DNA of 64,000 bases from a virus (IMGVR_UViG_3300048914_000231:50063-114062), one strand, 5' to 3'. Shown: positions 1 to 64,000, numbered from the stretch's first letter. Made by a program: numbers and translations. Notes: generated by a model not told the origin, from the letters alone.

Positions 1-1119
1 CACCACCGGGAACCAGTTGTCCAGGTACATATCGCGCGAGCCGCCGGCCACCTCGATGGCGGGCGCGCTGGTGTCCGTGACCGAAGCTACGCTGCCATAT
101 GTGACGGAGAACCAGCCCTCGGCGTTGAGCGTGCCGTTCGGGTTGCGCACGAGGTTTTCAAAGTCGCCAACGGCGATCTTGCCGGCCGTGACCGCACCTG
201 CTGCCAGTTCGGTGGCGCCGATGGCGCCGGCGGCAATCTGCCCTGCCGTGATGGTGTCGGCGGCGATCTGCGCGGCAGTGATCGTGTTGGCGGCAATCTG
301 GCCCGCCGTGATGGTATTGGCGGCGATCTCGTTGCCGGTGATGGTGCCCGCCAGAATCTTGGCGGCCGTGACGGCACCGGCGCCGATCTTGGCCGTGGTG
401 ATCGAGTTGTCCGTGATCTGCGTGCTGGTGATCTGGCCAACCAGCTTGGTGACGTCGATCGAGGCAATCTGCGCGCTGGTCAGGGCGCCAACCAGTTTGG
501 ACGAGTCCACGGAGGCGATCTGGCTGCTGGTAAGCGTACCTGTGATGTCGATCGCCGGCGTGGCCGAAGTCCAGGCTGATCCGGTGTAGCGGTACAGCTT
601 GCTGTCGGTCGACAGCATCACCACCTTTGGCCCCGTGTAGCCGGACACGGCCGGCAGGGCCGACACGATCGACACCGGCTGGATGCCGCTGGCAAAGGAT
701 GCCGTGGATACCACACCGGAAGCCAGGTTGCCCGTCACCGGATCGATCGCTGCCACATTCAGGTTCGACGCCTGCACGGCGCCGGCGGCGATGTCCAGGT
801 TGGTCGCCAGCAGCGACTTGGCCACGGCCGAGTTGGACCAGGTTCCATCCGTGCGGCCGTAGATGTTGATCGCGCGCACCCAGTAATAGCGGTTCGTCAC
901 CGGATTGACGCTGGTGGACGAGTCCGTGAAGGTGTTCGTCGTCACGGTGCCGATCTTGGTCGCGCTCGCCACGCTGTTGGTCGAGTTGCTCCAGATTTCG
1001 GCGCCGGCGTAGGTCGTGTCGGTAGGCATGTCCCACAACAGGACCACGGCGCGCAGGCTTGGCGTGGCCGTCAGGTTGTTCAGGGTCGGTGCCGGTACGG
1101 GACGGATATTAAGCAGCAT
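1..1119 (-). CDS. Tail fibre / tip protein, 3' part outside window
   Basis: Open from an ATG at 1119 to the window edge (373 codons, no stop), so the C-terminus is missing. Residues about 8-100 look like a fibronectin type III module (hydrophobic strand pattern, a YYWVRAINIYGR strand near the end). Residues about 190-315 are a run of degenerate 9-11-residue repeats of the type ITAGQIAANT, common in trimeric tail-fibre shafts and in the C-termini of J-like proteins. The gene overlaps the upstream one by 11 nt and follows the J-like gene, so the product probably adds to the tail tip and takes part in host recognition. Fold and role are inferred. Confidence 0.8.
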   Translation of the reverse strand, partial: MLLNIRPVPAPTLNNLTATPSLRAVVLLWDMPTDTTYAGAEIWSNSTNSVASATKIGTVTTNTFTDSSTSVNPVTNRYYWVRAINIYGRTDGTWSNSAVAKSLLATNLDIAAGAVQASNLNVAAIDPVTGNLASGVVSTASFASGIQPVSIVSALPAVSGYTGPKVVMLSTDSKLYRYTGSAWTSATPAIDITGTLTSSQIASVDSSKLVGALTSAQIASIDVTKLVGQITSTQITDNSITTAKIGAGAVTAAKILAGTITGNEIAANTITAGQIAANTITAAQIAADTITAGQIAAGAIGATELAAGAVTAGKIAVGDFENLVRNPNGTLNAEGWFSVTYGSVASVTDTSAPAIEVAGGSRDMYLDNWFPVV

Positions 1120-1573
1120 TGAAGTTCACCACGAAGTCAAGGTTGGTGCTGTATTTGATGGTGGCGGTGTAGGCGCCCGCCACCGTCGTCGTAAGGGTCA
1201 GCGAGCCGTCGCTGATGGTGCCGTTGGCGATCGGGTTGATGCCAACGCCAATCGGCACATCGATCTGGTACGTCGCGCCATTCGGAATCGGGCTGATCGT
1301 GATCGAATCGGTGCCGTTGGCAACGATCGAAGTCTTGTTGGCCGCGATCTGGGTGCCGCTGACGGCAATTGGCGGGCGCGCCTTGGTTGGCAGGTCGCCG
1401 CCGATCGGGATCGCATTCACGTCCACCACCTGCGTGACCGGGTCGGAACCGGTGATGATCACGTTGGTGCCGGGCGAACTGCCCTGCAGGCGCGCGGACG
1501 CCTCCGTCATCGCGGTGCCGGTGCGCAGAATGGCGCCGGTGGTGGTGTCGTACACCGTGTACTGGATTGTCAT
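1109..1573 (-). CDS. Small tail-tip associated protein, unknown
   Basis: A 154-residue protein between the J-like protein and the tail fibre. The start overlaps the J stop as ATGA, so it is translationally coupled. The sequence is rich in T, I, V and G with short alternating beta-strand patterns, and residues about 75-150 look like an immunoglobulin-like or carbohydrate-binding beta sandwich. No catalytic motif is visible. Position suggests a tip accessory or a fibre chaperone; neither can be shown from sequence. Confidence 0.75.
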   Translation of the reverse strand: MTIQYTVYDTTTGAILRTGTAMTEASARLQGSSPGTNVIITGSDPVTQVVDVNAIPIGGDLPTKARPPIAVSGTQIAANKTSIVANGTDSITISPIPNGATYQIDVPIGVGINPIANGTISDGSLTLTTTVAGAYTATIKYSTNLDFVVNFNAA

Positions 1574-4500
1574 TTCTTAACGCCCATCATGAAGATTTCG
1601 TTGTAGCCAAGGATGACGTCGGGGTGCGCCGACCACTCCACCTCGACCTTGGTCGTGCCGGCCGGCAGCTTGACTGACGCCGAGCACACCGGAGCATCGT
1701 TGGCGACGCGGCCCATGATTCCGCGCACCACGGTGCCGGCAACCTTGATGCGGATCGACCAGTAGCGGCTGTTGTTGGCAAAGCCCTGCGCGCTGGTGAC
1801 CAGGATGTAGACCATGCCGTCCTGCGGCATTGCCATGTAGCCCTCGTTGACGACGGTCCAGGTGCCTTCACCCACGCCCTTGCGCTGGCGGTCCGGCGCG
1901 GTGACAACGATCGGCACCGTGACGGCTTCGCCAGCCAGCTTCAGCGTGTTGATCTGGGCATCGCCAATCATGGCCGACGAGATCGAGGCGTCGCCGATCA
2001 GGGCGTTGGACAGAATCACGCGCGGCACGCCGTTCACGGTGCCGACAGTGAATGGCTGCACACCCGGGTAGCTCGGCATGATCAGGCCGAACTTGTCGGC
2101 GTAGATCACGAACTCGGACGTGCCCACGCCGGCCAGGCTGGAGGTCGAAGACAGGCCAAAGCCGGCGATGTAGCCGTTGTTGTCGATCTTGAGGCTGTAC
2201 TGGCCGGACAGGCCGCTGATCGTATTGGCGTTGGTCGAGAACGCCTGCTCCATCGTCACGCCGCCAACGTTGTTCAGACGGCTGGTGATCTGGTAAATCG
2301 CCTGGGCCGCGGCGGACGTCGACGTGGCTGACACGTTGTTGAGCTGCGTGATCGCCGCGGTGGCGGCCGGCAGGCCGGTGGTGGCGTCGTTGACCTGTGC
2401 CTTGAGCTGGTACAGCGTCCTGGCGTTGGTCGAGGCCGACGTGGCCGACACGTCTTCCAGCGCGGTGATCTTGGCCGTCGCCGCCGGCAGGCCGGTGACC
2501 GGGTCGTTGAGAACGTCGCTGACGGCCTTCACGCGCGCGTTGACGCTGCCGGCCACGGTGTCCGCGGCGTCGATCAGGTCGATCCTGGTCTTGAGCGCCG
2601 GCAGCAGCTTGGAGTCCGCGATGACGCCATCGGCGATTGCCGCCACGTTCAGGTTGGTGGTGGTGAACGTCTGCATCGACGACACGTTCAGTTCCGTGCG
2701 GCCGAAGGCGTCGTAGGCCGCCAGTTTGTAGTAGTAGACGGCGTTGAACATCAGGCCGGGCACCGCGAACGACGTGTCCGGGCCGCTGTAGACCAGATAG
2801 GTGTCGCTGGGCGTGCCATTCAGGTTCGAAGCGTTCTGCGACATCCACATGCACACGCCGGCGAAATCCGGATCGTCCGTATGCTGGTAGCTGACGCTGA
2901 CCGAATCGAACGACGGCAGCGCGCTGAAGCTGGTCAGGCCCGGCGACGGGTTGAAGGCGTCGAGCAGGGCCGGCGTGCCGAGATTGTTGAACGTGTCGCG
3001 CTGGCGAACCTGAAACACCAGATGGCGGGTCAGGCCGTCCGAGAAGTTCTTGTCGTAGATGTAGACGTAGCTGTTGTCCGTCGTGTACTCGGTGCGGCGC
3101 AGTGTCGTGCCGTCGGCTTCGAACACCTTGATTTCGTAATCCTTGAAATGCGGATCGAGCGCACCGGCATCAGCGCCGTTCGGTTCGCTGCCGAACTCGT
3201 AGGAGTGCGTGACCGAGTTGTAGCGCCAGTTGATCTTGCAGTCACGGCCGGACCAGACATAGTCCACGCCGGTAGGCATGCCGACATCAATACCCTGCGT
3301 CTCGCCAATCACGGTATAGGTCGCGGTTGGCGCGTCCTCGTACTGGCTGCGCTTGTCGAACAGGTCGAACGCCACCACGCGCACGCCCAGGACGTCACCG
3401 CGCGCGGCGCTGATGACGACGCTGGTGACGCTCTTTACGGTATTGATCTTTTCTTCCGTGCGTCCGTTTCTGGTGACGTACACGTCGGCGCCGCCGTACA
3501 TGCCCACGGTCGACGCCGTCCAGCTGGCCACCACGCTGGTGACGACATTGTCACCGGCAATGTAGGTCTCTTCGTAGACGGCCAGGTTGGCAACCGGTCC
3601 AATCGGAGTGTTCGGGTTGGTCGGTACGGCCACGTTGCTGCCGTAGCGGCTGTAGTCATACACTTCGGGGCGGTATTCGATGGCGGTAATGTCGCGCCGG
3701 TATTCGGAGTCGCCCGTGATCGACTTGATGCGAAACGCCTTCTTGACGCGCGCGGCCTCGCCGAACATCCATTTCGTGAACTGGGCCGGTGCGGCGCTCA
3801 TGGGCGTTTGCAGCGTGACGGTATCGCTGGTGCCAGGCGTGACCACGACCGGGAATTCCTCGATCACGTCGGTATCCCACAGCACATAGGTCTGGCCCGG
3901 AACGACCCCGGCGACGCTTGACAGAATGACGCCATTGCTGAAGGTGCCGTCGACGCCGATATCCTTGCCGCCCACGACAATGCGCCTGACAGTCAGGCCG
4001 GGCGTGAAGCCGGTCAGCGTCACGCTGTTGCCGGTTACGCTGACCACGCTGCCGCTGGCGCGCTGCACGCTGTCACGCATCGCCAGCAGATTGTAGGTCT
4101 TGCCCGAGGCCATGGTCACGGGGCGGTCAAGCTGCATGACCGACGTGGTGGAGCCCGCGTTGAAGCGCCCGGCCTGCGCCCAGTTGGTCAGGTCGGTCTG
4201 TACATAGATCAGGTCGCCCACGCGGCAGGCGATCGCCTCCAGCGGTGCCCCGAACGTGATGGTCTTGAGGATGTAGCGGTTCAGGTTCAGCTGGAACTGC
4301 GCTTCCTTGTAGGCGCGGTCATAATCGACCACGCCATACAGCGTGACGGCGCTGTTGCGCTGCGGTGCGCCTGAAGTGAATGCCACCGGATCATAGACCT
4401 TGATGGTGCGCTGCTTGTACCTGTCGGTCCTGTCGAAAAAGGTGACGTCGATCTCGTTGGCGCGGTCGGCGGTGCCCAGCCAGGTTTCCTTGTACGAGCC

Positions 4501-6255
4501 CTGGATCATGTTCGCGACCGAGAACATCATCACCGGCGTATCGGGCTTTTCCGTAATGACGGTAAAGCGCGTGCCGGATGGCACCAGCTGGCTGTGCCCG
4601 ACGCGCAGCACCAGCTGGCAGGCGTCCCAGACATTCGTTTCGGTCTCGATGGGGCCATTCCAGGTCATGCCCTGCGCGTCGCAGTAATCGGCAAAACTCT
4701 TGAATGCCACCAGATCCAGCCGTGCGGTCGGCATGGCGCCGCCATAGCGCGTGTGCGTGAGAATGTCCCAGACGATCCAGGCCGGATTGGTCGACGCGGC
4801 GACGCTCCAGTCGGTGCCGTCGTACACGCTGATCATGCGCCCGCCATTGACGAACGTGACGTTGGGCAGGCCGGACAGCTGGTCGGTCATCTTGATCTTG
4901 AGCGCGACCAGCGCCGTGTTCGGATAGCTCACGTCATCCAGCGTGATTTCGTTCACGTCCGACAGGTACACGTCGTCCAGGATGTTGTCCTTGGTCGACT
5001 TGGGCGTGACGCGGCGCACGCGAATTTCATAGGCGCCGTTGGTCAGTACATTGGTCGTGTACGAGCGACGCACGGCGCTGCGCTTGTCCGAGCCGATCGT
5101 CACACCGGCCGAGTAGACCGGATAGCGCGCGGCACGCACGCCATCCACGGTGCTGATCACCGCGCCCGATTGCTCCACGTAGGCGAGCGTAAACAGGTCA
5201 TCGACCGGATCGCCGGACGGGCCGGTCCAGGTGTGGCCGTCATAGGTCGCGTATTCCCACGCGGCGATATCGGTCAGCAGCGGCAGCGTTGCCCAGTTGG
5301 TGTCGCCCACGCGGCGATATTCGACATCGATGTCGACCGAGTAGTGTTTGGACGAACCATTGCCGGTGTCGATCTCGCACATGCCGGTCGGCGCCACGAA
5401 ATCCAGGCGCATCTTGTCGACGTTGGCCGTGGTGGTCGAATAGAACCAGTCGGTCGTAAGTTTCTGGCTCTTGTTGATCGGCGTGATGTTATCGTTGAAC
5501 CAGTCGATCATCGTCTGGTTCGACGTGCCAAGACGCGTCTGAACTTCGACGTCGTGATAATCCGTCAGCGGATTTTCGTTGATCTCGATGTCCGTGATCG
5601 AATTGACCGGTCCCTCGCCGGCCGAGACCAGCATGAACAGGGTCTGGTTGTCGTCTTCGTCGGTGGTGGTGTACATGCCGACGATGTTGCCGCCGGTGCG
5701 AAACTGGCCGTAGCAGACCGGAACCGGGATACCTTCGATCGATGTGTTCTTGGCGCCATCAACACCATAGGACGACCTGGTGTCGCTCGCGGTCGTGGTC
5801 GGTTTCGGCGGCGCGAAGATCGTATTGACCAGCATCGAGCCGGCAATCGTGATGCCGGCCTGAATTACAGCACCGCCGATGGTGAGTCCGGTGCCGGTCA
5901 TGCCCATAGCGCCAGCGATGGCCGCGCCGGTGCCCGCCGTCATGACCGAAACGGCGATCAGTGCCACGATCGCCAGAATCTGCTTGGTGCCACCGCCGCC
6001 GGCCGGCACCGGGCAGATCACGACGTTGTCGGTCTTGTCCAGGTACGTGACGGCAAACTGTTCGGGCTGCACGATGCGGCCTGACACCGAAACCACAATC
6101 GGATCGGCTTCGACCAGCGGAAAGTAGTCGGCCAGGGTCTTTTTGCTGCGCCAGACCAGTTCGGTACGCTCCTGCTCGCGCGGATTGAACGGATTGAGAA
6201 TCCGAATTACCGGAATCAGGTGCTTTTTACCTTGGCGCTTCTTCGTTTCCGACAT
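1570..6255 (-). CDS. Host-specificity protein J-like tail tip protein
   Basis: A 1561-residue protein in the position of lambda J, directly after the K-like peptidase gene, which it overlaps by 29 nt. Residues about 90-150 hold hydrophobic, glycine-rich stretches typical of the J N-terminal hub. The middle carries the hub and tip domains with a conserved-looking FRIKSITGD stretch, followed by fibronectin-like modules and then two repeats containing TGLPAATA before the C-terminal receptor-binding part. It should form the tip of the flexible tail and contact the host receptor. The length is somewhat above lambda J (about 1130 residues), with the excess in the C-terminal half. Family assignment is secure from order and composition; receptor is unknown. 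Confidence 0.9.
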   Translation of the reverse strand: MSETKKRQGKKHLIPVIRILNPFNPREQERTELVWRSKKTLADYFPLVEADPIVVSVSGRIVQPEQFAVTYLDKTDNVVICPVPAGGGGTKQILAIVALIAVSVMTAGTGAAIAGAMGMTGTGLTIGGAVIQAGITIAGSMLVNTIFAPPKPTTTASDTRSSYGVDGAKNTSIEGIPVPVCYGQFRTGGNIVGMYTTTDEDDNQTLFMLVSAGEGPVNSITDIEINENPLTDYHDVEVQTRLGTSNQTMIDWFNDNITPINKSQKLTTDWFYSTTTANVDKMRLDFVAPTGMCEIDTGNGSSKHYSVDIDVEYRRVGDTNWATLPLLTDIAAWEYATYDGHTWTGPSGDPVDDLFTLAYVEQSGAVISTVDGVRAARYPVYSAGVTIGSDKRSAVRRSYTTNVLTNGAYEIRVRRVTPKSTKDNILDDVYLSDVNEITLDDVSYPNTALVALKIKMTDQLSGLPNVTFVNGGRMISVYDGTDWSVAASTNPAWIVWDILTHTRYGGAMPTARLDLVAFKSFADYCDAQGMTWNGPIETETNVWDACQLVLRVGHSQLVPSGTRFTVITEKPDTPVMMFSVANMIQGSYKETWLGTADRANEIDVTFFDRTDRYKQRTIKVYDPVAFTSGAPQRNSAVTLYGVVDYDRAYKEAQFQLNLNRYILKTITFGAPLEAIACRVGDLIYVQTDLTNWAQAGRFNAGSTTSVMQLDRPVTMASGKTYNLLAMRDSVQRASGSVVSVTGNSVTLTGFTPGLTVRRIVVGGKDIGVDGTFSNGVILSSVAGVVPGQTYVLWDTDVIEEFPVVVTPGTSDTVTLQTPMSAAPAQFTKWMFGEAARVKKAFRIKSITGDSEYRRDITAIEYRPEVYDYSRYGSNVAVPTNPNTPIGPVANLAVYEETYIAGDNVVTSVVASWTASTVGMYGGADVYVTRNGRTEEKINTVKSVTSVVISAARGDVLGVRVVAFDLFDKRSQYEDAPTATYTVIGETQGIDVGMPTGVDYVWSGRDCKINWRYNSVTHSYEFGSEPNGADAGALDPHFKDYEIKVFEADGTTLRRTEYTTDNSYVYIYDKNFSDGLTRHLVFQVRQRDTFNNLGTPALLDAFNPSPGLTSFSALPSFDSVSVSYQHTDDPDFAGVCMWMSQNASNLNGTPSDTYLVYSGPDTSFAVPGLMFNAVYYYKLAAYDAFGRTELNVSSMQTFTTTNLNVAAIADGVIADSKLLPALKTRIDLIDAADTVAGSVNARVKAVSDVLNDPVTGLPAATAKITALEDVSATSASTNARTLYQLKAQVNDATTGLPAATAAITQLNNVSATSTSAAAQAIYQITSRLNNVGGVTMEQAFSTNANTISGLSGQYSLKIDNNGYIAGFGLSSTSSLAGVGTSEFVIYADKFGLIMPSYPGVQPFTVGTVNGVPRVILSNALIGDASISSAMIGDAQINTLKLAGEAVTVPIVVTAPDRQRKGVGEGTWTVVNEGYMAMPQDGMVYILVTSAQGFANNSRYWSIRIKVAGTVVRGIMGRVANDAPVCSASVKLPAGTTKVEVEWSAHPDVILGYNEIFMMGVKK

Positions 6256-6616
6256 ACTCGAAATATCCTACGATGCGGTGCTGCCAGTCCGCCAGGCGGA
6301 CAATCGTCACGCCACCGGAGGGTTCCCAGGCGTGAATCATGTGGTGTGGACCGAATACATAGCCCACGTGCGCGGCATACCTGCCGACCCGGATGAATGC
6401 CACGGCGCCGTGACGTGGTTCGATCTGGCGCCACTGGGGCAGACTGGCCGTCATCATGGCCATGATGGTCGGCTGGTCGGTCGCGCTGCCGAAGTCCGGC
6501 AGCACCACGCCGTCGCGGCGCGCGCATTCCATCACCAGGCCATAGCAGTCCAGCGCGTCGGGTCCGCGCGCGCCGTATTCGAACGGCACGCCGATCAGGT
6601 CGGCGAAATCAGCCAT
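6227..6616 (-). CDS. NlpC/P60-type tail peptidase (lambda K-like)
   Basis: A 129-residue protein starting at the ATG at 6616, which overlaps the end of the L-like gene; the open frame continues upstream but that part lies inside the neighbouring gene. The NlpC/P60 core is visible: a catalytic cysteine in ALDCYGLV (near residue 24), then a histidine in HVGYVF and a second in HMIHAW. This family cleaves peptidoglycan stem peptides and in lambda-like tails acts in tip assembly and early infection. It lies between the L-like and J-like genes, as in lambda. No I-like gene is seen between it and J. Confidence 0.85.
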   Translation of the reverse strand: MADFADLIGVPFEYGARGPDALDCYGLVMECARRDGVVLPDFGSATDQPTIMAMMTASLPQWRQIEPRHGAVAFIRVGRYAAHVGYVFGPHHMIHAWEPSGGVTIVRLADWQHRIVGYFEYVGNEEAPR

Positions 6617-7256
6617 AGCGGGTGTCGCGCGAATTGATGCCCGGGAAAGCGCCGAAATGAATGACGTTCTGATGCGCGCGGCAGCCATTGGCGCCTTCAA
6701 GCGACAGGTCGCACGACGACATCGAGCCGGTATAGCCACATTCCTGACTCTTGTAGCGCCACTGGCAGTAATCCTTGGTCTGGCGCCGGCGCGGGAAGGT
6801 CTTGGTAATGTTGTTCTCGGCGCCCAGCGTGAAGGCGCAGACGTAGTTGGCCGTCTCGGCGGCCGTGACCTGGAAGTACTCGATCACCTCGGGGCTTTGC
6901 GTCAGGTTGCCGGCGTTGACGACGGTGACCGTGACGGCGAACCCTACGCCGCCGCCATAATCCTGCATGCGCTGCTGTACCGTCAGCGTGTAATCCTTGA
7001 TCGACAGGTTGATCTCGGACTGCGTGCCGGCCTCGGACTTGAGCGTGATGTCGAATGCGGCCGGCGAGTACGTAAAACCGTTGTACGTGACCGGGTCCGG
7101 GTTGCGGGCCAGATGCAGCGTCTCGACGGTGACCAGCGTCGCCGGATCGATCACGGCGACGTCCAGAAGAATGATCCAGGGTACTTCGGAAGAAATCCGG
7201 TTCTTCTCGATGATGCTGGCGACGGAAAGGGAGGTGGTCATGCGGCGATTATACAT
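6609..7256 (-). CDS. Minor tail protein L-like
   Basis: A 215-residue protein. Four cysteines lie close together near residues 160-195 (in DYCQWRYKSQECGY, SSCDLS and ANGCRAH), matching the cysteine cluster of lambda L-family tip proteins, which has been reported to bind an Fe-S cluster. Order M, L, K, J is the lambda order. The first ATG at 7256 has a GGTGA-like site just upstream; a second ATG at 7241 (sixth codon) is also possible. The stop overlaps the K-like start by 8 nt. Confidence 0.85.
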   Translation of the reverse strand: MYNRRMTTSLSVASIIEKNRISSEVPWIILLDVAVIDPATLVTVETLHLARNPDPVTYNGFTYSPAAFDITLKSEAGTQSEINLSIKDYTLTVQQRMQDYGGGVGFAVTVTVVNAGNLTQSPEVIEYFQVTAAETANYVCAFTLGAENNITKTFPRRRQTKDYCQWRYKSQECGYTGSMSSCDLSLEGANGCRAHQNVIHFGAFPGINSRDTRYG

Positions 7257-7284
7257 CAGTCACCGCTGACCTATCAATCGGGCA

Positions 7285-7656
7285 TCAGGCCTGCGCCAGT
7301 TTGAAGGCGACGTCCCACAGTTTGGTTGGTCCGATACCGGAGTACCTGAACGTCATGTCGCCATCGAAACGCACCTGCCAGGTGGTCAGATTGACCGGAT
7401 CGGTCCAGTCGAAGATTACCGCGCCGCCACCCACCGTGGCGTAGAAGTTCATCAGGGTGGTGCGGTCCGCGTCCGTGATGCCCTTGTAGCCGGTGGTGAA
7501 GGTCTTACGCGGCGTGCGGGTGTGGCGCGCGCGCGAGACGACATAGCCACCTTCCATTTCGGACTTGATGGCCACGTCCTCGATCGCGATCGAGTACTGG
7601 GTGGAATCCTGGCCGCCTTTACCCAGGGCCAGGGTGGGGAATACCGGATTTGTCAT
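7285..7656 (-). CDS. Minor tail protein M-like
   Basis: A 123-residue protein between the tape measure gene and the L-like gene, where lambda M sits. The sequence reads as a compact beta protein with a C-terminal strand motif (WQVRFDGDMTFRYSG) seen in M-family tip proteins. It probably joins the tail tip complex to the tape measure. Starts 3 nt after the tape measure stop. Confidence 0.8.
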   Translation of the reverse strand: MTNPVFPTLALGKGGQDSTQYSIAIEDVAIKSEMEGGYVVSRARHTRTPRKTFTTGYKGITDADRTTLMNFYATVGGGAVIFDWTDPVNLTTWQVRFDGDMTFRYSGIGPTKLWDVAFKLAQA

Positions 7657-7659
7657 AAA

Positions 7660-10600
7660 TTAACCTTTCAATGCGTCCTTCATGCCCGAGCGAAACGGAC
7701 CCGGGGTGGTTACGGCCGACAGCACCACGTCCAGAACCATCTGCTTGCCATCAAAGCGGGCGTTGCCCTGCTGGGCGTTGACCGGCGTGGACGTCTGGTT
7801 GATCACGTTGACCTGAACGTTGGCGCCGGCGGCCTGTGTGCTACCCTTCATCGTCACCGGAATCGAACGTCCGTCCGGCAGCGGGACGTAGGCTTCCGTG
7901 CCGGCTTCACCGTAGATCGCGACCTGCGGGCTGTTGGCCACGCCGCCGTTGGCGTACTTGCGCAACTGCAGCGGCCCCATACTCGTCATGATGCCGCCGT
8001 TGGCAAACATGAACTCGGCGACCGAGCCTGCCCCAACGCTGTTTTCCGCTGCCGTGGCACCGGCGGCCATGTCACCGCCGCCAAACAGGGAGCCCAAAAA
8101 TCCACCGCCACTCACGCCAGACCCGCTTGTCATCAGCCGTTCGGCGAACATCTGCAGTGCCGGAATGGCCTGGCTGTAGATCGTGGTGCCCATCTGCATG
8201 GAGGCGCTGGCCGTGGTCTCGTCGGCGGTCACACGCTGGGCCGCCGCGGCCGTGGCCGCAACATCGCTGGCGCCCGTTTTGGCCATGCCGAACACGTTGG
8301 TCTTGAGCCAGTCGCCGCCGGCATCGGACAATTGTCTGAGCGGCTCGGCCAGCGCCTGTTTCAGTTTGGCCGAAGCGATCTCCATCAGCATTTTCTTGAT
8401 GAAGTCCTTGACCGCCAGATGACCGGTATTGAGCGAGTCCACGATCATGCTGACAAAGCTGTCGGCCGCGTTGGCGCCAATCTGGTCGACCGCTCTGCCG
8501 ACGTCCTGCCATTCGCGCGCCATTCTGGCGGTCGCGGACTCCATCTGGCGCGCTTCCTGTTCCGCGCGCAGCCGGCGGCGCTCGTTATAGATGCGGTCGG
8601 TGTTGTCGCGGTCGCGCTGGTAATCCTCGTCGATGGCCAGCAGCATTTCGGTGCGCTGCTCCTCGGTCTCGATGCCGGATTCCTTGCCCAGTGTGGCGCC
8701 CGCGATCAGGCTGCGCTCCCTGGCGTACGTATCGTCCAGCGTCTTTTTGCGCATGTTCAGCTGCGCATCCTCGGCCGCGCGCTCGGCTTCCAGACGCAGG
8801 CGAATGCGCTCGCGCTCGGTATCGGCCAGTTCGGCCTTCGACTGGCGGTTCTTGTCCAGGTAGCCCAGCGCGAACGTATTGTTGTCGGCGCGCGCCTGGT
8901 TGAACAGGGCCATCCCCTTGGCGATATTCCACTTTTCGAACGCACTGGTGCCGGCGCCAAGACGCTGTTCGGCACGCTGCAGCTCCTTGTTCAATGCCTT
9001 GAATGCGTCGGTCTGCTTGGCGAGACCGCCATTTTCCAGCGTATTCATCGCTGAATTGGCTTCGTAGAGGGACGCAGCGACACGCTCGTTGGCAAACGTC
9101 ACGGCCTTGATCTGCTCGTTGTAGAGCATGGCCTGATAGGTCTCATCCTTCAGCTGCCTGATTTTCGGATCGTCCGCGGCCGGATTCTTCGTCTTGTCGT
9201 GGTTGACCGAATAGTCGCCCGCCTTGCGCTTGCCCTCGACCAGATCGATCGCCTCCTGGCGCAGGGTCTCCAGCGTCTCGCCGCCGGCCACCAGCGCATC
9301 CAGCTTGGTCTTGGCGGCGTTCATCTTGCCCTGTTCCTCATACAGGGCTTCGTTCAGCGGATCGCGGTCGCCGCGGCGCTTGCCGCTGGTGGCCGCGGCA
9401 TTGTCGATGCGCGCGGTCAGTTTGTCGTTCGGCTTGTCCTTGGGTTCGGCGACTTTTTGCTCGACGCGCTTGTCCGGGGTCAGCCTGACCGGCTGGCGCT
9501 TCTTGCTCTCTTCCGTGATCAGGGTTGCATCGTAGCGATGCTCGTTGATTGCCGAACGCCTGTCGATGTCGGCTTTCTTGCCGGCGTACTCCTCGTCGCT
9601 GTCCAGGTGTACCAGATGGCGTGCCCAGGCCATCAGACCTTCGCCGCCCAGCGTCAGGCGACGCCAGTTCGCGATGATGTGGGTGATGGCGTTATCGATG
9701 CGCTCGCCGATCGTCAGCGTCATCGTACCGAACAGGTCGAACGAATCGAGCCAGTTGCCGATCACCGTGCCGATGTCAAACGCCAGCACGACGAGGCCAA
9801 ACACCTTGAACACCTTGGTCAGCGCGGCAAAGGCGCTACCGATGAGGCCGACACTACCGGCCGCGGCCGGGCCGACGCCAATCAGCGAGCGCAGCACACC
9901 CATCAGGCCGGTGGCACCGAACATCGACATGAAGCCCTTGACCGACAGCACGACACCGGCGAAGCCGGCACCGATCACGGACAGGGTCGCGGCCACCTGG
10001 TTGTTCTGGCCAAACTCGCGAAACATCATCACGACACGGCTGCCGAACTCCAGCAGCTTGGTCAGGGCCGGCAGGATCGTATCGCCGACGATGACCTTGA
10101 AATTGGTCAGCTGGGCGTTGAACTTCTGCATGTTGGCCGCGTAGCTGCCACCCAGGCGCTCGGCGGTCTTGTTGACGCCGTCGGCGCTGTTGATGGTTTG
10201 CGACTGGTGTTCAAGGCGCTCGCGCGCGGCTGGCGTGCCCACGGCGGTGACGGCGGTGACGGCCGACTGCGTGATGCCCAGGCGCTGCAGATACTGCTGG
10301 ACCGCCAGCATCTGGTCCTGAACATTGTTCGGATCCATGCCGTTCTTGTAGAAGCGCGCGCGGTTCTTCTGCGTGTAGGCGACGATCTGCGGCACCATGT
10401 CCTGAATCGCACGCACCGGGTCGCGCAGCCACAGATCGACGTTCTTGAAGCTGCCGTTCTTGGCGTCCTTGAGCACGCCGGCGTCATCCTTCGACAGGTC
10501 CAGGCCGCTCTCGTCGAGAATGCCGGCGCCGATCGTTTCCTGAACCGCCTTGTTCGACTTGGTCTTGCCGGTGGCATAGGCCTGCATCATCTTGATGATG

Positions 10601-12213
10601 GTGCCGACGGTCGACACGCCGCCGCCCGAGCCGCCATCGCCGCCCGAGACCTTGAACTGGTCGATCAGGCCGACGAGATTGACCAGGCCTGCATCCGACA
10701 GCATGTTGGCGCCCGAGCCGACGCGACGCAGTGCGTTTTCCATGTCGGCCAGGTTGACCTTGCCGGCGGTGCCGATCATCGACTTGTTGAGCACGTCGAA
10801 GGTCTTGAGCATCGCGTCCGGATCGGCCGTCTGCTGGCGCATTTCGGTCACGCCGTAGATGTTGCGCAGCGTGGACTGCAGGTCGCCGTGGCCGGCGCCG
10901 AGCAGCTCCATGTTGTTGGCGGCCGAGATCGCGGCCGGCAGGGTCGCGTCGATCACGCTTTCGTGGTTGTAGCCGAGCGACGAGATCGCCGACATCTTCG
11001 ACTTGATCGCGTCCTTGGTCGAAACGACCCCCAGCTGGTCGCTGATCCTTTGCGCGTCCGCAAACAGCTTGTCTTCCTGAACCTTGGGCAGGTTCAGCGC
11101 CTGCACCATGATGCGCGCGCGCTGGTCATCGTCGGCCTCGCCGACCGACCTGCCGATACCCTGCTCGATCTTGGCGCCGGCATACATCTGCGCCATGCCG
11201 CGCCACATGTCGGCGATCATCTTGGCCTGGGCACGCTGTTCTTCCAGTTCCTGACGCTGGATGCGACGACGTTCTGCCGACGCCTCGCGCGCGGCGCGCA
11301 GGCGTTCTGCCTCCGCCTGACGGGCGGCGCGGACCTTTTCGGCCTCCGCCGTGCGCACGTCGCGCGCCTCTTCTTCGGCGTAGACCTTTTTCTGGCGCGC
11401 GAAGTCGGCAGCATTCTTGGCGGCGTCGCGCGCGGCCTGGGCTTCGCGCCGCGCGGCCATTTCACGAATGCGCGCGATTTCCGCGTCGTTACCCTTGCCG
11501 ACGGCTTTCGACACCCGGTCCATCTGCAGTTTGGCTTCAACGTTGCGCAGAATCGCCTGACGCTCGGCATCCAGCGACGAGATCGAGGAAATGCGCGCGG
11601 CCTGGGCCGTGCGGGTGCTGGCGATCAGGGCGTCGGTGGCGGCGATTTCGCGCCGTACCAGTTCGGCGTTCGCGTTCAGGCGTGCAGCCTCGCCCTCGTA
11701 GCCGGTAGCGGTGGCGCCGGAACCAGCCTTCTTGCTGCGACGCGCCTTTTCGGCGGCCAGTTCCGCGGCCATTGCCTCGGCGCGCATCTGCGACTCCAGC
11801 TTGCGCAGTTCGGCATGGGTCTTGATGCGCGAATCGAGCAGCTTCTTGTTGGAGTCGATTTCGTTTTCGAGCACCTTGAGCTTGGCGTCAATCTGCGCGG
11901 TCGCGGCAGCCTTGGCCTGGGTCGCGGCGTCCTTGACGCCCTTGCTGATGCTGGACATGCCACCCAGCAGATTTTTCTGCAACGACTCGACGGTCGTTGC
12001 CAGCGATTTGGACAGCGAGGCGAAGCCGTTGGCGAAGCCGGACATGCCGCTGGACATATCCTTCAGGCCGCCTTCAACCTTGCTGGTGGATTTGGTAAGG
12101 CCGTCCAGCTGACCGGACAGGCCTTTCACCTCTTCCTGATTCTTGCGGACCTTGACGCTGAATCCGCTGTCGTCCATCGAGAGAACGACCTTGATTTCCT
12201 TACCGATCGGCAT
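7660..12213 (-). CDS. Tail tape measure protein
   Basis: A 1517-residue protein, the second longest in the window, right after the G/GT chaperone genes. Residues about 80-340 are a long charged coiled coil rich in A, E, K and R. A central hydrophobic region near residues 740-830 has several membrane-like segments, as in tape measures that insert into the host envelope. The C-terminal part near 1240-1320 resembles the lambda H C-terminal region (DVGRAVDQIGANAADSFV). With the usual rule of about 0.15 nm per residue the tail would be near 220 nm; that is inference. A good ribosome site (GAGGTAGGC) precedes the ATG. Confidence 0.95.
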   Translation of the reverse strand: MPIGKEIKVVLSMDDSGFSVKVRKNQEEVKGLSGQLDGLTKSTSKVEGGLKDMSSGMSGFANGFASLSKSLATTVESLQKNLLGGMSSISKGVKDAATQAKAAATAQIDAKLKVLENEIDSNKKLLDSRIKTHAELRKLESQMRAEAMAAELAAEKARRSKKAGSGATATGYEGEAARLNANAELVRREIAATDALIASTRTAQAARISSISSLDAERQAILRNVEAKLQMDRVSKAVGKGNDAEIARIREMAARREAQAARDAAKNAADFARQKKVYAEEEARDVRTAEAEKVRAARQAEAERLRAAREASAERRRIQRQELEEQRAQAKMIADMWRGMAQMYAGAKIEQGIGRSVGEADDDQRARIMVQALNLPKVQEDKLFADAQRISDQLGVVSTKDAIKSKMSAISSLGYNHESVIDATLPAAISAANNMELLGAGHGDLQSTLRNIYGVTEMRQQTADPDAMLKTFDVLNKSMIGTAGKVNLADMENALRRVGSGANMLSDAGLVNLVGLIDQFKVSGGDGGSGGGVSTVGTIIKMMQAYATGKTKSNKAVQETIGAGILDESGLDLSKDDAGVLKDAKNGSFKNVDLWLRDPVRAIQDMVPQIVAYTQKNRARFYKNGMDPNNVQDQMLAVQQYLQRLGITQSAVTAVTAVGTPAARERLEHQSQTINSADGVNKTAERLGGSYAANMQKFNAQLTNFKVIVGDTILPALTKLLEFGSRVVMMFREFGQNNQVAATLSVIGAGFAGVVLSVKGFMSMFGATGLMGVLRSLIGVGPAAAGSVGLIGSAFAALTKVFKVFGLVVLAFDIGTVIGNWLDSFDLFGTMTLTIGERIDNAITHIIANWRRLTLGGEGLMAWARHLVHLDSDEEYAGKKADIDRRSAINEHRYDATLITEESKKRQPVRLTPDKRVEQKVAEPKDKPNDKLTARIDNAAATSGKRRGDRDPLNEALYEEQGKMNAAKTKLDALVAGGETLETLRQEAIDLVEGKRKAGDYSVNHDKTKNPAADDPKIRQLKDETYQAMLYNEQIKAVTFANERVAASLYEANSAMNTLENGGLAKQTDAFKALNKELQRAEQRLGAGTSAFEKWNIAKGMALFNQARADNNTFALGYLDKNRQSKAELADTERERIRLRLEAERAAEDAQLNMRKKTLDDTYARERSLIAGATLGKESGIETEEQRTEMLLAIDEDYQRDRDNTDRIYNERRRLRAEQEARQMESATARMAREWQDVGRAVDQIGANAADSFVSMIVDSLNTGHLAVKDFIKKMLMEIASAKLKQALAEPLRQLSDAGGDWLKTNVFGMAKTGASDVAATAAAAQRVTADETTASASMQMGTTIYSQAIPALQMFAERLMTSGSGVSGGGFLGSLFGGGDMAAGATAAENSVGAGSVAEFMFANGGIMTSMGPLQLRKYANGGVANSPQVAIYGEAGTEAYVPLPDGRSIPVTMKGSTQAAGANVQVNVINQTSTPVNAQQGNARFDGKQMVLDVVLSAVTTPGPFRSGMKDALKG

Positions 12214-12228
12214 GCCTACCTCAAAAAG

Positions 12229-12887
12229 TTACTGGCCTGTGTTCTGGCCCGCCATCCTCTTGAGTTCGGCGAACCCATCTTCGTCGCGACGTGCGAGCAT
12301 TGGATTGACCTCGTCATCCATGCGCACGATGGTGCCGGCTTCCAGCACCAGAGCCTGCCTGAGAGTCGCAACATTCTCCGGCGTGCCTTGTGAAACCATA
12401 CTGAGCGTCAGACGCCGCTGATCGTCCCTGGCTTCGATTCGGTCGATGTTCCGGTTCATGGCCCAGAACGTTTTCAGGGGCAGTGCGCGGATTGCGTCAA
12501 ACCCCATGCCGTAGTAACCCATCACCCGACAGAAGAAGAACCCGAAATCGAGCTCCTCTACCTGCCGGTCTTCTACTTTCCCGCTTCGTCGGCGACTTCC
12601 TCGGCGCCCTCGACATCGGCACCGCGCACGAATTCGGCGATCTGGTTGAGTTGCTCCAGCGTATATTTCCTCAGCTTCTCTTCCTTGAGCGTCGGCACCA
12701 GGCGCAGGATGGTCTTGACCGTGAAGCGCACCTGCGCTTCGACATCCTCGTGATCCATGGCCTTGACCGCCATCGTGGTCTCGATGAACGCATCGACGTC
12801 GATGCTGTTGATGGCGTGATCGACGCCGTCGACCTTCAGGAAGCGGCCCGTGGCGGGAGTGAATTTGTCCAGGTCGAGAAATTTCAT
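12229..12887 (-). CDS. Tail assembly chaperone GT, made by -1 frameshift
   Basis: The short G reading frame (start 12887, stop TAG at 12573-12575) ends in the heptamer GGGAAAG, with frame G GGA AAG. The frame that ends at 12229 is exactly -1 relative to G and stays open through the G stop. A ribosome slipping on the heptamer would therefore make a 219-residue fusion: 104 residues of G, then 115 residues beginning VEDRQVEELDF. In lambda the same heptamer and arrangement give gpG and gpGT; GT recruits tail tube protein and the tape measure. The T part has an internal ATG at 12525, but it lacks an obvious ribosome site. Confidence 0.9.
12573..12887 (-). CDS. Tail assembly chaperone G
   Basis: A 104-residue acidic helical protein between the tail tube gene and the tape measure gene, the invariant place of the G chaperone. 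The start at 12887 has an AAGGAGAC site upstream. It coats the tape measure during tail assembly and is absent from the finished particle, as known for lambda. Most ribosomes should end here; a minority would shift to make GT. Confidence 0.9.
   Translation of the reverse strand: MKFLDLDKFTPATGRFLKVDGVDHAINSIDVDAFIETTMAVKAMDHEDVEAQVRFTVKTILRLVPTLKEEKLRKYTLEQLNQIAEFVRGADVEGAEEVADEAGK
12576..12582 (-). promoter_or_regulatory. Programmed -1 frameshift slippery heptamer GGGAAAG
   Basis: On the minus strand the G frame reads GCG GGA AAG TAG, so the heptamer G GGA AAG lies directly before the stop codon. It fits X XXY YYZ and is identical to the lambda G/T slippery sequence. The downstream frame is open in -1 only. 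Confidence 0.92.
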
Positions 12888-12907
12888 GATGTCTCCTTGG
12901 GAGGATC

Positions 12908-12930
12908 AGCCCCGCCAGGGAGGCGGGGCT
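12908..12930 (-). terminator. Intercistronic hairpin after the tail tube gene
   Basis: A perfect 9-bp stem (AGCCCCGCC / GGCGGGGCT) with a 5-nt loop lies between the tail tube stop and the G ribosome site. It has no U-run, so it is more likely a partial terminator or an mRNA 3'-end stabiliser that gives more tube protein than chaperone. Confidence 0.6.
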
Positions 12931-12945
12931 TGGGTTGCCGGCCGG

Positions 12946-13788
12946 TTACTGGCCGATGTAGAACAGCTTGTTGGTGGTCGGGTCCGGGTAGGCCTTGAAC
13001 TCGGCGTTGAACACGCGCTCGTCTTCCAGCTTGTACGCGAACGTCAGTGCGCCCGACGAAGCGGCCAGCGGAATGACAAAGTCGTCCGACTTGTCGTTGT
13101 CGGCCTTGCCCAGCGGGTGCAGGCGCAGTTCCTTGGCGATCGACAGCAGGTCGATGCCGATACCGGTCGACACGTCCACGCGCGCGGCGGTGACGGCAGT
13201 GCCGCCCGACAGGGTGGCGCCAGACACGGTGACCGATGCGCCGGCGGTGCCGGTTGCGATCGTGAAGGCGTTGCCGGCGGTGCCGCGCAGGTCGTAGGTC
13301 ACGGTGACGATGTTGGCTGCAGCGACGTAGTTGGCCAGGGCGATGGCCGGCACGCTCGACGCGTTCAGCACGGTGGCCAGGTTGGCTGCGGTGACGGCGG
13401 TGGTGCCGCCGATGGTGACGTCCAGCGGGCCGGCGGCGGCGGTCTTGAACGTGACCGTCTGGCCGTTGATCGTGATCGTCTGGCCGTTGGTCGGCTGGGT
13501 CGCGATGGTGACGGTGCCGGTTGCGAACACGCCGTCCGAGGTCAGGGTTGCGCCCGGCATCGTGGCCACGAGGTTGTCCAGCGTGGTTTCAGCCAGCGGG
13601 GCCTTCACGGTGCACTGGCGGCCCATGATGTATTCGTTGATCGGGGTCTTGCCGAACTGGTCGACGTTGACCTCGTGGGTGTCGGTTTTCACCTCCACCT
13701 CGACGCCACCCTTGGTGTAGCCGAGATCCGTTCCGTTGAACAGAACGCGGCACACGCCAAGCTTGACGTTTTTAGTATCGCTTGCCAT
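12946..13788 (-). CDS. Major tail tube protein
   Basis: A 280-residue protein upstream of the tail chaperones with its own leader and a strong AAGGAG site. The N-terminal 75 residues (GVEVEVKTDTHEVNVDQFG) and the C-terminal 60 residues (FAYKLEDERVFNAEFKAY) read as the tube core. Residues about 90-205 are a low-complexity T, A, V, G insert with ITINGQTVTF, a surface domain type found in many phage tube and head proteins. Lambda V likewise carries an extra surface domain, but at its C-terminus. It should polymerise around the tape measure. Confidence 0.88.
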   Translation of the reverse strand: MASDTKNVKLGVCRVLFNGTDLGYTKGGVEVEVKTDTHEVNVDQFGKTPINEYIMGRQCTVKAPLAETTLDNLVATMPGATLTSDGVFATGTVTIATQPTNGQTITINGQTVTFKTAAAGPLDVTIGGTTAVTAANLATVLNASSVPAIALANYVAAANIVTVTYDLRGTAGNAFTIATGTAGASVTVSGATLSGGTAVTAARVDVSTGIGIDLLSIAKELRLHPLGKADNDKSDDFVIPLAASSGALTFAYKLEDERVFNAEFKAYPDPTTNKLFYIGQ

Positions 13789-13807
13789 CTAAAACTCCTT
13801 TGCAAAG

Positions 13808-13845
13808 GTATAAGTCAGTACTGACTGACGGAATATATCACAAAA
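13808..13845 (-). promoter_or_regulatory. Leader with perfect AGTCAGTACTGACT operator
   Basis: Positions 13813-13826 are a perfect 14-bp palindrome of the AGTCA-N4-TGACT family, 25 nt upstream of the tail tube ATG. A TATATT sequence lies just upstream on the minus strand and could be a -10 element; no good -35 is clear. It probably gives the tube gene its own regulated promoter. Confidence 0.55.
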
Positions 13846-13857
13846 GTGGACAGTTTC

Positions 13858-14334
13858 CTACATGAAGTCACGCAGAATGTCCACCAGTTCCGCATCAATG
13901 GTGGCGTCGATTTCCGCTTCCACCGCACGGTCCATGAAAGCACCACCAACCTGCACGTCGACGGTTTCCTGCTTCAGGCGCGACCGGTCGCCCAGCTGCA
14001 TCAGGCCGGCCGGCTCCAGGTGCTCGTGAATCTCGTAGGCGTAGTCGCCCACGGTATGGCCGGGCCGCTCCGGCACTTCCATGTCGGTGTCGATGTAGAC
14101 CTCGACTTCGGAGCGCTGAAAACGACCAAAGGCGTCGCGCTCGCGCCCGCCGTCGCCGCGCACCTTGATCGCCGCTTCCAGGTTGCCGTGTTCTTCCGGC
14201 GCCATCTTGCGCGCGGTGTCGCGAATCCTGTAGGCGCGCCTGATCAGGACATTCATCACGCGGCGCTTGGCGGTGGTGTCCAGGCGGATGAACATCTGCC
14301 CGGCCGATACGAGGCCTTCGATCTTCACCGGCAT
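13858..14334 (-). CDS. HK97 gp10-like head-tail completion protein
   Basis: A 158-residue protein starting at the ATG at 14334, which has an AAGGAG site overlapping the end of the upstream gene. A longer frame exists but its first 33 residues lie inside that gene. The stretch LIRRAYRIRDTARKMAP followed by HGNLEAAIKVR fits the helix and loop of the HK97 gp10 family, which sits at the head-tail interface. Position, two genes before the tube protein, agrees. The 70-nt gap after it holds the tube promoter. Confidence 0.7.
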   Translation of the reverse strand: MPVKIEGLVSAGQMFIRLDTTAKRRVMNVLIRRAYRIRDTARKMAPEEHGNLEAAIKVRGDGGRERDAFGRFQRSEVEVYIDTDMEVPERPGHTVGDYAYEIHEHLEPAGLMQLGDRSRLKQETVDVQVGGAFMDRAVEAEIDATIDAELVDILRDFM

Positions 14335-14336
14335 GG

Positions 14337-14723
14337 TCACTCCTTCACGAAGCAGCAATCGAACATCAGGTTGAATTCGATCAGGTTGCCTTTCGAGAGC
14401 GGGAATGGCGTCGGCTCGGTACGCGGGCGGCAATAGTTGAAGAAATGGTTTTCGACCTGCGTTTCCATCATGGTCAGGGCGCTCATGATGTCGCGCGTCA
14501 GTTCCTCGCCGGTGTCGAAGCTGGCCGCCGGCACGCGCACGATCAGCTGGAATTCGGTCTTGAAGAAGCCCGGCAGTTCGTAGTTGATCGCGGTGCCGGT
14601 CAGCGGCGTGCGCAGCAGGACGGCTTTCTCCGCCTCGGCCGGCATCATGTGCACGAACAGGTCGGTGCCCTGCGTGCCCAGGCCCCTGTCCTGCAGCAGG
14701 TTAGCAAGCGGCATCAGGTTCAT
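14337..14723 (-). CDS. Tail terminator-like protein
   Basis: A 128-residue protein. The N-terminal LLQDRGLGTQGTDLFVHMMP resembles the start of phage tail terminator or minor capsid proteins that cap the tube at the head end. Located among the head completion genes. The start overlaps the upstream stop as ATGA. Assignment rests on that motif and on gene order. Confidence 0.65.
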   Translation of the reverse strand: MNLMPLANLLQDRGLGTQGTDLFVHMMPAEAEKAVLLRTPLTGTAINYELPGFFKTEFQLIVRVPAASFDTGEELTRDIMSALTMMETQVENHFFNYCRPRTEPTPFPLSKGNLIEFNLMFDCCFVKE

Positions 14724-15070
14724 TCTTTACCCCACATGGTGGCGTTGATCTCGTAATGATCCAGGCGCATGTCGACATCGAAACGCGGCTGCCGGCCGGT
14801 GATGCGCAGCTTGTAACCGGCCACGATGATGATGTCGTCGATCTGCGCGCGCGTGCTGGCGCCCAGCAGGATCACCGACTGCGCCTCCATTTCCTGCGCG
14901 GTGCCGCGCGAGGCAGACGAGTCGGCGCGCACGCTGGACTTTTCATTGCTGATGACAAGCTTGACCACGGCGCACTTCTCGCCCACCAGCGGGCCCGGGA
15001 TGGGCTGGCCGCGCACGTCGTTCTTGCCGGAGGCCAGCTGGATCTTACAGGGTAGGGTTGGTCGGAACAT
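14720..15070 (-). CDS. Head-tail connector protein, unknown family
   Basis: A 116-residue protein beginning MFRPTLPCKIQ at 15070, preceded by AAGGA at good spacing. The longer frame to 15280 runs inside the upstream gene and is arginine and serine rich, so it is not used. The product is basic in the middle and beta-rich, with an AGYKLRITGRQPRFDVDMR stretch near the end. Overlaps the upstream gene by 26 nt. Probably a head completion protein by position; no motif decides it. Confidence 0.65.
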   Translation of the reverse strand: MFRPTLPCKIQLASGKNDVRGQPIPGPLVGEKCAVVKLVISNEKSSVRADSSASRGTAQEMEAQSVILLGASTRAQIDDIIIVAGYKLRITGRQPRFDVDMRLDHYEINATMWGKE

Positions 15071-15707
15071 GGGTCTGAATCCTTGCACTGCCATTGACGT
15101 GGAAAATCTGCCTGCGGCCGGCAACCGCTTCGGCCAGGTCGAGCACCGTATTGCGCGCCGGATCGGCGTACACGACGGCGACCCTGTCAGCCCCGAGCGC
15201 CGCAGCGCGCGCCAGCATGACATCGACATAGGTCTGGTAGGCGAAGTCGCGTGCCAGCAGCGACACCAGCTTGGCGGCATCCCATGCGCGGCCGGCGCTG
15301 TCGCGCGCGGTGAAGTGCGGCCGGCTCATCTTCTGCTGCAGCAGCAGGCCGACGGCGCCGGCCGGCTGGGTGAGCAAATCGGCGGGACGCTGCAGCCCGA
15401 GGCCCATCATGCGCACGATCAGGTCGTTCAGGTTCTTGACCGCGATACGCTGCAAATCAGCCCGCCAGTACGTCTCACGCTCGCCCACGCCCGATCCATC
15501 GGGCAGTTCGTTGAGGTAGCGCCCGGTCATCGCATGGACGCTGTTCATGAGCGTGTCGAGCAGCCCCAGACCGCGCTGGCGCAGTTCGGTAACGGCGTCA
15601 GGGCCGCGGCCGGCGGCCTTGAATCCAAGGTACGTGCCGGTCAGCGCCAGCACGTACACGTCATAGGCGGCGCGCACTTCGGCGCCGTACTGGTCATGGT
15701 TCATCAT
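15045..15707 (-). CDS. Head/neck protein, unknown
   Basis: A 220-residue protein starting at tandem ATGs at 15707 and 15704; the latter overlaps the stop of the upstream gene. Mostly helical, with an arginine-rich central part and no clear catalytic site. It lies in a coupled run of four genes between the capsid and tail tube genes, so a role in the neck or connector is likely. The upstream part of the open frame is an arginine-rich shadow of the neighbouring gene. Confidence 0.7.
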   Translation of the reverse strand: MMNHDQYGAEVRAAYDVYVLALTGTYLGFKAAGRGPDAVTELRQRGLGLLDTLMNSVHAMTGRYLNELPDGSGVGERETYWRADLQRIAVKNLNDLIVRMMGLGLQRPADLLTQPAGAVGLLLQQKMSRPHFTARDSAGRAWDAAKLVSLLARDFAYQTYVDVMLARAAALGADRVAVVYADPARNTVLDLAEAVAGRRQIFHVNGSARIQTHVPTNPTL

Positions 15708-16531
15708 GCGCGCGCGATCATCAGGGCAAACGAGACGTAGCCGGACAGGTAGCGCAGCGCCGCGCGCGACACCGGCAGGTCGAGCGGCTTGCCTTGACGG
15801 AACATCTGGCGTGATTCGCCGATATTGTCCTGAATCAGGCCGTCGCGACGTTTCTGGTCGATGGTCGAGCCGCCGAGGATTTCGTTGGCTTCGCACAGCT
15901 GGGCGTTGCGCAGCGCCGCCATGAACTCGACCGGCAGGTTCTGGTACTGGTCCGGACGCAGCAGTGACAGGTCGCCGGCGATCCCGTTACCGCCGATCCA
16001 GCTGGTGTCGCGCGACCCCTCGAAGCCATAAAACAGGCTGGACTGGTCGCGGTAACGGTCGATGTCGGTAAAGCGCAGGCGCAACACGCGGCGCCAGGCT
16101 TCGACCAGCGCCCGAATGCGGCCCTGCTCGTCGGCGCCATCCCAGCCGTCCAGACCAGGCATGGTCAGGGCGACGAACTGGGCCTGCACATAGCTCATGA
16201 ACGAATTGACGCCCATGAGCAGGGCCTCGTTCGCCTGGATCGCGTAGAACGCCGTCTTGCGCACCGTATTGCCGCCGACTTCGCAGTCGAGCATGACCTG
16301 ACGCATGTCCTGGGTCTGGCCGGCGGCCAGGGCGTTCTTTTCCGCCGGCACGACGACGACGGCCGTCTCGGAGTCCGGCACGAAGTCCGCGAGCGGGGTC
16401 GGCGGAATGATCTCGACGCCATTGACGTCGATGACGCTGTAGCTGATGGAAGTGACCGCCAGGGCGTTGCCGTCCTTGTCGGTCAGCGGCACCTCCAGCG
16501 ATACGTCTGTGTTGGCGGAAAAGATGTCCAT
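15704..16531 (-). CDS. Structural protein with N-terminal beta domain
   Basis: A 275-residue protein. Residues about 1-95 look like an immunoglobulin-like beta domain (LEVPLTDKDGNALAVTSISYSVID); residues about 100-275 are helical and contain WRRVLRLRFTDIDRY and a C-terminal LSGYVSFALM segment. It sits between the capsid-associated genes and the connector genes and its stop overlaps the next start. It may be a decoration or connector component; no family is recognised. Confidence 0.7.
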   Translation of the reverse strand: MDIFSANTDVSLEVPLTDKDGNALAVTSISYSVIDVNGVEIIPPTPLADFVPDSETAVVVVPAEKNALAAGQTQDMRQVMLDCEVGGNTVRKTAFYAIQANEALLMGVNSFMSYVQAQFVALTMPGLDGWDGADEQGRIRALVEAWRRVLRLRFTDIDRYRDQSSLFYGFEGSRDTSWIGGNGIAGDLSLLRPDQYQNLPVEFMAALRNAQLCEANEILGGSTIDQKRRDGLIQDNIGESRQMFRQGKPLDLPVSRAALRYLSGYVSFALMIARA

Positions 16532-16534
16532 CGA

Positions 16535-16969
16535 TTAACCCTGTTTGGCGAGGATGTCGTCGATCAGGCCGGTGACGGAATTGTTCTTGACGCCGATGGC
16601 GTCACCGATGGCGCGCAACCCCTTGATGCCCTGCTTGTCGGCGATGTCTTCCAGTTCGGCGCGGCCGTACTTCTTGGCCGCCATCGCGAATGCGCTTTCC
16701 TGCGCCTGGTTGGCATTGATGATCATGGCCAGCGCCTCGTCGGCGTTGATCTCGCGCGGCATGTTGGACAGGTTGCTGTGCGAATGGTCCAGCAGCGACT
16801 GGGCCACAGACGCGGTTGTGCCGTCTTCCCACTCGCACAGAAACTGCGCGGCCAGACGTACGGCATCCTGCGGGCGCACGTCGGCGGTGGACAGACCGTC
16901 GACGAAGAACGTCGTGCCCATCTGGCCGGTGTAGGTATCGAAGCCCGGCTGGGTGAGGCGAATTTTCAT
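16535..16969 (-). CDS. Capsid-associated protein with duplicated N-terminus
   Basis: A 144-residue protein. Its first 30 residues (MKIRLTQPGFDTYTGQMGTT) closely match those of the gene just upstream at 16979-17293, while the rest is unrelated: here a helical domain with NADEALAMIINANQAQESAFAMAAKKYG. An AAGGAG site precedes the ATG. Lying after the major capsid gene it may be a decoration protein or head stabiliser with a shared docking peptide. Confidence 0.7.
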   Translation of the reverse strand: MKIRLTQPGFDTYTGQMGTTFFVDGLSTADVRPQDAVRLAAQFLCEWEDGTTASVAQSLLDHSHSNLSNMPREINADEALAMIINANQAQESAFAMAAKKYGRAELEDIADKQGIKGLRAIGDAIGVKNNSVTGLIDDILAKQG

Positions 16970-16978
16970 GACTGCTCC

Positions 16979-17293
16979 TTATACGGGGTCGGCTTCCGGC
17001 GTGCCTGGCGGCTGGTCGACCGGTTCGACGTCGGTGTTGTCGGTGTTGGCGGGTGCGGGTTCATTGGCCACGTCCGGGTCGCCGGTGGTGTCGCGCACCA
17101 CGATGGAAGGGTCGGTAACGTCGAACTGACCCACGTCGATATCGTCCTCGACACGGTCGCACTGGATCAGGTTGGCGATGCCGGCGGCGGTTTCGATACT
17201 CACTTCGTCATCGGACAGTCCGTTGGTGAAGGTCAGGCTGCCAAAGAGGCCGGTGAAGCTTTCGTAGCCGGGCTGGGTAAGGCGAATTTTCAT
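16979..17293 (-). CDS. Capsid-associated acidic protein, paralogous N-terminus
   Basis: A 104-residue protein, first gene after the capsid terminator. The first 30 residues repeat the MKIRLTQPG(F/Y) module of the next gene; the C-terminal half is very acidic, proline and threonine rich and likely disordered. Its promoter lies in the capsid terminator region. Role unknown; head decoration or packaging accessory is a guess from position. Confidence 0.7.
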   Translation of the reverse strand: MKIRLTQPGYESFTGLFGSLTFTNGLSDDEVSIETAAGIANLIQCDRVEDDIDVGQFDVTDPSIVVRDTTGDPDVANEPAPANTDNTDVEPVDQPPGTPEADPV

Positions 17294-17310
17294 CTTGTCC
17301 TCTGGATGTG

Positions 17311-17336
17311 AAAAAGGCGGGCCGAAGCCCGCCTTT
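17311..17336 (-). terminator. Terminator after the major capsid gene
   Basis: Minus-strand stem AAAGGCGGGC / GCCCGCCTTT with a TTCG loop running into TTTTT. A classic rho-independent terminator 36 nt after the capsid stop. A promoter lies immediately upstream on the same strand and its predicted start falls inside the stem. Confidence 0.92.
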
Positions 17337-17337
17337 C

Positions 17338-17366
17338 ATTCTAAATCAGTGCTGACTTAGCAGCAA
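17338..17366 (-). promoter_or_regulatory. Promoter nested against the capsid terminator
   Basis: Minus strand: -35 TTGCTG (17361-17366), 17-nt spacer, -10 TAGAAT (17338-17343). The spacer holds the palindrome AAGTCAGCACTGATT of the recurrent operator family. Initiation near 17331 would remove part of the 5' arm of the terminator, so this promoter could feed the 16.5-17.3 kb genes while capsid transcripts stop. Confidence 0.65.
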
Positions 17367-17371
17367 CCGCG

Positions 17372-18307
17372 TTAGATGTTGGTGACGCCCTGCAGGCCGG
17401 CGATCGAACGGGTCGATTTCAGGGCCAGGCCGGTGTACCACTTCAGACGGATGCGGGTAGCATCCTTGTTCTGCACCGTGCCGATGTTCTCGACCACGAT
17501 ACCGGCGTTGTCGCCGCCGTACAGACCGTGCAGACCGTCGTGCTCGTTCAGGCGCAGCGCGTACACCGTCGTGGTGTTGCCGACCGACGTACCCTTGGTC
17601 TCGGCGCCGGACAGGAACTCGTTCATGATGATCGGGATGCCGTTGTGGGTCAGCATCGGACGACCGAAGTTTTCCATCATCTGCATGACGGCATCGGTGC
17701 CGTACGTGGCGCGCAGCAGGGCGCGGTACGCACGGATGGTGCCGCGACGCATCACGATGACGTCGGCGCCATTCGGCACGGCGTCGCACAGTTCGTCCAG
17801 CATCGACAGCGTCAGGGCGTTGCCGTTGGTGCCGGCCGACACGACCTGCGAACCGCCGGCGGTAGCGGCATAAGCCTGGGCCTGGGTCAGCAGAACCGGC
17901 AGACCGTCGAAGATTTTCGAGTTGGTGCCCGAGTTACCGGTGGCCAGGGCGCGATGGAACTCGCGGCCGACCGTCTTGGCCTTCTTCTGGATCTGGATCG
18001 CCATCTGGGCGTTCTGGTCGCTCATGGTGCCCGACAGGAATTTGTCGACGTCCACGTCGCCTGCCAGGATGCGCAGTTTGGTCGTGACTTCCTGGAAGGT
18101 CGCTGCCGACTCGTTCACAGGATCGTTCGGATCGAGCCAGTCGGCGCTGCCGATGGTCGCTTCACGGTTGTACAGGTAGGCCTTGCCGTCGGTTTTCACG
18201 AACGGCAGGACGGAGAAAAGGTCATCGCGGTCGATGATTTCGTCGATGACGCCCGAGACCATGTCATTTTGGCTCAGACGCTCGGCTTCTACGCGCAGCA
18301 AAGGCAT
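17372..18307 (-). CDS. Major capsid protein
   Basis: A 311-residue protein between scaffold and head completion genes, with its own promoter and terminator as expected for the most abundant phage protein. The N-terminal MPLLRVEAERLSQNDMVSGVI and the TVGREFHRALATGNSGTN loop are typical of HK97-fold capsid proteins of the encapsulin-like group. No N-terminal delta domain is visible, consistent with a separate scaffold gene. GAGGATAT precedes the ATG. Confidence 0.88.
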   Translation of the reverse strand: MPLLRVEAERLSQNDMVSGVIDEIIDRDDLFSVLPFVKTDGKAYLYNREATIGSADWLDPNDPVNESAATFQEVTTKLRILAGDVDVDKFLSGTMSDQNAQMAIQIQKKAKTVGREFHRALATGNSGTNSKIFDGLPVLLTQAQAYAATAGGSQVVSAGTNGNALTLSMLDELCDAVPNGADVIVMRRGTIRAYRALLRATYGTDAVMQMMENFGRPMLTHNGIPIIMNEFLSGAETKGTSVGNTTTVYALRLNEHDGLHGLYGGDNAGIVVENIGTVQNKDATRIRLKWYTGLALKSTRSIAGLQGVTNI

Positions 18308-18386
18308 TTCATATCCTCAAAAGGAGTTGAACGGAACAATTTGGGTAGTTCGGGCCTAAGTCGCTCTAGTCACCGATTGGGAGGCA

Positions 18387-18429
18387 ACAATAGCTTATGT
18401 TGCCTCCTTTGTCAAGTCAGTGCTGACTT
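18387..18429 (-). promoter_or_regulatory. Major capsid promoter with operator on the -35
   Basis: Minus strand: -35 TTGACA (18410-18415), 17-nt spacer, -10 TATTGT (18387-18392). The perfect palindrome AAGTCAGTGCTGACTT (18414-18429) overlaps the -35: the right arm runs into TTGACA. The leader to the capsid ATG is about 70 nt. This is the best sigma70-type promoter in the structural region. Confidence 0.8.
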
Positions 18430-18448
18430 ATCTACGGGCCCGAACGAA

Positions 18449-19342
18449 TTACATGGGCTTTTGTGCCAGCAGATTCAGGTTCGCCAGGCCGGCAGCGATC
18501 TTGCTGGCCGGGTCGGTCGGCTTGGCCTGGGTTGCGGGCTGGGCGGTGCGCTGGCTGATCGAACCGGCGCCGGCCTTCATCTTCGAGCGCAGCAGCGAAT
18601 CCTTGTCCGGGTCGGCGTCGATGATCTTGCGCAGCGCGTCCTCGAAACCGACGTTGTTGCCGAACTGGTCGACCAGCGGCGTGCGGCCGGCGGCGCCGCG
18701 CGGCTTGTCGTATGCGACGACCTGGCCGTCGACCGTGTCGAAGTGGGCGCCATAGATCGTACGCGCCTTGGTCGGGGTCAGGGTCAGTTCCTCGCCGATG
18801 AACTTGGACTGGGCAAACTGGGAACCGATCGCCAGTTCCTCGATCTGGCGCTGGGCCGCGGCCAGCTGCTCGGCCAGGGTCTGCTTTTCGGTCTGGATCG
18901 TCGACATCGCCTTGGTGTGTTCCTCGGCCATGCGCGCCTTCAGCGTTTCGAAATCACCCTTGGCGGCCAGCTGCGCTTCTTCCGCACTCTTGCGTTCGGC
19001 GATCAGCTTTCTGATCTCGGCCGGGTCAACGCCGTCGAATTCAGCCAGACGCGCCTTTGCGGCGGCGGCATCTTCCTCGGCCTTCTTCAGGGCTTCCTTC
19101 TTCTGCATCACTTCCTTGAGCAGCTTGGCTTCGGCGTCGGTGGGCTGGTTGCCCTTCCTGGCCGCTTCCTCGGCGGCGGCTTTATCTGCGGCAGCCTTGT
19201 CGGCGGCGGCTTTTTCGGCCGCGGCTTTTTCTTCCGCCGTCGGTTCAGCGCCGCCCGAGCCGCCGGACGAACCGCCGGTGCCATCGTTGGCCTGATCCAT
19301 GAAGCGGCGACCGCCTGGGAATTTCCAGTATTTCGGGTGCAT
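18449..19342 (-). CDS. Capsid scaffolding protein
   Basis: A 297-residue protein directly before the capsid gene. Residues about 20-60 are glycine and alanine rich with repeats of KAAADKAAADKAAAEEA; residues about 65-170 are a charged coiled coil; the last 100 residues hold the probable capsid-binding part (FIGEELTLTPTKARTIYGAHF). This composition and position are standard for a scaffold that guides procapsid assembly and then leaves. ATG at 19342 has an AAAGG site. Confidence 0.85.
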   Translation of the reverse strand: MHPKYWKFPGGRRFMDQANDGTGGSSGGSGGAEPTAEEKAAAEKAAADKAAADKAAAEEAARKGNQPTDAEAKLLKEVMQKKEALKKAEEDAAAAKARLAEFDGVDPAEIRKLIAERKSAEEAQLAAKGDFETLKARMAEEHTKAMSTIQTEKQTLAEQLAAAQRQIEELAIGSQFAQSKFIGEELTLTPTKARTIYGAHFDTVDGQVVAYDKPRGAAGRTPLVDQFGNNVGFEDALRKIIDADPDKDSLLRSKMKAGAGSISQRTAQPATQAKPTDPASKIAAGLANLNLLAQKPM

Positions 19343-19421
19343 CGTTTGCCTTTCTGACCTATCTCTCGGTCATCGGTGAGTAATGCGGCGCCTGTTCTCT
19401 CAGACGGCCGCGGTTGATGAA

Positions 19422-21071
19422 TTACTTCGTGTCCTTGCTTACGCTGCCCTGGCCGGGCCTGGCGTTCGCGGTGGCGGGCGCCTTGGCTCCGCCGGTGGTT
19501 GCGGTCAGCTTGCCGGCGCCGGTAGCCTCGGCCAGCTGGCCCGCAAGTTCAACCGGGTCGACCGGCCATTCCTTGAGCGAGGCGATCATTTTCTCTTTGA
19601 TCGCTTTGGCCACTTGCGGAAACAGCTTGTCGATCACGGCGTTCATCTGCTCGCGACGCACCTCGTCAGGTGCCTCGATGAGCATCAGGCGGGCGGCGAT
19701 ATCGAACTCGTCGTACAGGCCACGCGTGTCGAAGTTGTCCGGGTAGGACACCAGCTTCATACCTTCCGGGATGGTTTCGCCATGCCAGAGTGCGACCAGT
19801 TCTGCGATCCGGTTCTCGGTCACTTCCAGGCTGTCGGCTTTCGCCTGCAGCAGGGCGTTGACGCGTTCGAAGTCGTACGCCTTCGCCACGCCCGAACTGT
19901 TGTCGATGCCCACGGAGTTGTCCTCCTTGGTGCGCTCGCCAGCCAGGCCGGACGTGTGGTAAATCTCGTTGATGATCTTGTTGACCATGGCCAGCACCAT
20001 CTGTGCCTGCTTCGGGTCCGGCGAAATGTAGCCCGGCGTGCCGCCGCCTTCGCCGTCGTACAGAAACACGCGCTTGGTGCCCATGTCTTCCAGCACACGC
20101 GCGGTGTCCGAACCGGGCAGCACGTTCTGGGCCGGCATCACCAGCTGGCTGAAGGTCTGGTCCTGGATGATGGCGTCCAGGTTCGACAGGTAGTTGGCCA
20201 CGGCGCGGTCGAGGTAGGCGATCTCGTCGATGAACGACGGCGCCACGTAATCCTCGTCCGTGATGATGTGGTCGCACAGCACCACCGGCACCTTGTTCAG
20301 GTTGTGGCTGCCTTCGTCAACGACGACGATTCTGGTCTTTTTCGTGTTGCCGACCTGGCGTTCCTCCAGCAGGTGCCAGGACTGGCGCGTCCACAGACGC
20401 CAGCGGGTTTTCTGCGCGCCGCTGGAAGTCAGCGGATCCTGGTCGTCACGCGCGACTTCCAGCAGCAAAATCCAGTTCAGTTCGCCGTCATCGTCATTCC
20501 ACGAGAAGTCGAGAATCTGGGTCGGGCCGACCGCGTACGCATACGTGCGCACGCCGGCGCGACGCTCGTCCGCCTTGGACAGAACGACGTCGGCCGGCGC
20601 GTTGTTGTCGACCACGATCGCCACGCGACCGGAAATCGAGCTCTTGCGCGCGGCCTGACGCATGAAGTCGCGGATACCCAGGTTGTTCTTGGTGGACGAC
20701 TCCCAGAAGCGTTTGATGCATTCCGGGGCGTCGTCGGTGTTGCGGGTGATGTTCTGCTTGAACAGGTATTTGTTCAGCAGGTCAACCACTTCCTTGGTGT
20801 GGTTGAAGCGGTACGCGCGCTTGACGCGGTCGCCGTATTCGCCATCACCTTCCTTGATATAGCGGAAGACGTTCCCTTCCAGGAACCACTCGCGCCCGCC
20901 CTCATAGGTCGATTCCAGGAATTTCCAGTGCTGGGTGTGTTCCTCGTACTCCGGGTGCCGGCGGTTGACCAGATGGCGCAGGACTTTCTGGTCATCGCTC
21001 ATGATGGGCGACGACGCCTCGTCTTTTTGCAGATCGATCGTGGCTGTGGCGCCTGGTTTTGTGATATTCAT
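19422..21071 (-). CDS. Portal protein
   Basis: A 549-residue protein between terL and scaffold. The N-terminal EYEEHTQHWKFLESTYEGG and the NKYLFKQNITRN helix, the central beta-rich part with RWRLWTRQSWHLLEE, and a long C-terminal helical crown fit phage portals of this size. It forms the dodecameric DNA channel and docks terminase. It has its own operator-bearing promoter. The acidic and proline-alanine C-terminus is probably flexible. Confidence 0.85.
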   Translation of the reverse strand: MNITKPGATATIDLQKDEASSPIMSDDQKVLRHLVNRRHPEYEEHTQHWKFLESTYEGGREWFLEGNVFRYIKEGDGEYGDRVKRAYRFNHTKEVVDLLNKYLFKQNITRNTDDAPECIKRFWESSTKNNLGIRDFMRQAARKSSISGRVAIVVDNNAPADVVLSKADERRAGVRTYAYAVGPTQILDFSWNDDDGELNWILLLEVARDDQDPLTSSGAQKTRWRLWTRQSWHLLEERQVGNTKKTRIVVVDEGSHNLNKVPVVLCDHIITDEDYVAPSFIDEIAYLDRAVANYLSNLDAIIQDQTFSQLVMPAQNVLPGSDTARVLEDMGTKRVFLYDGEGGGTPGYISPDPKQAQMVLAMVNKIINEIYHTSGLAGERTKEDNSVGIDNSSGVAKAYDFERVNALLQAKADSLEVTENRIAELVALWHGETIPEGMKLVSYPDNFDTRGLYDEFDIAARLMLIEAPDEVRREQMNAVIDKLFPQVAKAIKEKMIASLKEWPVDPVELAGQLAEATGAGKLTATTGGAKAPATANARPGQGSVSKDTK

Positions 21072-21079
21072 GGTGGCGA

Positions 21080-21108
21080 ATCCTAACTCAGTGGTGACTT
21101 ACGGTCAA
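21080..21108 (-). promoter_or_regulatory. Portal promoter with operator in the spacer
   Basis: Minus strand: -35 TTGACC (21103-21108), exact 17-nt spacer, -10 TAGGAT (21080-21085), 9 nt before the portal ATG. The spacer holds GTCACCACTGAGT, a one-mismatch member of the AGTCA-N4-TGACT family. Initiation this close to the ATG would give a nearly leaderless message, or it may start slightly upstream. Confidence 0.6.
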
Positions 21109-21111
21109 GCG

Positions 21112-22359
21112 TCAGCGAGACTTGCCGCCGATCTCGATCTTCCGCAGCGGGAATTCCAGTTCGATGCAGTAGCCGCCAGCGTCGGCGCTGTGTTCAACCC
21201 CGGCCGCCTTGTCGACGTCGCGCGAACCCGGCTTGTAGATGGTCTGCTCCAGTGCATTGATGAAATGCTTGCAGCGGATGTCCACGCGCAGCCGGATCGT
21301 GCCGTCGGCCGTGCGCAGCATGCGGTTGACCGCGTTGACGCGGTCGGCCACGGCCGGGTGCTTGCGCCGGAACTTGATGCGCTTGAAGCCCTTCTCGCGC
21401 AGGATGTCCAGGTCAGTCTCGCCGCGCGCGTGCTGGCGCTGGCCGCCGGCCGGGTCGGGGTAGATGATGATCTGCAGCATATGGCGCCAGTAGCGCTTTT
21501 CCAGCTCCTCGCACACCTCTTCGGTATTGGATGAGAACAGCACGATCTCGTCGACCGCCCACACCTCACCGTTGGGCTGTGGCTGAAAGATCACGGTCGA
21601 CATCGGGTCGATGTTGAAGTCCATGCCGACCCAGATTGGCAGCTTCGGGTTGAACGGGTACTGGCCCACGTGTTCGTTGCGGTCAAACGGATAGTAGACG
21701 CGGCCGGACATGGTCTCGAAACTGGCTTCGAATTCCTGCTTGAACGATTTTTCGTCCATGTCCTGCTTGGCCGCCTCGATCTCCGAGATCGGGATGAACG
21801 GCGACGTGATGGTCGGGAACTGCCAGGATTCCCATGCGTGCTTGGCCACGTTGGCCGGATCCTGGCCGCGCTTGTACAGTTCGTACAGGTAGTTGTAGGC
21901 CTTGGGCGTGCCGATGAAAATCGCGTCGCCGCGACGGTCGGCCAGAACCGGGCGCAGAACCTTGACCCAGGTATCGGCATCGATGTCCTGAAATTCGTCG
22001 AGCACCAGGAAGTCGACACCGACACCGCGCAGGGAATCACCCTTGTCGGCGCCCTTGAGCTCGATGACGGTGCCATTCAGTAGCGTGACTTCGAGGCGTG
22101 TCTCGTTGACCTTCTTGACCCAGCGGCGCGGGATTGCGTCGAGCAGGTCGGACCACATGATCTGCTTGGCCATCTTGTAGGTTGGGGCGACGTACCAGAT
22201 TTTGCGCTTCTTGACGCGTGCGCGCGTGATCATCAGCGTCTTGGCCAGCTGGGTCTTGCCCCACCGGCGGCCAGCCACCACGACGCGAAAACGCGCCTGC
22301 GACTTGTAGACGACCATCTGCTTCGGATGCAGGGTCAGGCTGGCAATCTTGGCGGCCAT
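21112..22359 (-). CDS. terL: Terminase large subunit
   Basis: A 415-residue packaging motor. The ATPase domain shows Walker A AGRRWGKT (residues 29-36) and Walker B FLVLDE with an FQD follow-on (117-125). The RNase-H-like nuclease domain starts near GMDFNIDPMSTVIFQ with its first catalytic aspartate. It pumps DNA through the portal and cuts the concatemer. The start overlaps the terS stop (TGATG). Length is at the low end for TerL but all core parts are present. Confidence 0.95.
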   Translation of the reverse strand: MAAKIASLTLHPKQMVVYKSQARFRVVVAGRRWGKTQLAKTLMITRARVKKRKIWYVAPTYKMAKQIMWSDLLDAIPRRWVKKVNETRLEVTLLNGTVIELKGADKGDSLRGVGVDFLVLDEFQDIDADTWVKVLRPVLADRRGDAIFIGTPKAYNYLYELYKRGQDPANVAKHAWESWQFPTITSPFIPISEIEAAKQDMDEKSFKQEFEASFETMSGRVYYPFDRNEHVGQYPFNPKLPIWVGMDFNIDPMSTVIFQPQPNGEVWAVDEIVLFSSNTEEVCEELEKRYWRHMLQIIIYPDPAGGQRQHARGETDLDILREKGFKRIKFRRKHPAVADRVNAVNRMLRTADGTIRLRVDIRCKHFINALEQTIYKPGSRDVDKAAGVEHSADAGGYCIELEFPLRKIEIGGKSR

Positions 22360-22988
22360 CAGCCTTCCTCGACCACATTGTTGCCGTCTTCTTCGTCGGG
22401 CGGGTCGCCGTCATCCCCGTCATCGTCCTTCTGTGGCGCCACATCGTCCATTTCGTCATGGTCGCGGTCGCGCAGCGCCTGAATCTGGTCGGCGGTCAGT
22501 TCGGTGATCTGCAGCTCCGGCACCTCGTCCGGATCGACCGCATCCGGGCGGTCCAGACCCAGCACGGCCCAGCGCTCCTCGCGCACCTTCTTCAGGCCGG
22601 TGGCGGCCAGGTCCAGCGCCTTCAGGTTGTTGATCACGCTGGAGACCGGGTTACCGGCCTTTTTCGCTTCCAGCAGTTCGTTCCAGATCAGCTTGCCAAG
22701 GTTCGACGACATCACGTAGTGCTGTTCCTTGGTCTCCTTGATGCGCGCCGCCAGAATGGTCGCCTCGTCGACGGAAGCCGCAACCAGCCTGTCTTCCACC
22801 GCCTTGCGGGTGGCGGCTGCGGCCGAACCCTTGACAATGTGGTGTTTTTTGAAATGTCGTTCGAAGGTCGACATGGCGCAGCCGTACTTGGCGACCAGGT
22901 CGTCGTAGGTAACGGTGCCGGCCGCCCACTGGGCTTCAGCTTCTGCCCACTGGGCCGGCGTCAGGCGGCGTTTCGGGTTCTCGGACAC
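22359..22988 (-). CDS. terS: Terminase small subunit, GTG start
   Basis: A 209-residue protein. I place the start at the GTG at 22988 (VSENPKRRLTPAQW) because an AAAGG site precedes it; the frame extends to an ATG at 23078, but that lies upstream of a terminator and inside the predicted promoter. Residues about 10-60 read as a helix-turn-helix DNA-binding part (TYDDLVAKYGCAMSTFERHF), then a coiled middle and a very acidic C-terminus (EEDGNNVVEEG). It recognises the packaging site and loads TerL. Confidence 0.85.
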   Translation of the reverse strand: MSENPKRRLTPAQWAEAEAQWAAGTVTYDDLVAKYGCAMSTFERHFKKHHIVKGSAAAATRKAVEDRLVAASVDEATILAARIKETKEQHYVMSSNLGKLIWNELLEAKKAGNPVSSVINNLKALDLAATGLKKVREERWAVLGLDRPDAVDPDEVPELQITELTADQIQALRDRDHDEMDDVAPQKDDDGDDGDPPDEEDGNNVVEEG

Positions 22989-23005
22989 GTGCAAACCTTT
23001 CAAGC

Positions 23006-23034
23006 AAAAAAAACGGGCGCAGGGAAGGCGCCCG
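23006..23034 (-). terminator. Terminator in the terS leader
   Basis: Minus-strand stem CGGGCGC / GCGCCCG with a 7-nt loop followed by eight U residues, 18 nt before the GTG of terS. It would stop transcripts arriving from the 28-23 kb operon, but it also lies downstream of the predicted terS promoter. Confidence 0.88.
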
Positions 23035-23066
23035 AGGAGAACAATGGAAAAGCTGTTCAGGCCCCA

Positions 23067-23110
23067 ACTGTAAAACATATTTCCTCAGGATGTCAAGTCA
23101 GTGCTGACTT
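23067..23110 (-). promoter_or_regulatory. terS promoter with operator on the -35
   Basis: Minus strand: -35 TTGACA (23091-23096), 18-nt spacer, -10 TACAGT (23067-23072). The perfect palindrome AAGTCAGTGCTGACTT (23095-23110) overlaps the -35 just as at the capsid promoter. Start would be near 23060, about 26 nt before the leader terminator. Confidence 0.65.
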
Positions 23111-23169
23111 AACCCCGGGCCTCGGACCATCACTCCGGGGATTTCTGTCTTTCCGCGACTTCAGTTACC

Positions 23170-23317
23170 CGACTTGGCGGACCAGTTGGTAGTTGTCTGG
23201 ATTACAACGCGTTTCCGAAATACTTTTATACTTCTTGTTTACTACTTCTTCTTTATATATATAAGTACTTATAGAAAAGGGGTGTAATACCCAACTACCA
23301 ACTGGTCCGCCAAGTCG
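23170..23317. repeat. 26-bp inverted repeat around an AT-rich element
   Basis: Positions 23170-23195 and 23292-23317 are perfect inverted copies (26 bp), separated by 96 nt of AT-rich DNA. The spacer holds the palindrome TATAAGTACTTATA and runs of TATATA. The spacer sequence recurs, on the other strand, at 35.8 kb. No gene fits here. It lies just upstream of terS, where packaging sites are often found, but an origin or a promoter region is equally possible. Confidence 0.85.
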
Positions 23318-23329
23318 TATAACCAGAAG

Positions 23330-23701
23330 TTACAAAATGTCCGGAATGATGGATTCCAGCACCGGTTCCAGGTCCGCGGAGAGGATGTCCGCCCCCAGTT
23401 CGATGATGTTGTCCACCTCCTGCGGGCGTGCCCGTGCGCTGGCCTGGCCGTACCCGCGGCCCTCGTCCGTGACCGTGATCAGGCGCCGGGCCGCGCCGCG
23501 GCGCTTCTCGATGCCCAGTTTCTTGACCAGGCCACGGTCGATCAGCACGCGCAGCGAGAACTGCAGGCTGTCCTTGGTGGTGTGATAGCGGATCCGCTCC
23601 AGAATCTGGTCCATGTCGCACGGCGTGCCGTCGTCGTTGGCGGCGGTGATCACGCGCATCAGTTCCAGCTGTTTGGCGGTCAGGTGCGGGGTTTTCGTCA
23701 T
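23330..23701 (-). CDS. Winged-helix regulator-like protein
   Basis: A 123-residue protein starting MTKTPHLTAKQ at 23701; the longer open frame upstream overlaps the GNAT gene in another frame. Residues about 7-85 fit a winged helix: LTAKQLELMRVI, then DMDQILERIRYHTTKDSLQFSLRVLIDRGLVKKL and a basic wing RRGAARRLITVTDEG. The C-terminal 25 residues are acidic. It is the last gene of the 28-23.3 kb operon and ends beside the AT-rich element, which it might bind; that is inference. Confidence 0.75.
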   Translation of the reverse strand: MTKTPHLTAKQLELMRVITAANDDGTPCDMDQILERIRYHTTKDSLQFSLRVLIDRGLVKKLGIEKRRGAARRLITVTDEGRGYGQASARARPQEVDNIIELGADILSADLEPVLESIIPDIL

Positions 23702-23715
23702 TTTGTAACTGCCGG

Positions 23716-24606
23716 TTAAGCGGGGTTGAGCGGCTCGGTTACAGCCTGGTTGTCGAACGCCAGTACGTTGATGCGCTCGGGCAGGCTGCGGCCAAAGTCC
23801 GGGTTGGTATAAATGCCATACAGCGGGCTGGCCAGCACCAGCTGCTGCAGGCTCTTGAGCAGGTAACCGACTTCCATCGCGTCGACCCGGGACGTGCCGT
23901 TGGCGCGGTTGTCGCCCGATTTCTCCATCGACGAGCAGCGATAGTAGAACTTGCGCATTTCGTCGACGCATTTGGCGCGCACCGCCGGCGGGAATGCGTC
24001 GAGCTCGGCCCTGATGCCCACATAGTCCATCGGCACCGAGCGGAACCAGCGCCCGAAGAACGCCAGACCCTTTTCGTAATGGCTGCTGCGCTTGGGTTTT
24101 GTGAAGCGCATGCCGGCTTTTGCCGCGAACGGGTTGAATTTGCTCATCGACGACTGGAATTCGACGAAGCGGCAGCCGGTCATGCGCATCATGAGGTTCT
24201 GCATGCGGTAGGCGATGCCGGCGCCGCGGAACATCGTGTCCAGCACCAGACGCGAGTTCGTGCAGCTGTGCTCGTTCAACCACATCGCGCGGGTTCGGTT
24301 GATCAGCTTCGTGTCGCGTCCATTCTGGTTCGGGCGCATGTGGGGCATCGCTTCGTTACGGCCCGACAGCAGCATCTTGGGCACGGTCATGACGCCCACG
24401 CCGATCACCTGACCATCGAGCACGCAGCGGTAGATTTTCGGCCCGATGCCGAGGTTTTCCGCCTTGTAGTGCAGCTCGTGCAGCAAGTTCCAGTCTTCCT
24501 TGGTACCGCGCTCGACGTAGACGCGGTCCAGCAGCGACAGGCGGTGGTTGGCCGGCACCGGCCGGCGCTCGACCAGCAGGTTGTCGTTGTCGATCAGGAC
24601 GGTCAT
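23716..24606 (-). CDS. GNAT-fold acyltransferase-like protein of the ABC-associated type
   Basis: A 296-residue protein; the ATG at 24606 overlaps the preceding peptide stop. A GNAT-like core is visible: CVLDGQVIGVGVMTVP as strands 2-4, and TMFRGAGIAYRMQNLMMRM as the RGxG-type cofactor loop and helix, then FVEFQSSMSKFNPFAAKAGM. ABC ATPases fused to a GNAT-like domain form COG2401; here the two are separate genes in one operon, which supports a joint role. Mom of phage Mu is a GNAT-fold DNA-modifying enzyme, so base modification is a reasonable hypothesis. Substrate is unknown. Confidence 0.75.
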   Translation of the reverse strand: MTVLIDNDNLLVERRPVPANHRLSLLDRVYVERGTKEDWNLLHELHYKAENLGIGPKIYRCVLDGQVIGVGVMTVPKMLLSGRNEAMPHMRPNQNGRDTKLINRTRAMWLNEHSCTNSRLVLDTMFRGAGIAYRMQNLMMRMTGCRFVEFQSSMSKFNPFAAKAGMRFTKPKRSSHYEKGLAFFGRWFRSVPMDYVGIRAELDAFPPAVRAKCVDEMRKFYYRCSSMEKSGDNRANGTSRVDAMEVGYLLKSLQQLVLASPLYGIYTNPDFGRSLPERINVLAFDNQAVTEPLNPA

Positions 24607-24656
24607 TTCTTCACCCCGCCGCCGAAGATGATCAGAATGATGGCGAGCCAGCTCAT
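24603..24656 (-). CDS. 17-residue hydrophobic peptide
   Basis: Very short frame MSWLAIILIIFGGGVKK with an ATGA overlap at both ends: the start overlaps the stop of the 24-residue peptide, and the stop overlaps the GNAT start. A single membrane-like segment. The double coupling suggests it is translated, if only to pass ribosomes on to the GNAT gene. Confidence 0.45.
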   Translation of the reverse strand: MSWLAIILIIFGGGVKK

Positions 24657-24727
24657 GTCGGCCACTTCCAGATGAGAATGACGCCCACGGCAATCATGCC
24701 GAGACCAAAACAGTCAAACGTGCTCAT
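24653..24727 (-). CDS. 24-residue membrane peptide
   Basis: Frame MSTFDCFGLGMIAVGVILIW ending KWPT. The ATG overlaps the thioredoxin stop (ATGA) and its own stop overlaps the next ATG. One transmembrane-like segment with a tryptophan-lysine end. Coupling on both sides argues for real translation; function unknown. Confidence 0.5.
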   Translation of the reverse strand: MSTFDCFGLGMIAVGVILIWKWPT

Positions 24728-25035
24728 GCCGGCACTCCCGCCGCGGCCAGGAATGAACGCAGCCTGGCGTCGGTCTGGCCGCCCGAGACCGATGCCTGGG
24801 CAGCGCCATCCCTGAACACGGTCAGGGTCGGTACGCCGCGCACGCCGTGCACGCTGGCGAGAGTGCGGTGTTCGCCGGCGTCGACGCCGATCAGCCTGAA
24901 ACCCAGTTCCGCGGCGAGCGCCTCAACCAGCGGCTTCATGCCCTTGCAGGGGCCGCACCAGCTGGCGTGGAACATGACGACGGTGGTGCCGGCGCCGACG
25001 TCTGCGGCGAAGTTTTCGGGGGTGGTGTTGTGCAT
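24724..25035 (-). CDS. Thioredoxin-like protein
   Basis: A 103-residue protein. Active site WCGPCK near residue 25, a cis-proline in GVRGVPTLTVF, and full thioredoxin length. AAGGA precedes the ATG at 25035; the longer frame is a shadow of the ABC gene. It could reduce the phage ribonucleotide reductase, whose C-terminus ends in a CESC pair, but its place inside the ParB/ABC/GNAT operon suggests a role there too. Confidence 0.9.
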   Translation of the reverse strand: MHNTTPENFAADVGAGTTVVMFHASWCGPCKGMKPLVEALAAELGFRLIGVDAGEHRTLASVHGVRGVPTLTVFRDGAAQASVSGGQTDARLRSFLAAAGVPA

Positions 25036-25037
25036 GT

Positions 25038-25730
25038 TCAGTCCTTGATGGGGTCGGTCGGGTGCGGCGGCTCCCTGAAGCCGTCGGCGCTGGCGCCGGG
25101 GCGCAGAATGCGCACCTTTTCCCGGTAGCGTTTTTCGATATAGAGGCTGGGCGCCAGGTCGTCGACCATGTCGCCGTGAGTGGTGGCGACAATCACGGTG
25201 GCGCCCACCTTGCGCGCGATCTTCTGCAGGTTGAAGGCGAGCACCTTCGCGGTCACGCGGTCGAGCACGGCCAGAAATTCGTCGGCGACCCATACCTGCG
25301 CGCCGGATTCGATGATCTTGGCCAGGCGGAAGCGGTAGCGTTGGCCGTCCGACAGTTCGGCGGGTTTCCGGATGAACAGGTAGGCGTCGTTCAGGCCGGC
25401 GATCGACAGGAAGTTCAGTGCCTCGGTCGTGTTCTTGCCGATCTGGTCGATCAGCGGGCAGTCCAGCAGCGGCACCTCGTCGATGGTAACAACATTCAGG
25501 CCGCCCTCGACCATGCGTTCTGCCAGTTCGCGCAGCACGGTCGACTTGCCGGCGCCGGACTGGCCCGTGACGTACACAATGTCGCCCTGTTCGATGTCGA
25601 TCGGCTGGTTGTCAAAGACGACGAATTCCTTGTCATCCAGGCCCAGGCCGAAGGCTTCGGCGATCTCCAGCACGCGGTCGGTGCGCTCGACGGTTGTATG
25701 AAACCGCTTGTCGATTTTGTATGTTGTCAT
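25038..25730 (-). CDS. ABC-type ATPase without membrane partner
   Basis: A 230-residue soluble ABC ATPase. Walker A GQSGAGKST (near 55), an LSDGQ signature in place of LSGGQ (near 130), and Walker B VWVADEFLAVLDR (near 155) with the catalytic acidic residue, then an H-loop region TTHGD. No permease gene is nearby, so it is not a transporter. It resembles the ATPase half of COG2401 ABC-GNAT fusions. GGAG precedes the ATG; the start overlaps the upstream stop (ATGA). Likely powers or gates the GNAT/ParB system. Confidence 0.85.
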   Translation of the reverse strand: MTTYKIDKRFHTTVERTDRVLEIAEAFGLGLDDKEFVVFDNQPIDIEQGDIVYVTGQSGAGKSTVLRELAERMVEGGLNVVTIDEVPLLDCPLIDQIGKNTTEALNFLSIAGLNDAYLFIRKPAELSDGQRYRFRLAKIIESGAQVWVADEFLAVLDRVTAKVLAFNLQKIARKVGATVIVATTHGDMVDDLAPSLYIEKRYREKVRILRPGASADGFREPPHPTDPIKD

Positions 25731-25909
25731 TGCTGTCTCCAGGCTTTCAGGCACTGCGCCGGCGACAGCGCATCCATTTCGGTTTTCGGGTTGACGCAGC
25801 TGGCATGTACCAGCACGCGTACGGTCGCCCAGTACACGACGCGGCGCGGCAGACAGTACGCGATCGCGCCGCACAGGTGGTCCAGGATGTCGCTGATCAG
25901 TTCTTTCAT
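25727..25909 (-). CDS. Small cysteine-containing protein
   Basis: A 60-residue frame coupled at both ends by ATGA overlaps between the ParB-like gene and the ABC gene. N-terminal helix MKELISDILDHLCGAIAY, a basic PRRVVYW turn, then a second hydrophobic helix. No known motif. The double overlap in a co-transcribed operon is the main support. Confidence 0.65.
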   Translation of the reverse strand: MKELISDILDHLCGAIAYCLPRRVVYWATVRVLVHASCVNPKTEMDALSPAQCLKAWRQQ

Positions 25910-26550
25910 GCGATCCCCGCGAACTGGCTGACGAATTCGACGAAGGCGTCAGCACCCTTCTTGCCGGTATCGGCCTCGATCTGTGCCATGAACATCGCGA
26001 TGGCGCGCTGGTCTGCGCCCCTGACGGTCTTGAAGCCCAGCGCCTGCGCGATCGGCACGCCCTTTTCGGTCGCGGCCGCGATTTGCCCCTTGGTTTCGAC
26101 GGCCTGCGCGGCGATTTCGGCGTCCAGGTCGGTGACGAAGGCGGCATCATTGACCTCGCCCAGATCGGCGGTCATGAAGTCCAGTTCCTTCCTGTCGAAG
26201 AACAGGTCCATCGAGAAGTCCAGCGTGGCCAGTTCCTGCTGCAGCAGGTCGGTGTCGATGTTGCCGATGGCGACGCGGTTGTCGGCCAGGCGCAGCGCGC
26301 GCACCTGCGCCGGCGTCAGGTCGTCGCGCACCCACACCGGCACCTTTCTGTCGCCGCGCGACAGGCCGGCCAGGCGCCGGCCGTGGCCGGCAATGATCAC
26401 GCCATCCTTGTCGACGACGATCGGCTGGGTCCAGCCGAATTCGTCGATGGACTTTCTGATCTTCGCCACCTGGGCGTCGTCGTGGATTTTCGAGTTGAGC
26501 TCGTAGGGCACCAGGCGGGCGATGTCCCAGACTTGAATATTCGGTTTCAT
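25906..26550 (-). CDS. ParB/sulfiredoxin-fold protein 1
   Basis: A 214-residue protein, start MKPNIQVWDIARLVPY at 26550, overlapping the upstream stop. The ParB/Srx core is clear: IRKSIDEFGWTQPIVVDKDG, the GHGRRLAG box near residue 60, and LTPAQVRALRLADNRVA. It has no centromere-binding helix-turn-helix of true partition ParB after the core; the C-terminal 90 residues are alanine-rich helices. In phages this fold is often linked to DNA modification or nuclease activity; CTP binding is also possible. Second of two ParB-fold genes in this operon. Confidence 0.85.
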   Translation of the reverse strand: MKPNIQVWDIARLVPYELNSKIHDDAQVAKIRKSIDEFGWTQPIVVDKDGVIIAGHGRRLAGLSRGDRKVPVWVRDDLTPAQVRALRLADNRVAIGNIDTDLLQQELATLDFSMDLFFDRKELDFMTADLGEVNDAAFVTDLDAEIAAQAVETKGQIAAATEKGVPIAQALGFKTVRGADQRAIAMFMAQIEADTGKKGADAFVEFVSQFAGIA

Positions 26551-26726
26551 GGAATGAATGAGAGCAGATAAAAGATGCACCACAAGAAGATCAGGACCGG
26601 CGTGCAGAAAATCAGGAAAGTTGCGGCCAGAAGTTCGCAATGCGCCTCGCGCGTGGTGGCGATCCAGAATGTGACCATCAGGACCAGGACGACCAGGACG
26701 AACGGGACGACATACCAGTGGATCAT
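26547..26726 (-). CDS. Small two-segment membrane protein
   Basis: A 59-residue protein with hydrophobic segments at about residues 4-24 and 35-57 and a short polar loop between them (TTREAHCELL). The start overlaps the stop of the 40-residue gene and the stop overlaps the ParB start, so it is coupled. Function unknown. Confidence 0.65.
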   Translation of the reverse strand: MIHWYVVPFVLVVLVLMVTFWIATTREAHCELLAATFLIFCTPVLIFLWCIFYLLSFIP

Positions 26727-26845
26727 CGCTTGATCTCCTTCATGAGCGCGTGGTAGCCGGCGACCATGAGGGCCGCGGTGCCGGCAGCGATGGTCGTGCA
26801 CGCGCAGACCGTACAGGTCCAGACGAAAACGTCCGGCGGGGTCAT
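26723..26845 (-). CDS. 40-residue membrane peptide with cysteines
   Basis: Start MTPPDVFVWTCTVCACTTIA at 26845 overlaps the stop of the Acb2-like gene. Three cysteines precede an alanine-rich membrane-like segment and a basic tail (KEIKR). Coupled on both sides. Function unknown. Confidence 0.6.
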   Translation of the reverse strand: MTPPDVFVWTCTVCACTTIAAGTAALMVAGYHALMKEIKR

Positions 26846-27132
26846 CACAGGGCCTCCGGCTGGGCCAGCGCGCGCACGAGCGCCATCACGCCCTCCTGAA
26901 AGTGCGTGCGGCCGATGGAGGCCCAGCGCTCCGGTTCGGCGGCGTTCATGCGCATGGATTCGCGCACCTGATGCTCGTCCTCCATGCTGCGGCACTTGTC
27001 GCGCTGGGCGGCGATATGCTCACGCACCTCGCGCACCAGTTCCAGCAGCACCTTTTCATGCAGCTTGACCTTGTTGATCAGGTCCAGCGTATCCTGATCG
27101 AGCTGGCGATAACCTTTGATCGGGTTGCTCAT
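26845..27132 (-). CDS. acb2: Acb2-like anti-CBASS cyclic nucleotide sponge
   Basis: A 95-residue helical-hairpin protein. The N-terminal IKGYRQLDQDTLDLINKVK and the C-terminal RWASIGRTHFQEGVMALVRA followed by LAQPEAL match the pattern of the phage Acb2/Vs.4 family, which forms hexamers that sequester cyclic oligonucleotide signals of CBASS (and in some cases Thoeris signals). Tyr8 and Lys23 have the same 15-residue spacing as the ligand-binding Tyr and Lys that I recall for PaMx33 Acb2 (Y11 and K26). The 2-gene position early in the operon fits an early-expressed anti-defence protein. Confidence 0.85.
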   Translation of the reverse strand: MSNPIKGYRQLDQDTLDLINKVKLHEKVLLELVREVREHIAAQRDKCRSMEDEHQVRESMRMNAAEPERWASIGRTHFQEGVMALVRALAQPEAL

Positions 27133-27141
27133 GTGGTTCTC

Positions 27142-27306
27142 CTATGCTGCTTCCGGCAGACGCCGGAAGCGGATGGGGTGTTCGGTGAGGGTGTCTTCCG
27201 CGAGTGGCTCGAACATGTCGCCGTCATCGCATTCGTCGCACATGTAGGAGAGCTCCTGGTTGGAGCAGTCCTCGCAAAATTCGTAGCCCTTGTTGCAGCG
27301 CGCCAT
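27142..27306 (-). CDS. Small zinc-ribbon-like protein
   Basis: A 54-residue protein with cysteines spaced CEDC and CDEC (FCEDCSNQELSYMCDECDDG), a likely zinc knuckle, followed by an acidic and then basic tail. It lies between the second ParB-like gene and the Acb2-like gene in the coupled operon. May bind nucleic acid or a protein partner; nothing more can be said. Confidence 0.65.
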   Translation of the reverse strand: MARCNKGYEFCEDCSNQELSYMCDECDDGDMFEPLAEDTLTEHPIRFRRLPEAA

Positions 27307-27307
27307 G

Positions 27308-27967
27308 TCAGACCCCGATGTCCTTGAAGATGTGCACCAGCGCATTGCCGGCGTTGGTGAGGCTGTCCTCGTCGTCGAAGCGCTGGCGCTTTTTGACGGC
27401 GTTGATCTTGGCGGTGATGGTGTCGACGTCCTCGACCGGCACCTTGAAGCGCATGATGGCGTGGGTCTGTGCGGCGCGAACGGTCGGCGCGCCCGGGGCC
27501 GGGCCGGCGGTATCGTCCAGATCGAGCGCGTCAAGCTCGTCGAGCGCTATATTGCTGGTATTGAAGATCGATTCGAAATCGACGTCCGTATAGGGCAGGA
27601 AGACGCCCAGCTCGCCGGGCGTGCCCAGTTCGTCGAGCAGCTTGGACAGGGCGATGCTGTCGTCGTTGCCGTAGCGGCCATTGTCGACCAGACCGATCTC
27701 CTTGGCCTGCCTGTCGCTGATGCTGCCGAGGTTGATGACCGGCACCTTGTCGATTTTCAGGCGGATCGCCGAGTCCCGGCGGTGTGCGCCACCCAGGATT
27801 TGCAGCGTGCCGTCGGCAAGGGTGCGCACGATGATCGGCTTGAACATGCCGAAGCGCTTGACCGAGGCGTCGATTTTCGCCTCGTTCTCCGGGGAGACCA
27901 CGTTGGTGTTCCAGGGGTTGGGCTGGAGCGTGTGGGGGTCGGCGTAATGCTGGGTGGTAGTTGACAT
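27308..27967 (-). CDS. ParB/sulfiredoxin-fold protein 2
   Basis: A 219-residue protein and first gene of the operon, starting MSTTTQHYADPHTLQPNPWN at 27967 (17th codon of the longest frame). ParB/Srx core: IDASVKRFGMFKPIIVR, GGAHRRDSAIR in place of the GxxR box, then DRQAKEIGLVDNGRYGNDD. The C-terminal region is acidic with a separate alpha-beta segment (HAIMRFKVPVEDVDTITAKI). Overall similarity to ParB 1 is only in the core. Two different ParB-fold proteins in one operon could act as a pair. Confidence 0.85.
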   Translation of the reverse strand: MSTTTQHYADPHTLQPNPWNTNVVSPENEAKIDASVKRFGMFKPIIVRTLADGTLQILGGAHRRDSAIRLKIDKVPVINLGSISDRQAKEIGLVDNGRYGNDDSIALSKLLDELGTPGELGVFLPYTDVDFESIFNTSNIALDELDALDLDDTAGPAPGAPTVRAAQTHAIMRFKVPVEDVDTITAKINAVKKRQRFDDEDSLTNAGNALVHIFKDIGV

Positions 27968-27979
27968 CTGCGGGATGAA

Positions 27980-28008
27980 TTGATAGTCAGTCAGTGATGA
28001 CTTATACT
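27980..28008 (+). promoter_or_regulatory. Plus-strand promoter with operator in the spacer
   Basis: -35 TTGATA (27980-27985), exact 17-nt spacer, -10 TATACT (28003-28008), 31 nt before the helicase ATG. The spacer holds AGTCAGTGATGACT (27989-28002). The same 70-nt gap must also serve the divergent minus-strand ParB operon, so one bound regulator could control both directions. Confidence 0.75.
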
Positions 28009-28038
28009 TTAGCATCCAACTTTTGAATTGGCAACCAA

Positions 28039-29766
28039 ATGGAAAAAGTAACGATCGCGCGTAACGCCGTGACAGCCATGCTGCACAAGCCCAGTCGCGA
28101 TGTAAAACTGGAAGTGCAGGCGATTCTGTCGTACGCGGTCGCCGGCGCCGAGCATGCGATCGCCTTCAAAAAGGGGGTGTGGGACGGGCGCTCGTCGTTC
28201 CTGGACTTCAGGAACGGCACCTTCCCGGCCGGCTTTACGCACTACGTCACGGCGCACCTGCGGCGCAAGGGGTACGAGGTGCAGATCGCCCAGAAGGCCC
28301 TGCCCGAGCCGCTCGGCCCGGAAAACCCGGTGGTCGACGCCTTTCCGGAAGACCCGCGCTACGACTACCAGATGGAAACCGTGCGGCGTCTGGTCAAGCA
28401 CGGCCAGATCATCGCCCAGATCGCCACCGGCGGCGGCAAGAGCCGTACCGCGCGCCTGGCGTACGCGCGCATCAACCGCATGACCCTGTTCATCACGACG
28501 CGCTCGATCCTCATGTACCAGATGAAGGACAGTTTCGAGCGCGACCTTGGCGTGCCGGTATCGGTGCTGGGCGATGGCCAGTTCGGTCACACCACGTCGG
28601 ACGGGCGCCAGGCGGTGCGCAAGATGTGCGTCGGCATGGTGCAGACCCTGGCGGCCAAGCTGAAGGAAAAGACGGTCGAGGGCGAAGTCGAGGCCGTGAT
28701 CGACGCGCTGGTGGCCAGGGAGCTCAAGGCGGTCAAGGCGCTGGAGAAGAAGCTGGTCGACGCCGGTGCCACGCCGGCGCAGGTCAGGGCCCGGGTCAGG
28801 CAGCTGGAAGAACAGCAGCTGGCCGCGCGCTCGGACTCGAAAAAGATCCAGGCCGATTGCGCCGTCAAGGTGCATGAGCACATGGCGATGCGCGCGCGGG
28901 TGATTGAATTGCTGGGCCGGTTCGAATTCGTGATCATCGAAGAGGCGCACGAGGCATCGGCCGAGGATTTCTACAACGTCATGCAGCACTGCAAGAGCGC
29001 GCACTACCGCATGGCGCTGACGGCGACGCCGTTCATGAAGGCCGACGAAGAGGCGAACATGCGCCTGATGGCGGTGTCCGGCCCGATCGCGATCAAGGTG
29101 TCCGAGCAGACCCTGATCGACCGCGGCATTCTGGCCCAGCCGCATTTTCGCTTCATCCCGTGGGCCGGCAAGCCGCCCAAGCTGTTCAAGCACACCGGCT
29201 GGGCGTCGGCGTACCGGCTTGGCATCACCGAGCACGAATGGCGCAACCAGACCGCGACCGCCGTGTGCCGGCGCTTTGCCGAGTATGGTCTGACGTCGAT
29301 GGTGCTGGTACAGCACACCGCGCACGGTGAGACCGTCAGGCGCCTGATGCTGGCCGCCGGCCTGCGCGTGGATTTCATCCAGGGCGAGGATGACCAGGAC
29401 GGGCGCAAGGCAGCACTGCAGCGCCTGGCGCGCGGCGAACTCGACATCCTGATCGGCACCACGATCCTCGACGTCGGCGTGGACGTGCCGGCCGTCGGTC
29501 ACATCTGCCTGCTGGGTGGTGGCAAGGCCGAGGTGCAGCTGCGTCAGCGTATCGGGCGCGGCCTGCGCGAGAAGAAGAACGGCATGCCGAACCTGTGCTT
29601 TGTGACCGACTTCGCCGACACGCTCAACGAGCACCTGCACAACCATGCCAGACAGCGTCAGGCGATCATCAGGGACACGCCGGGATTCGACCGCTTCATC
29701 CTCTCCGACGGGCGCGACTTCGACCTGGAGGCGCTCGGCTTCAGGCGGCTGGCGGCAGCGGCGTGA
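28039..29766 (+). CDS. SF2 DNA helicase, UvsW-like
   Basis: A 575-residue protein. Motif I ATGGGKS (near residue 135), motif II IIEEAHE (near 300) in place of DEAH, motif III LTATPF, and motif VI QRIGRGLRE (near 500). Between motifs I and II is a charged coiled insert of about 70 residues (LKEKTVEGEVEAVIDALVAR and on). The N-terminal 110 residues resemble the UvsW DNA-binding start. In T4 the relative unwinds branched DNA and R-loops. It heads the only plus-strand block and has an operator-bearing promoter. The ribosome site is weak. Confidence 0.85.
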   Translation: MEKVTIARNAVTAMLHKPSRDVKLEVQAILSYAVAGAEHAIAFKKGVWDGRSSFLDFRNGTFPAGFTHYVTAHLRRKGYEVQIAQKALPEPLGPENPVVDAFPEDPRYDYQMETVRRLVKHGQIIAQIATGGGKSRTARLAYARINRMTLFITTRSILMYQMKDSFERDLGVPVSVLGDGQFGHTTSDGRQAVRKMCVGMVQTLAAKLKEKTVEGEVEAVIDALVARELKAVKALEKKLVDAGATPAQVRARVRQLEEQQLAARSDSKKIQADCAVKVHEHMAMRARVIELLGRFEFVIIEEAHEASAEDFYNVMQHCKSAHYRMALTATPFMKADEEANMRLMAVSGPIAIKVSEQTLIDRGILAQPHFRFIPWAGKPPKLFKHTGWASAYRLGITEHEWRNQTATAVCRRFAEYGLTSMVLVQHTAHGETVRRLMLAAGLRVDFIQGEDDQDGRKAALQRLARGELDILIGTTILDVGVDVPAVGHICLLGGGKAEVQLRQRIGRGLREKKNGMPNLCFVTDFADTLNEHLHNHARQRQAIIRDTPGFDRFILSDGRDFDLEALGFRRLAAAA

Positions 29767-29832
29767 CGCTTGCGTAGCGTTATCACGTCATGCTACGCTG
29801 GGAATACCTCACTACTGACTGAAGGATGCCTC

Positions 29833-30057
29833 ATGAACCACACCCTGATTATGAACCTGTTCATCGGCATTCTCGTTGCCGGCGTCGCGTTCGTCACCAA
29901 CGATCCGCTGGCGCTGCTGGGCCTGTTCTTCATGCACGACCTGCCGCTGCACGTTGTCACGAACGAGCAGCAGATTCGCGCCGCCGCGATGGACAAGATG
30001 GATGACGATGATGACGCCGATGGCGGCGGCATCGGATTTACCGCGCCGATCAAATAA
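29833..30057 (+). CDS. Small membrane protein with acidic tail
   Basis: A 74-residue protein. Two hydrophobic segments at about residues 4-20 and 25-37, then a polar region and a run DKMDDDDDADGGG. GAAGGA precedes the ATG at 29833. It ends before a strong terminator, so with the helicase it forms the first plus-strand unit. Function unknown. Confidence 0.75.
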   Translation: MNHTLIMNLFIGILVAGVAFVTNDPLALLGLFFMHDLPLHVVTNEQQIRAAAMDKMDDDDDADGGGIGFTAPIK

Positions 30058-30081
30058 TTTCGCTGTCAATCGTGCCATTTC

Positions 30082-30108
30082 AGCGCCCCACGGGGCGCTT
30101 TTTTTATT
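30082..30108 (+). terminator. Terminator of the helicase unit
   Basis: Stem AGCGCCC / GGGCGCT with a 4-nt loop followed by TTTTTTT, about 25 nt after the stop of the small membrane protein gene. Strong rho-independent terminator. Confidence 0.93.
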
Positions 30109-30138
30109 TGCGTTCACAAGATGAACGCACGCTATAAT
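30109..30138 (+). promoter_or_regulatory. Promoter and operator of the small-gene array
   Basis: -10 TATAAT at 30133-30138; TTGCGT or TGCGTT about 18-19 nt upstream may act as -35. The sequence TGCGTTCA / TGAACGCA is an 8-bp inverted repeat around CAAGA (30109-30129), lying between the elements. This operator differs from the AGTCA family. The first gene of the array looks like a small DNA-binding protein and could act here. Confidence 0.65.
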
Positions 30139-30173
30139 GAATGCACAGAATCACAAATGAACCGGAGAATTAA

Positions 30174-30458
30174 ATGAGCAATATTGACAAGCGCAACCGC
30201 TTTTCCATCGATCTGCCACCCGACTGGCAGGATTACCTGGCGCACACCGCCCGAATTCACCGGCTGACGCAGGGCGAGGTGGTGCAAACCCTGCTGGCCA
30301 ACATGCACAGCTGCGCCGGCATCGAGCAGGCTCTTGCCGCGCGGCGCGAGGAAAAGGTGGCAGCAAGGCGCAGCAAGGCGTCGATGACCGCGGCATTCAA
30401 GCAGTTGACACCCGAGCAACAGCGGCGCGCGCTGGAGGCGCTCGGAGCCGAATCGTGA
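30174..30458 (+). CDS. Small DNA-binding-like protein, first gene of array operon
   Basis: A 94-residue protein. The N-terminal RFSIDLPPDWQDYLAHTARI followed by HRLTQGEVVQTLLANM has the strand-helix-helix pattern of ribbon-helix-helix proteins. The C-terminal half is basic and helical (ARREEKVAARRSKAS). GGAG at good spacing precedes the ATG. It may repress its own promoter at 30109-30138. Assignment is from pattern only. Confidence 0.7.
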   Translation: MSNIDKRNRFSIDLPPDWQDYLAHTARIHRLTQGEVVQTLLANMHSCAGIEQALAARREEKVAARRSKASMTAAFKQLTPEQQRRALEALGAES

Positions 30459-30754
30459 AAGACAGGGCACCCGGGCCGAAGCCGGTTGAGGTGTGCCGGC
30501 ATGTATTCCGGCACGCGACGCTGAAGACGATCAATGCCAGGGTTGACCACATCGAATGGATCTTCTTCGAAGGTGAGAAATGGCCGCGCCAGCTGGTGTA
30601 TTTCACGAATGGATCGACCACGTTTGACGCCGCCGCACAGTGGACGCTGGCCCAGGCCAATGCGCTGGCCGAAACGGGCAACTGGACCAGGGAAATCTTC
30701 ATGACCGTGGAAAACGACAGGCCGGATGCATCGTACGGTACGGAGGTATGGTGA
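30455..30754 (+). CDS. Unknown protein of array operon, GTG start
   Basis: A 99-residue protein starting at a GTG at 30455 that overlaps the previous stop (GTGA). Contains HIEWIFFEGEKWPRQLVYF and a helix DAAAQWTLAQANALAETGNW; reads as a compact alpha-beta protein. It ends TEVW, with the DNA GAGGTATGGTGA forming both the ribosome site and the start of the next gene: the first of eight identical 7-nt overlaps. Confidence 0.75.
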   Translation: MKDRAPGPKPVEVCRHVFRHATLKTINARVDHIEWIFFEGEKWPRQLVYFTNGSTTFDAAAQWTLAQANALAETGNWTREIFMTVENDRPDASYGTEVW

Positions 30755-31029
30755 ACCTGCTGTTTATTGAACTGCATTCTGAAAAACTCAGGGATACCGC
30801 GCCGTTTGTGACGGCGTACGACCTGGATTATCCCGGGCCGAACAAGCGTCAGTGGCGCGTCGACAGGGCGCGCGGTGTCGAGTCCGGGGTCAATCGCGAT
30901 GGGAGTGGCATGCGGGGTGTATGGGCGTATCTGGCGGCCGGCACCTGGCTGCAGCTGACGCAGCAGGAAGCCTATACCAAATTTCCTGAACTGCAGACGG
31001 CGATCGAAAACTGGGTGGAGCCATGGTAA
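30748..31029 (+). CDS. Unknown protein of array operon
   Basis: A 93-residue protein (MVNLLFIELHSEKLRD start). Beta-rich first half with YDLDYPGPNKRQWRVDRARG, then WAYLAAGTWLQLTQQEAYTKF and a VEPW end. It may relate distantly to the previous gene. Joined to both neighbours by 7-nt ATGGTxx overlaps. Confidence 0.75.
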   Translation: MVNLLFIELHSEKLRDTAPFVTAYDLDYPGPNKRQWRVDRARGVESGVNRDGSGMRGVWAYLAAGTWLQLTQQEAYTKFPELQTAIENWVEPW

Positions 31030-31379
31030 ATCTGAGCAACAGCATAACGTACGAGAACTACCTGTACCTGCGCCGGCAGCTGGGTGAACAGGAAAACGGC
31101 GACTGGCCGTCGTCATCATGGAACATCATGTCGGCATCAGGCACGCAAAACGTGATCAACACCATGCTTGCCAAATGCGAAAACCTGATGCGCGAGCGTG
31201 ATCTGTCATGGGAGGCGTACAAGAAAGTGTGGAGCAAGGGGTCGGTGCCTGCGTATTTAAATCCGACCGCCTGGGAGGAAGCGCCGCTGTTCATCAAGGC
31301 GGCCATCATCAAGCCGCGTGAGGTGGGTATCGTTGACGTGCGCGAGGACGTGCCGCAAAGCGAGGTGACGCCATGGTGA
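31023..31379 (+). CDS. Array paralogue 1, two-unit protein
   Basis: A 118-residue protein that seems to hold two copies of the array unit: ITYENYLYLRRQL with W at about 32, and LSWEAYKKVWSKG with W at about 83, ending SEVTPW. The unit pattern is (S/T)-aromatic-x2-Y-x3-7, a tryptophan about 15-20 residues on, then a hydrophobic helix. It may be the fused product of two ancestral single-unit genes. Function unknown. Confidence 0.75.
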   Translation: MVNLSNSITYENYLYLRRQLGEQENGDWPSSSWNIMSASGTQNVINTMLAKCENLMRERDLSWEAYKKVWSKGSVPAYLNPTAWEEAPLFIKAAIIKPREVGIVDVREDVPQSEVTPW

Positions 31380-31588
31380 GATACCGGCCCGACGGACGCA
31401 AAATTGACACGAGCTACGCCAACTATCTGCGTCTGGCCGGTTTGAACCTGATCAGCGCCGACAACCAGCTGACGTCGAACGACTGGAACTGGCTTGATAT
31501 GGACGGCAAGGCTGGTGAAATCGAGCGCCTGATGAACCTGGCCGAAGTGCGCGACCGGCCGGAAAGCGGCGGGGTGGTGGCATGGTAG
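31373..31588 (+). CDS. Array paralogue 2
   Basis: A 71-residue protein. Unit pattern: TSYANYLRLAGLNL, then NDWNWLDMDGKAGEIERLMNL, ending GGVVAW. Both ends form 7-nt overlaps with neighbours. The N-terminal 12 residues (RYRPDGRKID) extend the unit. Function unknown. Confidence 0.75.
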   Translation: MVRYRPDGRKIDTSYANYLRLAGLNLISADNQLTSNDWNWLDMDGKAGEIERLMNLAEVRDRPESGGVVAW

Positions 31589-31785
31589 AGCGTCTGTCCT
31601 ACCGTCATTACAAGTCGCTTCATTTTGCCGCCGGTTATGGAGAAGGTGAACTGGCCGACATCGTCATGTGGATGGATACGCCCGACCAGCTGAAACTCGC
31701 CGAGATTGAAATGCTGGAAGAACGCCTGCGCGAGATTCGTGACGAGGTGTCCGATATACCAACCAGCATGGTGACGCCATGGTAA
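31582..31785 (+). CDS. Array paralogue 3
   Basis: A 67-residue protein. Unit pattern: LSYRHYKSLHFAAGYGEGEL, a WMDTPDQ turn, an acidic helix AEIEMLEERLREIRDEV and a TSMVTPW end. Coupled to both neighbours by 7-nt overlaps. Function unknown. Confidence 0.75.
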   Translation: MVERLSYRHYKSLHFAAGYGEGELADIVMWMDTPDQLKLAEIEMLEERLREIRDEVSDIPTSMVTPW

Positions 31786-31982
31786 AAGATTCAGCCTACC
31801 CTTACGAACGTTATGTGGAGTATTTCAAGATCGTCTGGCCAGGCATGCACCCGATGGATGAATATGAATGGTATGTGCGGCATGGACGCACGGCGCGCGC
31901 GAGGACGATCAAGATACTCGTTCGGCAGATTCCAGATCATCAGCGCAAAGCGCCATTCTTGAAGGAGAGGGTCACATGGTAG
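31779..31982 (+). CDS. Array paralogue 4
   Basis: A 67-residue protein, the most divergent member. YPYERYVEYFKIVW replaces the usual start of the unit, followed by EYEWYVRHGRTARARTIKIL and an ERVTW end. More basic than the others. GGAGAGGGT before the next ATG is the ribosome site. Function unknown. Confidence 0.7.
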   Translation: MVKDSAYPYERYVEYFKIVWPGMHPMDEYEWYVRHGRTARARTIKILVRQIPDHQRKAPFLKERVTW

Positions 31983-32182
31983 ACGTGAGCTATGACCGTT
32001 TTTACGCTTTGCGCAGGGCGCTGGATATGCCAGAAGAGGGGGAGGTGGCGCGCAGCAGGTGGGAGATTCTGCCGGAGGCGCATCGGCAAAGCGTCATCGC
32101 CATGATGACCGGCACGCTCAACGGGCGCAACACCGTCCTGTTCCCGTGCGACGCGCCTGAAAGTGAGGTGGTGCCATGGTAG
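31976..32182 (+). CDS. Array paralogue 5
   Basis: A 68-residue protein starting MVDVSYDRFYALRRALDMPE at 31976; the longer open frame upstream belongs to another reading frame of the previous gene. Unit pattern continues with RWEILPEAHRQSVIAMM and ends PESEVVPW. Close to paralogues 6 and 7. Coupled by 7-nt overlaps. Confidence 0.75.
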   Translation: MVDVSYDRFYALRRALDMPEEGEVARSRWEILPEAHRQSVIAMMTGTLNGRNTVLFPCDAPESEVVPW

Positions 32183-32385
32183 AGGATTGCACTTACGAGC
32201 AATACAAGGCGGCCTGCGTATCGATCAACGAAAAAGCATGTTGGACGCGAGGAGGATGGCTGGGCTTGGTCAAAGACGCGCGGATCGCGGTCATGGCAAA
32301 CCTGTTGAATGCCGGGGCCTGGTGGCCCGATAGGGAGCTTGGCGAGGGTGAGGATGTTCCAGAAACTGAGGTGACGCCATGGTAG
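32176..32385 (+). CDS. Array paralogue 6
   Basis: A 69-residue protein. CTYEQYKAACVSINEKA, then GGWLGLVKDARIAVMANLLNA and the VPETEVTPW end that matches paralogues 1 and 5. Coupled by 7-nt overlaps at both ends. Function unknown. Confidence 0.75.
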   Translation: MVEDCTYEQYKAACVSINEKACWTRGGWLGLVKDARIAVMANLLNAGAWWPDRELGEGEDVPETEVTPW

Positions 32386-32573
32386 AGGAATTGTCGTACG
32401 AAGCATATCTGCGTCTTCGGCGCGCCGCCAGGCGCGAGGAAGCGCATGACGTCTCGCGCGAATCCTGGGAAGGCGGCAAGGTGGCGCGACGCTTCGTCAT
32501 CAGCTGGCTCACGCGGGAGATCGGGCAGCGCGTCGATGCGCAGGAACTGCCCGAATGGGGAACATGGGGATAG
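32379..32573 (+). CDS. Array paralogue 7, last member
   Basis: A 64-residue protein. LSYEAYLRLRRAARREEA is the clearest copy of the unit start, followed by RESWEGGKVARRFVISWLTREI. It ends EWGTWG and lacks the EVTPW/ATGGT coupling cassette, as expected for the end of the chain. A short out-of-frame ATG overlaps the end. Confidence 0.75.
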   Translation: MVEELSYEAYLRLRRAARREEAHDVSRESWEGGKVARRFVISWLTREIGQRVDAQELPEWGTWG

Positions 32574-32941
32574 GGAAATTGGGAGCCTGACCTGGCGGTC
32601 TCTGTCGATGGGAAATTGGTATAAGGATCGCGTATCCGAGGACCGGGGCCATGTATAAGGATCGATCGTTTTCGGGCCGGCCCGGAAATATAAGGAAGGG
32701 TTATTGGAGACCGGAAGTTGAGGAAGGCTGGGCCATCAAAGGGCGAAATCCGCCCTAAGACATCGGTCTCGCGCGCACGCGTCGCGCGTCGCTTACAACC
32801 CGCACATTGACAGAATCTGCGAGACCGAACCAACAAGCAAGACCGCGACAAAGACCGCAACCGCAGCGGTACGGGTCAGCGCGGTATCGATGACGCTACG
32901 CGCATGCAGGTCTGCGCAGTAGTCAGCAGTACTGCGCGCGC
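32574..32941. other. Convergent intergenic region with spaced TATAAGGA repeats
   Basis: About 370 nt between the plus-strand array and a minus-strand gene. TATAAGGA occurs at about 32620, 32654 and 32689, spaced 34-35 nt, the first two extended to TATAAGGATCG. Two hairpins follow: AGGGCG / CGCCCT (32740-32756) and GCGCAGTA / TACTGCGC (32914-32937), neither with a U-run. They may end the two converging transcripts. No secure gene. Confidence 0.6.
32651..32758 (+). CDS. Possible 35-residue peptide after the array
   Basis: Frame MYKDRSFSGRPGNIRKGYWR and on to GRNPP, ending in the hairpin at 32740-32756. Only a weak GAGG site. It may be a decayed continuation of the array or chance; a second micro-frame (MGNWYKDRVS) precedes it and overlaps in the same way. 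Confidence 0.25.
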   Translation: MYKDRSFSGRPGNIRKGYWRPEVEEGWAIKGRNPP

Positions 32942-33115
32942 TCACGCTTGCACCTGATACGACACACTGATATGCAACCCGATAAATTCATGCGGTTCAT
33001 CGTGCATGTTAAGCAGGTTTGCAAGCGAACCCGCATCGACGGGAAACGATTCGCCCGTCGTTTCATTCTCGACGATGAACGCATCGTTCTGTTCGTCATA
33101 TTCTTTAACAATCAT
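32942..33115 (-). CDS. Small acidic protein, unknown
   Basis: A 57-residue frame (MIVKEYDEQNDAFIVENETT start) ending QVQA, with an AGGGGGA site before the ATG at 33115. Codon use and composition look coding: acidic N-terminal strand region, then SLANLLNMHDEPHEFIGLHI. It follows the 33.2-33.9 kb gene, with a parS-like palindrome in between. Function unknown. Confidence 0.7.
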   Translation of the reverse strand: MIVKEYDEQNDAFIVENETTGESFPVDAGSLANLLNMHDEPHEFIGLHISVSYQVQA

Positions 33116-33126
33116 GGTTTTCCCCC

Positions 33127-33152
33127 TGTTTCACGTGAAACGGTGCACCGTA
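33127..33152. promoter_or_regulatory. parS-like palindrome and adjacent GTGCACC palindrome
   Basis: TGTTTCACGTGAAACG at 33127-33142 matches the chromosomal parS consensus TGTTTCACGTGAAACA at 15 of 16 positions; the inner 14 bp (33128-33141) are a perfect palindrome. It abuts a second perfect palindrome ACGGTGCACCGT. The pair lies between two minus-strand genes, just upstream of the 57-residue protein. Confidence 0.8.
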
Positions 33153-33174
33153 GTGCACCGTGCAGACTGATCAG

Positions 33175-33891
33175 TTATGCGTCGAGCGAATCAAGTTCAT
33201 CATTTTCTTCATGCTGCGTTTCGGGTACGTCAGCATTAATCGGTGCGATACCAGCACGCTTTGCAAGCGGTTCGAAATACTGCGTCATGTTCGTGACCAC
33301 TTCGGGCAACAGTTCGATATTCGCTTGACGTGCGCCCTTTACACCGTCAGTCATGCGCAGAATACGCAGCATTTCGCGCGTACTGCTAACCTGCGTGCTA
33401 CCCGTACCGGGCGTATGGTTGCGACGCTCACGCAGAATCTGCTGTTCGTCGAGCGCGTCAAATTCGATCTTAACCAGCGTTGCGAACGCGTTCTTTGCGG
33501 TAATCACACCGTTACCTACAAGGGTATTGACGATGATCGCACGCGAGTAACCGTCAAGCTTGCGCGGGTCTTTGAACCCGAACGCTTGAATGCATTTCAG
33601 CACCTTGACGACCGTCTTGCACTGAATGTAATCGGCGTCATTCGCGCCCTTCTGCTTGTCGTTACCGATCACGCTTGCGAAGTAGCTGTAATCGATAAAC
33701 GAGCGCGTTTCGTTCACCGCATGTAGAAACGGGCGATAGTTTTTCCCGTTCGGGTCAAGATGGTCAAGAATGCCCTTGATCTCTGCTGCGACATGCTTGC
33801 CGTCGTCGATCAGCGCTTGCTTGCGGTTCGTGACCGCTTCGAACATTTTAGCGATGATCGTTTCGGTTTTGGTTTTAGCGTTGATTTTCAT
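33175..33891 (-). CDS. Unknown protein, lower GC than surroundings
   Basis: A 238-residue helical protein (NAKTKTETIIAKMFEAVTNR start) with a central SYFASVIGNDKQKGANDADY stretch and a very acidic C-terminus (QHEENDELDSLD). AAAGG precedes the ATG. It has a long leader (about 145 nt) behind a strong promoter with repeats, so it is probably abundant. Base composition is less GC-rich than its neighbours, hinting at a different origin. No motif recognised. Confidence 0.8.
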   Translation of the reverse strand: MKINAKTKTETIIAKMFEAVTNRKQALIDDGKHVAAEIKGILDHLDPNGKNYRPFLHAVNETRSFIDYSYFASVIGNDKQKGANDADYIQCKTVVKVLKCIQAFGFKDPRKLDGYSRAIIVNTLVGNGVITAKNAFATLVKIEFDALDEQQILRERRNHTPGTGSTQVSSTREMLRILRMTDGVKGARQANIELLPEVVTNMTQYFEPLAKRAGIAPINADVPETQHEENDELDSLDA

Positions 33892-34012
33892 GATATTACC
33901 TTTCGTGTTTGATTAAGTTTATTTTGTGTTTTATGAGCTCTTGCAGTTGCGGGTAACTAGCCCGGTTCGTGCATGCTCACGCTTGAATTGTGAAAGAGCT
34001 TTTTACCGCTTT

Positions 34013-34072
34013 TCGACGCAGCGCTGTGTGCGTCGATGTAGTGATATTAAAACCTGGCGAGTTTGCGTGCAA
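34013..34072 (-). promoter_or_regulatory. Promoter of the 33.2-33.9 kb gene with hairpin operator
   Basis: Minus strand: -35 TTGCAC (34067-34072), exact 17-nt spacer, -10 TAATAT (34044-34049). Just downstream, TCGACGCA / TGCGTCGA (34013-34036) forms an 8-bp inverted repeat of the second operator family. Upstream, TTTGCGTGCAA and its inverted copy TTGCACGCAAA flank the -35 region about 35 nt apart. Confidence 0.72.
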
Positions 34073-34451
34073 GTAGTTTTTGCACGTTTTGAACAAAATA
34101 TTTTTGCACGCAAAAGATGTGGTATTTTCGCGGATCGCTTGACGCCGGGTTGTGTTGCTGCTATTCGCGTCATGCGGGCGCGCTCTTGTTCCAGGCGGGG
34201 TGGCGCGGTCGGGCAGGCGCAGCCGAGGCATTGCCGAGGCGGGTGAACCCGGCGCAGCCGGTCCGGGCAGGCGGGTCCATGGCTGCCGGCGCCAGCTGGA
34301 AGGGCGGCGGGCCGAAACCCCGGAAATACCGTTGTCGTGGCTGCGGATGCTTCCGGGAATAGACGTCGCCGCGGCTACGGACCATCACCTGTTCATGGCA
34401 CTGCCACGGCGCGTCCTGGGTGGGTTTACAGGCCCGTGGCGGGCCTTTGTG
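34073..34451. other. Intergenic region without secure gene
   Basis: The first 40 nt hold AT-rich copies of GTGCAAAAA next to the promoter. The rest is GC-rich; a plus-strand frame ends KYRCRGCGCFRE, which looks a little like a zinc-ribbon end, but its start, codon use and orientation are not convincing. AGGCCCG / CGGGCCT at about 34429-34445 is a hairpin after the 34452 stop. Confidence 0.5.
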
Positions 34452-34616
34452 TCACTTGTACTGGCGCATCTTTCTGAGCGGCTGGTTGACGCGCTGGCGG
34501 GCCTGACGCTGACGCTCCTGCTCGTGCTGACGCTCCAGCAGGCGGGTCAGGTCATGCTCAGGCTCGTAACGCTCGTGTTCGGCTTGCTGCGGCTCGTCGC
34601 GGTATTGGTGGCGCAT
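34452..34616 (-). CDS. Small glutamine and arginine rich protein
   Basis: A 54-residue frame (MRHQYRDEPQQAEHERYEPE start) ending KMRQYK, strongly helical with repeated Q, E, R and H. The start lies 3 nt after the stop of the next gene upstream. Third gene of a three-gene unit from the promoter at 34985-35012. Function unknown. Confidence 0.6.
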   Translation of the reverse strand: MRHQYRDEPQQAEHERYEPEHDLTRLLERQHEQERQRQARQRVNQPLRKMRQYK

Positions 34617-34618
34617 GC

Positions 34619-34786
34619 TCAGTGCTCCTGACGTGCGTAATGATTAATGCCGCAATGCGCCACTTTGACCAAATTGCCAAAATCATCGGTAACATAGGCG
34701 CGCGGAATGGCGCTCTCCATGTTCGCGCGTACGTACCAGGCGCCATAGCGGTGCAATTGACGCACAGTGAATGTCAAACCTTTCAT
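34619..34786 (-). CDS. Small protein, unknown
   Basis: A 55-residue frame (MKGLTFTVRQLHRYGAWYVR start) with alternating strands (AIPRAYVTDDFGNLVKVAH) and a polar end. The ATG overlaps the upstream stop (ATGA) and a GGAGGTG site precedes it. Likely real; function unknown. Confidence 0.7.
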   Translation of the reverse strand: MKGLTFTVRQLHRYGAWYVRANMESAIPRAYVTDDFGNLVKVAHCGINHYARQEH

Positions 34787-34965
34787 CTGGCACCTCCGAG
34801 CATGATCAGGGTGTCGGCGGTGCGCACGACGGGAACGGCAACGCCGGCTGCGTCGCGCAGAATGCTGATCTGGGTGGTCCGCAGGGCAAGGTGCAGCTGC
34901 GGGCGGGCGGTGATGTCATGGCGTGGTTGCAGGGCGACCAGGCGGGCTTGAATATGGGTTTGCAT
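34783..34965 (-). CDS. Small protein, unknown
   Basis: A 60-residue frame (MQTHIQARLVALQPRHDITA start) with a hydrophobic beta-like second half (DAAGVAVPVVRTADTLIML). GAGAGA precedes the ATG. First gene after a promoter with a perfect 16-bp palindrome. Function unknown. Confidence 0.6.
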   Translation of the reverse strand: MQTHIQARLVALQPRHDITARPQLHLALRTTQISILRDAAGVAVPVVRTADTLIMLGGAR

Positions 34966-34984
34966 GTCTCTCTTTCGGTTGATC

Positions 34985-35012
34985 GCTGCAACGTTGCAGC
35001 AGAACCATTATG
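34985..35012 (-). promoter_or_regulatory. Promoter with perfect GCTGCAACGTTGCAGC operator
   Basis: Minus-strand -10 CATAAT (35007-35012) followed 6 nt later by a perfect 16-bp palindrome (34985-35000). The -35 (GCCATG at 17-nt spacing) is poor, so activation may be needed. The layout -10 then palindrome recurs across the accessory region. Confidence 0.65.
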
Positions 35013-35099
35013 CGGGTGGGTGTGTGGCGCATGGCCGGCGAATTCACTGGCCTGGCATTCTGGCCTGCGATCGCGGCCTGTGCCTGGCCTGATGCCATG

Positions 35100-35151
35100 A
35101 AAAAGCCGAGGCGATGCCTGACGGCCGGTACAGGCGCCGCGTGGGCGCCTG
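35100..35151 (-). terminator. Double hairpin terminator
   Basis: After the stop at 35155 the minus strand forms AGGCGCC / GGCGCCT (35133-35151), then a second stem with GCCG and AGGC arms ending in TTTTT (35100-35126). The second has the U-run. Confidence 0.75.
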
Positions 35152-35154
35152 GGC

Positions 35155-35445
35155 CTAGCAGGTGTGCTGGAACAGCCGGCCCGCGCTGACTTCCTTGTGG
35201 CACCAGGGGCATTGCGCGCGGACACGGTGTACCTTGCGGCCGGCCTTCAACGGCGCGATCCACACCTTGACCTTCACGTACTGTTCGATCGGCTTGTCGT
35301 TGTAAGCCACCGCTGCATTCAGGAACTGCGGCTCCAGCCCCGCGTTCGGCAGCTTCTGTTCGACCGTCAGGCCCAGCAGCGGCTTCAGATGGTGGCTCTG
35401 TGCGTTGCGGCCGTACTTGTTCAGAATCACGGTGGTGCGTTTCAT
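35155..35445 (-). CDS. Small protein with C-terminal zinc-finger-like motif
   Basis: A 96-residue protein starting MKRTTVILNKYGRNAQ at 35445. The last 25 residues hold CPWCHKEVSAGRLFQHTC, a CxxC with following His and Cys that could bind zinc. The middle is basic (PLKAGRKVHRVRAQ). Single-gene unit: promoter with a -10-like GATACT at about 35475, and a double terminator after it. Function unknown. Confidence 0.7.
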   Translation of the reverse strand: MKRTTVILNKYGRNAQSHHLKPLLGLTVEQKLPNAGLEPQFLNAAVAYNDKPIEQYVKVKVWIAPLKAGRKVHRVRAQCPWCHKEVSAGRLFQHTC

Positions 35446-35563
35446 GGTGTGGTTCCCTCGGTGTGTTGTTGACGAGTTCTCAGTATCGAGGGCCATGTGC
35501 GGCACCGGTGTGGCGAGGTTCAGTCTGCCTAAAAATTGGGCAAAAAGAAGGAATATTCCATGG

Positions 35564-35647
35564 AATTGAGGATTTTGAGCATGAATCCTCGGCTACGCCT
35601 CGGAGCAAACCATACTTTGGCCGAAGCAAATTGAGGATTTTGAGCAT
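35564..35647. repeat. 19-bp direct repeat pair
   Basis: AATTGAGGATTTTGAGCAT occurs at 35564-35582 and again at 35629-35647, 65 nt apart, in non-coding DNA. The spacer holds small inverted sequences (CCTCGGCTACGCCTCGG). Confidence 0.85.
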
Positions 35648-35730
35648 AAACATGCTTCGAGGATGGGCCAAGGAAGGGCCTGGGAGGGCGTTTCGCGTGA
35701 AAATCCGGACCTTTCGTCGCCGTGGCCGGG

Positions 35731-35910
35731 GCTTGGGTGAGGTTGGGTGTCTTCTCTCCGCAGCTTGGGTGTTTGACCCCTTTCCGTAAGGAGCTTGGGT
35801 TACTTGGGTGTTTGACCCCTCCGCTATAAGTACTTATATATCTATACTAAAGTAAGAAGTACTTAAGTATTTTCGGAAACGCCTTGGATACCCAGGCCTG
35901 GGTATACCGG
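35731..35910. repeat. CTTGGGT iterons next to AT-rich element copy 2
   Basis: An 18-bp word CTTGGGTGTTTGACCCCT is repeated at 35764-35781 and 35803-35820, with two further CTTGGGT copies at 35732 and 35793. Immediately downstream comes TATAAGTACTTATATAT and about 60 nt that match, with gaps, the inverse of 23.2 kb, ending CGGAAACGCCTTGGATACCC, then the palindrome CCAGGCCTGG. Confidence 0.8.
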
Positions 35911-36084
35911 GATGGAGAAGCCGCGGCACAGAGGGAAGGCGGCCCGGGAAGGCTGCTTCCTCTATGGGAGAAGACTGGCGGGCGCGGGAGGAAGCGGGTC
36001 GGCGGGCGATTTTTCGGGTGTTCGGTTACTTGGTGGCGGGAGGGAGGTGATGTTGATGATTAGGCATTACCTCCACCCTCAATC

Positions 36085-36200
36085 CTTATACACGCTCCGT
36101 ACACGTCTTATACACACCCTACGCACGTTCTTCCACGCACTCCATACACGCCTCACACACCCTACGCACAGCCCTGTACGCGTCCTATGCGTGTACGTTG
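36085..36200. repeat. Pyrimidine-rich TACACGC/TACGCAC repeats
   Basis: A strand-biased run in which TACACGC, TACGCAC and similar words recur about every 10-12 nt. CACACCCTACGCAC is an exact 14-bp repeat at 36113-36126 and 36156-36169. Near 36175-36195 the words invert (GTACGCG then CGTGTAC). Confidence 0.7.
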
Positions 36201-36282
36201 AGCCTTCTTCACATACATGCCTGACGTTCTATGTGTGCATGTATTCTTCCCATTCCGGTATGGTTTGCTTGTGGTCCTTCTT

Positions 36283-36780
36283 CTATGCGTTGCTCCAGCG
36301 GTCTCTGCCGTCGATGTTCTTCTGTTGCGGTTGGTCGTTTTCGTTTTTTGAGCTACTGTCGCCGAAGGTTGCCCAGCCTGTGTACGCCATAGAGGCCTGC
36401 TCTTCTTTTTGCCCTGCGTGGCCTGGGTTTGCCGGTTGAGCGGCTGCCCTGTCGTTGAGGCTTTTTGGCATGTCTTTCCGGGTTTGTCTTTCCATCTTTT
36501 CGATTTCTTTTCTGATGGCGTCTGCGTTCTGCCTGAGTTCCCATCTTGCCTGCTTTTCCGGGTTGATGAAGGTTTGCGTTTTGCTTTCGAAGCCGGTTTC
36601 GTGCCTTGCGTTGTAGTAGTCGGCCATCTTGTGTGCCGTGCTTTCCGCTACGTATTTGAAGCCGAGACTTTGCAGGTTGCCGGGCTTGTCCTCGCCCATG
36701 ACGAGCCAGACCTGCCTGTCGAAGCGATTTTTGTCCTCTTCCGCGTAGTAGCGTTCGAATTCATACTTTGGCGTGCTCAT
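36283..36780 (-). CDS. Unknown protein with disordered tail
   Basis: A 165-residue protein. The first 60 residues (MSTPKYEFERYYAEEDKNRF start, WLVMGEDKPGNLQSLGFKYV) read as a folded alpha-beta domain; the remainder is K, E, Q, N and R rich and probably coiled or disordered. It borders the repeat region. Codon use is less GC-biased than neighbours. No family recognised. Confidence 0.75.
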   Translation of the reverse strand: MSTPKYEFERYYAEEDKNRFDRQVWLVMGEDKPGNLQSLGFKYVAESTAHKMADYYNARHETGFESKTQTFINPEKQARWELRQNADAIRKEIEKMERQTRKDMPKSLNDRAAAQPANPGHAGQKEEQASMAYTGWATFGDSSSKNENDQPQQKNIDGRDRWSNA

Positions 36781-36792
36781 ATGCGCAAACTC

Positions 36793-37440
36793 CTACCAGT
36801 TGGCCCACGTGTCGTAGGCGTCGATGCGAATTTCGTGTTCCAGCCTGATTTCGCTGCGCATCTGCCCGATCATGTCGATGCGCCAGTTGATCCGGATGGC
36901 GCGGTTTTCGATACGGTCCTGGCTGCAGTTGTCGATGACGACCTGATCCCTGAAGCCGTTGTGAAAATACAGAACCATGCAGCCGCTTTTTGCCTCGACG
37001 CTTGCGATATTTTCCCTTTGAACGATGGCCCAGTCGTGCCGGTCATCCTTCAGAAGCAGATTCATCTTTTCGGCCCGGTGTCTGGCCACGAGATTGCTTG
37101 AGCAGGTTTCGATCACGTCCCGCCGGTCGTGGTTCGTCGTTCTGATTCTGTACGTCAGGTTGAAGCCGTCGGCGCCGAATTCGGCATGGTAATCGCCGTT
37201 CGTGTCGCGCTCGATCAGCAGCCGGTTGATCCGGTCGATGCGCTCGTGCGTCAGGATATTGTCTCTGCTGCCGTCCGTGATCGCATACAGAATATCGGAC
37301 TGGTTCAGACGCTCCTGATAAATGTTGCCGGCGTCGTTGATGTAGACCCGCACCATCAGCGGATCGATTGTCACATTCGTGGCGTCGTTTTCCAGGCGCT
37401 CCTGCTGCGCGTGCGCTTCCTGTTGTTCCCGCCGATTCAT
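36793..37440 (-). CDS. Unknown protein
   Basis: A 215-residue protein. I choose the ATG at 37440 because GGAGGGG lies 6 nt upstream; a GTG at 37446 is too close to that site. Rich in N, D, R and I, with repeated strand-like patterns (DPLMVRVYINDAGNIYQERL, IRTTNHDRRDVIET). Starts the two-gene unit that ends at 36283. No motif recognised. Confidence 0.78.
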   Translation of the reverse strand: MNRREQQEAHAQQERLENDATNVTIDPLMVRVYINDAGNIYQERLNQSDILYAITDGSRDNILTHERIDRINRLLIERDTNGDYHAEFGADGFNLTYRIRTTNHDRRDVIETCSSNLVARHRAEKMNLLLKDDRHDWAIVQRENIASVEAKSGCMVLYFHNGFRDQVVIDNCSQDRIENRAIRINWRIDMIGQMRSEIRLEHEIRIDAYDTWANW

Positions 37441-37550
37441 TTTCACCCCTCCTGCGCTATACTGCCTTCGACACGCTCGTGTCCCTTCTGCTTAGGCGCC
37501 CTGACCCCTGCACTCTGCGCCGGTGCACTGTTCGCTGCCATCCCAGCATT

Positions 37551-37580
37551 GCCGGTGACGTTCTTCCCAGCGTCACCGGC
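37551..37580 (+). terminator. Strong hairpin with U-run on the plus strand
   Basis: Perfect 10-bp stem GCCGGTGACG / CGTCACCGGC followed by ATTTTTATT on the plus strand. The adjacent gene is on the minus strand, where the hairpin follows its stop but lacks a U-run. It may stop antisense transcription or act in both directions. Confidence 0.7.
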
Positions 37581-37584
37581 ATTT

Positions 37585-37902
37585 TTATTGGGCCGGGCCG
37601 AACTTCATCGCGTGCATGATCCGGCCGAGATCGAGCGCGACGGCATCGAAGAACGCGCCGTCGTGATCCTGATCCAGAATGTCCGGTTCGTCCTTCACGA
37701 ACAGCCCGTCCTGATTCACGACGTAGCCGATGTTGTTGAGCAGCTGGTAGGTCTGCTCCTTGATGTCGTAATAGCGGCGGATCAGGCGGGTATCCTTGCT
37801 CGTCATCGCGTAGGCCTGCAGGTCGGTCATTTCGTCGACCTTGTTCCAGTACAGCCTGGCTTCCAGTTCGCTGGCTTCGCGCCAGGTCAGTTGCAGATTC
37901 AT
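37585..37902 (-). CDS. Unknown helical protein
   Basis: A 105-residue protein starting MNLQLTWREASELEARLYWN at 37902 behind GGAGAG. Helical and tyrosine rich in the middle (LIRRYYDIKEQTYQLLNNIGY), acidic towards the end. The longer open frame upstream is not supported. Function unknown. Confidence 0.75.
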   Translation of the reverse strand: MNLQLTWREASELEARLYWNKVDEMTDLQAYAMTSKDTRLIRRYYDIKEQTYQLLNNIGYVVNQDGLFVKDEPDILDQDHDGAFFDAVALDLGRIMHAMKFGPAQ

Positions 37903-38240
37903 GGACTCTCCTGTTATGCGCATGTGCGCTTTGCAATACGTCATTGTCGCCCCGGTGATTCGGCATTGCAATCTGGACACGCGGCGGGCTGGTCGATCGG
38001 TCCGACCGTTTAAACGCGTTTTGAGCGCTCGGATGCGTGCGACGTCATCAGGTGACAACCGATTGTAGAAAACGTCTTGTACGCCCGTTTTGACCCGTTT
38101 GCGGGCGGGCTGATCCCGTATCGGTCGATTTGCGCAAATGACGCTGGAAAAGTTCGGCACTGCTTGCGCGTTGGGTCCGCATTGTCTTGGCTAAGTTGTT
38201 GATTTTTAAGGCATTTGCCAAGGCGGTGAAATATTGCATA
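37903..38240. other. Intergenic region with a repeated TTTAAACGCGTTTT word
   Basis: About 340 nt without a supported gene. It must hold the promoter of the 37.6-37.9 kb gene. The word GGTCCGAC-N2-TTTAAACGCGTTTT (37999-38022) recurs at 43589-43612 in another gap. A minus-strand TACAAT near 38065 could be a -10. Confidence 0.5.
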
Positions 38241-38264
38241 AATAGCAGGCATAAGCCTGCTATT
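38241..38264. terminator. Bidirectional hairpin
   Basis: Perfect 10-bp stem AATAGCAGGC / GCCTGCTATT with a 4-nt loop, flanked by ATTGCAT / ATGCAAT that can extend it. It follows the minus-strand stop at 38281. U-rich on both sides but without a long U-run. Confidence 0.7.
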
Positions 38265-38280
38265 GTTGTATTTCATGCAA

Positions 38281-38469
38281 TTACCTGGTGGAACCGCCAG
38301 GTCCGGGCGCCAGCACGTAGCCGCAGGTGCGCAGTGCGTCCTCCCTTGCCTCTTCTGCCGTGCTCCAGCGCGCGACGGAGACCGGCCTGCCATAGCCTTC
38401 CGTCACCACGGTCCATTTGCTGACGTGCCAGAGCGGGCGCGGATTTTGGTCTTGATGCCAGGTACTCAT
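38281..38469 (-). CDS. Small protein, unknown
   Basis: A 62-residue protein with a strand-rich first half (WHVSKWTVVTEGYGRPVSVA) and a helix WSTAEEAREDALRTC. This strand-strand-helix plan is common in small phage proteins of no known function. Last gene of a four-gene unit from the promoter near 39090. GGACATC precedes the ATG. Confidence 0.7.
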   Translation of the reverse strand: MSTWHQDQNPRPLWHVSKWTVVTEGYGRPVSVARWSTAEEAREDALRTCGYVLAPGPGGSTR

Positions 38470-38478
38470 GATGTCCTT

Positions 38479-38679
38479 TCAGGGCAGCTCGGGCGTAATG
38501 TGCCGATGTTCACGATGGCCGCACGCCTTGCACTGGTAGGCGTCGGGTTCGTCCGTGTGGCGCATTTCACCGCCGCAGTCCGGGCAGGGCGGGCGCAGGT
38601 TTGGATCGCGAAAGTCCAGGCCGGTCAGCAGGGTGGCAATCATGACGATCAGGATGATGGTTAAAAGAATGGCGAGCAT
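38479..38679 (-). CDS. Membrane-anchored zinc ribbon protein
   Basis: A 66-residue protein: one transmembrane segment (LAILLTIILIVMIATLLTG, residues 2-20), then a zinc ribbon with CPDCGG and CKACGH pairs. The N-terminal start at 38679 has AGACC upstream; the longer frame is a shadow. The anchor would place the ribbon at the cytoplasmic or periplasmic face. Function unknown. Confidence 0.75.
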   Translation of the reverse strand: MLAILLTIILIVMIATLLTGLDFRDPNLRPPCPDCGGEMRHTDEPDAYQCKACGHREHRHITPELP

Positions 38680-38692
38680 GACTGGTCTCCGT

Positions 38693-38761
38693 TTAGCGCT
38701 GGTTGGCTTCGGGCATGCTGGCATACAGCGCGAGTGCGGCCGCCGCACGGGTGGTTTTCAT
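38693..38761 (-). CDS. Possible 22-residue peptide
   Basis: Frame MKTTRAAAALALYASMPEAN ending QR. The ATG overlaps the stop of the upstream gene (TGATG) and GGAGAA lies 6 nt upstream, which is a good site. Looks like a truncated signal-peptide-like helix. May couple translation to the next gene. Confidence 0.4.
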   Translation of the reverse strand: MKTTRAAAALALYASMPEANQR

Positions 38762-39048
38762 CACAGTTCTCCGATCAGGGTCATGAACAGTTCGGTGCTG
38801 GCAACCGCGGCGGCAAATTCTGCGCTGCTGAAGTCGCCCGAATTCATCAGAACGGCGCGCGTCAGGTTCAGGATCGTCTGCTCGACGTCCACCTGGACTT
38901 CTTCATCGCTCCGGTAGGTCAGCACACCGAGCTCGGGATCGGCACTGGTGGCGCTGTCGGCACCATTCTTCACTACAACTTCCCCACCCGGCGTGATGAT
39001 CAGGGTGCCCACCGGGCAGGCGGAGAAGTTCAGGTTACGTTGGCTCAT
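38761..39048 (-). CDS. Small protein, unknown
   Basis: A 95-residue protein (MSQRNLNFSACPVGTLIITP start at 39048, AAGGAG site). Beta-rich first half, then VDVEQTILNLTRAVLMNSGD and an alanine-rich helical end. First gene after a promoter with -10 GATAAT near 39082. Function unknown. Confidence 0.72.
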   Translation of the reverse strand: MSQRNLNFSACPVGTLIITPGGEVVVKNGADSATSADPELGVLTYRSDEEVQVDVEQTILNLTRAVLMNSGDFSSAEFAAAVASTELFMTLIGEL

Positions 39049-39196
39049 CGTTTTCTCCTTCATGCGCTGTTGCGCTGTTTCGATAGAGTCATTATCGCGA
39101 CCGGTATGCGGCGATCGTGTGGCTGGTACATGCGCCGGGCCACTTTTCCATGGCATGTTTTGCGTGGAGCAAAAGCGGGCGCTCGGCCCGCTCGTG

Positions 39197-40099
39197 TTAC
39201 GGCTGTTCGCCGATCGCCTTGTAGCCGGCGTCGACCGCGGCGTTGGCCCTTTCCCATGCCGGGTCTTCGTTGCCGCCCTGTTCGTGCAAGTCTTCGGCGC
39301 GCGAACGGGCGTACGGCAGCAGATCGCGAATGACCGCCTTCGACGTCACGGTCGTGTCCGTGCGGTTGATACGCTCGCACAGACTGTCAATGTTTTCGGC
39401 CAACTGTGCGCGGTCATCGGCCGTTTCTACGCCGATATTATCTTCGGCCAGGATATCGATGATGCCTTCGCTCAACTGATGGCGCTGTTCCTGCAGGCAG
39501 CGCAGGCCAGCCAGAATCAGCGTGACATCGAGATTTTGCGGCGACGGCGGTGCGTAATCCAGGTTCGCCTGTTCTTCCAGATGCCGCCAACCTTCCAGCG
39601 CGGCCACTTTCATCGCTGGCGCCATGACATTCCAGGTGGGGCGCAAATCACCCAGCGCTTGATCGGCAAGGCCACCATCCGTAATGCCAGCGATTTCCTG
39701 TACGTGCAAGACAGCGGCTTCGATGTCGTTCAGCTTGGCGGCGTCCAGCAGCGCCTCATCGGTCATGCGCCGCCATGCCCGCGCCGGCTTGGCATCGGCT
39801 TCGACGAAGATGAAGATCGGCCAGCCGTACTGACGATGCAATTCTTCGGCGTACTCGATGGCGTCGGTGCGCATCGAGAAATCGCCGGCGCATTGCACAC
39901 CTTCGCAGAGTTGGCTGTTGCCGGGTTTGTAGTGCAGGTAGACGGAAAAGAAATCCGGGTATTCGTTGTCGCGCTCAATAACTTCCTGATCCATCCTGCC
40001 CACCCGTCGTACGCCATACACTTCGATGCCGTTGAAGTCTTCTGGCTGGCCGCCGATCACGGAATCGGCATAACGGTCAAACATTTTTTCCTGACTCAT
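39197..40099 (-). CDS. Unknown protein, 300 residues
   Basis: A 300-residue protein. The N-terminal 100 residues are an alpha-beta region (DFFSVYLHYKPGNSQLCEGV, ADAIEYAEELHRQYGWPIFIF); the rest is helical with LEGWRHLEEQANLDY and a conserved-looking VTLILAGLRCLQEQRHQLSE. Acidic overall. Second gene of the unit from 40457. No catalytic motif or family recognised. Confidence 0.75.
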   Translation of the reverse strand: MSQEKMFDRYADSVIGGQPEDFNGIEVYGVRRVGRMDQEVIERDNEYPDFFSVYLHYKPGNSQLCEGVQCAGDFSMRTDAIEYAEELHRQYGWPIFIFVEADAKPARAWRRMTDEALLDAAKLNDIEAAVLHVQEIAGITDGGLADQALGDLRPTWNVMAPAMKVAALEGWRHLEEQANLDYAPPSPQNLDVTLILAGLRCLQEQRHQLSEGIIDILAEDNIGVETADDRAQLAENIDSLCERINRTDTTVTSKAVIRDLLPYARSRAEDLHEQGGNEDPAWERANAAVDAGYKAIGEQP

Positions 40100-40142
40100 G
40101 GTTTCTCCTGATGTGGGCCGGCATTGTGCCAGCCCGATTGTG

Positions 40143-40457
40143 TTAAATCTTTTCCCAGCCGACCGCTGCGCACAGCCAGGCGTTGCCGCCGGTCACGACA
40201 ATGTCGCCGCACGAGACAGAGCGGATGCGCCCGTACTTCTGCTCGCGCTCTTCCTGCCGGCCTGGATGGTTGGTCAGGTCGAAGCATTCTTCGGCGGCCG
40301 CTTCACCCACACGCGCGCCAACCTTGACAGTGGCCGCGGTCTTGTAGCGCCCATCCTGATACGCCGCGATCAGTTGCGGCTTGGACGATGAAAACCAGGC
40401 GTCGCGTTGCAGGTAATCAGGCGGGAACATCACGAAGGCGGTGTTATTGATGGTCAT
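40143..40457 (-). CDS. Small protein, unknown
   Basis: A 104-residue protein starting MTINNTAFVMFPPDYLQRDA at 40457, shortly after the operator promoter at 40477-40503. Mixed alpha-beta with VKVGARVGEAAAEECFDL and a hydrophobic end. Function unknown. Confidence 0.75.
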   Translation of the reverse strand: MTINNTAFVMFPPDYLQRDAWFSSSKPQLIAAYQDGRYKTAATVKVGARVGEAAAEECFDLTNHPGRQEEREQKYGRIRSVSCGDIVVTGGNAWLCAAVGWEKI

Positions 40458-40476
40458 TTCGTTTCTCTCGGTTGTC

Positions 40477-40503
40477 GCTGCACGTCGCAGCAAAACCAGT
40501 ATG
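40477..40503 (-). promoter_or_regulatory. Promoter with palindrome after the -10
   Basis: Minus-strand -10 CATACT (40498-40503), then GCTGCGACGTGCAGC (40477-40491) 6 nt downstream. Same layout as at 35.0 kb with a related palindrome. Confidence 0.6.
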
Positions 40504-40544
40504 ACGCCCGCAATATGGCAGCGGGCGTCGGCATGGTGGCTGGT

Positions 40545-41024
40545 TTAGTGCAGCGTTACGCCGGTCGGCGCGCCTTCGCGCCACAGCATGTCCTGATGAT
40601 GTGCGACGACGTGGTCGAAGCCCTCCTGCCAGGGCATCAGGCCCGCCAGGTCGGCAATCACCAGCTGGACGAACTGCTCCGGCTGCAGCGCCGGGTTGTC
40701 ATGAAATGCCACCGATGCCAGCTCCCTGACCATGTCCGGCTGGGCCGAGGTCTTGATGGCAAAATTGTTACCCTGCATGTCGAATACCTCGCCATCGGCG
40801 GGTGGGCCATTGTCGATCATGCGATGACCGGCGGCGTGCACGATGGCGCCGCAGGAAACGACATTCGGGCCGATGACCATGAGCTCCGGCAGACCGCGCC
40901 TGGCCAGGCCCAGTGTGTAGGCGTAGGGCGTGCCGTCCTGCAATTCTCCACCCATCACCGCAAAGCCGCATTGGCCCTTTTGCTTTGCGATCAGTGCGGA
41001 CTCTACCTTGTTCAACATTTCCAT
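40545..41024 (-). CDS. DUF4262-like protein
   Basis: A 159-residue protein. The stretch PYAYTLGLARRGLPELMVIG, a following histidine-rich AIVHAAGHRM and the late DHVVAHHQDMLWREG fit the DUF4262 pattern (Y-T-x-G-L with P-E-L). Function of that family is unknown; it is scattered in phages and bacteria. Single-gene unit with a GTCGCAC operator promoter. Two ATGs (41024, 41018) are possible; the first has AAGGAG close by. Confidence 0.75.
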   Translation of the reverse strand: MEMLNKVESALIAKQKGQCGFAVMGGELQDGTPYAYTLGLARRGLPELMVIGPNVVSCGAIVHAAGHRMIDNGPPADGEVFDMQGNNFAIKTSAQPDMVRELASVAFHDNPALQPEQFVQLVIADLAGLMPWQEGFDHVVAHHQDMLWREGAPTGVTLH

Positions 41025-41043
41025 TCTCTCCTTCGTGATGTGC

Positions 41044-41068
41044 GTCGCACCGTGCGACTGGTATATTG
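41044..41068 (-). promoter_or_regulatory. Promoter with GTCGCACCGTGCGAC operator
   Basis: The 15-nt palindrome (41044-41058) follows a TATA-rich -10 region (AATATACC, minus strand, 41060-41067) by about 4 nt. It differs at one central base from the operator at 47054-47068. Confidence 0.65.
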
Positions 41069-41100
41069 TGCCCGCGCATGCATGGCGTGGGTACGGCGGG

Positions 41101-41328
41101 CTAGAAGCTGCCGAAACCCGGGTATGGGCTTGGCTTCACACCGAACAGGTGGTCGAGGTCTTCCCGGCTTGCCGTTGGCAGAATGCGGCGGTATTCCTGA
41201 CAGCAGGACAGACACAGGAAACTGTTAGCCCAGCGTGCGGAAGGAACGGTGACTGTTCCACTGCGACATGTGTGGCAGTCAAACTGATCGCCCGGTTCGA
41301 ATTCACCGCTGATCGGATCGGGACTCAC
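41101..41328 (-). CDS. Small zinc-binding-like protein, GTG start
   Basis: A 75-residue protein with CHTC and CLSCC cysteine groups (FDCHTCRSGTVTVPSARW, SFLCLSCCQEYRR) that can form a zinc ribbon. The start is a GTG at 41328 overlapping the upstream stop (GTGA), with GGAGG before it. End of a unit that starts at 42495. Function unknown. Confidence 0.7.
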   Translation of the reverse strand: MSPDPISGEFEPGDQFDCHTCRSGTVTVPSARWANSFLCLSCCQEYRRILPTASREDLDHLFGVKPSPYPGFGSF

Positions 41329-41492
41329 GCCACCTCCGGTAGTTGGGCGATCAGCTGCGGCAGGCTGCCGAGAATGCGCCGCACCGTCGATGGCGAAGTG
41401 CCGACATGCTGGGCGATATCGGCCGCCGTCATGGTGCGCGCCAGTTCGATCACGCGTGGCAGAATCTCTTCGATTCTCGGCGTGAGCTTCAT
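41325..41492 (-). CDS. Small helix-turn-helix protein
   Basis: A 55-residue protein, almost a bare helix-turn-helix: LPRVIELARTMTAADIAQHV then GTSPSTVRRILGSL. Start at 41492 overlaps the upstream stop (ATGA). The size suggests a minimal DNA-binding regulator. It is a candidate ligand for one of the operator families in this region. Confidence 0.72.
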   Translation of the reverse strand: MKLTPRIEEILPRVIELARTMTAADIAQHVGTSPSTVRRILGSLPQLIAQLPEVA

Positions 41493-42202
41493 GCGTATTC
41501 CTCCGGATAGACCTCGGACAGGTCGCGCTTGCACACGTCTACACGCATGCGTGCCTCATTGATCTCCACGACCAGCTCCTCGCCTTCTTCATGGCGGGTG
41601 CCAATCCTTTCGACGCGGCGCGCCAGGTCTTCCATGATCATGGCGGCATCGTAATGCGAGCCGGCCGGGCTGTTCCAGCGCTGCATGGCGGCGCGCACGC
41701 CAACCCGCATCCAGTCGGCCAGGTTCTTGGCCAGTTCGCCGTCCGGGTCGATTAAATCAAGAGTTCGCAATTCGTATTCGTCATGTCCGAACTCCTCGTT
41801 GAACTTCTCGACGCCTTTGCGTACCGACTCGGCAATGATCAGCTCCATTTCCTCGCCGATTTCGTCTTCGGTCGGCACGCTGCGCACCGGTCCCGGCTGG
41901 GTGGTACCGTTAAAGAGGATGTATTCCAGCTGGCGCATTACCTCGCCGGTCCATGTCTGCGTTGGCGTGACGAAAAAGTTCTGCGCATACCACCAGCCGG
42001 ATTCGACCCGCAGGTACAGGCGCGCGCCCAGCGCCAGCATTTCATCGGCGATGGCGCCGTGTTTCAGGCCACCGGGCAGGTGTTCCATGCAGTCGTGTCC
42101 GATCGTGTCGCCAAACGACGCGTCGAAGTGCGGCATGTTCTTGAGAACCCAGCCGGTTGCGCCTTCCTGGTCACGGCCCCACACGAACACGTGCCGGCTC
42201 AT
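41489..42202 (-). CDS. Unknown protein, 237 residues
   Basis: Start MSRHVFVWGRDQEGATGWVL at 42202 overlaps the upstream stop. First half mixed alpha-beta with many aromatics (RVESGWWYAQNFFVTPTQTW), second half acidic helices (EEMELIIAESVRKGVEKFNE). No family recognised. Second gene of the unit from 42495. Confidence 0.78.
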   Translation of the reverse strand: MSRHVFVWGRDQEGATGWVLKNMPHFDASFGDTIGHDCMEHLPGGLKHGAIADEMLALGARLYLRVESGWWYAQNFFVTPTQTWTGEVMRQLEYILFNGTTQPGPVRSVPTEDEIGEEMELIIAESVRKGVEKFNEEFGHDEYELRTLDLIDPDGELAKNLADWMRVGVRAAMQRWNSPAGSHYDAAMIMEDLARRVERIGTRHEEGEELVVEINEARMRVDVCKRDLSEVYPEEYA

Positions 42203-42495
42203 TTCGGCAGCTCCATGTGCCCGATGTAGTTGCCGACCCAGGCGGTGAACACGGCGCGCGCCTTGTCGTATTCGAACATCGAGGTGCCGAACACCTCGCA
42301 TTTGTGCTCGACGTCGGCGACGCCGCTGCCGGTGATCAGGCGATAGTCGACCACGTTGGCGACGTGGTTGTCGCCTTCGAACTTGGCGGTCAGACGAAAG
42401 CGCACGTGCGAATCCTGAAACAGGCGGTGCACGAACGTGGTCGGGTCGACCTGGCCGACGACGCCGGCATTAAAGTGGTCCAGAGGCATTTTCAT
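42199..42495 (-). CDS. Small protein, unknown
   Basis: A 98-residue protein (MKMPLDHFNAGVVGQVDPTT start) with strands RFRLTAKFEGDNHVANVVDY and a hydrophobic end. First gene after the CATAAT promoter at 42528-42533. Function unknown. Confidence 0.75.
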   Translation of the reverse strand: MKMPLDHFNAGVVGQVDPTTFVHRLFQDSHVRFRLTAKFEGDNHVANVVDYRLITGSGVADVEHKCEVFGTSMFEYDKARAVFTAWVGNYIGHMELPK

Positions 42496-42527
42496 TTTGT
42501 TTCTCTTCGTGTTGTTGCGATGTAGTA

Positions 42528-42533
42528 ATTATG
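42528..42533 (-). promoter_or_regulatory. -10 element of the 42.5-41.1 kb unit
   Basis: Minus-strand CATAAT, with CGGTGCC about 13 nt upstream, also seen before the promoters near 35.5 and 45.5 kb. Only half of an operator (TCGCAA) follows. Confidence 0.5.
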
Positions 42534-42575
42534 ATGTCCGGTATGCGGCACCGGGGTGGCGCATTGATGCCCGCC

Positions 42576-42875
42576 TTACCAGCTGCCGGCCAGCGTATGG
42601 GTTGGCAGGTCGGCTTTGGCCAGTTCGTGCGCCTTGAGCCAAATCGCCTGTTCCCATTGCAGGTCGTGCCACAGTTTGTCGAAGCCACGGGTGCGTTTTT
42701 CAAGCCATTTGCCCTGTTCCAGTTGCAGGTCGCGCCAGGCCTGCTCCCACGCCTGGCGTTCCAGCTCGACGCGAACGCGCTCGCGCACGACCCTGTTGGC
42801 TTTCTCGCGCTCACGCAGCGCGGCGGCCTTCTGGATCTGATCGCGCTGCCTGACGCGTTTCTGCTTCTTGTTCAC
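42576..42875 (-). CDS. Charged coiled-coil protein, GTG start
   Basis: A 99-residue protein starting at a GTG (42875) with GAGG upstream; MNKKQKRVRQRDQIQKAAAL and then an almost uninterrupted helix rich in R, E, W and Q (AWEQAWRDLQLEQGKWLEKR). Highly charged; may bind nucleic acid or act as a spacer. Overlaps the upstream stop. Confidence 0.7.
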   Translation of the reverse strand: MNKKQKRVRQRDQIQKAAALREREKANRVVRERVRVELERQAWEQAWRDLQLEQGKWLEKRTRGFDKLWHDLQWEQAIWLKAHELAKADLPTHTLAGSW

Positions 42876-43189
42876 ACCGCATCCTCAAGCAGTTCGTAGC
42901 GTGCATTGTGCTCGATGGTGGTTTCGGTGATCAGACCTTCCTTCTTGCCGGCGATGCCGCGCAGAATGGCGACCGAGCAGCAGATTTCAGGATACTTGCC
43001 GGTGTACGGCATGATCTTCTCGACGCGCATGCCATCGTTGCCGTTGGTCCAGAACCTGATCACGTCGCCAACCTGCAGTTCCGGCCCCATCCTGAAGCCG
43101 CGCTTTGCGTTCTGTTCGGCCGCCCAACTGCCGGCGCGCGGGGTGATCGGCTGGTGCCGGCCATTCCTGAATTGTCCGTAGCCCATCAT
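42872..43189 (-). CDS. Small protein, unknown
   Basis: A 105-residue protein. Basic N-terminus (GQFRNGRHQPITPRAGSWAA), then a beta-rich part LQVGDVIRFWTNGNDGMRVE resembling a small SH3-like or KOW-like barrel. The start overlaps the upstream stop (ATGA). Function unknown. Confidence 0.75.
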   Translation of the reverse strand: MMGYGQFRNGRHQPITPRAGSWAAEQNAKRGFRMGPELQVGDVIRFWTNGNDGMRVEKIMPYTGKYPEICCSVAILRGIAGKKEGLITETTIEHNARYELLEDAV

Positions 43190-43485
43190 GCCTCCCGCTG
43201 CAGCGTGGATTGACTGTCGAGCCAGGCGACGACGCCTTCGAACGACGCTTCCGGTGCGCCCTCGCTGGCCAGCAGGCGGTAGTTGACCTCGTTGGCGTAG
43301 TAGTTCTGCTGGCGCTCGCTGGTCAGGAACACGGCGGTGGCGAACGCGTCGGTGGTCTGGATCACGACGATCTTGCCGGCGCCGCTGCCGTCGCGCCTGA
43401 TGTGGAAACTGACATGCACGTCATCGTTGAAGATGGTCAGGCGCGTGCGCCATGCATTGTCATACTCCGGGACAATCGGTTTCAT
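43186..43485 (-). CDS. Small protein, unknown
   Basis: A 99-residue protein, start MKPIVPEYDNAWRTRLTIFN at 43485 behind GGAGAG. Strand-rich first half (DVHVSFHIRRDGSGAGKIVV), then helices. First gene of a three-gene unit with a good promoter. Function unknown. Confidence 0.75.
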   Translation of the reverse strand: MKPIVPEYDNAWRTRLTIFNDDVHVSFHIRRDGSGAGKIVVIQTTDAFATAVFLTSERQQNYYANEVNYRLLASEGAPEASFEGVVAWLDSQSTLQREA

Positions 43486-43501
43486 GTTTCTCTCCATTAA
43501 T

Positions 43502-43557
43502 GTCGTACATCACGACTGACTGATAGCGATTATCGCGCGCGCTGCCCGGCGTCGCAA
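43502..43557 (-). promoter_or_regulatory. Promoter with TTGCGA-17-GATAAT and downstream palindrome
   Basis: Minus strand: -35 TTGCGA (43552-43557), exact 17-nt spacer, -10 GATAAT (43529-43534). Downstream is GTCGT / ACGAC around 5 nt (43502-43516) and, beside it, a half site CAGTCAGTC of the AGTCA family. Confidence 0.72.
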
Positions 43558-43588
43558 CCGGACGCGCACTCTTCGCCACCGTGTTTCA

Positions 43589-43612
43589 GGTCCGACGATT
43601 TAAACGCGTTTT
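43589..43612. repeat. Copy 2 of the TTTAAACGCGTTTT word
   Basis: GGTCCGACGATTTAAACGCG and the next four bases TTTT match 37999-38022 except at two positions. Both copies lie in gaps upstream of minus-strand promoters. Confidence 0.65.
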
Positions 43613-43698
43613 AAGACATTTTCGCGCAAACTGGTGCGCTGGTATCAACCGGGTCGTTCCAACGCCCTGTAGCGCGTTCTGCGGGCAGGAAAACCGGT

Positions 43699-44367
43699 TT
43701 ATGCTGCGTTATCTGGTTGAGACGATGACTCAGCTTTTCTTTTGGCGATCCCGGCCTGGCGCGAAGCACGTATTTTGGCGATTGTTTCAGCTGATTTCGG
43801 CTTGCCTTTCAAAGCAGCACTTCGCTTGGCGTTGGACTCAGGCTTCGACTGGCGTGAAGACGAAGCCGCGGACATTTTTGCACGTGCCTCTTCCGTGATT
43901 GGCTTGCGATTTCGTTGCGCTGCGCGCATTCGCTCCAAAGTCTCGGGTGATTTTGATTTTCCCTTGAGCGCCTCGGAAATTAGACGACGCGCATCTTTCG
44001 TTACTGATACGCGACCTTTCTTTGCCAGACTCATGCGGGCCTTGGACTCTTCGCTGCATTTGGTTCCGAGACGAGATTTGGAAACGCCACAGACATTGTA
44101 GCCATAACTGCCATCGGCGGCCTTGTGTGCATCGATAAATAGTTGCTCCTGAGCAGTCATATTCGCGACGCCGCACTCGCATAAGACAGTCAAAAGAAAT
44201 GCGCTCTCTCCATCAATGTCCCAGGCTCGTTGAAGGTGAGGCGAATGATGAGCGCCTTTCCTAAGAGCCCACTTGTGTTGCTTCCACCTACGCTCAATGT
44301 TGATTGAACTTCCGATGTAAATTTTGCCATTGGTGGTGTTGATGATGGAATAAATGCCAGTCGTCAT
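43699..44367 (-). CDS. GIY-YIG homing endonuclease 1
   Basis: A 222-residue protein. GIYSIINTTNGKIYIGSSIN gives the GIY and YIG motifs in the first 20 residues, followed by RRWKQHKWALRKGAHHSPHL and E of the catalytic core. The C-terminal half carries repeated SxETxxRMRAA-type modules (KSPETLERM, KSAETIAKI) typical of the DNA-binding NUMOD3 repeats. It is free-standing, with its own promoter and lower GC, as expected of a mobile gene. Confidence 0.93.
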   Translation of the reverse strand: MTTGIYSIINTTNGKIYIGSSINIERRWKQHKWALRKGAHHSPHLQRAWDIDGESAFLLTVLCECGVANMTAQEQLFIDAHKAADGSYGYNVCGVSKSRLGTKCSEESKARMSLAKKGRVSVTKDARRLISEALKGKSKSPETLERMRAAQRNRKPITEEARAKMSAASSSRQSKPESNAKRSAALKGKPKSAETIAKIRASRQAGIAKRKAESSSQPDNAA

Positions 44368-44376
44368 GCTGTTTCC

Positions 44377-44433
44377 AAAAAGAAAAGACCAGTCTAGGAT
44401 GACTGGTCTTTGTCGTCAAGTCAGTTTTGACTT
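44377..44433 (-). promoter_or_regulatory. Terminator with a nested promoter and operator
   Basis: The stem AAAGACCAGTC / GACTGGTCTTT (44384-44411) followed by TCTTTTT terminates the gene ending at 44432. Nested in it is TTGACG (44414-44419), 17-nt spacer, TAGACT (44391-44396), with AAGTCAAAACTGACTT (44418-44433) overlapping the -35. New transcripts would start after the stem. Confidence 0.8.
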
Positions 44434-45460
44434 ATTTGAGACCCAGACCTGCGTAGGCCATTTGGAGCAGCGGGCTGTGCGGATTCGGAGTCATTTCGCC
44501 TTTACTCTTGAGGGTCATACCGAGAATCGGCAGCATCATTTGCATCTGATTCGACTGGCTCGCCGCAGTCCCTGTGCTATAGGGTTTCGAAAGGAGGTTC
44601 GTGTACAGGTTTCCTTTGGCGCCGGTTGTGATTTTCCCATCCTGGTGCAACACGGTGATGGCGCGTTTCATCACCTCGTTCAGCTGACCGCCGTTCTTGA
44701 GCCACACAAAGAACATCAGAATTTTGTCGCGCACCTTGTCGGCGATGTAGCCCTCGGCGTTGCTGCTCGTGATGTTCATCTTGTGGATGAACTCGGCGTG
44801 CTCGGCCTGAATCTGCTCACCATCATGACGGTCGTCGAACACCAGCAGCGCGGCGGCATTGTCGGTGCCCAGCTTGGCGATCAGCAGGTCGCCCGGCTTG
44901 TGCGTGATACTCGACACGCGTGGCGCTTTCGGCTCGGCTGCCGCAGGCGGCGCTGCGTCTTCGGGCCCGGCATCGGGCGCGTCTTCGCCTTTCGCTTCGA
45001 TCGCGCCGGCATCGGGCTGCTTGGCTTCTTCACCGTCGCTGCCGTAGCCCGCCGGAACCGTCGTCTTTTTCTTGCCGCCTTTTTTGGCGCCGCCCTTCTT
45101 CGCCTTCACCGGCGTTTCGGGTTCGGCGGGGGCGGCAGCGACGGCGTCGATCGCGCCTTCGATGATCTCGTCGACCGGGTCGACGCTGACATCGGCGCCC
45201 TTCGCCTCGATCGTGCCGGCGTTGTCGCCCTCGATCGTTTCGAGAATCGAGTCGTCGAGACCGGCGAGTGGGTCGTTACCGGCCAGGGCCGCGATGTCGT
45301 TGACCAGATTGACCATGCCCGGCACACCGGCCGCTGCATCGGTGGCGATCACGCTCTCGATGCTTGCGCCGCCCGCGTCGAGCGAGGACAGCAGGTCGTC
45401 GAGCATGGCGTCGCCCGCGTTGACGTCGGTGGCGACGATGGTGTTTTCGGCTGCGTTCAT
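44432..45460 (-). CDS. Acidic protein with lysine-rich linker, unknown
   Basis: A 342-residue protein. Residues 1-110 are acidic and alanine, aspartate rich; residues about 110-185 are a low-complexity linker (KAKKGGAKKGGKKKTTVPAG); residues about 190-340 form a folded domain with KVRDKILMFFVWLKNGGQLN and ITTGAKGNLYTNLL. AAGGAG precedes the ATG and it is a single-gene unit with its own promoter and terminator, so it is likely abundant. A DNA-binding or packaging-associated role is only a guess. Confidence 0.82.
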   Translation of the reverse strand: MNAAENTIVATDVNAGDAMLDDLLSSLDAGGASIESVIATDAAAGVPGMVNLVNDIAALAGNDPLAGLDDSILETIEGDNAGTIEAKGADVSVDPVDEIIEGAIDAVAAAPAEPETPVKAKKGGAKKGGKKKTTVPAGYGSDGEEAKQPDAGAIEAKGEDAPDAGPEDAAPPAAAEPKAPRVSSITHKPGDLLIAKLGTDNAAALLVFDDRHDGEQIQAEHAEFIHKMNITSSNAEGYIADKVRDKILMFFVWLKNGGQLNEVMKRAITVLHQDGKITTGAKGNLYTNLLSKPYSTGTAASQSNQMQMMLPILGMTLKSKGEMTPNPHSPLLQMAYAGLGLK

Positions 45461-45489
45461 GTGCTACTCCTTCGTGTTTGGTTTGATTG

Positions 45490-45514
45490 ATCGCTTTGTG
45501 CGATGACCGTATTG
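45490..45514 (-). promoter_or_regulatory. Promoter with ATCGC/GCGAT operator
   Basis: Minus-strand -10 CAATAC (45509-45514) followed 4 nt later by ATCGC-N5-GCGAT (45490-45504). TTGCGG at 19-nt spacing may be the -35. Confidence 0.6.
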
Positions 45515-45730
45515 TCAGACCCGGGATTTGGCACCGCAACTGCTGAACCTGGCGACTTTTCCCGCTTCGCTGCTACGCTGTTTTGCTGCGCGCTGCATCG
45601 ATGTATTGAAGTTTGAAGCGCGCGGACAGGCGCGACAAGCGCGCGGCATGGAAGGTTTCGACTTGATGAATGTGAGCCCGCGCGCGTAGCAGCGCATGCC
45701 CGGCGCAGGTCAGGAAGAGTGCGGGCCAAG
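45515..45730. other. Intergenic region, nothing clear
   Basis: Lies between the promoter of the 44.4-45.5 kb gene and the terminator of the 47.0-45.8 kb unit. The minus-strand frames here are arginine and serine rich without a ribosome site. No repeats or RNA structure stand out. Confidence 0.5.
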
Positions 45731-45755
45731 AAAAAGGCGCCGTGTGGGCGCCTTT
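45731..45755 (-). terminator. Terminator of the 47.0-45.8 kb unit
   Basis: Stem AAAGGCGCC / GGCGCCTTT with a 5-nt loop running into TT and a U-rich tail, 5 nt after the HicA-like stop. Confidence 0.9.
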
Positions 45756-45759
45756 GCTA

Positions 45760-45993
45760 TCACAGTCCTGCGAACACGTCAGCCGGCACGCCCTGTCGCC
45801 TGATCTGGCTGATCCAGTTTTTGGTCGCGCGCGGATCGGACGGCGTGATCGACAGGGTCAGTTTCATCCCGCCATCCGGCGCCACGATGCGCTTGTGCCG
45901 GCCGCCAGTATGAATGGTCCAGCCGCGGTCCAGCAGCCGGCGCACCACCTTGTTGGCGATCTCGCAGCTGGAAATGAACTGTCGCTTAGCCAT
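45760..45993 (-). CDS. hicA: HicA-like mRNA interferase, no HicB partner
   Basis: A 77-residue protein. CEIANKVVRRLLDRGWTIHT then GGRHKRIVAPDGGMKLTLSI gives the HicA dsRBD-like plan with the catalytic histidine in GGRH. HicA toxins cut mRNA and are held by HicB. No HicB-like gene is next to it: the neighbour upstream belongs to a different small family. It may be inactive, controlled by another protein, or used against the host. Confidence 0.65.
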   Translation of the reverse strand: MAKRQFISSCEIANKVVRRLLDRGWTIHTGGRHKRIVAPDGGMKLTLSITPSDPRATKNWISQIRRQGVPADVFAGL

Positions 45994-46291
45994 GACCCGC
46001 CTCCTCTTTCTCGCACTCGGCGATCATCCAGTCCAGCCACTGCAGGCGCGCTTCACGAAAATCACCCCGGTATCCGCCGCCGCGTGCGAAGTGACGGGGA
46101 TGATGGATCATCAGCCAGGTTGTGTAGGAGCTCGGCCCATCCATCATTCCCGTGATCCAGTCGATCAGCGCTTTGCGTCGCGCGGCGGGAACGCGCACGA
46201 TCGCAATGGCGTGACAGATCATGATGCGCCTTCCGCTTACAATGAGCTTGCGGGCGCGGCGCAGAATATCGCTGTCATTGACGTCAGCCAT
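45986..46291 (-). CDS. Small helical protein, paralogue of next gene
   Basis: A 101-residue protein. RRIMICHAIAIVRVPAARRK, then WITGMMDGPSSYTTWLMIHH and LQWLDWMIAECEKE align with the protein encoded immediately upstream (FICNAIEVV, DFVYKVRDIIDPYAYYSLW, RLKLIDQLIRE). Overlaps both neighbours by 8 nt. Function unknown. Confidence 0.72.
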   Translation of the reverse strand: MADVNDSDILRRARKLIVSGRRIMICHAIAIVRVPAARRKALIDWITGMMDGPSSYTTWLMIHHPRHFARGGGYRGDFREARLQWLDWMIAECEKEEAGHG

Positions 46292-46604
46292 GAGCCACCT
46301 CCCTGATCAGCTGGTCGATCAGCTTCAGACGCCCGCGCTTTTGCCAGCCCAGGCCGGACTTCTCGATGCCGGGGTCGGTCTGCGCCATCGCCCACAGGCT
46401 GTAGTAGGCGTAAGGGTCGATGATGTCACGCACCTTGTAAACAAAGTCCGTGATCTGCTGCGGCGTGCCGAACTGCCGGCCAACGACCTCGATGGCGTTG
46501 CAGATGAAGCGCTCGTCATCGCGCTCGATCATGGCGCGCACCTTCTGCAGGAATTCGACATCGGTGACGCTCTGGCGCGCCAGTGGTTTTGCGAGCGTCA
46601 CCAT
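46284..46604 (-). CDS. Small helical protein, paralogue of previous
   Basis: A 106-residue protein. RDDERFICNAIEVVGRQFGT, QQITDFVYKVRDIIDPYAYY and the end RGRLKLIDQLIREVAHG align with the 101-residue neighbour. The tyrosine-rich core and short basic end are shared. Overlaps by 7-8 nt at both ends. Function unknown. Confidence 0.72.
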   Translation of the reverse strand: MVTLAKPLARQSVTDVEFLQKVRAMIERDDERFICNAIEVVGRQFGTPQQITDFVYKVRDIIDPYAYYSLWAMAQTDPGIEKSGLGWQKRGRLKLIDQLIREVAHG

Positions 46605-47029
46605 GCTGCGTCTCCGTCAAAGCCAGGCAGGACGATCATCGAGTCGGGCAGGTCCGGGTTGATCGGCTTGAGCGTGTTGCCTTCCTCGACGAACTTGCCG
46701 CCGTTGCTGTGCGATTCGGTCCACGAGGTCAGAAACTCCTCGTAGTGCGCGATCGCCTCTGCCTCGTTGCGGTGCCAGGTCTCGCCGTTCAGGGCGTCGC
46801 GCACCATTTCGCCGTTCTCCAGGTAGTTGTGGACGGTCATCCTGAATACCTTCTTGTAGGCTTCGAAGACGTTCTGCACGCCGTCGATCTTGCCGTACCA
46901 TTCCACCTCCACGTGCACGCGGCCGTTGTCATAGCGCCTGACCGAAACATAAGCCGCGTCCTGACGTAGTTCGATCCAGCGTTCGCGCCTGATATCATTG
47001 TCCTTGCGGTCCAAATATTGTGTTGCCAT
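46598..47029 (-). CDS. Unknown protein, 143 residues
   Basis: Mixed alpha-beta protein: RRERWIELRQDAAYVSVRRY, VHVEVEWYGKIDGVQNVFEA and a HRNEAEAIAHYEEFLTSW helix. First gene of a four-gene unit that ends with the HicA-like gene. An aGGG-type site precedes the ATG weakly. No family recognised. Confidence 0.75.
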   Translation of the reverse strand: MATQYLDRKDNDIRRERWIELRQDAAYVSVRRYDNGRVHVEVEWYGKIDGVQNVFEAYKKVFRMTVHNYLENGEMVRDALNGETWHRNEAEAIAHYEEFLTSWTESHSNGGKFVEEGNTLKPINPDLPDSMIVLPGFDGDAAW

Positions 47030-47053
47030 GTTGTTTTCCCTTCGTGGTATTAC

Positions 47054-47079
47054 GTCGCACTGTGCGACAAACGCTATTG
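47054..47079 (-). promoter_or_regulatory. Promoter with GTCGCACTGTGCGAC operator
   Basis: Minus-strand -10 CAATAG (47074-47079) followed 5 nt later by the palindrome (47054-47068). A second imperfect copy, TGTCGCACTGTGCACA, lies just upstream, so two operators may flank the -10. Confidence 0.68.
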
Positions 47080-47107
47080 TGCACAGTGCGACATGGAGCA
47101 GAGCAGG

Positions 47108-47473
47108 CTATCGCAGTTCCACCAGCTTGATTTCGTTATTTTCAAACGGCACCTGGCCGCCGTTGTACATGTGTTTGCCAAATACCATCATCAGGTGCCA
47201 CAACGTGTCGGTCACGGTGTCACCGGCGTTCAGGACGGGCGGGCGCACCTTGGCGGGAAACTGCCAGTAGTAGGCCTTCAGGATGTCGGCGCCGAACCTG
47301 GTCAGGACCGCCGAGACTTCGCTGTTGGTGTTGATGGTCAGTGGCAAAACGTACATGTTGACCGGAGTGTGTTCGGCCTGCATGTGCTCGCCATTCAATA
47401 CTTCCAGCTCTGCATGCAGGCCATCGCCATCTGCGTCAAAAGTGATATGAGCCCTTGCGACAGGTTCTGTCAT
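47108..47473 (-). CDS. Unknown protein, 121 residues
   Basis: Start MTEPVARAHITFDADGDGLH at 47473 overlaps the upstream stop (ATGA). Contains HTPVNMYVLPLTINTNSEVS and a GADILKAYYWQFPAKVRPPV stretch; beta then helix. Last gene of the 49.3-47.1 kb unit. Function unknown. Confidence 0.75.
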   Translation of the reverse strand: MTEPVARAHITFDADGDGLHAELEVLNGEHMQAEHTPVNMYVLPLTINTNSEVSAVLTRFGADILKAYYWQFPAKVRPPVLNAGDTVTDTLWHLMMVFGKHMYNGGQVPFENNEIKLVELR

Positions 47474-47889
47474 GCTTTCTCTCCTTGCTCGCGCCACCTG
47501 GCGCAGATTTGCACGACGCGCTTGCACATTTCGACGTCGAACATGCCGATGTGGCAGTCCTTCGCCTCGATACCAAGTTCCCGGGCCAGCTTGGCGTACA
47601 TGACGCTGCGCAGGCTGCGCTCGCCGCCTCTCCAGAACGGATCGAACACGGTATGCGCATTGCCTTTCCACATGCGCAGATGGGCATTGGCCAGGCGCCC
47701 GAGCGGCTCTGTGCCGTCGCCACGCGCGTATCCAGAGCCGCTGCCGGCCTTGTGGCAGCCAACATAGGCGTCGCAGGGCTGGCACTGCCAGAAATTCAGC
47801 TTGTACAGGTCGGGCCGGTGCGGATAGATCGCGGCGCCGGGAACAAGGCGCGCGGGCTGGTTGCAGTAGGGGCAGATTGGCGTGGTCAT
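47470..47889 (-). CDS. Zinc-finger protein, DUF3268-like
   Basis: A 139-residue protein. CPYCNQPARLVPGAAIYPHR, then FWQCQPCDAYVGCHKAGSGS gives a zinc ribbon with two CxxC pairs; EPLGRLANAHLRMWKGNAHT and VFDPFWRGGERS follow in the order seen in DUF3268 proteins. That family is found in phages and mobile elements without a known role. Coupled to both neighbours by ATGA overlaps. Confidence 0.72.
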   Translation of the reverse strand: MTTPICPYCNQPARLVPGAAIYPHRPDLYKLNFWQCQPCDAYVGCHKAGSGSGYARGDGTEPLGRLANAHLRMWKGNAHTVFDPFWRGGERSLRSVMYAKLARELGIEAKDCHIGMFDVEMCKRVVQICARWREQGEKA

Positions 47890-48233
47890 GCCCACTCCGG
47901 TTTCTCGACGACGCCACGCCATTTGGCGTGACACTTTTCGTATAAAAGGATACTTCGATCTTCCATGCGCTCGGCAAGGTACGTGGTGCCTTCGGCCCTG
48001 CGCCAGTAACCGTCCTTCCACAGCGCATACCGCGGACTATTCCAGTGGTCCGTCACGACCTGATAGACGCCATCGACCGTCGGGTTGATGCCAATATCGA
48101 ACCATTCGGTCGGCGTCAAGCGCAGGTGTGAAAATTGATCGGCGTATTTCTTGTTGAATTCTGCGAACGCCTTCTTTTCCTCGTTCGTCGGCGCGCGACC
48201 AACGGCATTGAACACTTCCTGCAGCCGGCTCAT
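47886..48233 (-). CDS. Tryptophan-rich paralogue A
   Basis: A 115-residue protein, start MSRLQEVFNAVGRAPTNEEK at 48233. After a helical N-terminus it carries the module EWFDIGINPTVDGVYQVVTD, a W-D-G-Y-W turn and the end KWRGVVEKPEWA. The module recurs in the 48230-48496 and 49011-49283 genes. Such short strand-rich W-rich modules are known in phages but their function is not. Coupled to neighbours. Confidence 0.75.
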   Translation of the reverse strand: MSRLQEVFNAVGRAPTNEEKKAFAEFNKKYADQFSHLRLTPTEWFDIGINPTVDGVYQVVTDHWNSPRYALWKDGYWRRAEGTTYLAERMEDRSILLYEKCHAKWRGVVEKPEWA

Positions 48234-48496
48234 GCCAACTCCGGATTTTCTACCAGGCCGCGCCAGCCGTTGTACCAGCCTGGAATTAAGCCCCAAGTGT
48301 GACCATTCTCCATTCTGGACAGTAGCTCGGCGTAACCTACGCTGAATGCTGCGCCGCACCAGTGCGCACCATTCCAGAAGCAATAGAAGGACTGGTCCTC
48401 ATAATGGTTTTCCGGGCCAGGTCGTAATTCATACACGCCAATAATCGACGGATTCACGTTAAGGCCAAACCAGTCCGTGACAGTTTTGTTTTTCAT
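48230..48496 (-). CDS. Tryptophan-rich paralogue B
   Basis: An 88-residue protein. TDWFGLNVNPSIIGVYELRP, a FYCFWNGAHWCGAAF strand pair and the end GWRGLVENPELA match paralogue A. No extra N-terminal domain. The start overlaps the upstream stop. Confidence 0.75.
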   Translation of the reverse strand: MKNKTVTDWFGLNVNPSIIGVYELRPGPENHYEDQSFYCFWNGAHWCGAAFSVGYAELLSRMENGHTWGLIPGWYNGWRGLVENPELA

Positions 48497-49011
48497 GCTT
48501 TCATCCTTGCGGTCAAATCGGCGAACCGTTCCAGTGAAACACCAAGTTCCCTGAGCCAGTGCTTGAAATAGAAGTGCAGTTCCTTTGCGCGCGGGTGCGT
48601 GTCGGCGTGGTAGGTCAGGAAGTCCGCGTAGTTCTGCACTTTGTCGGCAACCAGCATGTCACGCACCTCGGCGAGCGGGCCGGGCGTGGCCGATTTACCG
48701 GCCCAGGCCGGGCTGGAGCCACGCAGCATGATCACGCGGTCCGACAGCGATTCATTGGCGCGTGCCCGGTATTCCATCACCAACATCATCACGTAGGGGT
48801 TGAATTCGCCCACGCGCGGCAGGTTGGTGATCAGGTCGGCGTCGGCCTGGAACATCGGGTGCAGGCAGAACGCGTCGCGCGCCGCCCGGGTTGCGCCAAT
48901 GCAGTCCAGAACCGTCAGGCCTTCGACGATATGGTTGATCAGAAGGACGCCGCTGCGCTGGGCACGGCGCTCGCCGTAGAATGCGGCGATGGCATTGAAA
49001 GCGACGCTCAT
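48493..49011 (-). CDS. Unknown protein, 172 residues
   Basis: Start MSVAFNAIAAFYGERRAQRS at 49011, overlapping the upstream stop. Helical, with NPYVMMLVMEYRARANESLS and a YADFLTYHADTHPRAKELHF region. Lies between W-rich paralogues B and C in a single coupled operon. No family recognised. Confidence 0.75.
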   Translation of the reverse strand: MSVAFNAIAAFYGERRAQRSGVLLINHIVEGLTVLDCIGATRAARDAFCLHPMFQADADLITNLPRVGEFNPYVMMLVMEYRARANESLSDRVIMLRGSSPAWAGKSATPGPLAEVRDMLVADKVQNYADFLTYHADTHPRAKELHFYFKHWLRELGVSLERFADLTARMKA

Positions 49012-49283
49012 TACATTTTCTCCAGCGGGCCGGGCGGGAACGGGTAGTGCGGCTTTTCGATCAGACCGCGCCACCGAATGCTCGTCTGTCGTTCCGGCGC
49101 CTTCGTGCGACGTCGGGCCTGCTGTTGAACTTCGCTGTTATAGTCCGACCAGTATGCTGAGGACCAGTATTCGCCATTCCACCAGCGACGCACGAACATG
49201 TCACGCGATACGCTGGCGTTATACTCGCCGATCATCGGCGGCTTTTTTCTGGACCAGTCGGTCATCTTGGGCTGCTTTGCCAT
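49011..49283 (-). CDS. Tryptophan-rich paralogue C
   Basis: A 90-residue protein; the ATG at 49283 has GGGAGAG upstream, better than the frame start at 49310. TDWSRKKPPMIGEYNASVSR, RRWWNGEYWSSAYWSDY and RWRGLIEKPHYP match paralogues A and B. First gene of the operon. Confidence 0.72.
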   Translation of the reverse strand: MAKQPKMTDWSRKKPPMIGEYNASVSRDMFVRRWWNGEYWSSAYWSDYNSEVQQQARRRTKAPERQTSIRWRGLIEKPHYPFPPGPLEKM

Positions 49284-49317
49284 ATATCTCTCCCTGTTGT
49301 TAAGTCTCAAGTTTAAA

Positions 49318-49336
49318 CGGGCGCACGCGGCGCCCG
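49318..49336 (-). terminator. Hairpin after the second GIY-YIG gene
   Basis: Stem CGGGCGC / GCGCCCG with a 5-nt loop, then TTTAAAC, starting next to the stop at 49337. Moderate terminator. Confidence 0.7.
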
Positions 49337-50080
49337 TCAGGATGCGACAGGTTCCGCACGCACTGTCCAGCCCTTGTGTTTCTCTTGTTCGCCCCTGGCG
49401 ACGCGCATCATGGCGCAGGCGTGAATGTCACGCGTGGCGCAGAAATGTTTCATGCTTGTGGCGACATGCTCAGTGCCGTCCGGGGCCGTGATCAGGTATC
49501 GGAACTTCACCTTTGCGGCGCGCTGCAGTTCCTTGGCCTCGTCGGTGTGACCTTTCCCAAGGAAGGCCGTCCTGGCGCGCTCCCGGTATGCTTCGCGCTT
49601 TTCGTCGGACCAGCAGGCCCGGCTGCTTTCGCTGACTCGCGCCCTCTCCTCGTCGGTCAACGGCCTGCGCCTCTTGCCCTTCGTCGCGGCGCTGATATTC
49701 GCGCGGTGCTCCTCGGTGAACGGGCCGCGCTTCTTGCCGCGTGCGGCCGCGGCTATCTTCTCCTTGGCTTCCTCGCTGAACTTGACGCCGAGCGTGCTGC
49801 CGGCCGTCTTGGCGATGTTGTAGAAGGGGTCGAGCCGATCCATGTGGCGCTGCTCCGCGGCGATCAGATCATCCTTTTCGACAAGCTCCACCACTTCGAA
49901 CAGAAATGCCGATTCGCCGTATTTGTTGAAGGCGGCCTGCAGCTTCCGGTTGCGGTGCTTGCCATTTCGAAGCTGCGACAGATGAATGTTCTTCCGCTTC
50001 CGGAGATTCACGGCGCTACCGATGTATTGCCGTGAATTCACCGCATTGGTGATGGAATAAATTCCACTCGCGTCGATCAT
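49337..50080 (-). CDS. GIY-YIG homing endonuclease 2
   Basis: A 247-residue protein. GIYSITNAVNSRQYIGSAVN holds the GIY and YIG motifs; NIHLSQLRNGKHRNRKLQAA and FNKYGESAFLFEVVE follow as in the catalytic core. The C-terminal part has repeated FxEEHRANISAATKGK-type modules and a helix-turn-helix-like end (TSMKHFCATRDIHACAMMRV). Similar plan to endonuclease 1 but only moderately similar sequence. It sits directly after the exonuclease gene. Confidence 0.93.
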   Translation of the reverse strand: MIDASGIYSITNAVNSRQYIGSAVNLRKRKNIHLSQLRNGKHRNRKLQAAFNKYGESAFLFEVVELVEKDDLIAAEQRHMDRLDPFYNIAKTAGSTLGVKFSEEAKEKIAAAARGKKRGPFTEEHRANISAATKGKRRRPLTDEERARVSESSRACWSDEKREAYRERARTAFLGKGHTDEAKELQRAAKVKFRYLITAPDGTEHVATSMKHFCATRDIHACAMMRVARGEQEKHKGWTVRAEPVAS

Positions 50081-50635
50081 TTACGCTGCAGCCTTCATGC
50101 CTGGAAGCTGGTAAAAGCCGCGATCAAGACCCTGGAAGAAGCACTGCATCATGACGTGGACGTCATACTCAGCGGCGTGTGCGAGAGCGGGATCGTAAGG
50201 AATCCCAAGAGCAAACGCCAGCTCCATCAGCTTCGGGCTCTTGCCGTCCATCGTGGCCCAGCGGCCCTGCTCCATCGTGCACATGGTGCCGGCAGGGCCA
50301 AACGACAGGCCGACACGCGCCAGCTCGGCGCTCAGAAACGGCTCGTCAAAGGCGCGGTTGTGGATGATCACGTAGTCGCACCCGGCCAGGCGGCGCGCAA
50401 CATGCGGCGCGACCGCGTCCCATTTCGGCTGGCCCGCCAGCTCGGCATAGGTAATGCCGTGCACCGCCTGCGCTTTCGGATCGATCGGGCGCTCCGGGTC
50501 GATGCGATGCACAAAGCGATCCACCAGCGTGCGCGTATGCAGGTCGTACGTCAGCAGCGCCACTTCGATGATGCGGTGACCGGTCGACTGGTCCAGACCG
50601 GTCGTTTCAAGGTCCAACCCTGCGATTAACGGCAT
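50081..50635 (-). CDS. DnaQ-like 3'-5' exonuclease
   Basis: A 184-residue protein, start MPLIAGLDLETTGLDQSTGH at 50635. Exo I DLETTGL (residues 7-13), Exo II HNRAFDEPFLSAEL (near 110), Exo III with HAAEYDVHVMM (near 160) in the DEDDh arrangement. Related to the epsilon subunit of DNA polymerase III; may proofread or trim DNA or RNA. Ribosome site AAGGAGAA. The homing endonuclease right after it may have been drawn to this gene. Confidence 0.9.
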   Translation of the reverse strand: MPLIAGLDLETTGLDQSTGHRIIEVALLTYDLHTRTLVDRFVHRIDPERPIDPKAQAVHGITYAELAGQPKWDAVAPHVARRLAGCDYVIIHNRAFDEPFLSAELARVGLSFGPAGTMCTMEQGRWATMDGKSPKLMELAFALGIPYDPALAHAAEYDVHVMMQCFFQGLDRGFYQLPGMKAAA

Positions 50636-50645
50636 GAGCTTCTCC

Positions 50646-51176
50646 TTAGCGCGGACGCTGCGCGCGCGTGGTCGGGCCGCCAGGGCGTTTCTCGGCCGGC
50701 GCCGCGATAACCGGTGCCATTCTTGCGGCCACACCCGGCCCGACAACTTCCAGACGCTGGGCGGCAACGAAACCGGTGTCGCTGAACGTGCCTTCTTCCT
50801 TCTGTTTGGCAGTCTGCTTCGGCTGCACGTTGTAGTAGACGCAGCCATTGATGAAGGTCGAGCGCTGCACCGTGATGCCAACCAGCCCGGTGACGACATC
50901 CTCGACTTCGTTGCCAAGCTCGATGGTTTGCGGCGCAGCCGGGGTCACGCGATCGGCCGCGCCGTCGGCCACGAAATCCAGCTGCGGCAGGTCGATCGAC
51001 AGGGCCGTCGGGATCGCCAGCGAATCGCCGGTATTCGTCGTGCCTTCCGGCAATTGCGGCTGCACCGCCAGCTGCACGCTGCCGGACAGCATTTCGATGT
51101 ATTGTGTTGCCATGCCGGTGAAGCCGGTGGCGATGTCGCGAACAATGTTGCCAAGTTGTGGCACTTTACGTTTCAT
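50646..51176 (-). CDS. Protein with two repeats of a small beta module
   Basis: A 176-residue protein, start MKRKVPQLGNIVRDIATGFT at 51176. Residues about 6-40 (LGNIVRDIATGFTGMATQYI) and 85-120 (LGNEVEDVVTGLVGITVQRS) are copies of a KOW-like module that occurs singly in many phage and bacterial small proteins. A proline and alanine linker follows each. Basic C-terminus. Function unknown; may bind a common partner in two copies. Confidence 0.75.
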   Translation of the reverse strand: MKRKVPQLGNIVRDIATGFTGMATQYIEMLSGSVQLAVQPQLPEGTTNTGDSLAIPTALSIDLPQLDFVADGAADRVTPAAPQTIELGNEVEDVVTGLVGITVQRSTFINGCVYYNVQPKQTAKQKEEGTFSDTGFVAAQRLEVVGPGVAARMAPVIAAPAEKRPGGPTTRAQRPR

Positions 51177-51220
51177 GAATTTTCTCCCTTGACGATCAGT
51201 CACGTCTGATCTATTCGAAC

Positions 51221-51249
51221 ATTGTACGGGCGCCCGTCAGGACGGGCAA
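51221..51249 (-). promoter_or_regulatory. Promoter TTGCCC-17-TACAAT
   Basis: Minus strand: -35 TTGCCC (51244-51249), exact 17-nt spacer, -10 TACAAT (51221-51226). The spacer holds the right half of GCCCGTC / GACGGGC, a hairpin after the upstream stop. Downstream is an imperfect palindrome ATCAGACGTGACTGAT. Confidence 0.68.
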
Positions 51250-51264
51250 CCCGTGAAGCTGGCG

Positions 51265-51690
51265 TTATTCGCCCAGACCGGCCAGGACGTCGTCCAGCGG
51301 GTCGGCCGCCGGCGCTTTTGCGACCTGGTCGGGCTTCGGTTCCGGTTGCGCAGTGCGCTTCGAACCCTTGTCGGCACGCGGCTTGCGCTGTTTGGTTGCA
51401 TCGGCGGAACCCTTGCGCGGGCGGCCGACCGGATTGACCGCCTTGTTCAGCAGCGTGCGCAGCGCGTCGGCGTGCCTGACGATGAAGGCCGGCAGGTCGG
51501 CCAGGTCGAGGAAGATGCCGGAAGTGATCGGATCGTTGCTCGCGTCCAGGAAAAAGGCGGCGTTCGGATCGATACCGTTGACGAACTCCTCGACCAGCGG
51601 CGTGGTGCGCAGTTCGACGTTCTTGGCGTCGCATGCCTTTTGGGTTTCGTGCAGCGAACCGTCGTTCGCCTTGTACATCGTGACTTTCAT
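51265..51690 (-). CDS. Unknown protein with basic linker
   Basis: A 141-residue protein. Residues 1-85 form an alpha-beta region (MKVTMYKANDGSLHETQKAC start, LADLPAFIVRHADALRTLL); residues 88-125 are a basic low-complexity linker (GRPRKGSADATKQRKPRADK) with an AT-hook-like GRPRK; the end is acidic. May bind DNA through the linker. Function unknown. Confidence 0.75.
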   Translation of the reverse strand: MKVTMYKANDGSLHETQKACDAKNVELRTTPLVEEFVNGIDPNAAFFLDASNDPITSGIFLDLADLPAFIVRHADALRTLLNKAVNPVGRPRKGSADATKQRKPRADKGSKRTAQPEPKPDQVAKAPAADPLDDVLAGLGE

Positions 51691-51735
51691 GGATTCTCCA
51701 GTGAGGTGAGGGCCGGCGGGTGCCGGCCTGGTAAA

Positions 51736-52038
51736 TCAGGCGACGCGCCTGTCTTCGGCGCCGATGATCGGCTTGTTCGACAGGCGGTAATGCTGGCGGC
51801 GGTCGCCCATCAGGTCGCGCAGGTCGCGAATGCTCATGCCGGTGAGCTCATGCATGCGGATCAGCATCGAGGCACCGATCGGCAGGTGGTGGTGACGGAT
51901 CTTGCTGATCACCGGAGGAGCGACTTCCAGCATGCGCGACAGCGCGGCATCGTTCTTCAGCTGCATCCTGGCGAGCAGGATGTCCAGCAGGTGGTTCGGG
52001 TTATAGGTATCCGGCAGTTCGACCTTCGTGTTGGCCAT
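51736..52038 (-). CDS. Cro/C1-like helix-turn-helix regulator
   Basis: A 100-residue protein. Residues about 15-75 fit an XRE-type five-helix domain: HLLDILLARMQLKNDAALSR, MLEVAPPVISKIRHHHLPIG with the recognition helix, then MLIRMHELTGMSIRDLRDLM. A perfect AGTCAGTGCTGACT operator and a TATAAT -10 lie just upstream, so it may regulate itself and, by extension, the other copies of this operator. That link is inference. Confidence 0.8.
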   Translation of the reverse strand: MANTKVELPDTYNPNHLLDILLARMQLKNDAALSRMLEVAPPVISKIRHHHLPIGASMLIRMHELTGMSIRDLRDLMGDRRQHYRLSNKPIIGAEDRRVA

Positions 52039-52064
52039 GTTTTCTCCGTTATAAATTGGTTTCT

Positions 52065-52090
52065 AGTCAGTGCTGACTGATCACATTATA
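52065..52090 (-). promoter_or_regulatory. Regulator promoter with AGTCAGTGCTGACT operator
   Basis: Minus-strand -10 TATAAT (52085-52090) with the perfect palindrome (52065-52078) starting 6 nt downstream. No good -35. The operator would cover the start point, a typical repressor position. Confidence 0.7.
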
Positions 52091-52108
52091 GCTTAAACGA
52101 AATGAAAT

Positions 52109-52333
52109 TTACGCGGCGCGCAGCGTCTTCCTGTTGTAATGCCGGCGAATCACGTAACCGCGCAGGATCGACGCCACCGTGAACATGCCGGTCAGCGTCA
52201 GGTTCTGCGCCAGATGGACCGGCGCGTGCACGATCAGCGGCACCACGAACATGTTCAGCAGGGTGGAAATGAAAAAGCCGACGAGCGTGCTGACCAGCGT
52301 CTCGTGCAGGCTGTGACGACGGGATTGGCTCAT
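52109..52333 (-). CDS. Small two-segment membrane protein
   Basis: A 74-residue protein, start MSQSRRHSLHETLVSTLVGF at 52333. Segments at about 14-33 and 40-58, with a basic N-terminus and a basic end (RGYVIRRHYNRKTLRAA). Resembles small phage membrane proteins of no known function. Coupled to the upstream gene. Confidence 0.75.
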   Translation of the reverse strand: MSQSRRHSLHETLVSTLVGFFISTLLNMFVVPLIVHAPVHLAQNLTLTGMFTVASILRGYVIRRHYNRKTLRAA

Positions 52334-52539
52334 GTCTCTTGCTCCTCTTCGAACAGCTGCCAGTTGGCGATCATGATGGAGGAACCGCACGGCAGGTTGG
52401 TGCTCACGTTCAGGATTTGGGCCTCCATGCTTTCAATATCGGCGATACAGGTGATTGGCCGGTTGCGTACCATTTCGCAACGTCCGCATCCACTTGTGCC
52501 TTCCCTGTTCAACCATTGATAAAATACAAAATATCTCAT
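52330..52539 (-). CDS. Small protein, unknown
   Basis: A 69-residue protein, start MRYFVFYQWLNREGTSGCGR at 52539, coupled at both ends. Strand MRYFVFYQW, a CGRCEM loop, then helix and acidic end (LFEEEQET). Function unknown. Confidence 0.7.
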   Translation of the reverse strand: MRYFVFYQWLNREGTSGCGRCEMVRNRPITCIADIESMEAQILNVSTNLPCGSSIMIANWQLFEEEQET

Positions 52540-52838
52540 CGATCCTCCATGTTGCAAATGTTGTCGTACTCATCGAACACGCGGCGCGATTCGCGATTGA
52601 TCAGCGCAGCGTCAAAACCCGCCACCGGGCGCCCGTTAACATAGTCGGGCATGCGCGCGCTGGCGCTGTGACCGAACGTCTGGCGCTTGCCTGGCTTCTT
52701 TGGCGTGCGCCCGCCGTTCTTGCGCTTGGCGGTGCGGCTGCAAAAGTCGCTGCACCATCGGGATTTCGGCTTGTCGCGATCCGAGTTGTGCACCCGATAC
52801 GCGCCGCCACAGTGCTCACAACGGCAGGTAATCATCAT
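52536..52838 (-). CDS. Small zinc-finger protein
   Basis: A 100-residue protein. TCRCEHCGGAYRVHNSDRDK with CxxC, then RWCSDFCSRTAKRKNG gives a second C-x3-C pair: a likely treble-clef or ribbon of the HNH-associated kind but without the HNH residues. Basic middle. Tandem ATGs at 52838 and 52835. First gene of a three-gene unit. Confidence 0.72.
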   Translation of the reverse strand: MMITCRCEHCGGAYRVHNSDRDKPKSRWCSDFCSRTAKRKNGGRTPKKPGKRQTFGHSASARMPDYVNGRPVAGFDAALINRESRRVFDEYDNICNMEDR

Positions 52839-52850
52839 CTGGTCCTGAAA

Positions 52851-52896
52851 CGAAAGCGCCCTTCGGACGCATGGCGCGCGAAGGGCTATTGTCCGG
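52851..52896 (-). terminator. Hairpin after the AAA+ ATPase gene
   Basis: Minus-strand AGCCCTTCG / CGAAGGGC arms around 13 nt, following the stop at 52904 and running into TTTCG. Weak U-run. Confidence 0.6.
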
Positions 52897-52903
52897 CTGC
52901 CGG

Positions 52904-54037
52904 TCAGAAGGCGTCGTAGTTGAAGTGCATCGACTTCGGCACCTGACGTTTGAACTGCAGCGTGTAGCCGGGGTGCTCGGTGTTGTAGACAAACACGTCG
53001 TTGTCCATGTCGTACTTGACCATCAGGTCGTTGTTGATATGGACTTCCAGGTTTTCCGTCAGGTCGTTCGGATCGGTGGACACCCTGCGCTCGCCGGTTT
53101 CCGGGTCGCGGTGAATTGGCGGGTACAGGTCGAGCATGTAGCCATTCTTGGCCATCGGGCTGGCGTTGATGGTGTCATCCTGGCCGGCGCGCACGTTCAG
53201 GCGTTTTTCGCCACGATACAGGTGCACCTCGTAGATGCCGCCGCCGCTCGACATCGGCTTCATGTTCAGCATCTTCATCGCCTGGGTGGCGTTTTCGCCG
53301 TAGCGGTTCATTTCCTCGACCAGCGCCTGCAGCATGTCGAAGGAGAATTCCCAGAAGAATTGCGATGCCACGATCACGCCGACATAGTCCGACTTCTTGA
53401 TCAGCTTGTCGTCGCAGTATTCCTTGATGAAGTCCTTGTCCAGGCCCTTGAAGTCCAGCGCGTAGTACATGCGGCCGGGCCGGTTCGTGATGTAGCGGTT
53501 GACCTTGCCGAATTCGTTGGCAGTCAGGATGTACAGCTTGCGCGACGAGAACGTGCCGTCCAGCAGGGTCAGCAGCCTGTTCTGCCCGTCGATGTCGTAC
53601 ACCTTTTCGAATTCGTCAAAGAGCACGATGGACGGCTGCTCGATGGCGGCGAGGAAGTTGTTGAAGTCGTCGCCGGTGTAAGCCTGGTTGACCACCAGCG
53701 TGATCACGTCGTGGTTCTTCATGGCCAGTTCCGACACGCGCTTGGACAGCATGGTCTTGCCCGAGCCGGCGGTGCCGGTCAGCAGTACGCCGGTACTGCG
53801 CTCACGGCTCATGAACGTGGTCAGAATACGCTCGGCCTGCTCGTTGGTGTGGCCGTACAGCTTGGCCGGCGTCGTGAAGTTTTCCATGCGCTCCAGGTAG
53901 AAGCCGCGCAGCGGGTGGAATGCAACCCGGTACGTGCCGCCCGGCAGGCGGTTCAGCATGTCCAGATTTTCCTTCTTGCCGATGGTGAATTCGCTACCAT
54001 CGCGGAAAAATACGCTCTTGTTGTCGGAAACGTTCAT
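52904..54037 (-). CDS. AAA+ ATPase
   Basis: A 377-residue protein, start MNVSDNKSVFFRDGSEFTIG at 54037. Walker A GTAGSGKT (near 88), Walker B SIVLFDEFEKVYD (near 140), sensor 1 LYILTANEFGKVN (near 170) and an arginine-finger-like NRPGRMYY (near 185). N-terminal 70 residues and the C-terminal 130 are phage-specific. It should act as an oligomeric remodeller in replication or recombination. Operator-controlled promoter directly upstream. Confidence 0.88.
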   Translation of the reverse strand: MNVSDNKSVFFRDGSEFTIGKKENLDMLNRLPGGTYRVAFHPLRGFYLERMENFTTPAKLYGHTNEQAERILTTFMSRERSTGVLLTGTAGSGKTMLSKRVSELAMKNHDVITLVVNQAYTGDDFNNFLAAIEQPSIVLFDEFEKVYDIDGQNRLLTLLDGTFSSRKLYILTANEFGKVNRYITNRPGRMYYALDFKGLDKDFIKEYCDDKLIKKSDYVGVIVASQFFWEFSFDMLQALVEEMNRYGENATQAMKMLNMKPMSSGGGIYEVHLYRGEKRLNVRAGQDDTINASPMAKNGYMLDLYPPIHRDPETGERRVSTDPNDLTENLEVHINNDLMVKYDMDNDVFVYNTEHPGYTLQFKRQVPKSMHFNYDAF

Positions 54038-54052
54038 TGGTTCTCCAGTTGA

Positions 54053-54081
54053 TTGATAAGTCAGTAATGACGTTGTGTCAT
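54053..54081 (-). promoter_or_regulatory. AAA+ promoter with operator in the spacer
   Basis: Minus strand: -35 ATGACA (54076-54081), exact 17-nt spacer, -10 TATCAA (54053-54058), 16 nt before the ATG. The spacer holds GTCATTACTGACT of the AGTCA family. Same architecture as at 28.0 kb and 21.1 kb. Confidence 0.72.
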
Positions 54082-54091
54082 GTAGTGTATT

Positions 54092-54116
54092 GTGCGCGCC
54101 CGAACCTGGCGCGCAC
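54092..54116 (-). terminator. Hairpin after the 54.1-54.7 kb gene
   Basis: Perfect 9-bp stem GTGCGCGCC / GGCGCGCAC with a 7-nt loop, 9 nt after the stop and just upstream of the AAA+ promoter. No U-run. Confidence 0.65.
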
Positions 54117-54124
54117 ACGGACTG

Positions 54125-54673
54125 TTACCCGGATTTGTTCTTTGCCGCGGGCCTGAACAGCGGGTCGGCGCCGATGTAGATGGCTTCCGGGGCCTCCGGC
54201 CACTCGCGGCGCAGGACCTCGAACTCGCCTTCGTTCCAGAGACGCAGGAACTGCAGCTTGTCGTAGTCGTTGTCGTCGTTGTCGCGGTCGAGCACATGGT
54301 TGATGACTGTCACAGCCGCGTCGACCGGCCACTTTTCCTCGATCCCTTCGACCGTGACGTCGATCTTGTTGGCTTCGGCACCGCGCACGAAGAACCGGGT
54401 CTGTTTGCCATTGCGCAGCCTGACCGAGAAGGCGATCTTCTCCCAGCCATTTTGCGCCTGGCGAACGTCGATGGTCCGGATGATCAGTTCGGTGCCGGCC
54501 GGCAGCATGGCAGGCCAGGTCGGGTTGGTGTGCGCTGGTGCCCGGATGCGCGCGGCCGGCGCCGCCTTCAGTTCCCTGATCAGCGGCTCGTTTTGGGAGT
54601 CGTCCGGCAGGTTGAAATGCCAGTTCTGGGTCAGGACCATCTTCGTACCAAGCGGCGGGATGAAGACTTTCAT
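54125..54673 (-). CDS. Unknown protein, 182 residues
   Basis: Start overlaps the upstream stop (ATGA). Mixed alpha-beta: MKVFIPPLGTKMVLTQNWHF, TELIIRTIDVRQAQNGWEKI and an acidic RDNDDNDYDKLQFLRLWNEG. The C-terminus is basic. Next to a small P-loop protein and upstream of the AAA+ ATPase, so a role in the same process is possible. No family recognised. Confidence 0.75.
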   Translation of the reverse strand: MKVFIPPLGTKMVLTQNWHFNLPDDSQNEPLIRELKAAPAARIRAPAHTNPTWPAMLPAGTELIIRTIDVRQAQNGWEKIAFSVRLRNGKQTRFFVRGAEANKIDVTVEGIEEKWPVDAAVTVINHVLDRDNDDNDYDKLQFLRLWNEGEFEVLRREWPEAPEAIYIGADPLFRPAAKNKSG

Positions 54674-54912
54674 ACGCTTCTCCGCAGCTGAATCTGGTCA
54701 ATGACGATGGCCTGGCCCTGCAGGCTTTCGACCAGTTCCTTCAGGCGCTCCGGCTGATACACGGCCAGAACTTCCGGTGTCGTGTCCTCGTTGCGAACGC
54801 GCACCTCGATGCCGGCGTCATTCAGCGCCTTCATGATCAGCATGGCGATCGTGCTCTTGCCGGTCTTGGCCTGGCCGAAGATGGTGATGGTGGGTGGATT
54901 CAGGGTGCTCAT
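54670..54912 (-). CDS. Short P-loop protein
   Basis: An 80-residue protein with a clear Walker A, IFGQAKTGKSTIAML (residues 11-25). IVIDQIQLRRS near the end may be a remnant of a second strand, but a full Walker B and the rest of a kinase or GTPase fold are missing. It is either a truncated NTPase or a minimal nucleotide-binding protein. Confidence 0.7.
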   Translation of the reverse strand: MSTLNPPTITIFGQAKTGKSTIAMLIMKALNDAGIEVRVRNEDTTPEVLAVYQPERLKELVESLQGQAIVIDQIQLRRSV

Positions 54913-54927
54913 GATGTTCTCCTTCGG

Positions 54928-55344
54928 TTAAATTTCAGTGTAGCCAGCGGCCAGCAGCTTCGCGGCGATATCCCGCATGGCGTCGCGCGCCTTTGCCGCG
55001 TCGGTGTTTTCGCGATGTTTTGCGTCCATCAATTCGCCATTCACATACGACTTCAGATACACGGTGTCGTCGCCAACCACGCGGTCCACGACAACCATCC
55101 TGAACCTGTCGACGAACACGCGTTTCTCTACCGGTGCCGATTTTGGCGCTTCGTTGCCGCCGGCCGTGATCAAGTCGATGATGTCTTCGTCGATCAGGCC
55201 CGCCACTGCCATCCACAGCGCGTCGATGCCGGTCGCGAACTGATGCGGCGTGATGCGGCCCGCGTGCGACGCGGTGATCAGGTACGAGATCGCCTCCATC
55301 GACTTGCGGGTGATCTCATCCTTGAGGTCTGGTATGGCACTCAT
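54928..55344 (-). CDS. Unknown helical protein
   Basis: A 138-residue protein, start MSAIPDLKDEITRKSMEAIS at 55344; overlaps the upstream gene by 29 nt. N-terminal helices with ITPHQFATGIDALWMAVAGL, then strands RFRMVVVDRVVGDDTVYLKS and an alanine-rich end. No family recognised. Confidence 0.72.
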   Translation of the reverse strand: MSAIPDLKDEITRKSMEAISYLITASHAGRITPHQFATGIDALWMAVAGLIDEDIIDLITAGGNEAPKSAPVEKRVFVDRFRMVVVDRVVGDDTVYLKSYVNGELMDAKHRENTDAAKARDAMRDIAAKLLAAGYTEI

Positions 55345-55531
55345 AGCCTTTGCTCTTTCTGTAATGAAAGTATTTGCCATCAAACATGACCATTGTCAGT
55401 TTGCCGTCTTTACACATGCGCCGCGTCAGCTTGCGCACTTTCTCCGCGCTGTAGCTGTATTTGTTGACGTAGAAGATGCCGCTTGAGGCGATTTCAAGAA
55501 TCTGCCTCTCGGTCCAGCGCCTGGGCTTCAT
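55316..55531 (-). CDS. Small winged-helix-like protein
   Basis: A 71-residue basic protein: WTERQILEIASSGIFYVNKY then SAEKVRKLTRRMCKDGKLTM and VMFDGKYFHYR fit helix-helix-wing. Probably binds DNA. The start overlaps the upstream stop (ATGA). Confidence 0.68.
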   Translation of the reverse strand: MKPRRWTERQILEIASSGIFYVNKYSYSAEKVRKLTRRMCKDGKLTMVMFDGKYFHYRKSKGYECHTRPQG

Positions 55532-55746
55532 TTAAGGTGCCAGGTGACTTCGAACGGCGCGTAGACCAGCGCCAGGGTCAGAAAGCCGGCGGCGCCCACG
55601 AAGGCCAATGCGATCATTGCAATGAGTGACCATGCGGCGCCCGGCGACAGTTGAGCAAGGATCGGCAGTGCGCCGAACCATTTCACGCCGTAAAACATGC
55701 AAGCGATGCCGATCAGAATCAGCACGACGAATCCGAAAATTGCCAT
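55528..55746 (-). CDS. Small two-segment membrane protein
   Basis: A 72-residue protein: segments MAIFGFVVLILIGIACMFYG and WSLIAMIALAFVGAAGFLTL. AGGGGA precedes the ATG at 55746. First gene of the unit that runs to 54125. A TATCAT -10-like sequence lies about 45 nt upstream. Function unknown. Confidence 0.75.
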   Translation of the reverse strand: MAIFGFVVLILIGIACMFYGVKWFGALPILAQLSPGAAWSLIAMIALAFVGAAGFLTLALVYAPFEVTWHLK

Positions 55747-55812
55747 TTTGTTTCCCCTTGCGCGACAACCGCGCGAACATTTGAATGATACAGCGACAAC
55801 GCAGGAGCGACC

Positions 55813-55826
55813 AGTCATCAATGACT
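55813..55826. promoter_or_regulatory. AGTCATCAATGACT palindrome
   Basis: Perfect AGTCAT / ATGACT arms, extended by flanking CGAYC / GRTCG to about 22 bp, between the DGQHR-like gene stop and the next unit. It may be an operator, a terminator stem or both. Confidence 0.6.
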
Positions 55827-55842
55827 GATCGCCGCTGGCATG

Positions 55843-56622
55843 TTACTTGTCGTAGACGGTCGCAATCGCGGCCCGTACGATCTCGCCGGCCGAATCGGTA
55901 TCCAGGCGCAGCTGCTTGAAGGACTTGTTGCGCTGGTTGAAGATGTACAACGCCACCGCCATCGTTTCATTCTTGTTGGCTGCGCTGGTGCGACCCTGCA
56001 GGTGCGCCTTGACAAGCGCAGCTGCCACGGGCGGGATCGAGTCGACATTGCTGCGGCACAGGTTCGCATACAGGTCCAGGACGTATTGCTCGTCCTCGCC
56101 CAGCAGAATGCGCGAAACAGCGCCCAGCTTCATTGCCGCCGACGAAAAGAACGTGGCATTGTTGCTGCAGTATTCCACCAGACGCCCCACAGCCGGGCCG
56201 ATTGCCGCATGCATCTTTTGCAGCGTTGCCGCCGACGGTGTCATTTCGTTCGTATAGACACGCGACGCGAAATTGATCACCTCGGCGGTGCGCGGCGGCA
56301 GGCGCAGAATGTCGGCCGCGGTGCGGCGCACGCCCTGATCCAGTACCGCGAAGGTTTCCGGCGCCACGCCGCGCGTGACCATCATTTCAACCGTGGCGCC
56401 GGTACGTGCGATCGCCATCAGGCGGTGCTGGCCGTCGACCAGCTTGCCGGTGTCGTCGAAAGCAATACCCTGATGCGTCACCCGCCATTCGCCGCGGGTG
56501 ATGATACGCATGTATTTGGCGACGACGGAATCGCGCACGTCGCGGTTTTCCCTGTTGTGACAAAGCATTGCGCTGGCGATTTCCGGTGTGATCTTCTCGA
56601 TGCCAGTGGTGATTTTGCTCAT
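55843..56622 (-). CDS. ParB-fold DGQHR-type protein
   Basis: A 259-residue protein, start MSKITTGIEKITPEIASAML at 56622. VVAKYMRIITRGEWRVTHQG, then FDDTGKLVDGQHRLMAIART has the DGQHR box of ParB/Srx-like proteins, followed by RGVAPETFAVLDQGVRRTAA. The helical C-terminal 120 residues are separate. The family is known in phages and in modification systems; the reaction is unknown. It is the third ParB-fold gene of the window and is far from the other two. GAGGGG precedes the start. Confidence 0.82.
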   Translation of the reverse strand: MSKITTGIEKITPEIASAMLCHNRENRDVRDSVVAKYMRIITRGEWRVTHQGIAFDDTGKLVDGQHRLMAIARTGATVEMMVTRGVAPETFAVLDQGVRRTAADILRLPPRTAEVINFASRVYTNEMTPSAATLQKMHAAIGPAVGRLVEYCSNNATFFSSAAMKLGAVSRILLGEDEQYVLDLYANLCRSNVDSIPPVAAALVKAHLQGRTSAANKNETMAVALYIFNQRNKSFKQLRLDTDSAGEIVRAAIATVYDK

Positions 56623-56654
56623 TTTCGAGCTTCCCCTCATGTTTGATTTTAGAC

Positions 56655-56734
56655 ATGTCGCGCAATTGCGACATAACAAGTATGCGATGAAGCGCGCGGA
56701 CGAACAAGTCAGAAATGACTTCGTCCGCGCGCTT
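56655..56734 (-). promoter_or_regulatory. Promoter nested in a long hairpin, two operators
   Basis: Left to right: ATGTCGC / GCGACAT (56655-56674) after the -10; -10 CATACT (56679-56684); 17-nt spacer; -35 TTGTTC (56702-56707); and AAGTCAGAAATGACTT (56706-56721) over the -35, all flanked by 15-bp perfect arms (56690-56704 and 56720-56734). Both operator families meet at this single promoter. Confidence 0.72.
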
Positions 56735-56739
56735 CGCCT

Positions 56740-57375
56740 TCAGTGCAACAGGTTGCCGCCGGCGACGTACAGCTGGCTGGTCTGCTGGTGATGATGCTCG
56801 GATGCGCCGACGATCGTCTCCAGCGTTGCCACGCGCTCGTTCAGGTCCGTCACGTGGCGGGCAATGTAGCGCGGCACCAGCTTGCAGCGCGGGTCCGCGG
56901 CCAGGCCCAGCATCAGGCTGTTCAGATGCTCGATGTAGGCCGGGTTCGACACCGCCTTGCCCTCGGCCGCCACCAGCGGAATGCCCGGCTGCACCAGCAC
57001 GACGGTGGAAAACCGCCTGTTCAGCACGTCGTAACACGCGTCGATGTAGCTACCCAGTTCCGGCATGCATTCAGACGGCACAGAATCGCCCACGGCGTCG
57101 CCAAGCGTGTAACCCAACAGGTCAATCGGGCAGCGGTCGAAAATCGCCTGGCGGCCCGCATAGCGCTCGTAGACGGCATCCAGGCGCTTGAGGATTTCCT
57201 GTTGTACCGACAAGCGCTGCGCAAACAGCATCGGCACCGCCGGGTCTAGACCAAGATCGCGAAAAATCGCCGAGACGCTCGTCTCGACGAACTCGATGCC
57301 ATGCTTGTCGGCGTATGCTTTCGCCAGCGTGGTCTTGCCGGTGCGATGCGCGCCGAAAAGGCTGATTGTCGTCAT
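56740..57375 (-). CDS. AAA-type nucleoside kinase-like protein
   Basis: A 211-residue P-loop protein. Walker A FGAHRTGKTTLAKAYA (residues 7-22), then HGIEFVETSVSAIFRDLGLD and RQAIFDRCPIDLLGYTLGD, the DRCPID segment resembling the DR-x-P site of NadR-like and deoxynucleoside kinases. Probably phosphorylates a small molecule. C-terminal 40 residues are phage-specific. In a nucleotide-metabolism neighbourhood, which fits. Confidence 0.82.
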   Translation of the reverse strand: MTTISLFGAHRTGKTTLAKAYADKHGIEFVETSVSAIFRDLGLDPAVPMLFAQRLSVQQEILKRLDAVYERYAGRQAIFDRCPIDLLGYTLGDAVGDSVPSECMPELGSYIDACYDVLNRRFSTVVLVQPGIPLVAAEGKAVSNPAYIEHLNSLMLGLAADPRCKLVPRYIARHVTDLNERVATLETIVGASEHHHQQTSQLYVAGGNLLH

Positions 57376-57388
57376 ACGGGCGCTTTCC

Positions 57389-57688
57389 CTATGCCGCTTT
57401 GGCTTTCGCCAGATTGGCCTGGCGTCTGGCCAGGTTTTCCTGCGACTTCTTCAGACGCGCTTCCTGCTCCGCCAGCATTCTTTCGGCGATCGTGATTGCC
57501 TGCGCGCGCGTTTCGAACAGCGTTTTCAGATAGTACTGCCTGCCTTTGCTGTCGACCTCATAGCCGGTGCGCTCGTAGTCGCTACCTCTCCAGCCACGCC
57601 CCATCGCTTTGCCGGTGAGGACGATTTCCTTGATGTTCATCGATGTCGTGACCTGGAACATCGAATAGGGGAATTTCTTTTTCGCCAT
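57389..57688 (-). CDS. Small basic protein with coiled tail
   Basis: A 99-residue protein. Strands SMNIKEIVLTGKAMGRGWRG and GYEVDSKGRQYYLKTLFETR, then a helix QAITIAERMLAEQEARLKKS and an alanine-lysine tail. Basic. Between the MazG-like and kinase-like genes. Function unknown. Confidence 0.75.
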   Translation of the reverse strand: MAKKKFPYSMFQVTTSMNIKEIVLTGKAMGRGWRGSDYERTGYEVDSKGRQYYLKTLFETRAQAITIAERMLAEQEARLKKSQENLARRQANLAKAKAA

Positions 57689-57690
57689 AA

Positions 57691-58362
57691 TTACAGTCCT
57701 TTCGACAGGATAACGCGTTCGTTGTCGAGATCGCGGCGCAGCGCGCGCACGGCGTCAAAGTCGCCCGAAGCGTAGCGCCCGGCCAGCTTGCCGTTGCCCT
57801 GCAGTTTTTCGATATTGCGCAGCTGGATCGAGGACTTGCTGATCACGCCGCCGGTCAGCCTGGTCAGTTCGTCGACTTCGATGGCGTCATACCAGCACGC
57901 GTCACCCGACTCTTCGGCGTAGTTGACGATGTCCAGACCCTTGCCTTCCAGCTGCGCCTTGAGCGCTTCCAGCTGCTCGGTCGATTCGGTGAAGCGACCC
58001 AGCGCCGCGTGCAGCAGACGAATGTTCAGGTTGCGGTCGTCCAGCGAGACGAGGTCCGGGTCTTCGGCCGCCTGACGCTCGGATGCCATCTGGTCATCGT
58101 TCAGGCGCTCGTTGATCGACAGCGGTCCGTCGACGGCCTCGCCCATGAAGTCGGCGATGTTGGCGATGACTTCCAGGGCCGGGACGAATGCGGCATTGTC
58201 GATGGCCTTGCCGTAGAAGACGCGACGCTTGACCTGATCCATCACATTGCCGGCGGCGATCGCCAGTTCCAGCAGCGCATGCAGCGCGAACTGGTTCATT
58301 TCGATGGAAGCGGGTCGCGATTCGGTCTTGAGGGCGAGAGGCTGGTATTGTTCGAAATTCAT
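57691..58362 (-). CDS. MazG-like NTP pyrophosphohydrolase
   Basis: A 223-residue all-helical protein. MNFEQYQPLALKTESRPASI is the usual start of phage MazG-like proteins; MDQVKRRVFYGKAI and the later YAEESGDACWYDA fit the E-x2-D and E-E-x-G-D-x2-W-Y metal-site helices, although the first EAGE motif reads AAGN and is incomplete. The domain seems duplicated around a linker. May hydrolyse dNTPs or ppGpp-like signals. Confidence 0.6.
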   Translation of the reverse strand: MNFEQYQPLALKTESRPASIEMNQFALHALLELAIAAGNVMDQVKRRVFYGKAIDNAAFVPALEVIANIADFMGEAVDGPLSINERLNDDQMASERQAAEDPDLVSLDDRNLNIRLLHAALGRFTESTEQLEALKAQLEGKGLDIVNYAEESGDACWYDAIEVDELTRLTGGVISKSSIQLRNIEKLQGNGKLAGRYASGDFDAVRALRRDLDNERVILSKGL

Positions 58363-58382
58363 GTGGTTCTCCTTGAGGTGAC

Positions 58383-58401
58383 GGGCGGCGTTTTGCCGCC
58401 C
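58383..58401 (-). other. Intercistronic hairpin
   Basis: Stem GGGCGGC / GCCGCCC with loop AAAAC between the 58.4-58.7 kb gene and the MazG-like gene. No U-run; may set relative expression. Confidence 0.6.
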
Positions 58402-58410
58402 GGTTGGTGT

Positions 58411-58674
58411 TTAGCCGTGGTCGTAGCCAGTCAGGCTGTTCAGTGCTTCGGCGCCGATTGCGCTGCCCAGCAGGATTTCGATGCGTCCGGCCGCCTGACG
58501 TGCCAGGGCCGCCTCTTTGGCCGCCGCTTCCCGTGCCGCCTGCGACTGTTCGGCGGCGATGCGGTGCTGCTCCGCTTCCGCTGCGTGGTTTTCTTCCACT
58601 TCGCGCAGGTCCGACAGAACGCGCTGGAAGCCGGCCATGACGGTCGCGGTGGTTTTCTTGCCGAGGTTGAACAT
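58411..58674 (-). CDS. Small coiled-coil protein
   Basis: An 87-residue protein: a short N-terminal FNLGKKTTATVMAGFQRVLS, then a long alanine and glutamate rich coil (ENHAAEAEQHRIAAEQSQAA). Such small coil proteins are frequent beside thyX or replication genes in phages of this type. GGAGAAAACACC precedes the ATG. Function unknown. Confidence 0.75.
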   Translation of the reverse strand: MFNLGKKTTATVMAGFQRVLSDLREVEENHAAEAEQHRIAAEQSQAAREAAAKEAALARQAAGRIEILLGSAIGAEALNSLTGYDHG

Positions 58675-58686
58675 GGTGTTTTCTCC

Positions 58687-59607
58687 TTAGTTGTGGGTGT
58701 GGTAAATGTCGAATTCGACGAGCTCGCGGAACTGGCGCCAGCCGAAGAAGTTCTTCGATTGCTGGGTCGCGAGCGGCAGCGGGTAGCCTTGGTGCTCGAC
58801 CGGGCTGGCGTGCAGCGGGCGGGCGCCGACCAGCATGTTGTAAAGATGCAAATCCTCGCGCTCGAGCGGCGCGCGGCCGTCGTGGGTCAGGTACGAGACA
58901 CGCGCGCAGCGGGCCGCCGACAGCTTCGCCAGGTGCAGCGGGTTGTCGCGGTACTGAGCACGCTCTTCCTGGGTCACATACGGCAGGTGCCAGGCGTCGG
59001 CGATCAGGCGGTCACGCGGACGGAACACCGGGGTTGACGCCTTCTCTGCTTCTGCCATGATCAGTGCCAGCTGGTGAATCTCGGGCTGGGCGTCGGGGTG
59101 CGCACGCAGTTCGTTCCAGTTGGCGATCTCGGTCGTAGTCAGGATCACGCTGATGTGCGAGTCCGCTTCCAGGCGGCGATTCACGATCTGCTTGTGGAAG
59201 CCGGCAGCTGCGAACGCTTCGGCGCCGTGCGACTGGAGCCAGCCCAGGAACTGCCAGAACACTTCGCGGGTTGCCTTCTGCGGCACCGGGAATGCGTGCT
59301 CCATGCCGCAGAAGTAGCCGTAGGCTTCGGCGAGCGGCGCTGGCACCAGGATCAGTTCGTTGCATTCCTCGCGGGCCTGCATGCCGGGCTGGTTCTTGCC
59401 CCAATGGATCGGCATTGCCGGGTCGGTGCGAACCTGCTCGATCATCTTGGCGACCGGGATCGCACGGGACGAGCTGGCGTTGCGGCTGAATACGCGGTGC
59501 GTCATCAGCTCGGCGTGGATGAAGCGCGGGTAGCGCAACTGGTACGTGGCGAGCTTCTTGCCGTGGTCAGCGACGCTGTGCTCGACGATTTTGGCTTCGA
59601 TGGTCAT
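58687..59607 (-). CDS. thyX: Flavin-dependent thymidylate synthase
   Basis: A 306-residue ThyX. The signature region THRVFSRNASSSRAIPV (residues 36-52) corresponds to RHRxxSxNxxSxR with the first arginine changed to threonine, a common phage variant. The C-terminal SCARCARVSY-like LSAARCARVSYLTHDGRA is also typical. It makes dTMP from dUMP with FAD and methylene-tetrahydrofolate. With NrdAB and the kinase-like and MazG-like genes it forms the nucleotide pool module. Confidence 0.95.
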   Translation of the reverse strand: MTIEAKIVEHSVADHGKKLATYQLRYPRFIHAELMTHRVFSRNASSSRAIPVAKMIEQVRTDPAMPIHWGKNQPGMQAREECNELILVPAPLAEAYGYFCGMEHAFPVPQKATREVFWQFLGWLQSHGAEAFAAAGFHKQIVNRRLEADSHISVILTTTEIANWNELRAHPDAQPEIHQLALIMAEAEKASTPVFRPRDRLIADAWHLPYVTQEERAQYRDNPLHLAKLSAARCARVSYLTHDGRAPLEREDLHLYNMLVGARPLHASPVEHQGYPLPLATQQSKNFFGWRQFRELVEFDIYHTHN

Positions 59608-59608
59608 T

Positions 59609-59716
59609 TTATTTACGGGTCAGGCGGTACATGGTCCATGCGCCGGCGATGTAGCCGACGGCCATCAGGGCGAGGGATGCCTCGACGATTTCGGTGAACG
59701 AGATATGCGGGATCAT
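59609..59716 (-). CDS. 35-residue membrane peptide
   Basis: Frame MIPHISFTEIVEASLALMAV then GYIAGAWTMYRLTRK, one membrane segment with a basic end, filling the gap between the lipoprotein and thyX genes exactly. The ribosome site is weak. Plausible because it has no frame overlap with another gene. Confidence 0.5.
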   Translation of the reverse strand: MIPHISFTEIVEASLALMAVGYIAGAWTMYRLTRK

Positions 59717-59718
59717 GA

Positions 59719-60192
59719 TCAGCGACGGCCCGAACGCAACGATGAAAAGCTGCTGCGGCTGGAGAACGACGTCGACGAGGAACGCGACGTCAGGCCGGAC
59801 GACGAACGCATCGCACCGTAGCTTGAACCCGAGAACGATGCACGCGCGGGCGCAGGAGCTGCAACTGGCGCTTTCGGTGCCGCCTGCTGCACGACGACGG
59901 TCTTGTTGACGACAGTCGTCCGGTTCACGCTCGTGTGGTTGTCGTAACCGCGCGAACCGCTGTTGCCGGCGCTGCCGGCGCTGCCCATCATGTAGCCAAG
60001 TGCGCCTGCGGCCAGCATGCTGCCGGTGTGGTCCTGCTGCTGAACGATCACTGGCGCCGGCGCGGCGACAACGGCCGGCGCCTGCTGCACGACCTGCGGC
60101 TGGGTATAGATGGGCGCCGGTGACGGGTTGCAGGCAGCCAGCCCCAGAATGATGGCCGACGTCACGCAGATGGCGATGGTGGTCTTTTTCAT
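59719..60192 (-). CDS. Lipoprotein
   Basis: A 157-residue protein with a lipoprotein signal: MKKTTIAICVTSAIILGLAA then C at residue 21 (LAAC lipobox). The mature part is low complexity: a P, A, V, Q region, a glycine-rich MLAAGALGYMMGSAGSAG segment and a serine-rich end (TSRSSSTSFSSRSSF). Likely anchored in the inner or outer membrane. Phage lipoproteins can block superinfection or act in lysis (Rz1-like), but the length and low complexity fit neither well. Role unknown. Confidence 0.8.
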   Translation of the reverse strand: MKKTTIAICVTSAIILGLAACNPSPAPIYTQPQVVQQAPAVVAAPAPVIVQQQDHTGSMLAAGALGYMMGSAGSAGNSGSRGYDNHTSVNRTTVVNKTVVVQQAAPKAPVAAPAPARASFSGSSYGAMRSSSGLTSRSSSTSFSSRSSFSSLRSGRR

Positions 60193-60218
60193 GAATTACC
60201 TTCGTAGGTGGATGATTG

Positions 60219-60488
60219 TCAAGCGGGTGGCAGAACGAGGTTCACGCCCTTGGTCGCCAGAAGCTCCTGTAATGCCGGCATCGCCATGCGCGCCTTCCTG
60301 CCGCCGTCCCAGCCCTGCTGGGCGTAGAACGCCAGCGTGGCGATCACGACCATGGCCGAGCTTTCGGTCAGCATGATCTTGACTTCCCTGCCCGGTTCGG
60401 TCGGCGCAGTCGGCGCTGGCCCGATTTCCTTTTCAGGTTCGGGCCTGGCGTTATCGCGCTTCGAAAACAGATCGATCACATTGCTCAC
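60219..60488 (-). CDS. Small protein, GTG start
   Basis: An 89-residue protein starting at a GTG (60488) with GGAG at 7-nt spacing. MSNVIDLFSKRDNARPEPEK, a proline-rich linker, then VKIMLTESSAMVVIATLAFY. First gene after a promoter with a perfect TATAAT. Function unknown. Confidence 0.72.
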   Translation of the reverse strand: MSNVIDLFSKRDNARPEPEKEIGPAPTAPTEPGREVKIMLTESSAMVVIATLAFYAQQGWDGGRKARMAMPALQELLATKGVNLVLPPA

Positions 60489-60533
60489 TAGTTTCTCCTG
60501 ACTGCGGGCGCTACCTCGCGCCCGCTTGCATAC

Positions 60534-60555
60534 ATTATAGTTCAGCGCTGACTTA
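60534..60555 (-). promoter_or_regulatory. Promoter with consensus -10 and AGTCA operator
   Basis: Minus-strand -10 TATAAT (60534-60539) directly preceded by AAGTCAGCGCTGAA (60542-60555). No clear -35 at 17 nt. The leader then forms GCGGGCGC / GCGCCCGC just after the start. TTCTGAC / GTCAGAA at the nrdB stop may act as its terminator. Confidence 0.65.
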
Positions 60556-60569
60556 CTTCTGACGGCAAG

Positions 60570-61574
60570 TCAGAATTCCATGTCGAGCGTGCCGCCGGCC
60601 TGGTAGTCGGTCGGCTTGCCTTCGAAGAAATTGGTCTCGACGCCATTGACCGCGCTGAACGATTCCACCCACGGGGTCGGGTTCTTCACGCCCGGGAACA
60701 GCGGCGCCCAGCCCAGCGACGCGACGCGCTCGTTGGCCAGGAACTTGATGCGCTGGTCGATAATCTGGTCGGTCAGGCCCACAACGCCGCCCTCGATGCT
60801 GTGCTGACCCCAGGCGATCTCCAGGTTCGTCGCAGCGATCAGGATCGCGCGCGCCTTGTCGTAAAAGTCCTTCGTGAAGATACCCGGGTTTTCCGCCTGC
60901 AGGGTGTGGTAGATGTGCACGAAAAACGCCAGGTGGGCCAGTTCGTCGCGCTGGATGTACTTGATCTGGTCCGCGGACTTGAGCATCCGGCCGCGCTTGG
61001 CCAGAACGTAAAAGCCCATGAAGCCGGAGAAGAAATAGATGCCTTCCAGCGCGATGTTACCGATCACCGCCAGCGCGAATTTTTCCGGGCTGTAGTCGCC
61101 GCGCAGCGCATCGCTCTGGGCCATTATGAACTCGTTCTTGGCTGCCAGCACCCTGTCGGTCATGTACATGCCATAAATCTGCTCGGGCCTGAGCGAGACC
61201 GCCTCGATCATGGTGGCGTAGGCGCGCACGTGGTTGGCCTCTTCGTAGGCCTGACGCGCGAACACCATCGACACTTCCGGACTGGTCACGTGCACGCTGA
61301 TGTTGGTGATCAGGTTGTCGAACTGGATGCCGTCCAGGTTGGACAGAAACGACAGGTTGCGGTCGTACATCAGGCGCTCGCCGTCGGTCAGCTTTTCCTG
61401 ATAGCACAGCTTGTCGTCACCCATCGGGATTGATTTTGGAAACCACGTGTTCGCTTCGAGGGTATCCATCATGTCCCAGGCCCACTTGTGCTTGAGCGGA
61501 TTGACGCACATCAGCCTGTCCTGAAACCCTCCGATCAAACGTCGTTCATTTACCATCTGTTGAATAGTTTTCAT
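60570..61574 (-). CDS. nrdB: Ribonucleotide reductase class I small subunit
   Basis: A 334-residue protein, ATG at 61574 overlapping the endonuclease stop. The di-iron and radical residues are visible: Glu112, His115 and Tyr119 in EANHVRAYATMIE correspond to E115, H118 and Y122 of E. coli NrdB, so it should be a tyrosyl-radical class Ia enzyme. Later ALEGIYFFSGFMGF and RDELAHLAFFVHI supply the second set of iron ligands. It pairs with the NrdA encoded upstream. Confidence 0.95.
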   Translation of the reverse strand: MKTIQQMVNERRLIGGFQDRLMCVNPLKHKWAWDMMDTLEANTWFPKSIPMGDDKLCYQEKLTDGERLMYDRNLSFLSNLDGIQFDNLITNISVHVTSPEVSMVFARQAYEEANHVRAYATMIEAVSLRPEQIYGMYMTDRVLAAKNEFIMAQSDALRGDYSPEKFALAVIGNIALEGIYFFSGFMGFYVLAKRGRMLKSADQIKYIQRDELAHLAFFVHIYHTLQAENPGIFTKDFYDKARAILIAATNLEIAWGQHSIEGGVVGLTDQIIDQRIKFLANERVASLGWAPLFPGVKNPTPWVESFSAVNGVETNFFEGKPTDYQAGGTLDMEF

Positions 61575-62197
61575 TTCTTCACTTTCGTTGTTAAAGCCTG
61601 CTTTATGGACCATCCGTTTTCCAATCTATATCGGATGGTTCCCCATCCGATCCCTGTTTGCCTTGCCCACTGCATCAATGTCTGCCTCACGCCTTCAAAT
61701 TCGATGACACGGCTGGAGCGAGTATTGTTGGCCTGTTCCAGTACGGTCGCCCAGCGGCAGTTTCCCGGTTCATAGTTGCCATTGACGTCATCACGTTCGA
61801 TGCTCAAGCCCGCCGGTCGCTCGCCCATATCAGCCAAAAAGTTTTCGAACTTCTTCCAGCGCTCGCATACTGAAATTCCCCGTCCGCCATAGCGGTCATC
61901 GGACAGGTCATTACAACGCGCGATCATGCCGGCCCAGATGGAATACGTTTCAGTATTGGACATGCCGTGCGTTGCATTCAGCTTGCCTCGCGCTGCAGTT
62001 TTCTCTCGGTTGAGACAGCCGCACGACAATGTGACACCGGAGACAAGCGCGCAGCGCTGAATGATCTTGGCGGTTCCGCACTCACAACTACAAAGCCAGC
62101 GCTGACCCGACTTGTCGCGATCAGCCTGCTCTACCGCAAGCAGACGCCCAAATTTCAGACCTATCAGGCTATCGGGGAATCGACGTTTTGCACCCAT
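61571..62197 (-). CDS. HNH homing endonuclease between nrdA and nrdB
   Basis: A 208-residue protein. A zinc-ribbon N-terminus WLCSCECGTAKIIQRCALVS and CGCLNRE is followed by MIARCNDLSDDRYGGRGISV, SIERDDVNGNYEPGNCRWAT (the HNH-AP2 type catalytic stretch with H replaced in part) and a helix-turn-helix-like end RQTLMQWARQTGIGWGTIRY. Free-standing intergenic endonucleases between nrd genes are known in T4-like phages. The stop overlaps the nrdB start. Confidence 0.88.
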   Translation of the reverse strand: MGAKRRFPDSLIGLKFGRLLAVEQADRDKSGQRWLCSCECGTAKIIQRCALVSGVTLSCGCLNREKTAARGKLNATHGMSNTETYSIWAGMIARCNDLSDDRYGGRGISVCERWKKFENFLADMGERPAGLSIERDDVNGNYEPGNCRWATVLEQANNTRSSRVIEFEGVRQTLMQWARQTGIGWGTIRYRLENGWSIKQALTTKVKK

Positions 62198-62211
62198 TAT
62201 CTTCTCGGTTG

Positions 62212-62254
62212 AAAGGGCGGCCGAAGCCGCCCATTACGTCAGTGATGACTTACT
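62212..62254 (-). terminator. Terminator after nrdA with adjacent operator
   Basis: Stem GGGCGGC / GCCGCCC with a TTCG loop then TTTC (62212-62232). Immediately upstream lies AAGTCATCACTGACG (62238-62252), an AGTCA-family site, so a promoter for the endonuclease and nrdB may be nested here as at 17.3 kb. Confidence 0.78.
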
Positions 62255-62260
62255 CTTGCA

Positions 62261-64000
62261 TTATTGGCACGATTCGCATGTCGGGTCTTCAAGCGAGCAC
62301 ATCTTGCCGCTCATGTCTTCCGGCTGCGCGACTTCGGTCTGAACTGGCGCCGCCTGCTTGACTTCTGCCGACTGCGCGCGCAGGTAGTAGGTCGTCTTCA
62401 GGCCTTTCTTCCAGGCCCGGGTGTAGATCGCGTCCAGGTCTTTGCCCTTGACGTTGCCGGGAACCCAGATGTTGGTGCTCTGGGCCTGATCGATCCACTT
62501 CTGGCGCACCGCGGCCGGATCGATGATCCACTGCGGCGCGATGGTGAAGGCTTCCTTGCACAGTTCCGGGCGGCCGTGGCGCAGCGCCGGATCGACCACG
62601 ATGAAGGAACCGGACATGTTCTTCTTGGTCGTTTGACGCTTGAATACCGGCTCGATGGTCGCGGTGGTGCCGACGATGTTGGAGATTGTCGCGGTCGGGG
62701 CCACGGCCATCGTGTTCGAATTGCGCATGCCATAGGTGACAACCTGATTACGCAGCCAGTCCCAGTTCAGCACATAGTCGCGCGTCGTCAGGTCTTTGGC
62801 TTCCTGCTTGGCGGTGTCGATCGGCAGGATGCCCTGCGACCACAGCGAGCCGGCGAACGTCTCGTAGGCGCCGCGTTCTTTCGACAGGTTGCAGGATGCG
62901 TTGATTGCATACCAGGAGAAGCGCTCGGTCACTTCGTCGGCGAACTCCAGGTGCTCTTGAGACTCCCAGTCGATGCCGGCCATGACCAGCATTTCCGCCC
63001 AGCCCATCATGCCCAGGCCCACCGGGCGATGCTTCAGGTTCGAATTGCGGGCGCGCTCGGACGGGTAGTAATTGATGTCGATGACGTTGTCGAGCATGCG
63101 CATGGCGATGCGCACGGTGCGCTCCAGTTTTGCATAATCCATCCGACCGTCGACCATGTGCCGCGCCAGGACCACGCTGCCGATGTTGCAGACGGCGGTT
63201 TCGTCGTCGGACGTGTTCAGGGTGATTTCCGTGCACAGGTTCGAATTGTGGATGACGCCGACGTGCTGCTGCGGGTTGCGGCGGTTGCACTCGTCCTTGA
63301 ACGTGATCCACGGGTGGCCGGTTTCGAACAGGGCCATCAAGACCTTCTTCCAGACGTCGATGGCCGGTTCCTGACGCACGTACCTGCCTTCGGCTTCCAG
63401 TTCCTCGTAGCGGGCCCTGAAGGCTTCACCGTGCAGTTCGTGCAGTTCGGGGTAGTCCTTGGGCGAGAAGAAGCTCCAGACGCCGCGCGCCTCCTTGCGC
63501 TCCATCAGCAGGTCGTTGGTCCACAGGGCCGGGTAGATGTCGTGCGCGCGCATGCGGTCGTCGCCCGATTCCTTTTTCAGGTCGGCGAATGCGCCGAAGT
63601 CCGGGTGGTGCGGCTCGATGTACGGCGCGAACGAACCCTGACGCTTGCCACCCTGATTCACCGCCACGGCAGTGTCGTTGTAGACCTTGAGGTACGGCAC
63701 GATGCCCGACGAGACGCCGTCGGTGCCCTTGATGTGGCAGCCCATGTGACGCACGCGGTGCCAGTCGGTGCCCACGCCGCCGGCAAACTTCGACAGGTTG
63801 GCGCATTCCTGGATGGTGCCGTAGATCGAGGCGTAGCGGTTGACCTGGAAGTTTTCCGCCGTCAGGTCGTCGGCGTCGATGGTGTCGGCCACCGTGTTCA
63901 GGAAGCAGCTGGCCAGCTGGCTGTGACGGGTGCCGGCGTTGAACAGGGTCGGCGTCGAGCTCATGAAATCGAACGAGGACAGGACGTCGTAGAATTCCAG
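62261..64000 (-). CDS. nrdA: Ribonucleotide reductase class I large subunit, 5' part outside window
   Basis: 579 residues are present, open at the right edge, so about the first 150-200 residues are missing. PTLFNAGTRHSQLASCFLN holds the active-site cysteine (C225 of E. coli); NLCTEITLNTSDDETAVCNI holds the thiyl-radical and second active-site cysteines; the extreme C-terminus CSLEDPTCESCQ carries the CxxC pair reduced by thioredoxin or glutaredoxin. It reduces ribonucleotides for phage DNA synthesis. Confidence 0.96.
   Translation of the reverse strand: MEFYDVLSSFDFMSSTPTLFNAGTRHSQLASCFLNTVADTIDADDLTAENFQVNRYASIYGTIQECANLSKFAGGVGTDWHRVRHMGCHIKGTDGVSSGIVPYLKVYNDTAVAVNQGGKRQGSFAPYIEPHHPDFGAFADLKKESGDDRMRAHDIYPALWTNDLLMERKEARGVWSFFSPKDYPELHELHGEAFRARYEELEAEGRYVRQEPAIDVWKKVLMALFETGHPWITFKDECNRRNPQQHVGVIHNSNLCTEITLNTSDDETAVCNIGSVVLARHMVDGRMDYAKLERTVRIAMRMLDNVIDINYYPSERARNSNLKHRPVGLGMMGWAEMLVMAGIDWESQEHLEFADEVTERFSWYAINASCNLSKERGAYETFAGSLWSQGILPIDTAKQEAKDLTTRDYVLNWDWLRNQVVTYGMRNSNTMAVAPTATISNIVGTTATIEPVFKRQTTKKNMSGSFIVVDPALRHGRPELCKEAFTIAPQWIIDPAAVRQKWIDQAQSTNIWVPGNVKGKDLDAIYTRAWKKGLKTTYYLRAQSAEVKQAAPVQTEVAQPEDMSGKMCSLEDPTCESCQ

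Follow-up and report, generated by a model that had tools for sequence, protein, structure and literature searches.

A phage-specific C-terminal peptide on many small phage proteins: a putative docking tag and its overlap with gene starts in a tandem array

The chain of small genes linked by identical overlaps that we analyzed here is the visible edge of a wider system of C-terminal tags, which is found in the phage that carries the chain (G000) and in at least nine of its relatives. Judging from the sequences, the shared C-terminus is probably a phage-specific docking tag borne by many small accessory proteins, and a common hub would bind it. The tag is a short linear motif with an aromatic end, usually aromatic-Gly-x-Trp/Phe at the C-terminus or one residue before it, and its form in G000 is often DxPx(S/T)...W. 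The window referred to below is the 64,000-nt stretch G000:C1:50063-114062, the right-hand end of a phage record of 114,062 nt, and all positions are counted from its first letter.

The array and its protein families

The array lies downstream of a gene for a UvsW-like/DEAD-box helicase (28039..29766, plus strand), which is conserved in ~110-kb phages of Proteobacteria and served as our landmark (tblastn, together with 80 IMG/VR loci). All genes of the run are on the plus strand. The first, g0 (30174..30458, 94 aa), is untagged, overlaps g1 by 4 nt and has an orthologue in the nearest relative, L021. The two genes that follow belong to two separate families: g1 (30455..30754, 99 aa, tag ..DRPDASYGTEVW) is a member of a small MSRYF-type family, with a leave-one-out HMM score of 10.5 bits against 5.7 for the best shuffle, and g2 (30748..31029, 93 aa, tail ..ENWVEPW) represents a third family, with homologues in the arrays of L023 and L029 (phmmer 4e-26 to L023).

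Some of the remaining genes form a diverged tandem family, as the preliminary description of this DNA had proposed. Membership was assessed by comparing leave-one-out HMM scores with those of 1000 shuffles, a test that supersedes an earlier, looser one, and six array proteins sharing the pattern (S/T)YxxY...W (the SYxxY unit) each scored above all 1000 shuffles: the first half of g3 (31023..31379, 118 aa, tag ..EDVPQSEVTPW, 36.4 bits), g4 (31373..31588, 71 aa, ..DRPESGGVVAW, 16.7 bits), g5 (31582..31785, 67 aa, ..SDIPTSMVTPW, 18.4 bits), g7 (31976..32182, 68 aa, ..CDAPESEVVPW, 29.7 bits), g8 (32176..32385, 69 aa, ..EDVPETEVTPW, 20.3 bits) and the last gene, g9 (32379..32573, 64 aa, tag variant ..PEWGTWG, 33.9 bits). 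The seven members first counted were therefore slightly too many, and g6 (31779..31982, 67 aa, tail ..LKERVTW) was not supported as a member (-5.9 bits). The second half of g3 may be a second, fused unit in the form of a weak copy (1.9 bits, with 54 of the 1000 shuffles as good). Among the relatives, a 210-aa gene of L070 holds two supported units and one borderline third, and a 61-aa gene of L108 was rejected by the unit tests. The unit was found only in arrays downstream of the helicase, plus one weak match elsewhere, and its alignment is too diverged to support a pattern search. The array proteins gave no convincing Pfam or PHROG match and the unit no PDB sequence match; tblastn with two array proteins against named phages returned no relative, and an IMG/VR protein search with g3 alone returned no close match.

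Eight 7-nt overlaps had been described as linking the nine genes g1 to g9, and we recovered every one of them as ATGGTGA or ATGGTAR. The sequence is ATGGTGA at g1/g2 (30748..30754), where the next gene could equally well begin at a GTG with an overlap of 4 nt, and at g3/g4 (31373..31379); ATGGTAA at g2/g3 (31023..31029) and g5/g6 (31779..31785); and ATGGTAG at g4/g5 (31582..31588), g6/g7 (31976..31982), g7/g8 (32176..32182) and g8/g9 (32379..32385). ATGGTRA occurs in the window 17 times on the plus strand and 4 times on the minus strand, and nine of the 17 fall in the 2.1-kb array stretch, eight of those being junctions.

The C-terminal tag in this phage and its relatives

Using the helicase as a tblastn query, we found Pseudomonas nickie/hairong (Nickievirus), Stenotrophomonas ANB28 and Rhizobium RHph_N1_10 as well as IMG/VR contigs, and a search of genome contigs yielded seven relatives, most of them in beta- and gammaproteobacteria. 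Chains of small genes in which nearly all members end in Trp-stop lie downstream of the helicase in about a dozen relatives; many others have no such chain at this place. Within the chain of one phage the tail is common to genes of different families, and it differs by phage: YGxW in Stenotrophomonas ANB28 and L108, SYGDAW in L032, YGDAW/YGDHW in L029, FGTW/WGTW/YGTW in L094 and THGSAW in L070.

The tag extends across whole genomes. Genes were called with a home-made caller, whose stops match the deposited annotation where checked (ANB28, RHph_N1_10 and nickie). A C-terminal Trp was found in 16 of the 158 called genes of G000, where 2.2 were expected, and the excess is clear in seven relatives (for instance 16/167 in G001, 13/157 in G003 and 12/163 in ANB28). 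Ordinary Trp ends also exist, as in integrase and NrdB. Within the last 20 residues, D/E-x-P-x-S/T was present in 24 of 90 Trp-ended proteins versus 24 of 1158 other proteins (ten genomes). A strict tag pattern, [FYWM]Gx(1-2)[WF] with an optional final A/S/G, matched 62 C-termini in the ten genomes versus 1.85 expected from internal positions; since the pattern was set after inspection of the data and orthologues were counted repeatedly, it is this ratio, and not a p value, that carries the weight. The strict pattern catches only 3 genes of G000, in which the tag is degenerate (EVTPW, FGAW, TPTW, GKETW, WASW); the tag of g9 fits it, ..EWGTWG being the nickie form. In the part of T4 that we tested, the strict pattern matched 0 of 83 genes, and shared C-terminal tetramers were without clear excess.

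Many tagged genes lie outside chains. On the strand opposite to the array, and at a distance from it, G000 encodes Trp-ended proteins with the tails ..DVPENSSGAW, ..DIPTSTPTW, ..DLPTHTLAGSW and ..DAYDTWANW, several of them uncoupled. Among the tagged proteins on the minus strand, that of 36793..37440 (215 aa, ..DAYDTWANW) is uncoupled, with the next gene at +12, as is that of 42576..42875 (99 aa, ..DLPTHTLAGSW), with the next gene at +80; that of 46598..47029 (143 aa, ..PGFDGDAAW) overlaps the next gene by 7 nt, and its orthologues in 7 relatives bear other tags. Across nine genomes, 51 of 98 tagged genes are not overlapped by the gene that follows; a few of the ends counted are ordinary Trp ends, that of an integrase among them.

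At least nine relatives have their own version of the tag, such as YGxW, YGDAW, FGTW, FGGWA or NFGRF, carried by mostly non-homologous proteins; within one phage the tagged bodies form 0-2 homologous pairs, and none in ANB28. Two phages without a Trp excess also have a tag of their own. In nickie it takes the forms FGGWA, FGTWA, FGSWA and the like, and Nickievirus uses FGGWA/FGTWA. In RHph_N1_10 it is [FY]GRF, which the gene calls place at the end of eight scattered proteins; searching with the reverse-translated [FY]GRF-stop pattern gave 7 matches in RHph_N1_10, 4 in RHEph10, 3 in Y2_11 and 1 each in X66 and B1VFA, and none in the non-Rhizobium clades of the set. Orthologous proteins exchange tags between phages. 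A WGR-domain protein encoded next to replication genes ends in GWASW, TWGSW, SWGTW, SWGSW or NFGRF depending on the phage, OG6 orthologues end in FGAW, FGSW, FGMF or FGRF, and OG9 orthologues in VASW, VGAF, ADQW, GGSW or GQIAW. By eye, divergent stretches that are Pro-rich or charged precede several tags, and OG2 orthologues, whose tags likewise differ between phages, have a Pro-rich stretch. The codons of the tag vary synonymously in RHph_N1_10 (TTC GGC CGC TTC, TTT GGG AGA TTC and TAT GGG AGA TTT). The tag has two features of a docking motif: the same C-terminal peptide on non-homologous proteins of one genome, and conservation of the peptide rather than of the DNA.

Precedents and candidate readers

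The tag would most likely dock all its carriers on one hub, either encoded by the phage or a host part to which the phage adapts, and tag and reader would then change in step from one phage to the next. A more detailed picture, which we offer tentatively, is that siphophages of ~110 kb infecting Proteobacteria place a private label on about a dozen unrelated small proteins and that a co-evolving phage receptor gathers these. The gathering place might then be the replication site, a host target or the capsid, and new accessory genes would enter by acquiring the tag, which in tight arrays would be ribosome site and start as well. Tagged proteins with a hint of function include the WGR protein and a nickie protein whose annotation is Mu Gam-like end protection, which suggests DNA-related work.

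The nearest precedent, by analogy, is found in T4, where gp43, gp55 and gp33 are unrelated and yet bind the gp45 clamp through similar, interchangeable C-termini that are hydrophobic and acidic, the clamp-binding C-terminal peptide of gp55 being carried on a variable linker (PMC2988020). As in T4, a short C-terminal peptide is common to several unrelated phage proteins, and here too a single hub may read it. Three proteins are involved in T4, whereas each genome here has ~8-19; the tag here has the form aromatic-Gly-x-Trp/Phe and differs from one phage to another, and no match to a DnaN-type clamp was found. E. coli SSB ends in an acidic and flexible tail whose last residue is aromatic (DDDIPF). 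This tip (SSB-Ct) is described as docking many partners (PMC10018359). There, one protein bears the tip and many have pockets for it, whereas here many proteins bear the tip. In ribonucleotide reductase, the small subunit R2 uses its C-terminal peptide to dock on the large subunit, but this concerns one protein with a known partner and is not genome-wide; one phage NrdB in the studied set ends in Trp.

Candidate readers were sought in the ten genomes. For a clamp of the DnaN type, a search with the TIGR00663 family gave no match; a host clamp could serve. Canonical SSB likewise gave no family match in the ten genomes. SSB, RecA, PolIII and ligase of nickie and RHph_N1_10 do not have the tag. 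CobS/CobT are one candidate reader and should be taken as a lead only. They also figure in a different, unlikely explanation, according to which the tag is no address for a static hub but marks its carriers as substrates of a phage ATPase or protease machine, such as the CobS AAA+ protein and the CobT vWA protein. Homologues of both are present in all ten genomes, and CobS, together with a weak match to CobT_C, also occurs in a virus of haloarchaeal type that has C-terminal motifs of its own; however, no clear shared tag accompanies the CobS of cyanophage S-PM2, and nothing directly links CobT to the tag.

Tail codons, ribosome sites and the meaning of the tag

Same-strand overlaps of stop and start run across many genes of the array, with the ribosome site inside the end of the upstream gene, and we infer from this arrangement that translation in the chains is coupled. 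In dense chains the last codons of the tag also provide the ribosome site and the start codon for the gene that follows, the fused junction reading GAGGTGA..ATGGTRA in G000 and TACGGAG..TGGTAATG in other phages. In lambdoid phages, the ninR region has chains of interlinked small accessory genes with overlapping stop and start codons, and the array resembles it in being made of small accessory phage genes joined in this way. Overlaps are usually of -4, -1 or -8, and -7 is uncommon and outside the favored set (PMC12548453); the array differs in its overlap of -7, which stems from the Trp end. The 7-nt overlap of W-stop with M-V is real, but its parts are three descriptions of one constraint rather than three facts. 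An overlap of -7 with an ATG start requires a last codon TGN (Trp or Cys), and with TGG as last codon the second residue of the next protein is Val. Conversely, TGG-stop preceded by A makes an ATG, so that the 7-nt overlap is a by-product of the Trp-ended tag. In line with this, 22 of the 25 overlaps of -7 in the ten genomes are at Trp-ended genes, and none occur in nickie and RHph_N1_10, where the tags end in a residue other than Trp.

The preliminary description had suggested that the C-terminal motif may be kept because its DNA is a coupling cassette, which travels with each duplicated unit and whose EVTPW codons supply the ribosome site of the next gene. Each junction does join tail codons, ribosome site and start. 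The ribosome site in the EVTPW DNA holds for three junctions, with the SD GAGGTG(A) 4-5 nt from the ATG at g3/g4 (GAGGTGA, 4 nt upstream), g7/g8 (GAGGTG) and g8/g9 (GAGGTGA), and is weaker at most others; g6/g7 has AAGGAG. This SD accounts for the E-V of EVTPW, and the DxPx(S/T) and final Trp of such tails belong to the genome-wide tag and not to the SD. GGA is the Gly codon in 24 of 43 coupled tails, versus 7 of 24 uncoupled tails and 7.3% genome-wide, an excess that supports selection of the SD at coupled junctions. If the cassette were the only cause, the tail residues would be the upstream-frame reading of the SD, stop and start of the next gene; the three GAGGTG(A)..ATGGTRA junctions, the over-use of GGA and the restriction of a -7 overlap to Trp or Cys agree with this, but we consider it improbable. 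Genes that lie well away from the array and are not coupled carry the tag, it sits on non-homologous bodies, and the final genes of chains can retain it, as does g9, which has no coupled gene downstream. Moreover, one YGxW tail is used in ANB28 at junctions of two kinds: where the overlap is 1 nt, the tail contains the SD, and where it is 14 nt, the tail contains the start codon. The tags of other phages end in Phe (GRF) or Trp-Ala, without a -7 overlap. Single genes with unrelated neighbors and no coupling, named beforehand as evidence against a cassette, are what we found for the tail, and the idea that the cassette travels with its unit is contradicted by orthologues elsewhere that keep the body and carry another tag. 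As sole cause the cassette is refuted by the uncoupled tagged genes; inside chains it remains a second constraint.

The content of the array differs between relatives. L021 has one extra gene, of the MSRYF type, between its g2 and g3 orthologues and flanked by the same junction; this whole-gene difference bounded by the junction indicates that arrays gain and lose whole genes there. An exact 16-mer scan of IMG/VR for GAGGTGACGCCATGGT gave 13 matches, of which one, L011, is a true relative (on the same contig as L021); L002 is an unrelated but interesting chain, and the remaining matches have no comparable arrays. That the repeated tail DNA is a recombination boundary, a homology segment for insertion, loss and shuffling of small genes with the peptide incidental, parallels a proposal for the lambdoid ninR genes and would suit the junction-bounded differences between arrays and the same junction at unrelated genes, but is improbable given that the tag peptide is kept while its codons diverge synonymously (RHph_N1_10) and that orthologous single genes bear clade-specific tags. 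Shuffling inside arrays may nonetheless use the tail repeats.

Docking motifs at C-termini and chains of coupled genes both belong to known kinds. What appears to be new is a phage-wide, phage-specific tag on about a dozen non-homologous small proteins; a literature search of incomplete coverage found no description of a genome-wide C-terminal tag in phages. With the shared C-terminus read as a docking tag, the rare -7 overlap is explained as resulting from a protein signal, and one stretch of DNA would be protein signal, ribosome site and start codon at once. The majority of small phage genes lack both a known function and detectable homologues. If a tag identifies a set of them as clients of one reader, these could be grouped by mechanism even where homology is absent, and the tag peptide would be a direct bait for finding the reader. 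If tag and reader co-vary, the tags of different phages would provide ready-made tests of mutual specificity.

CobS and CobT homologues in the phage group

Homologues of the AAA+ protein CobS and the vWA protein CobT, the pair considered as a candidate reader of the phage-specific C-terminal tag, were found in all 10 phages compared; in the phage record of the window (G000:C1) they lie close together, at 21366-25284 (1366-5284 of locus L016).

Tag variation and relatives of the array

A family of roughly 146-aa proteins of unknown function, represented in the window at 46598-47029 and by orthologues, combines a Pro-rich stretch with the tag in seven phages and matches PHROG 5241 weakly; the orthologue in Pseudomonas phage nickie ends in DAGGWS. 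Two tag forms, ..WGAW/..WATW and ..FGAWS, seem to occur within a single phage, G012 (the L036 contig). In the closest relative, L021, the reading frame of the orthologue of g2, the second gene of the array, is broken by an internal tandem duplication (L021 10693-11056).

C-terminal motifs in a haloarchaeal-type virus

IMGVR_UViG_2595698333_000001 (L002; genome G014), probably a haloarchaeal virus, encodes CobS and gives a weak CobT_C match. It carries a chain of about 12 small genes (L002 7430-9985) with a common C-terminal FWDxR motif, which in the proteins of this virus has nine matches within the last 18 aa and none at other positions. Six further proteins of the virus have C-terminal tails of the type D(V/P)L(D/E)F, which resemble clamp-binding C-termini.
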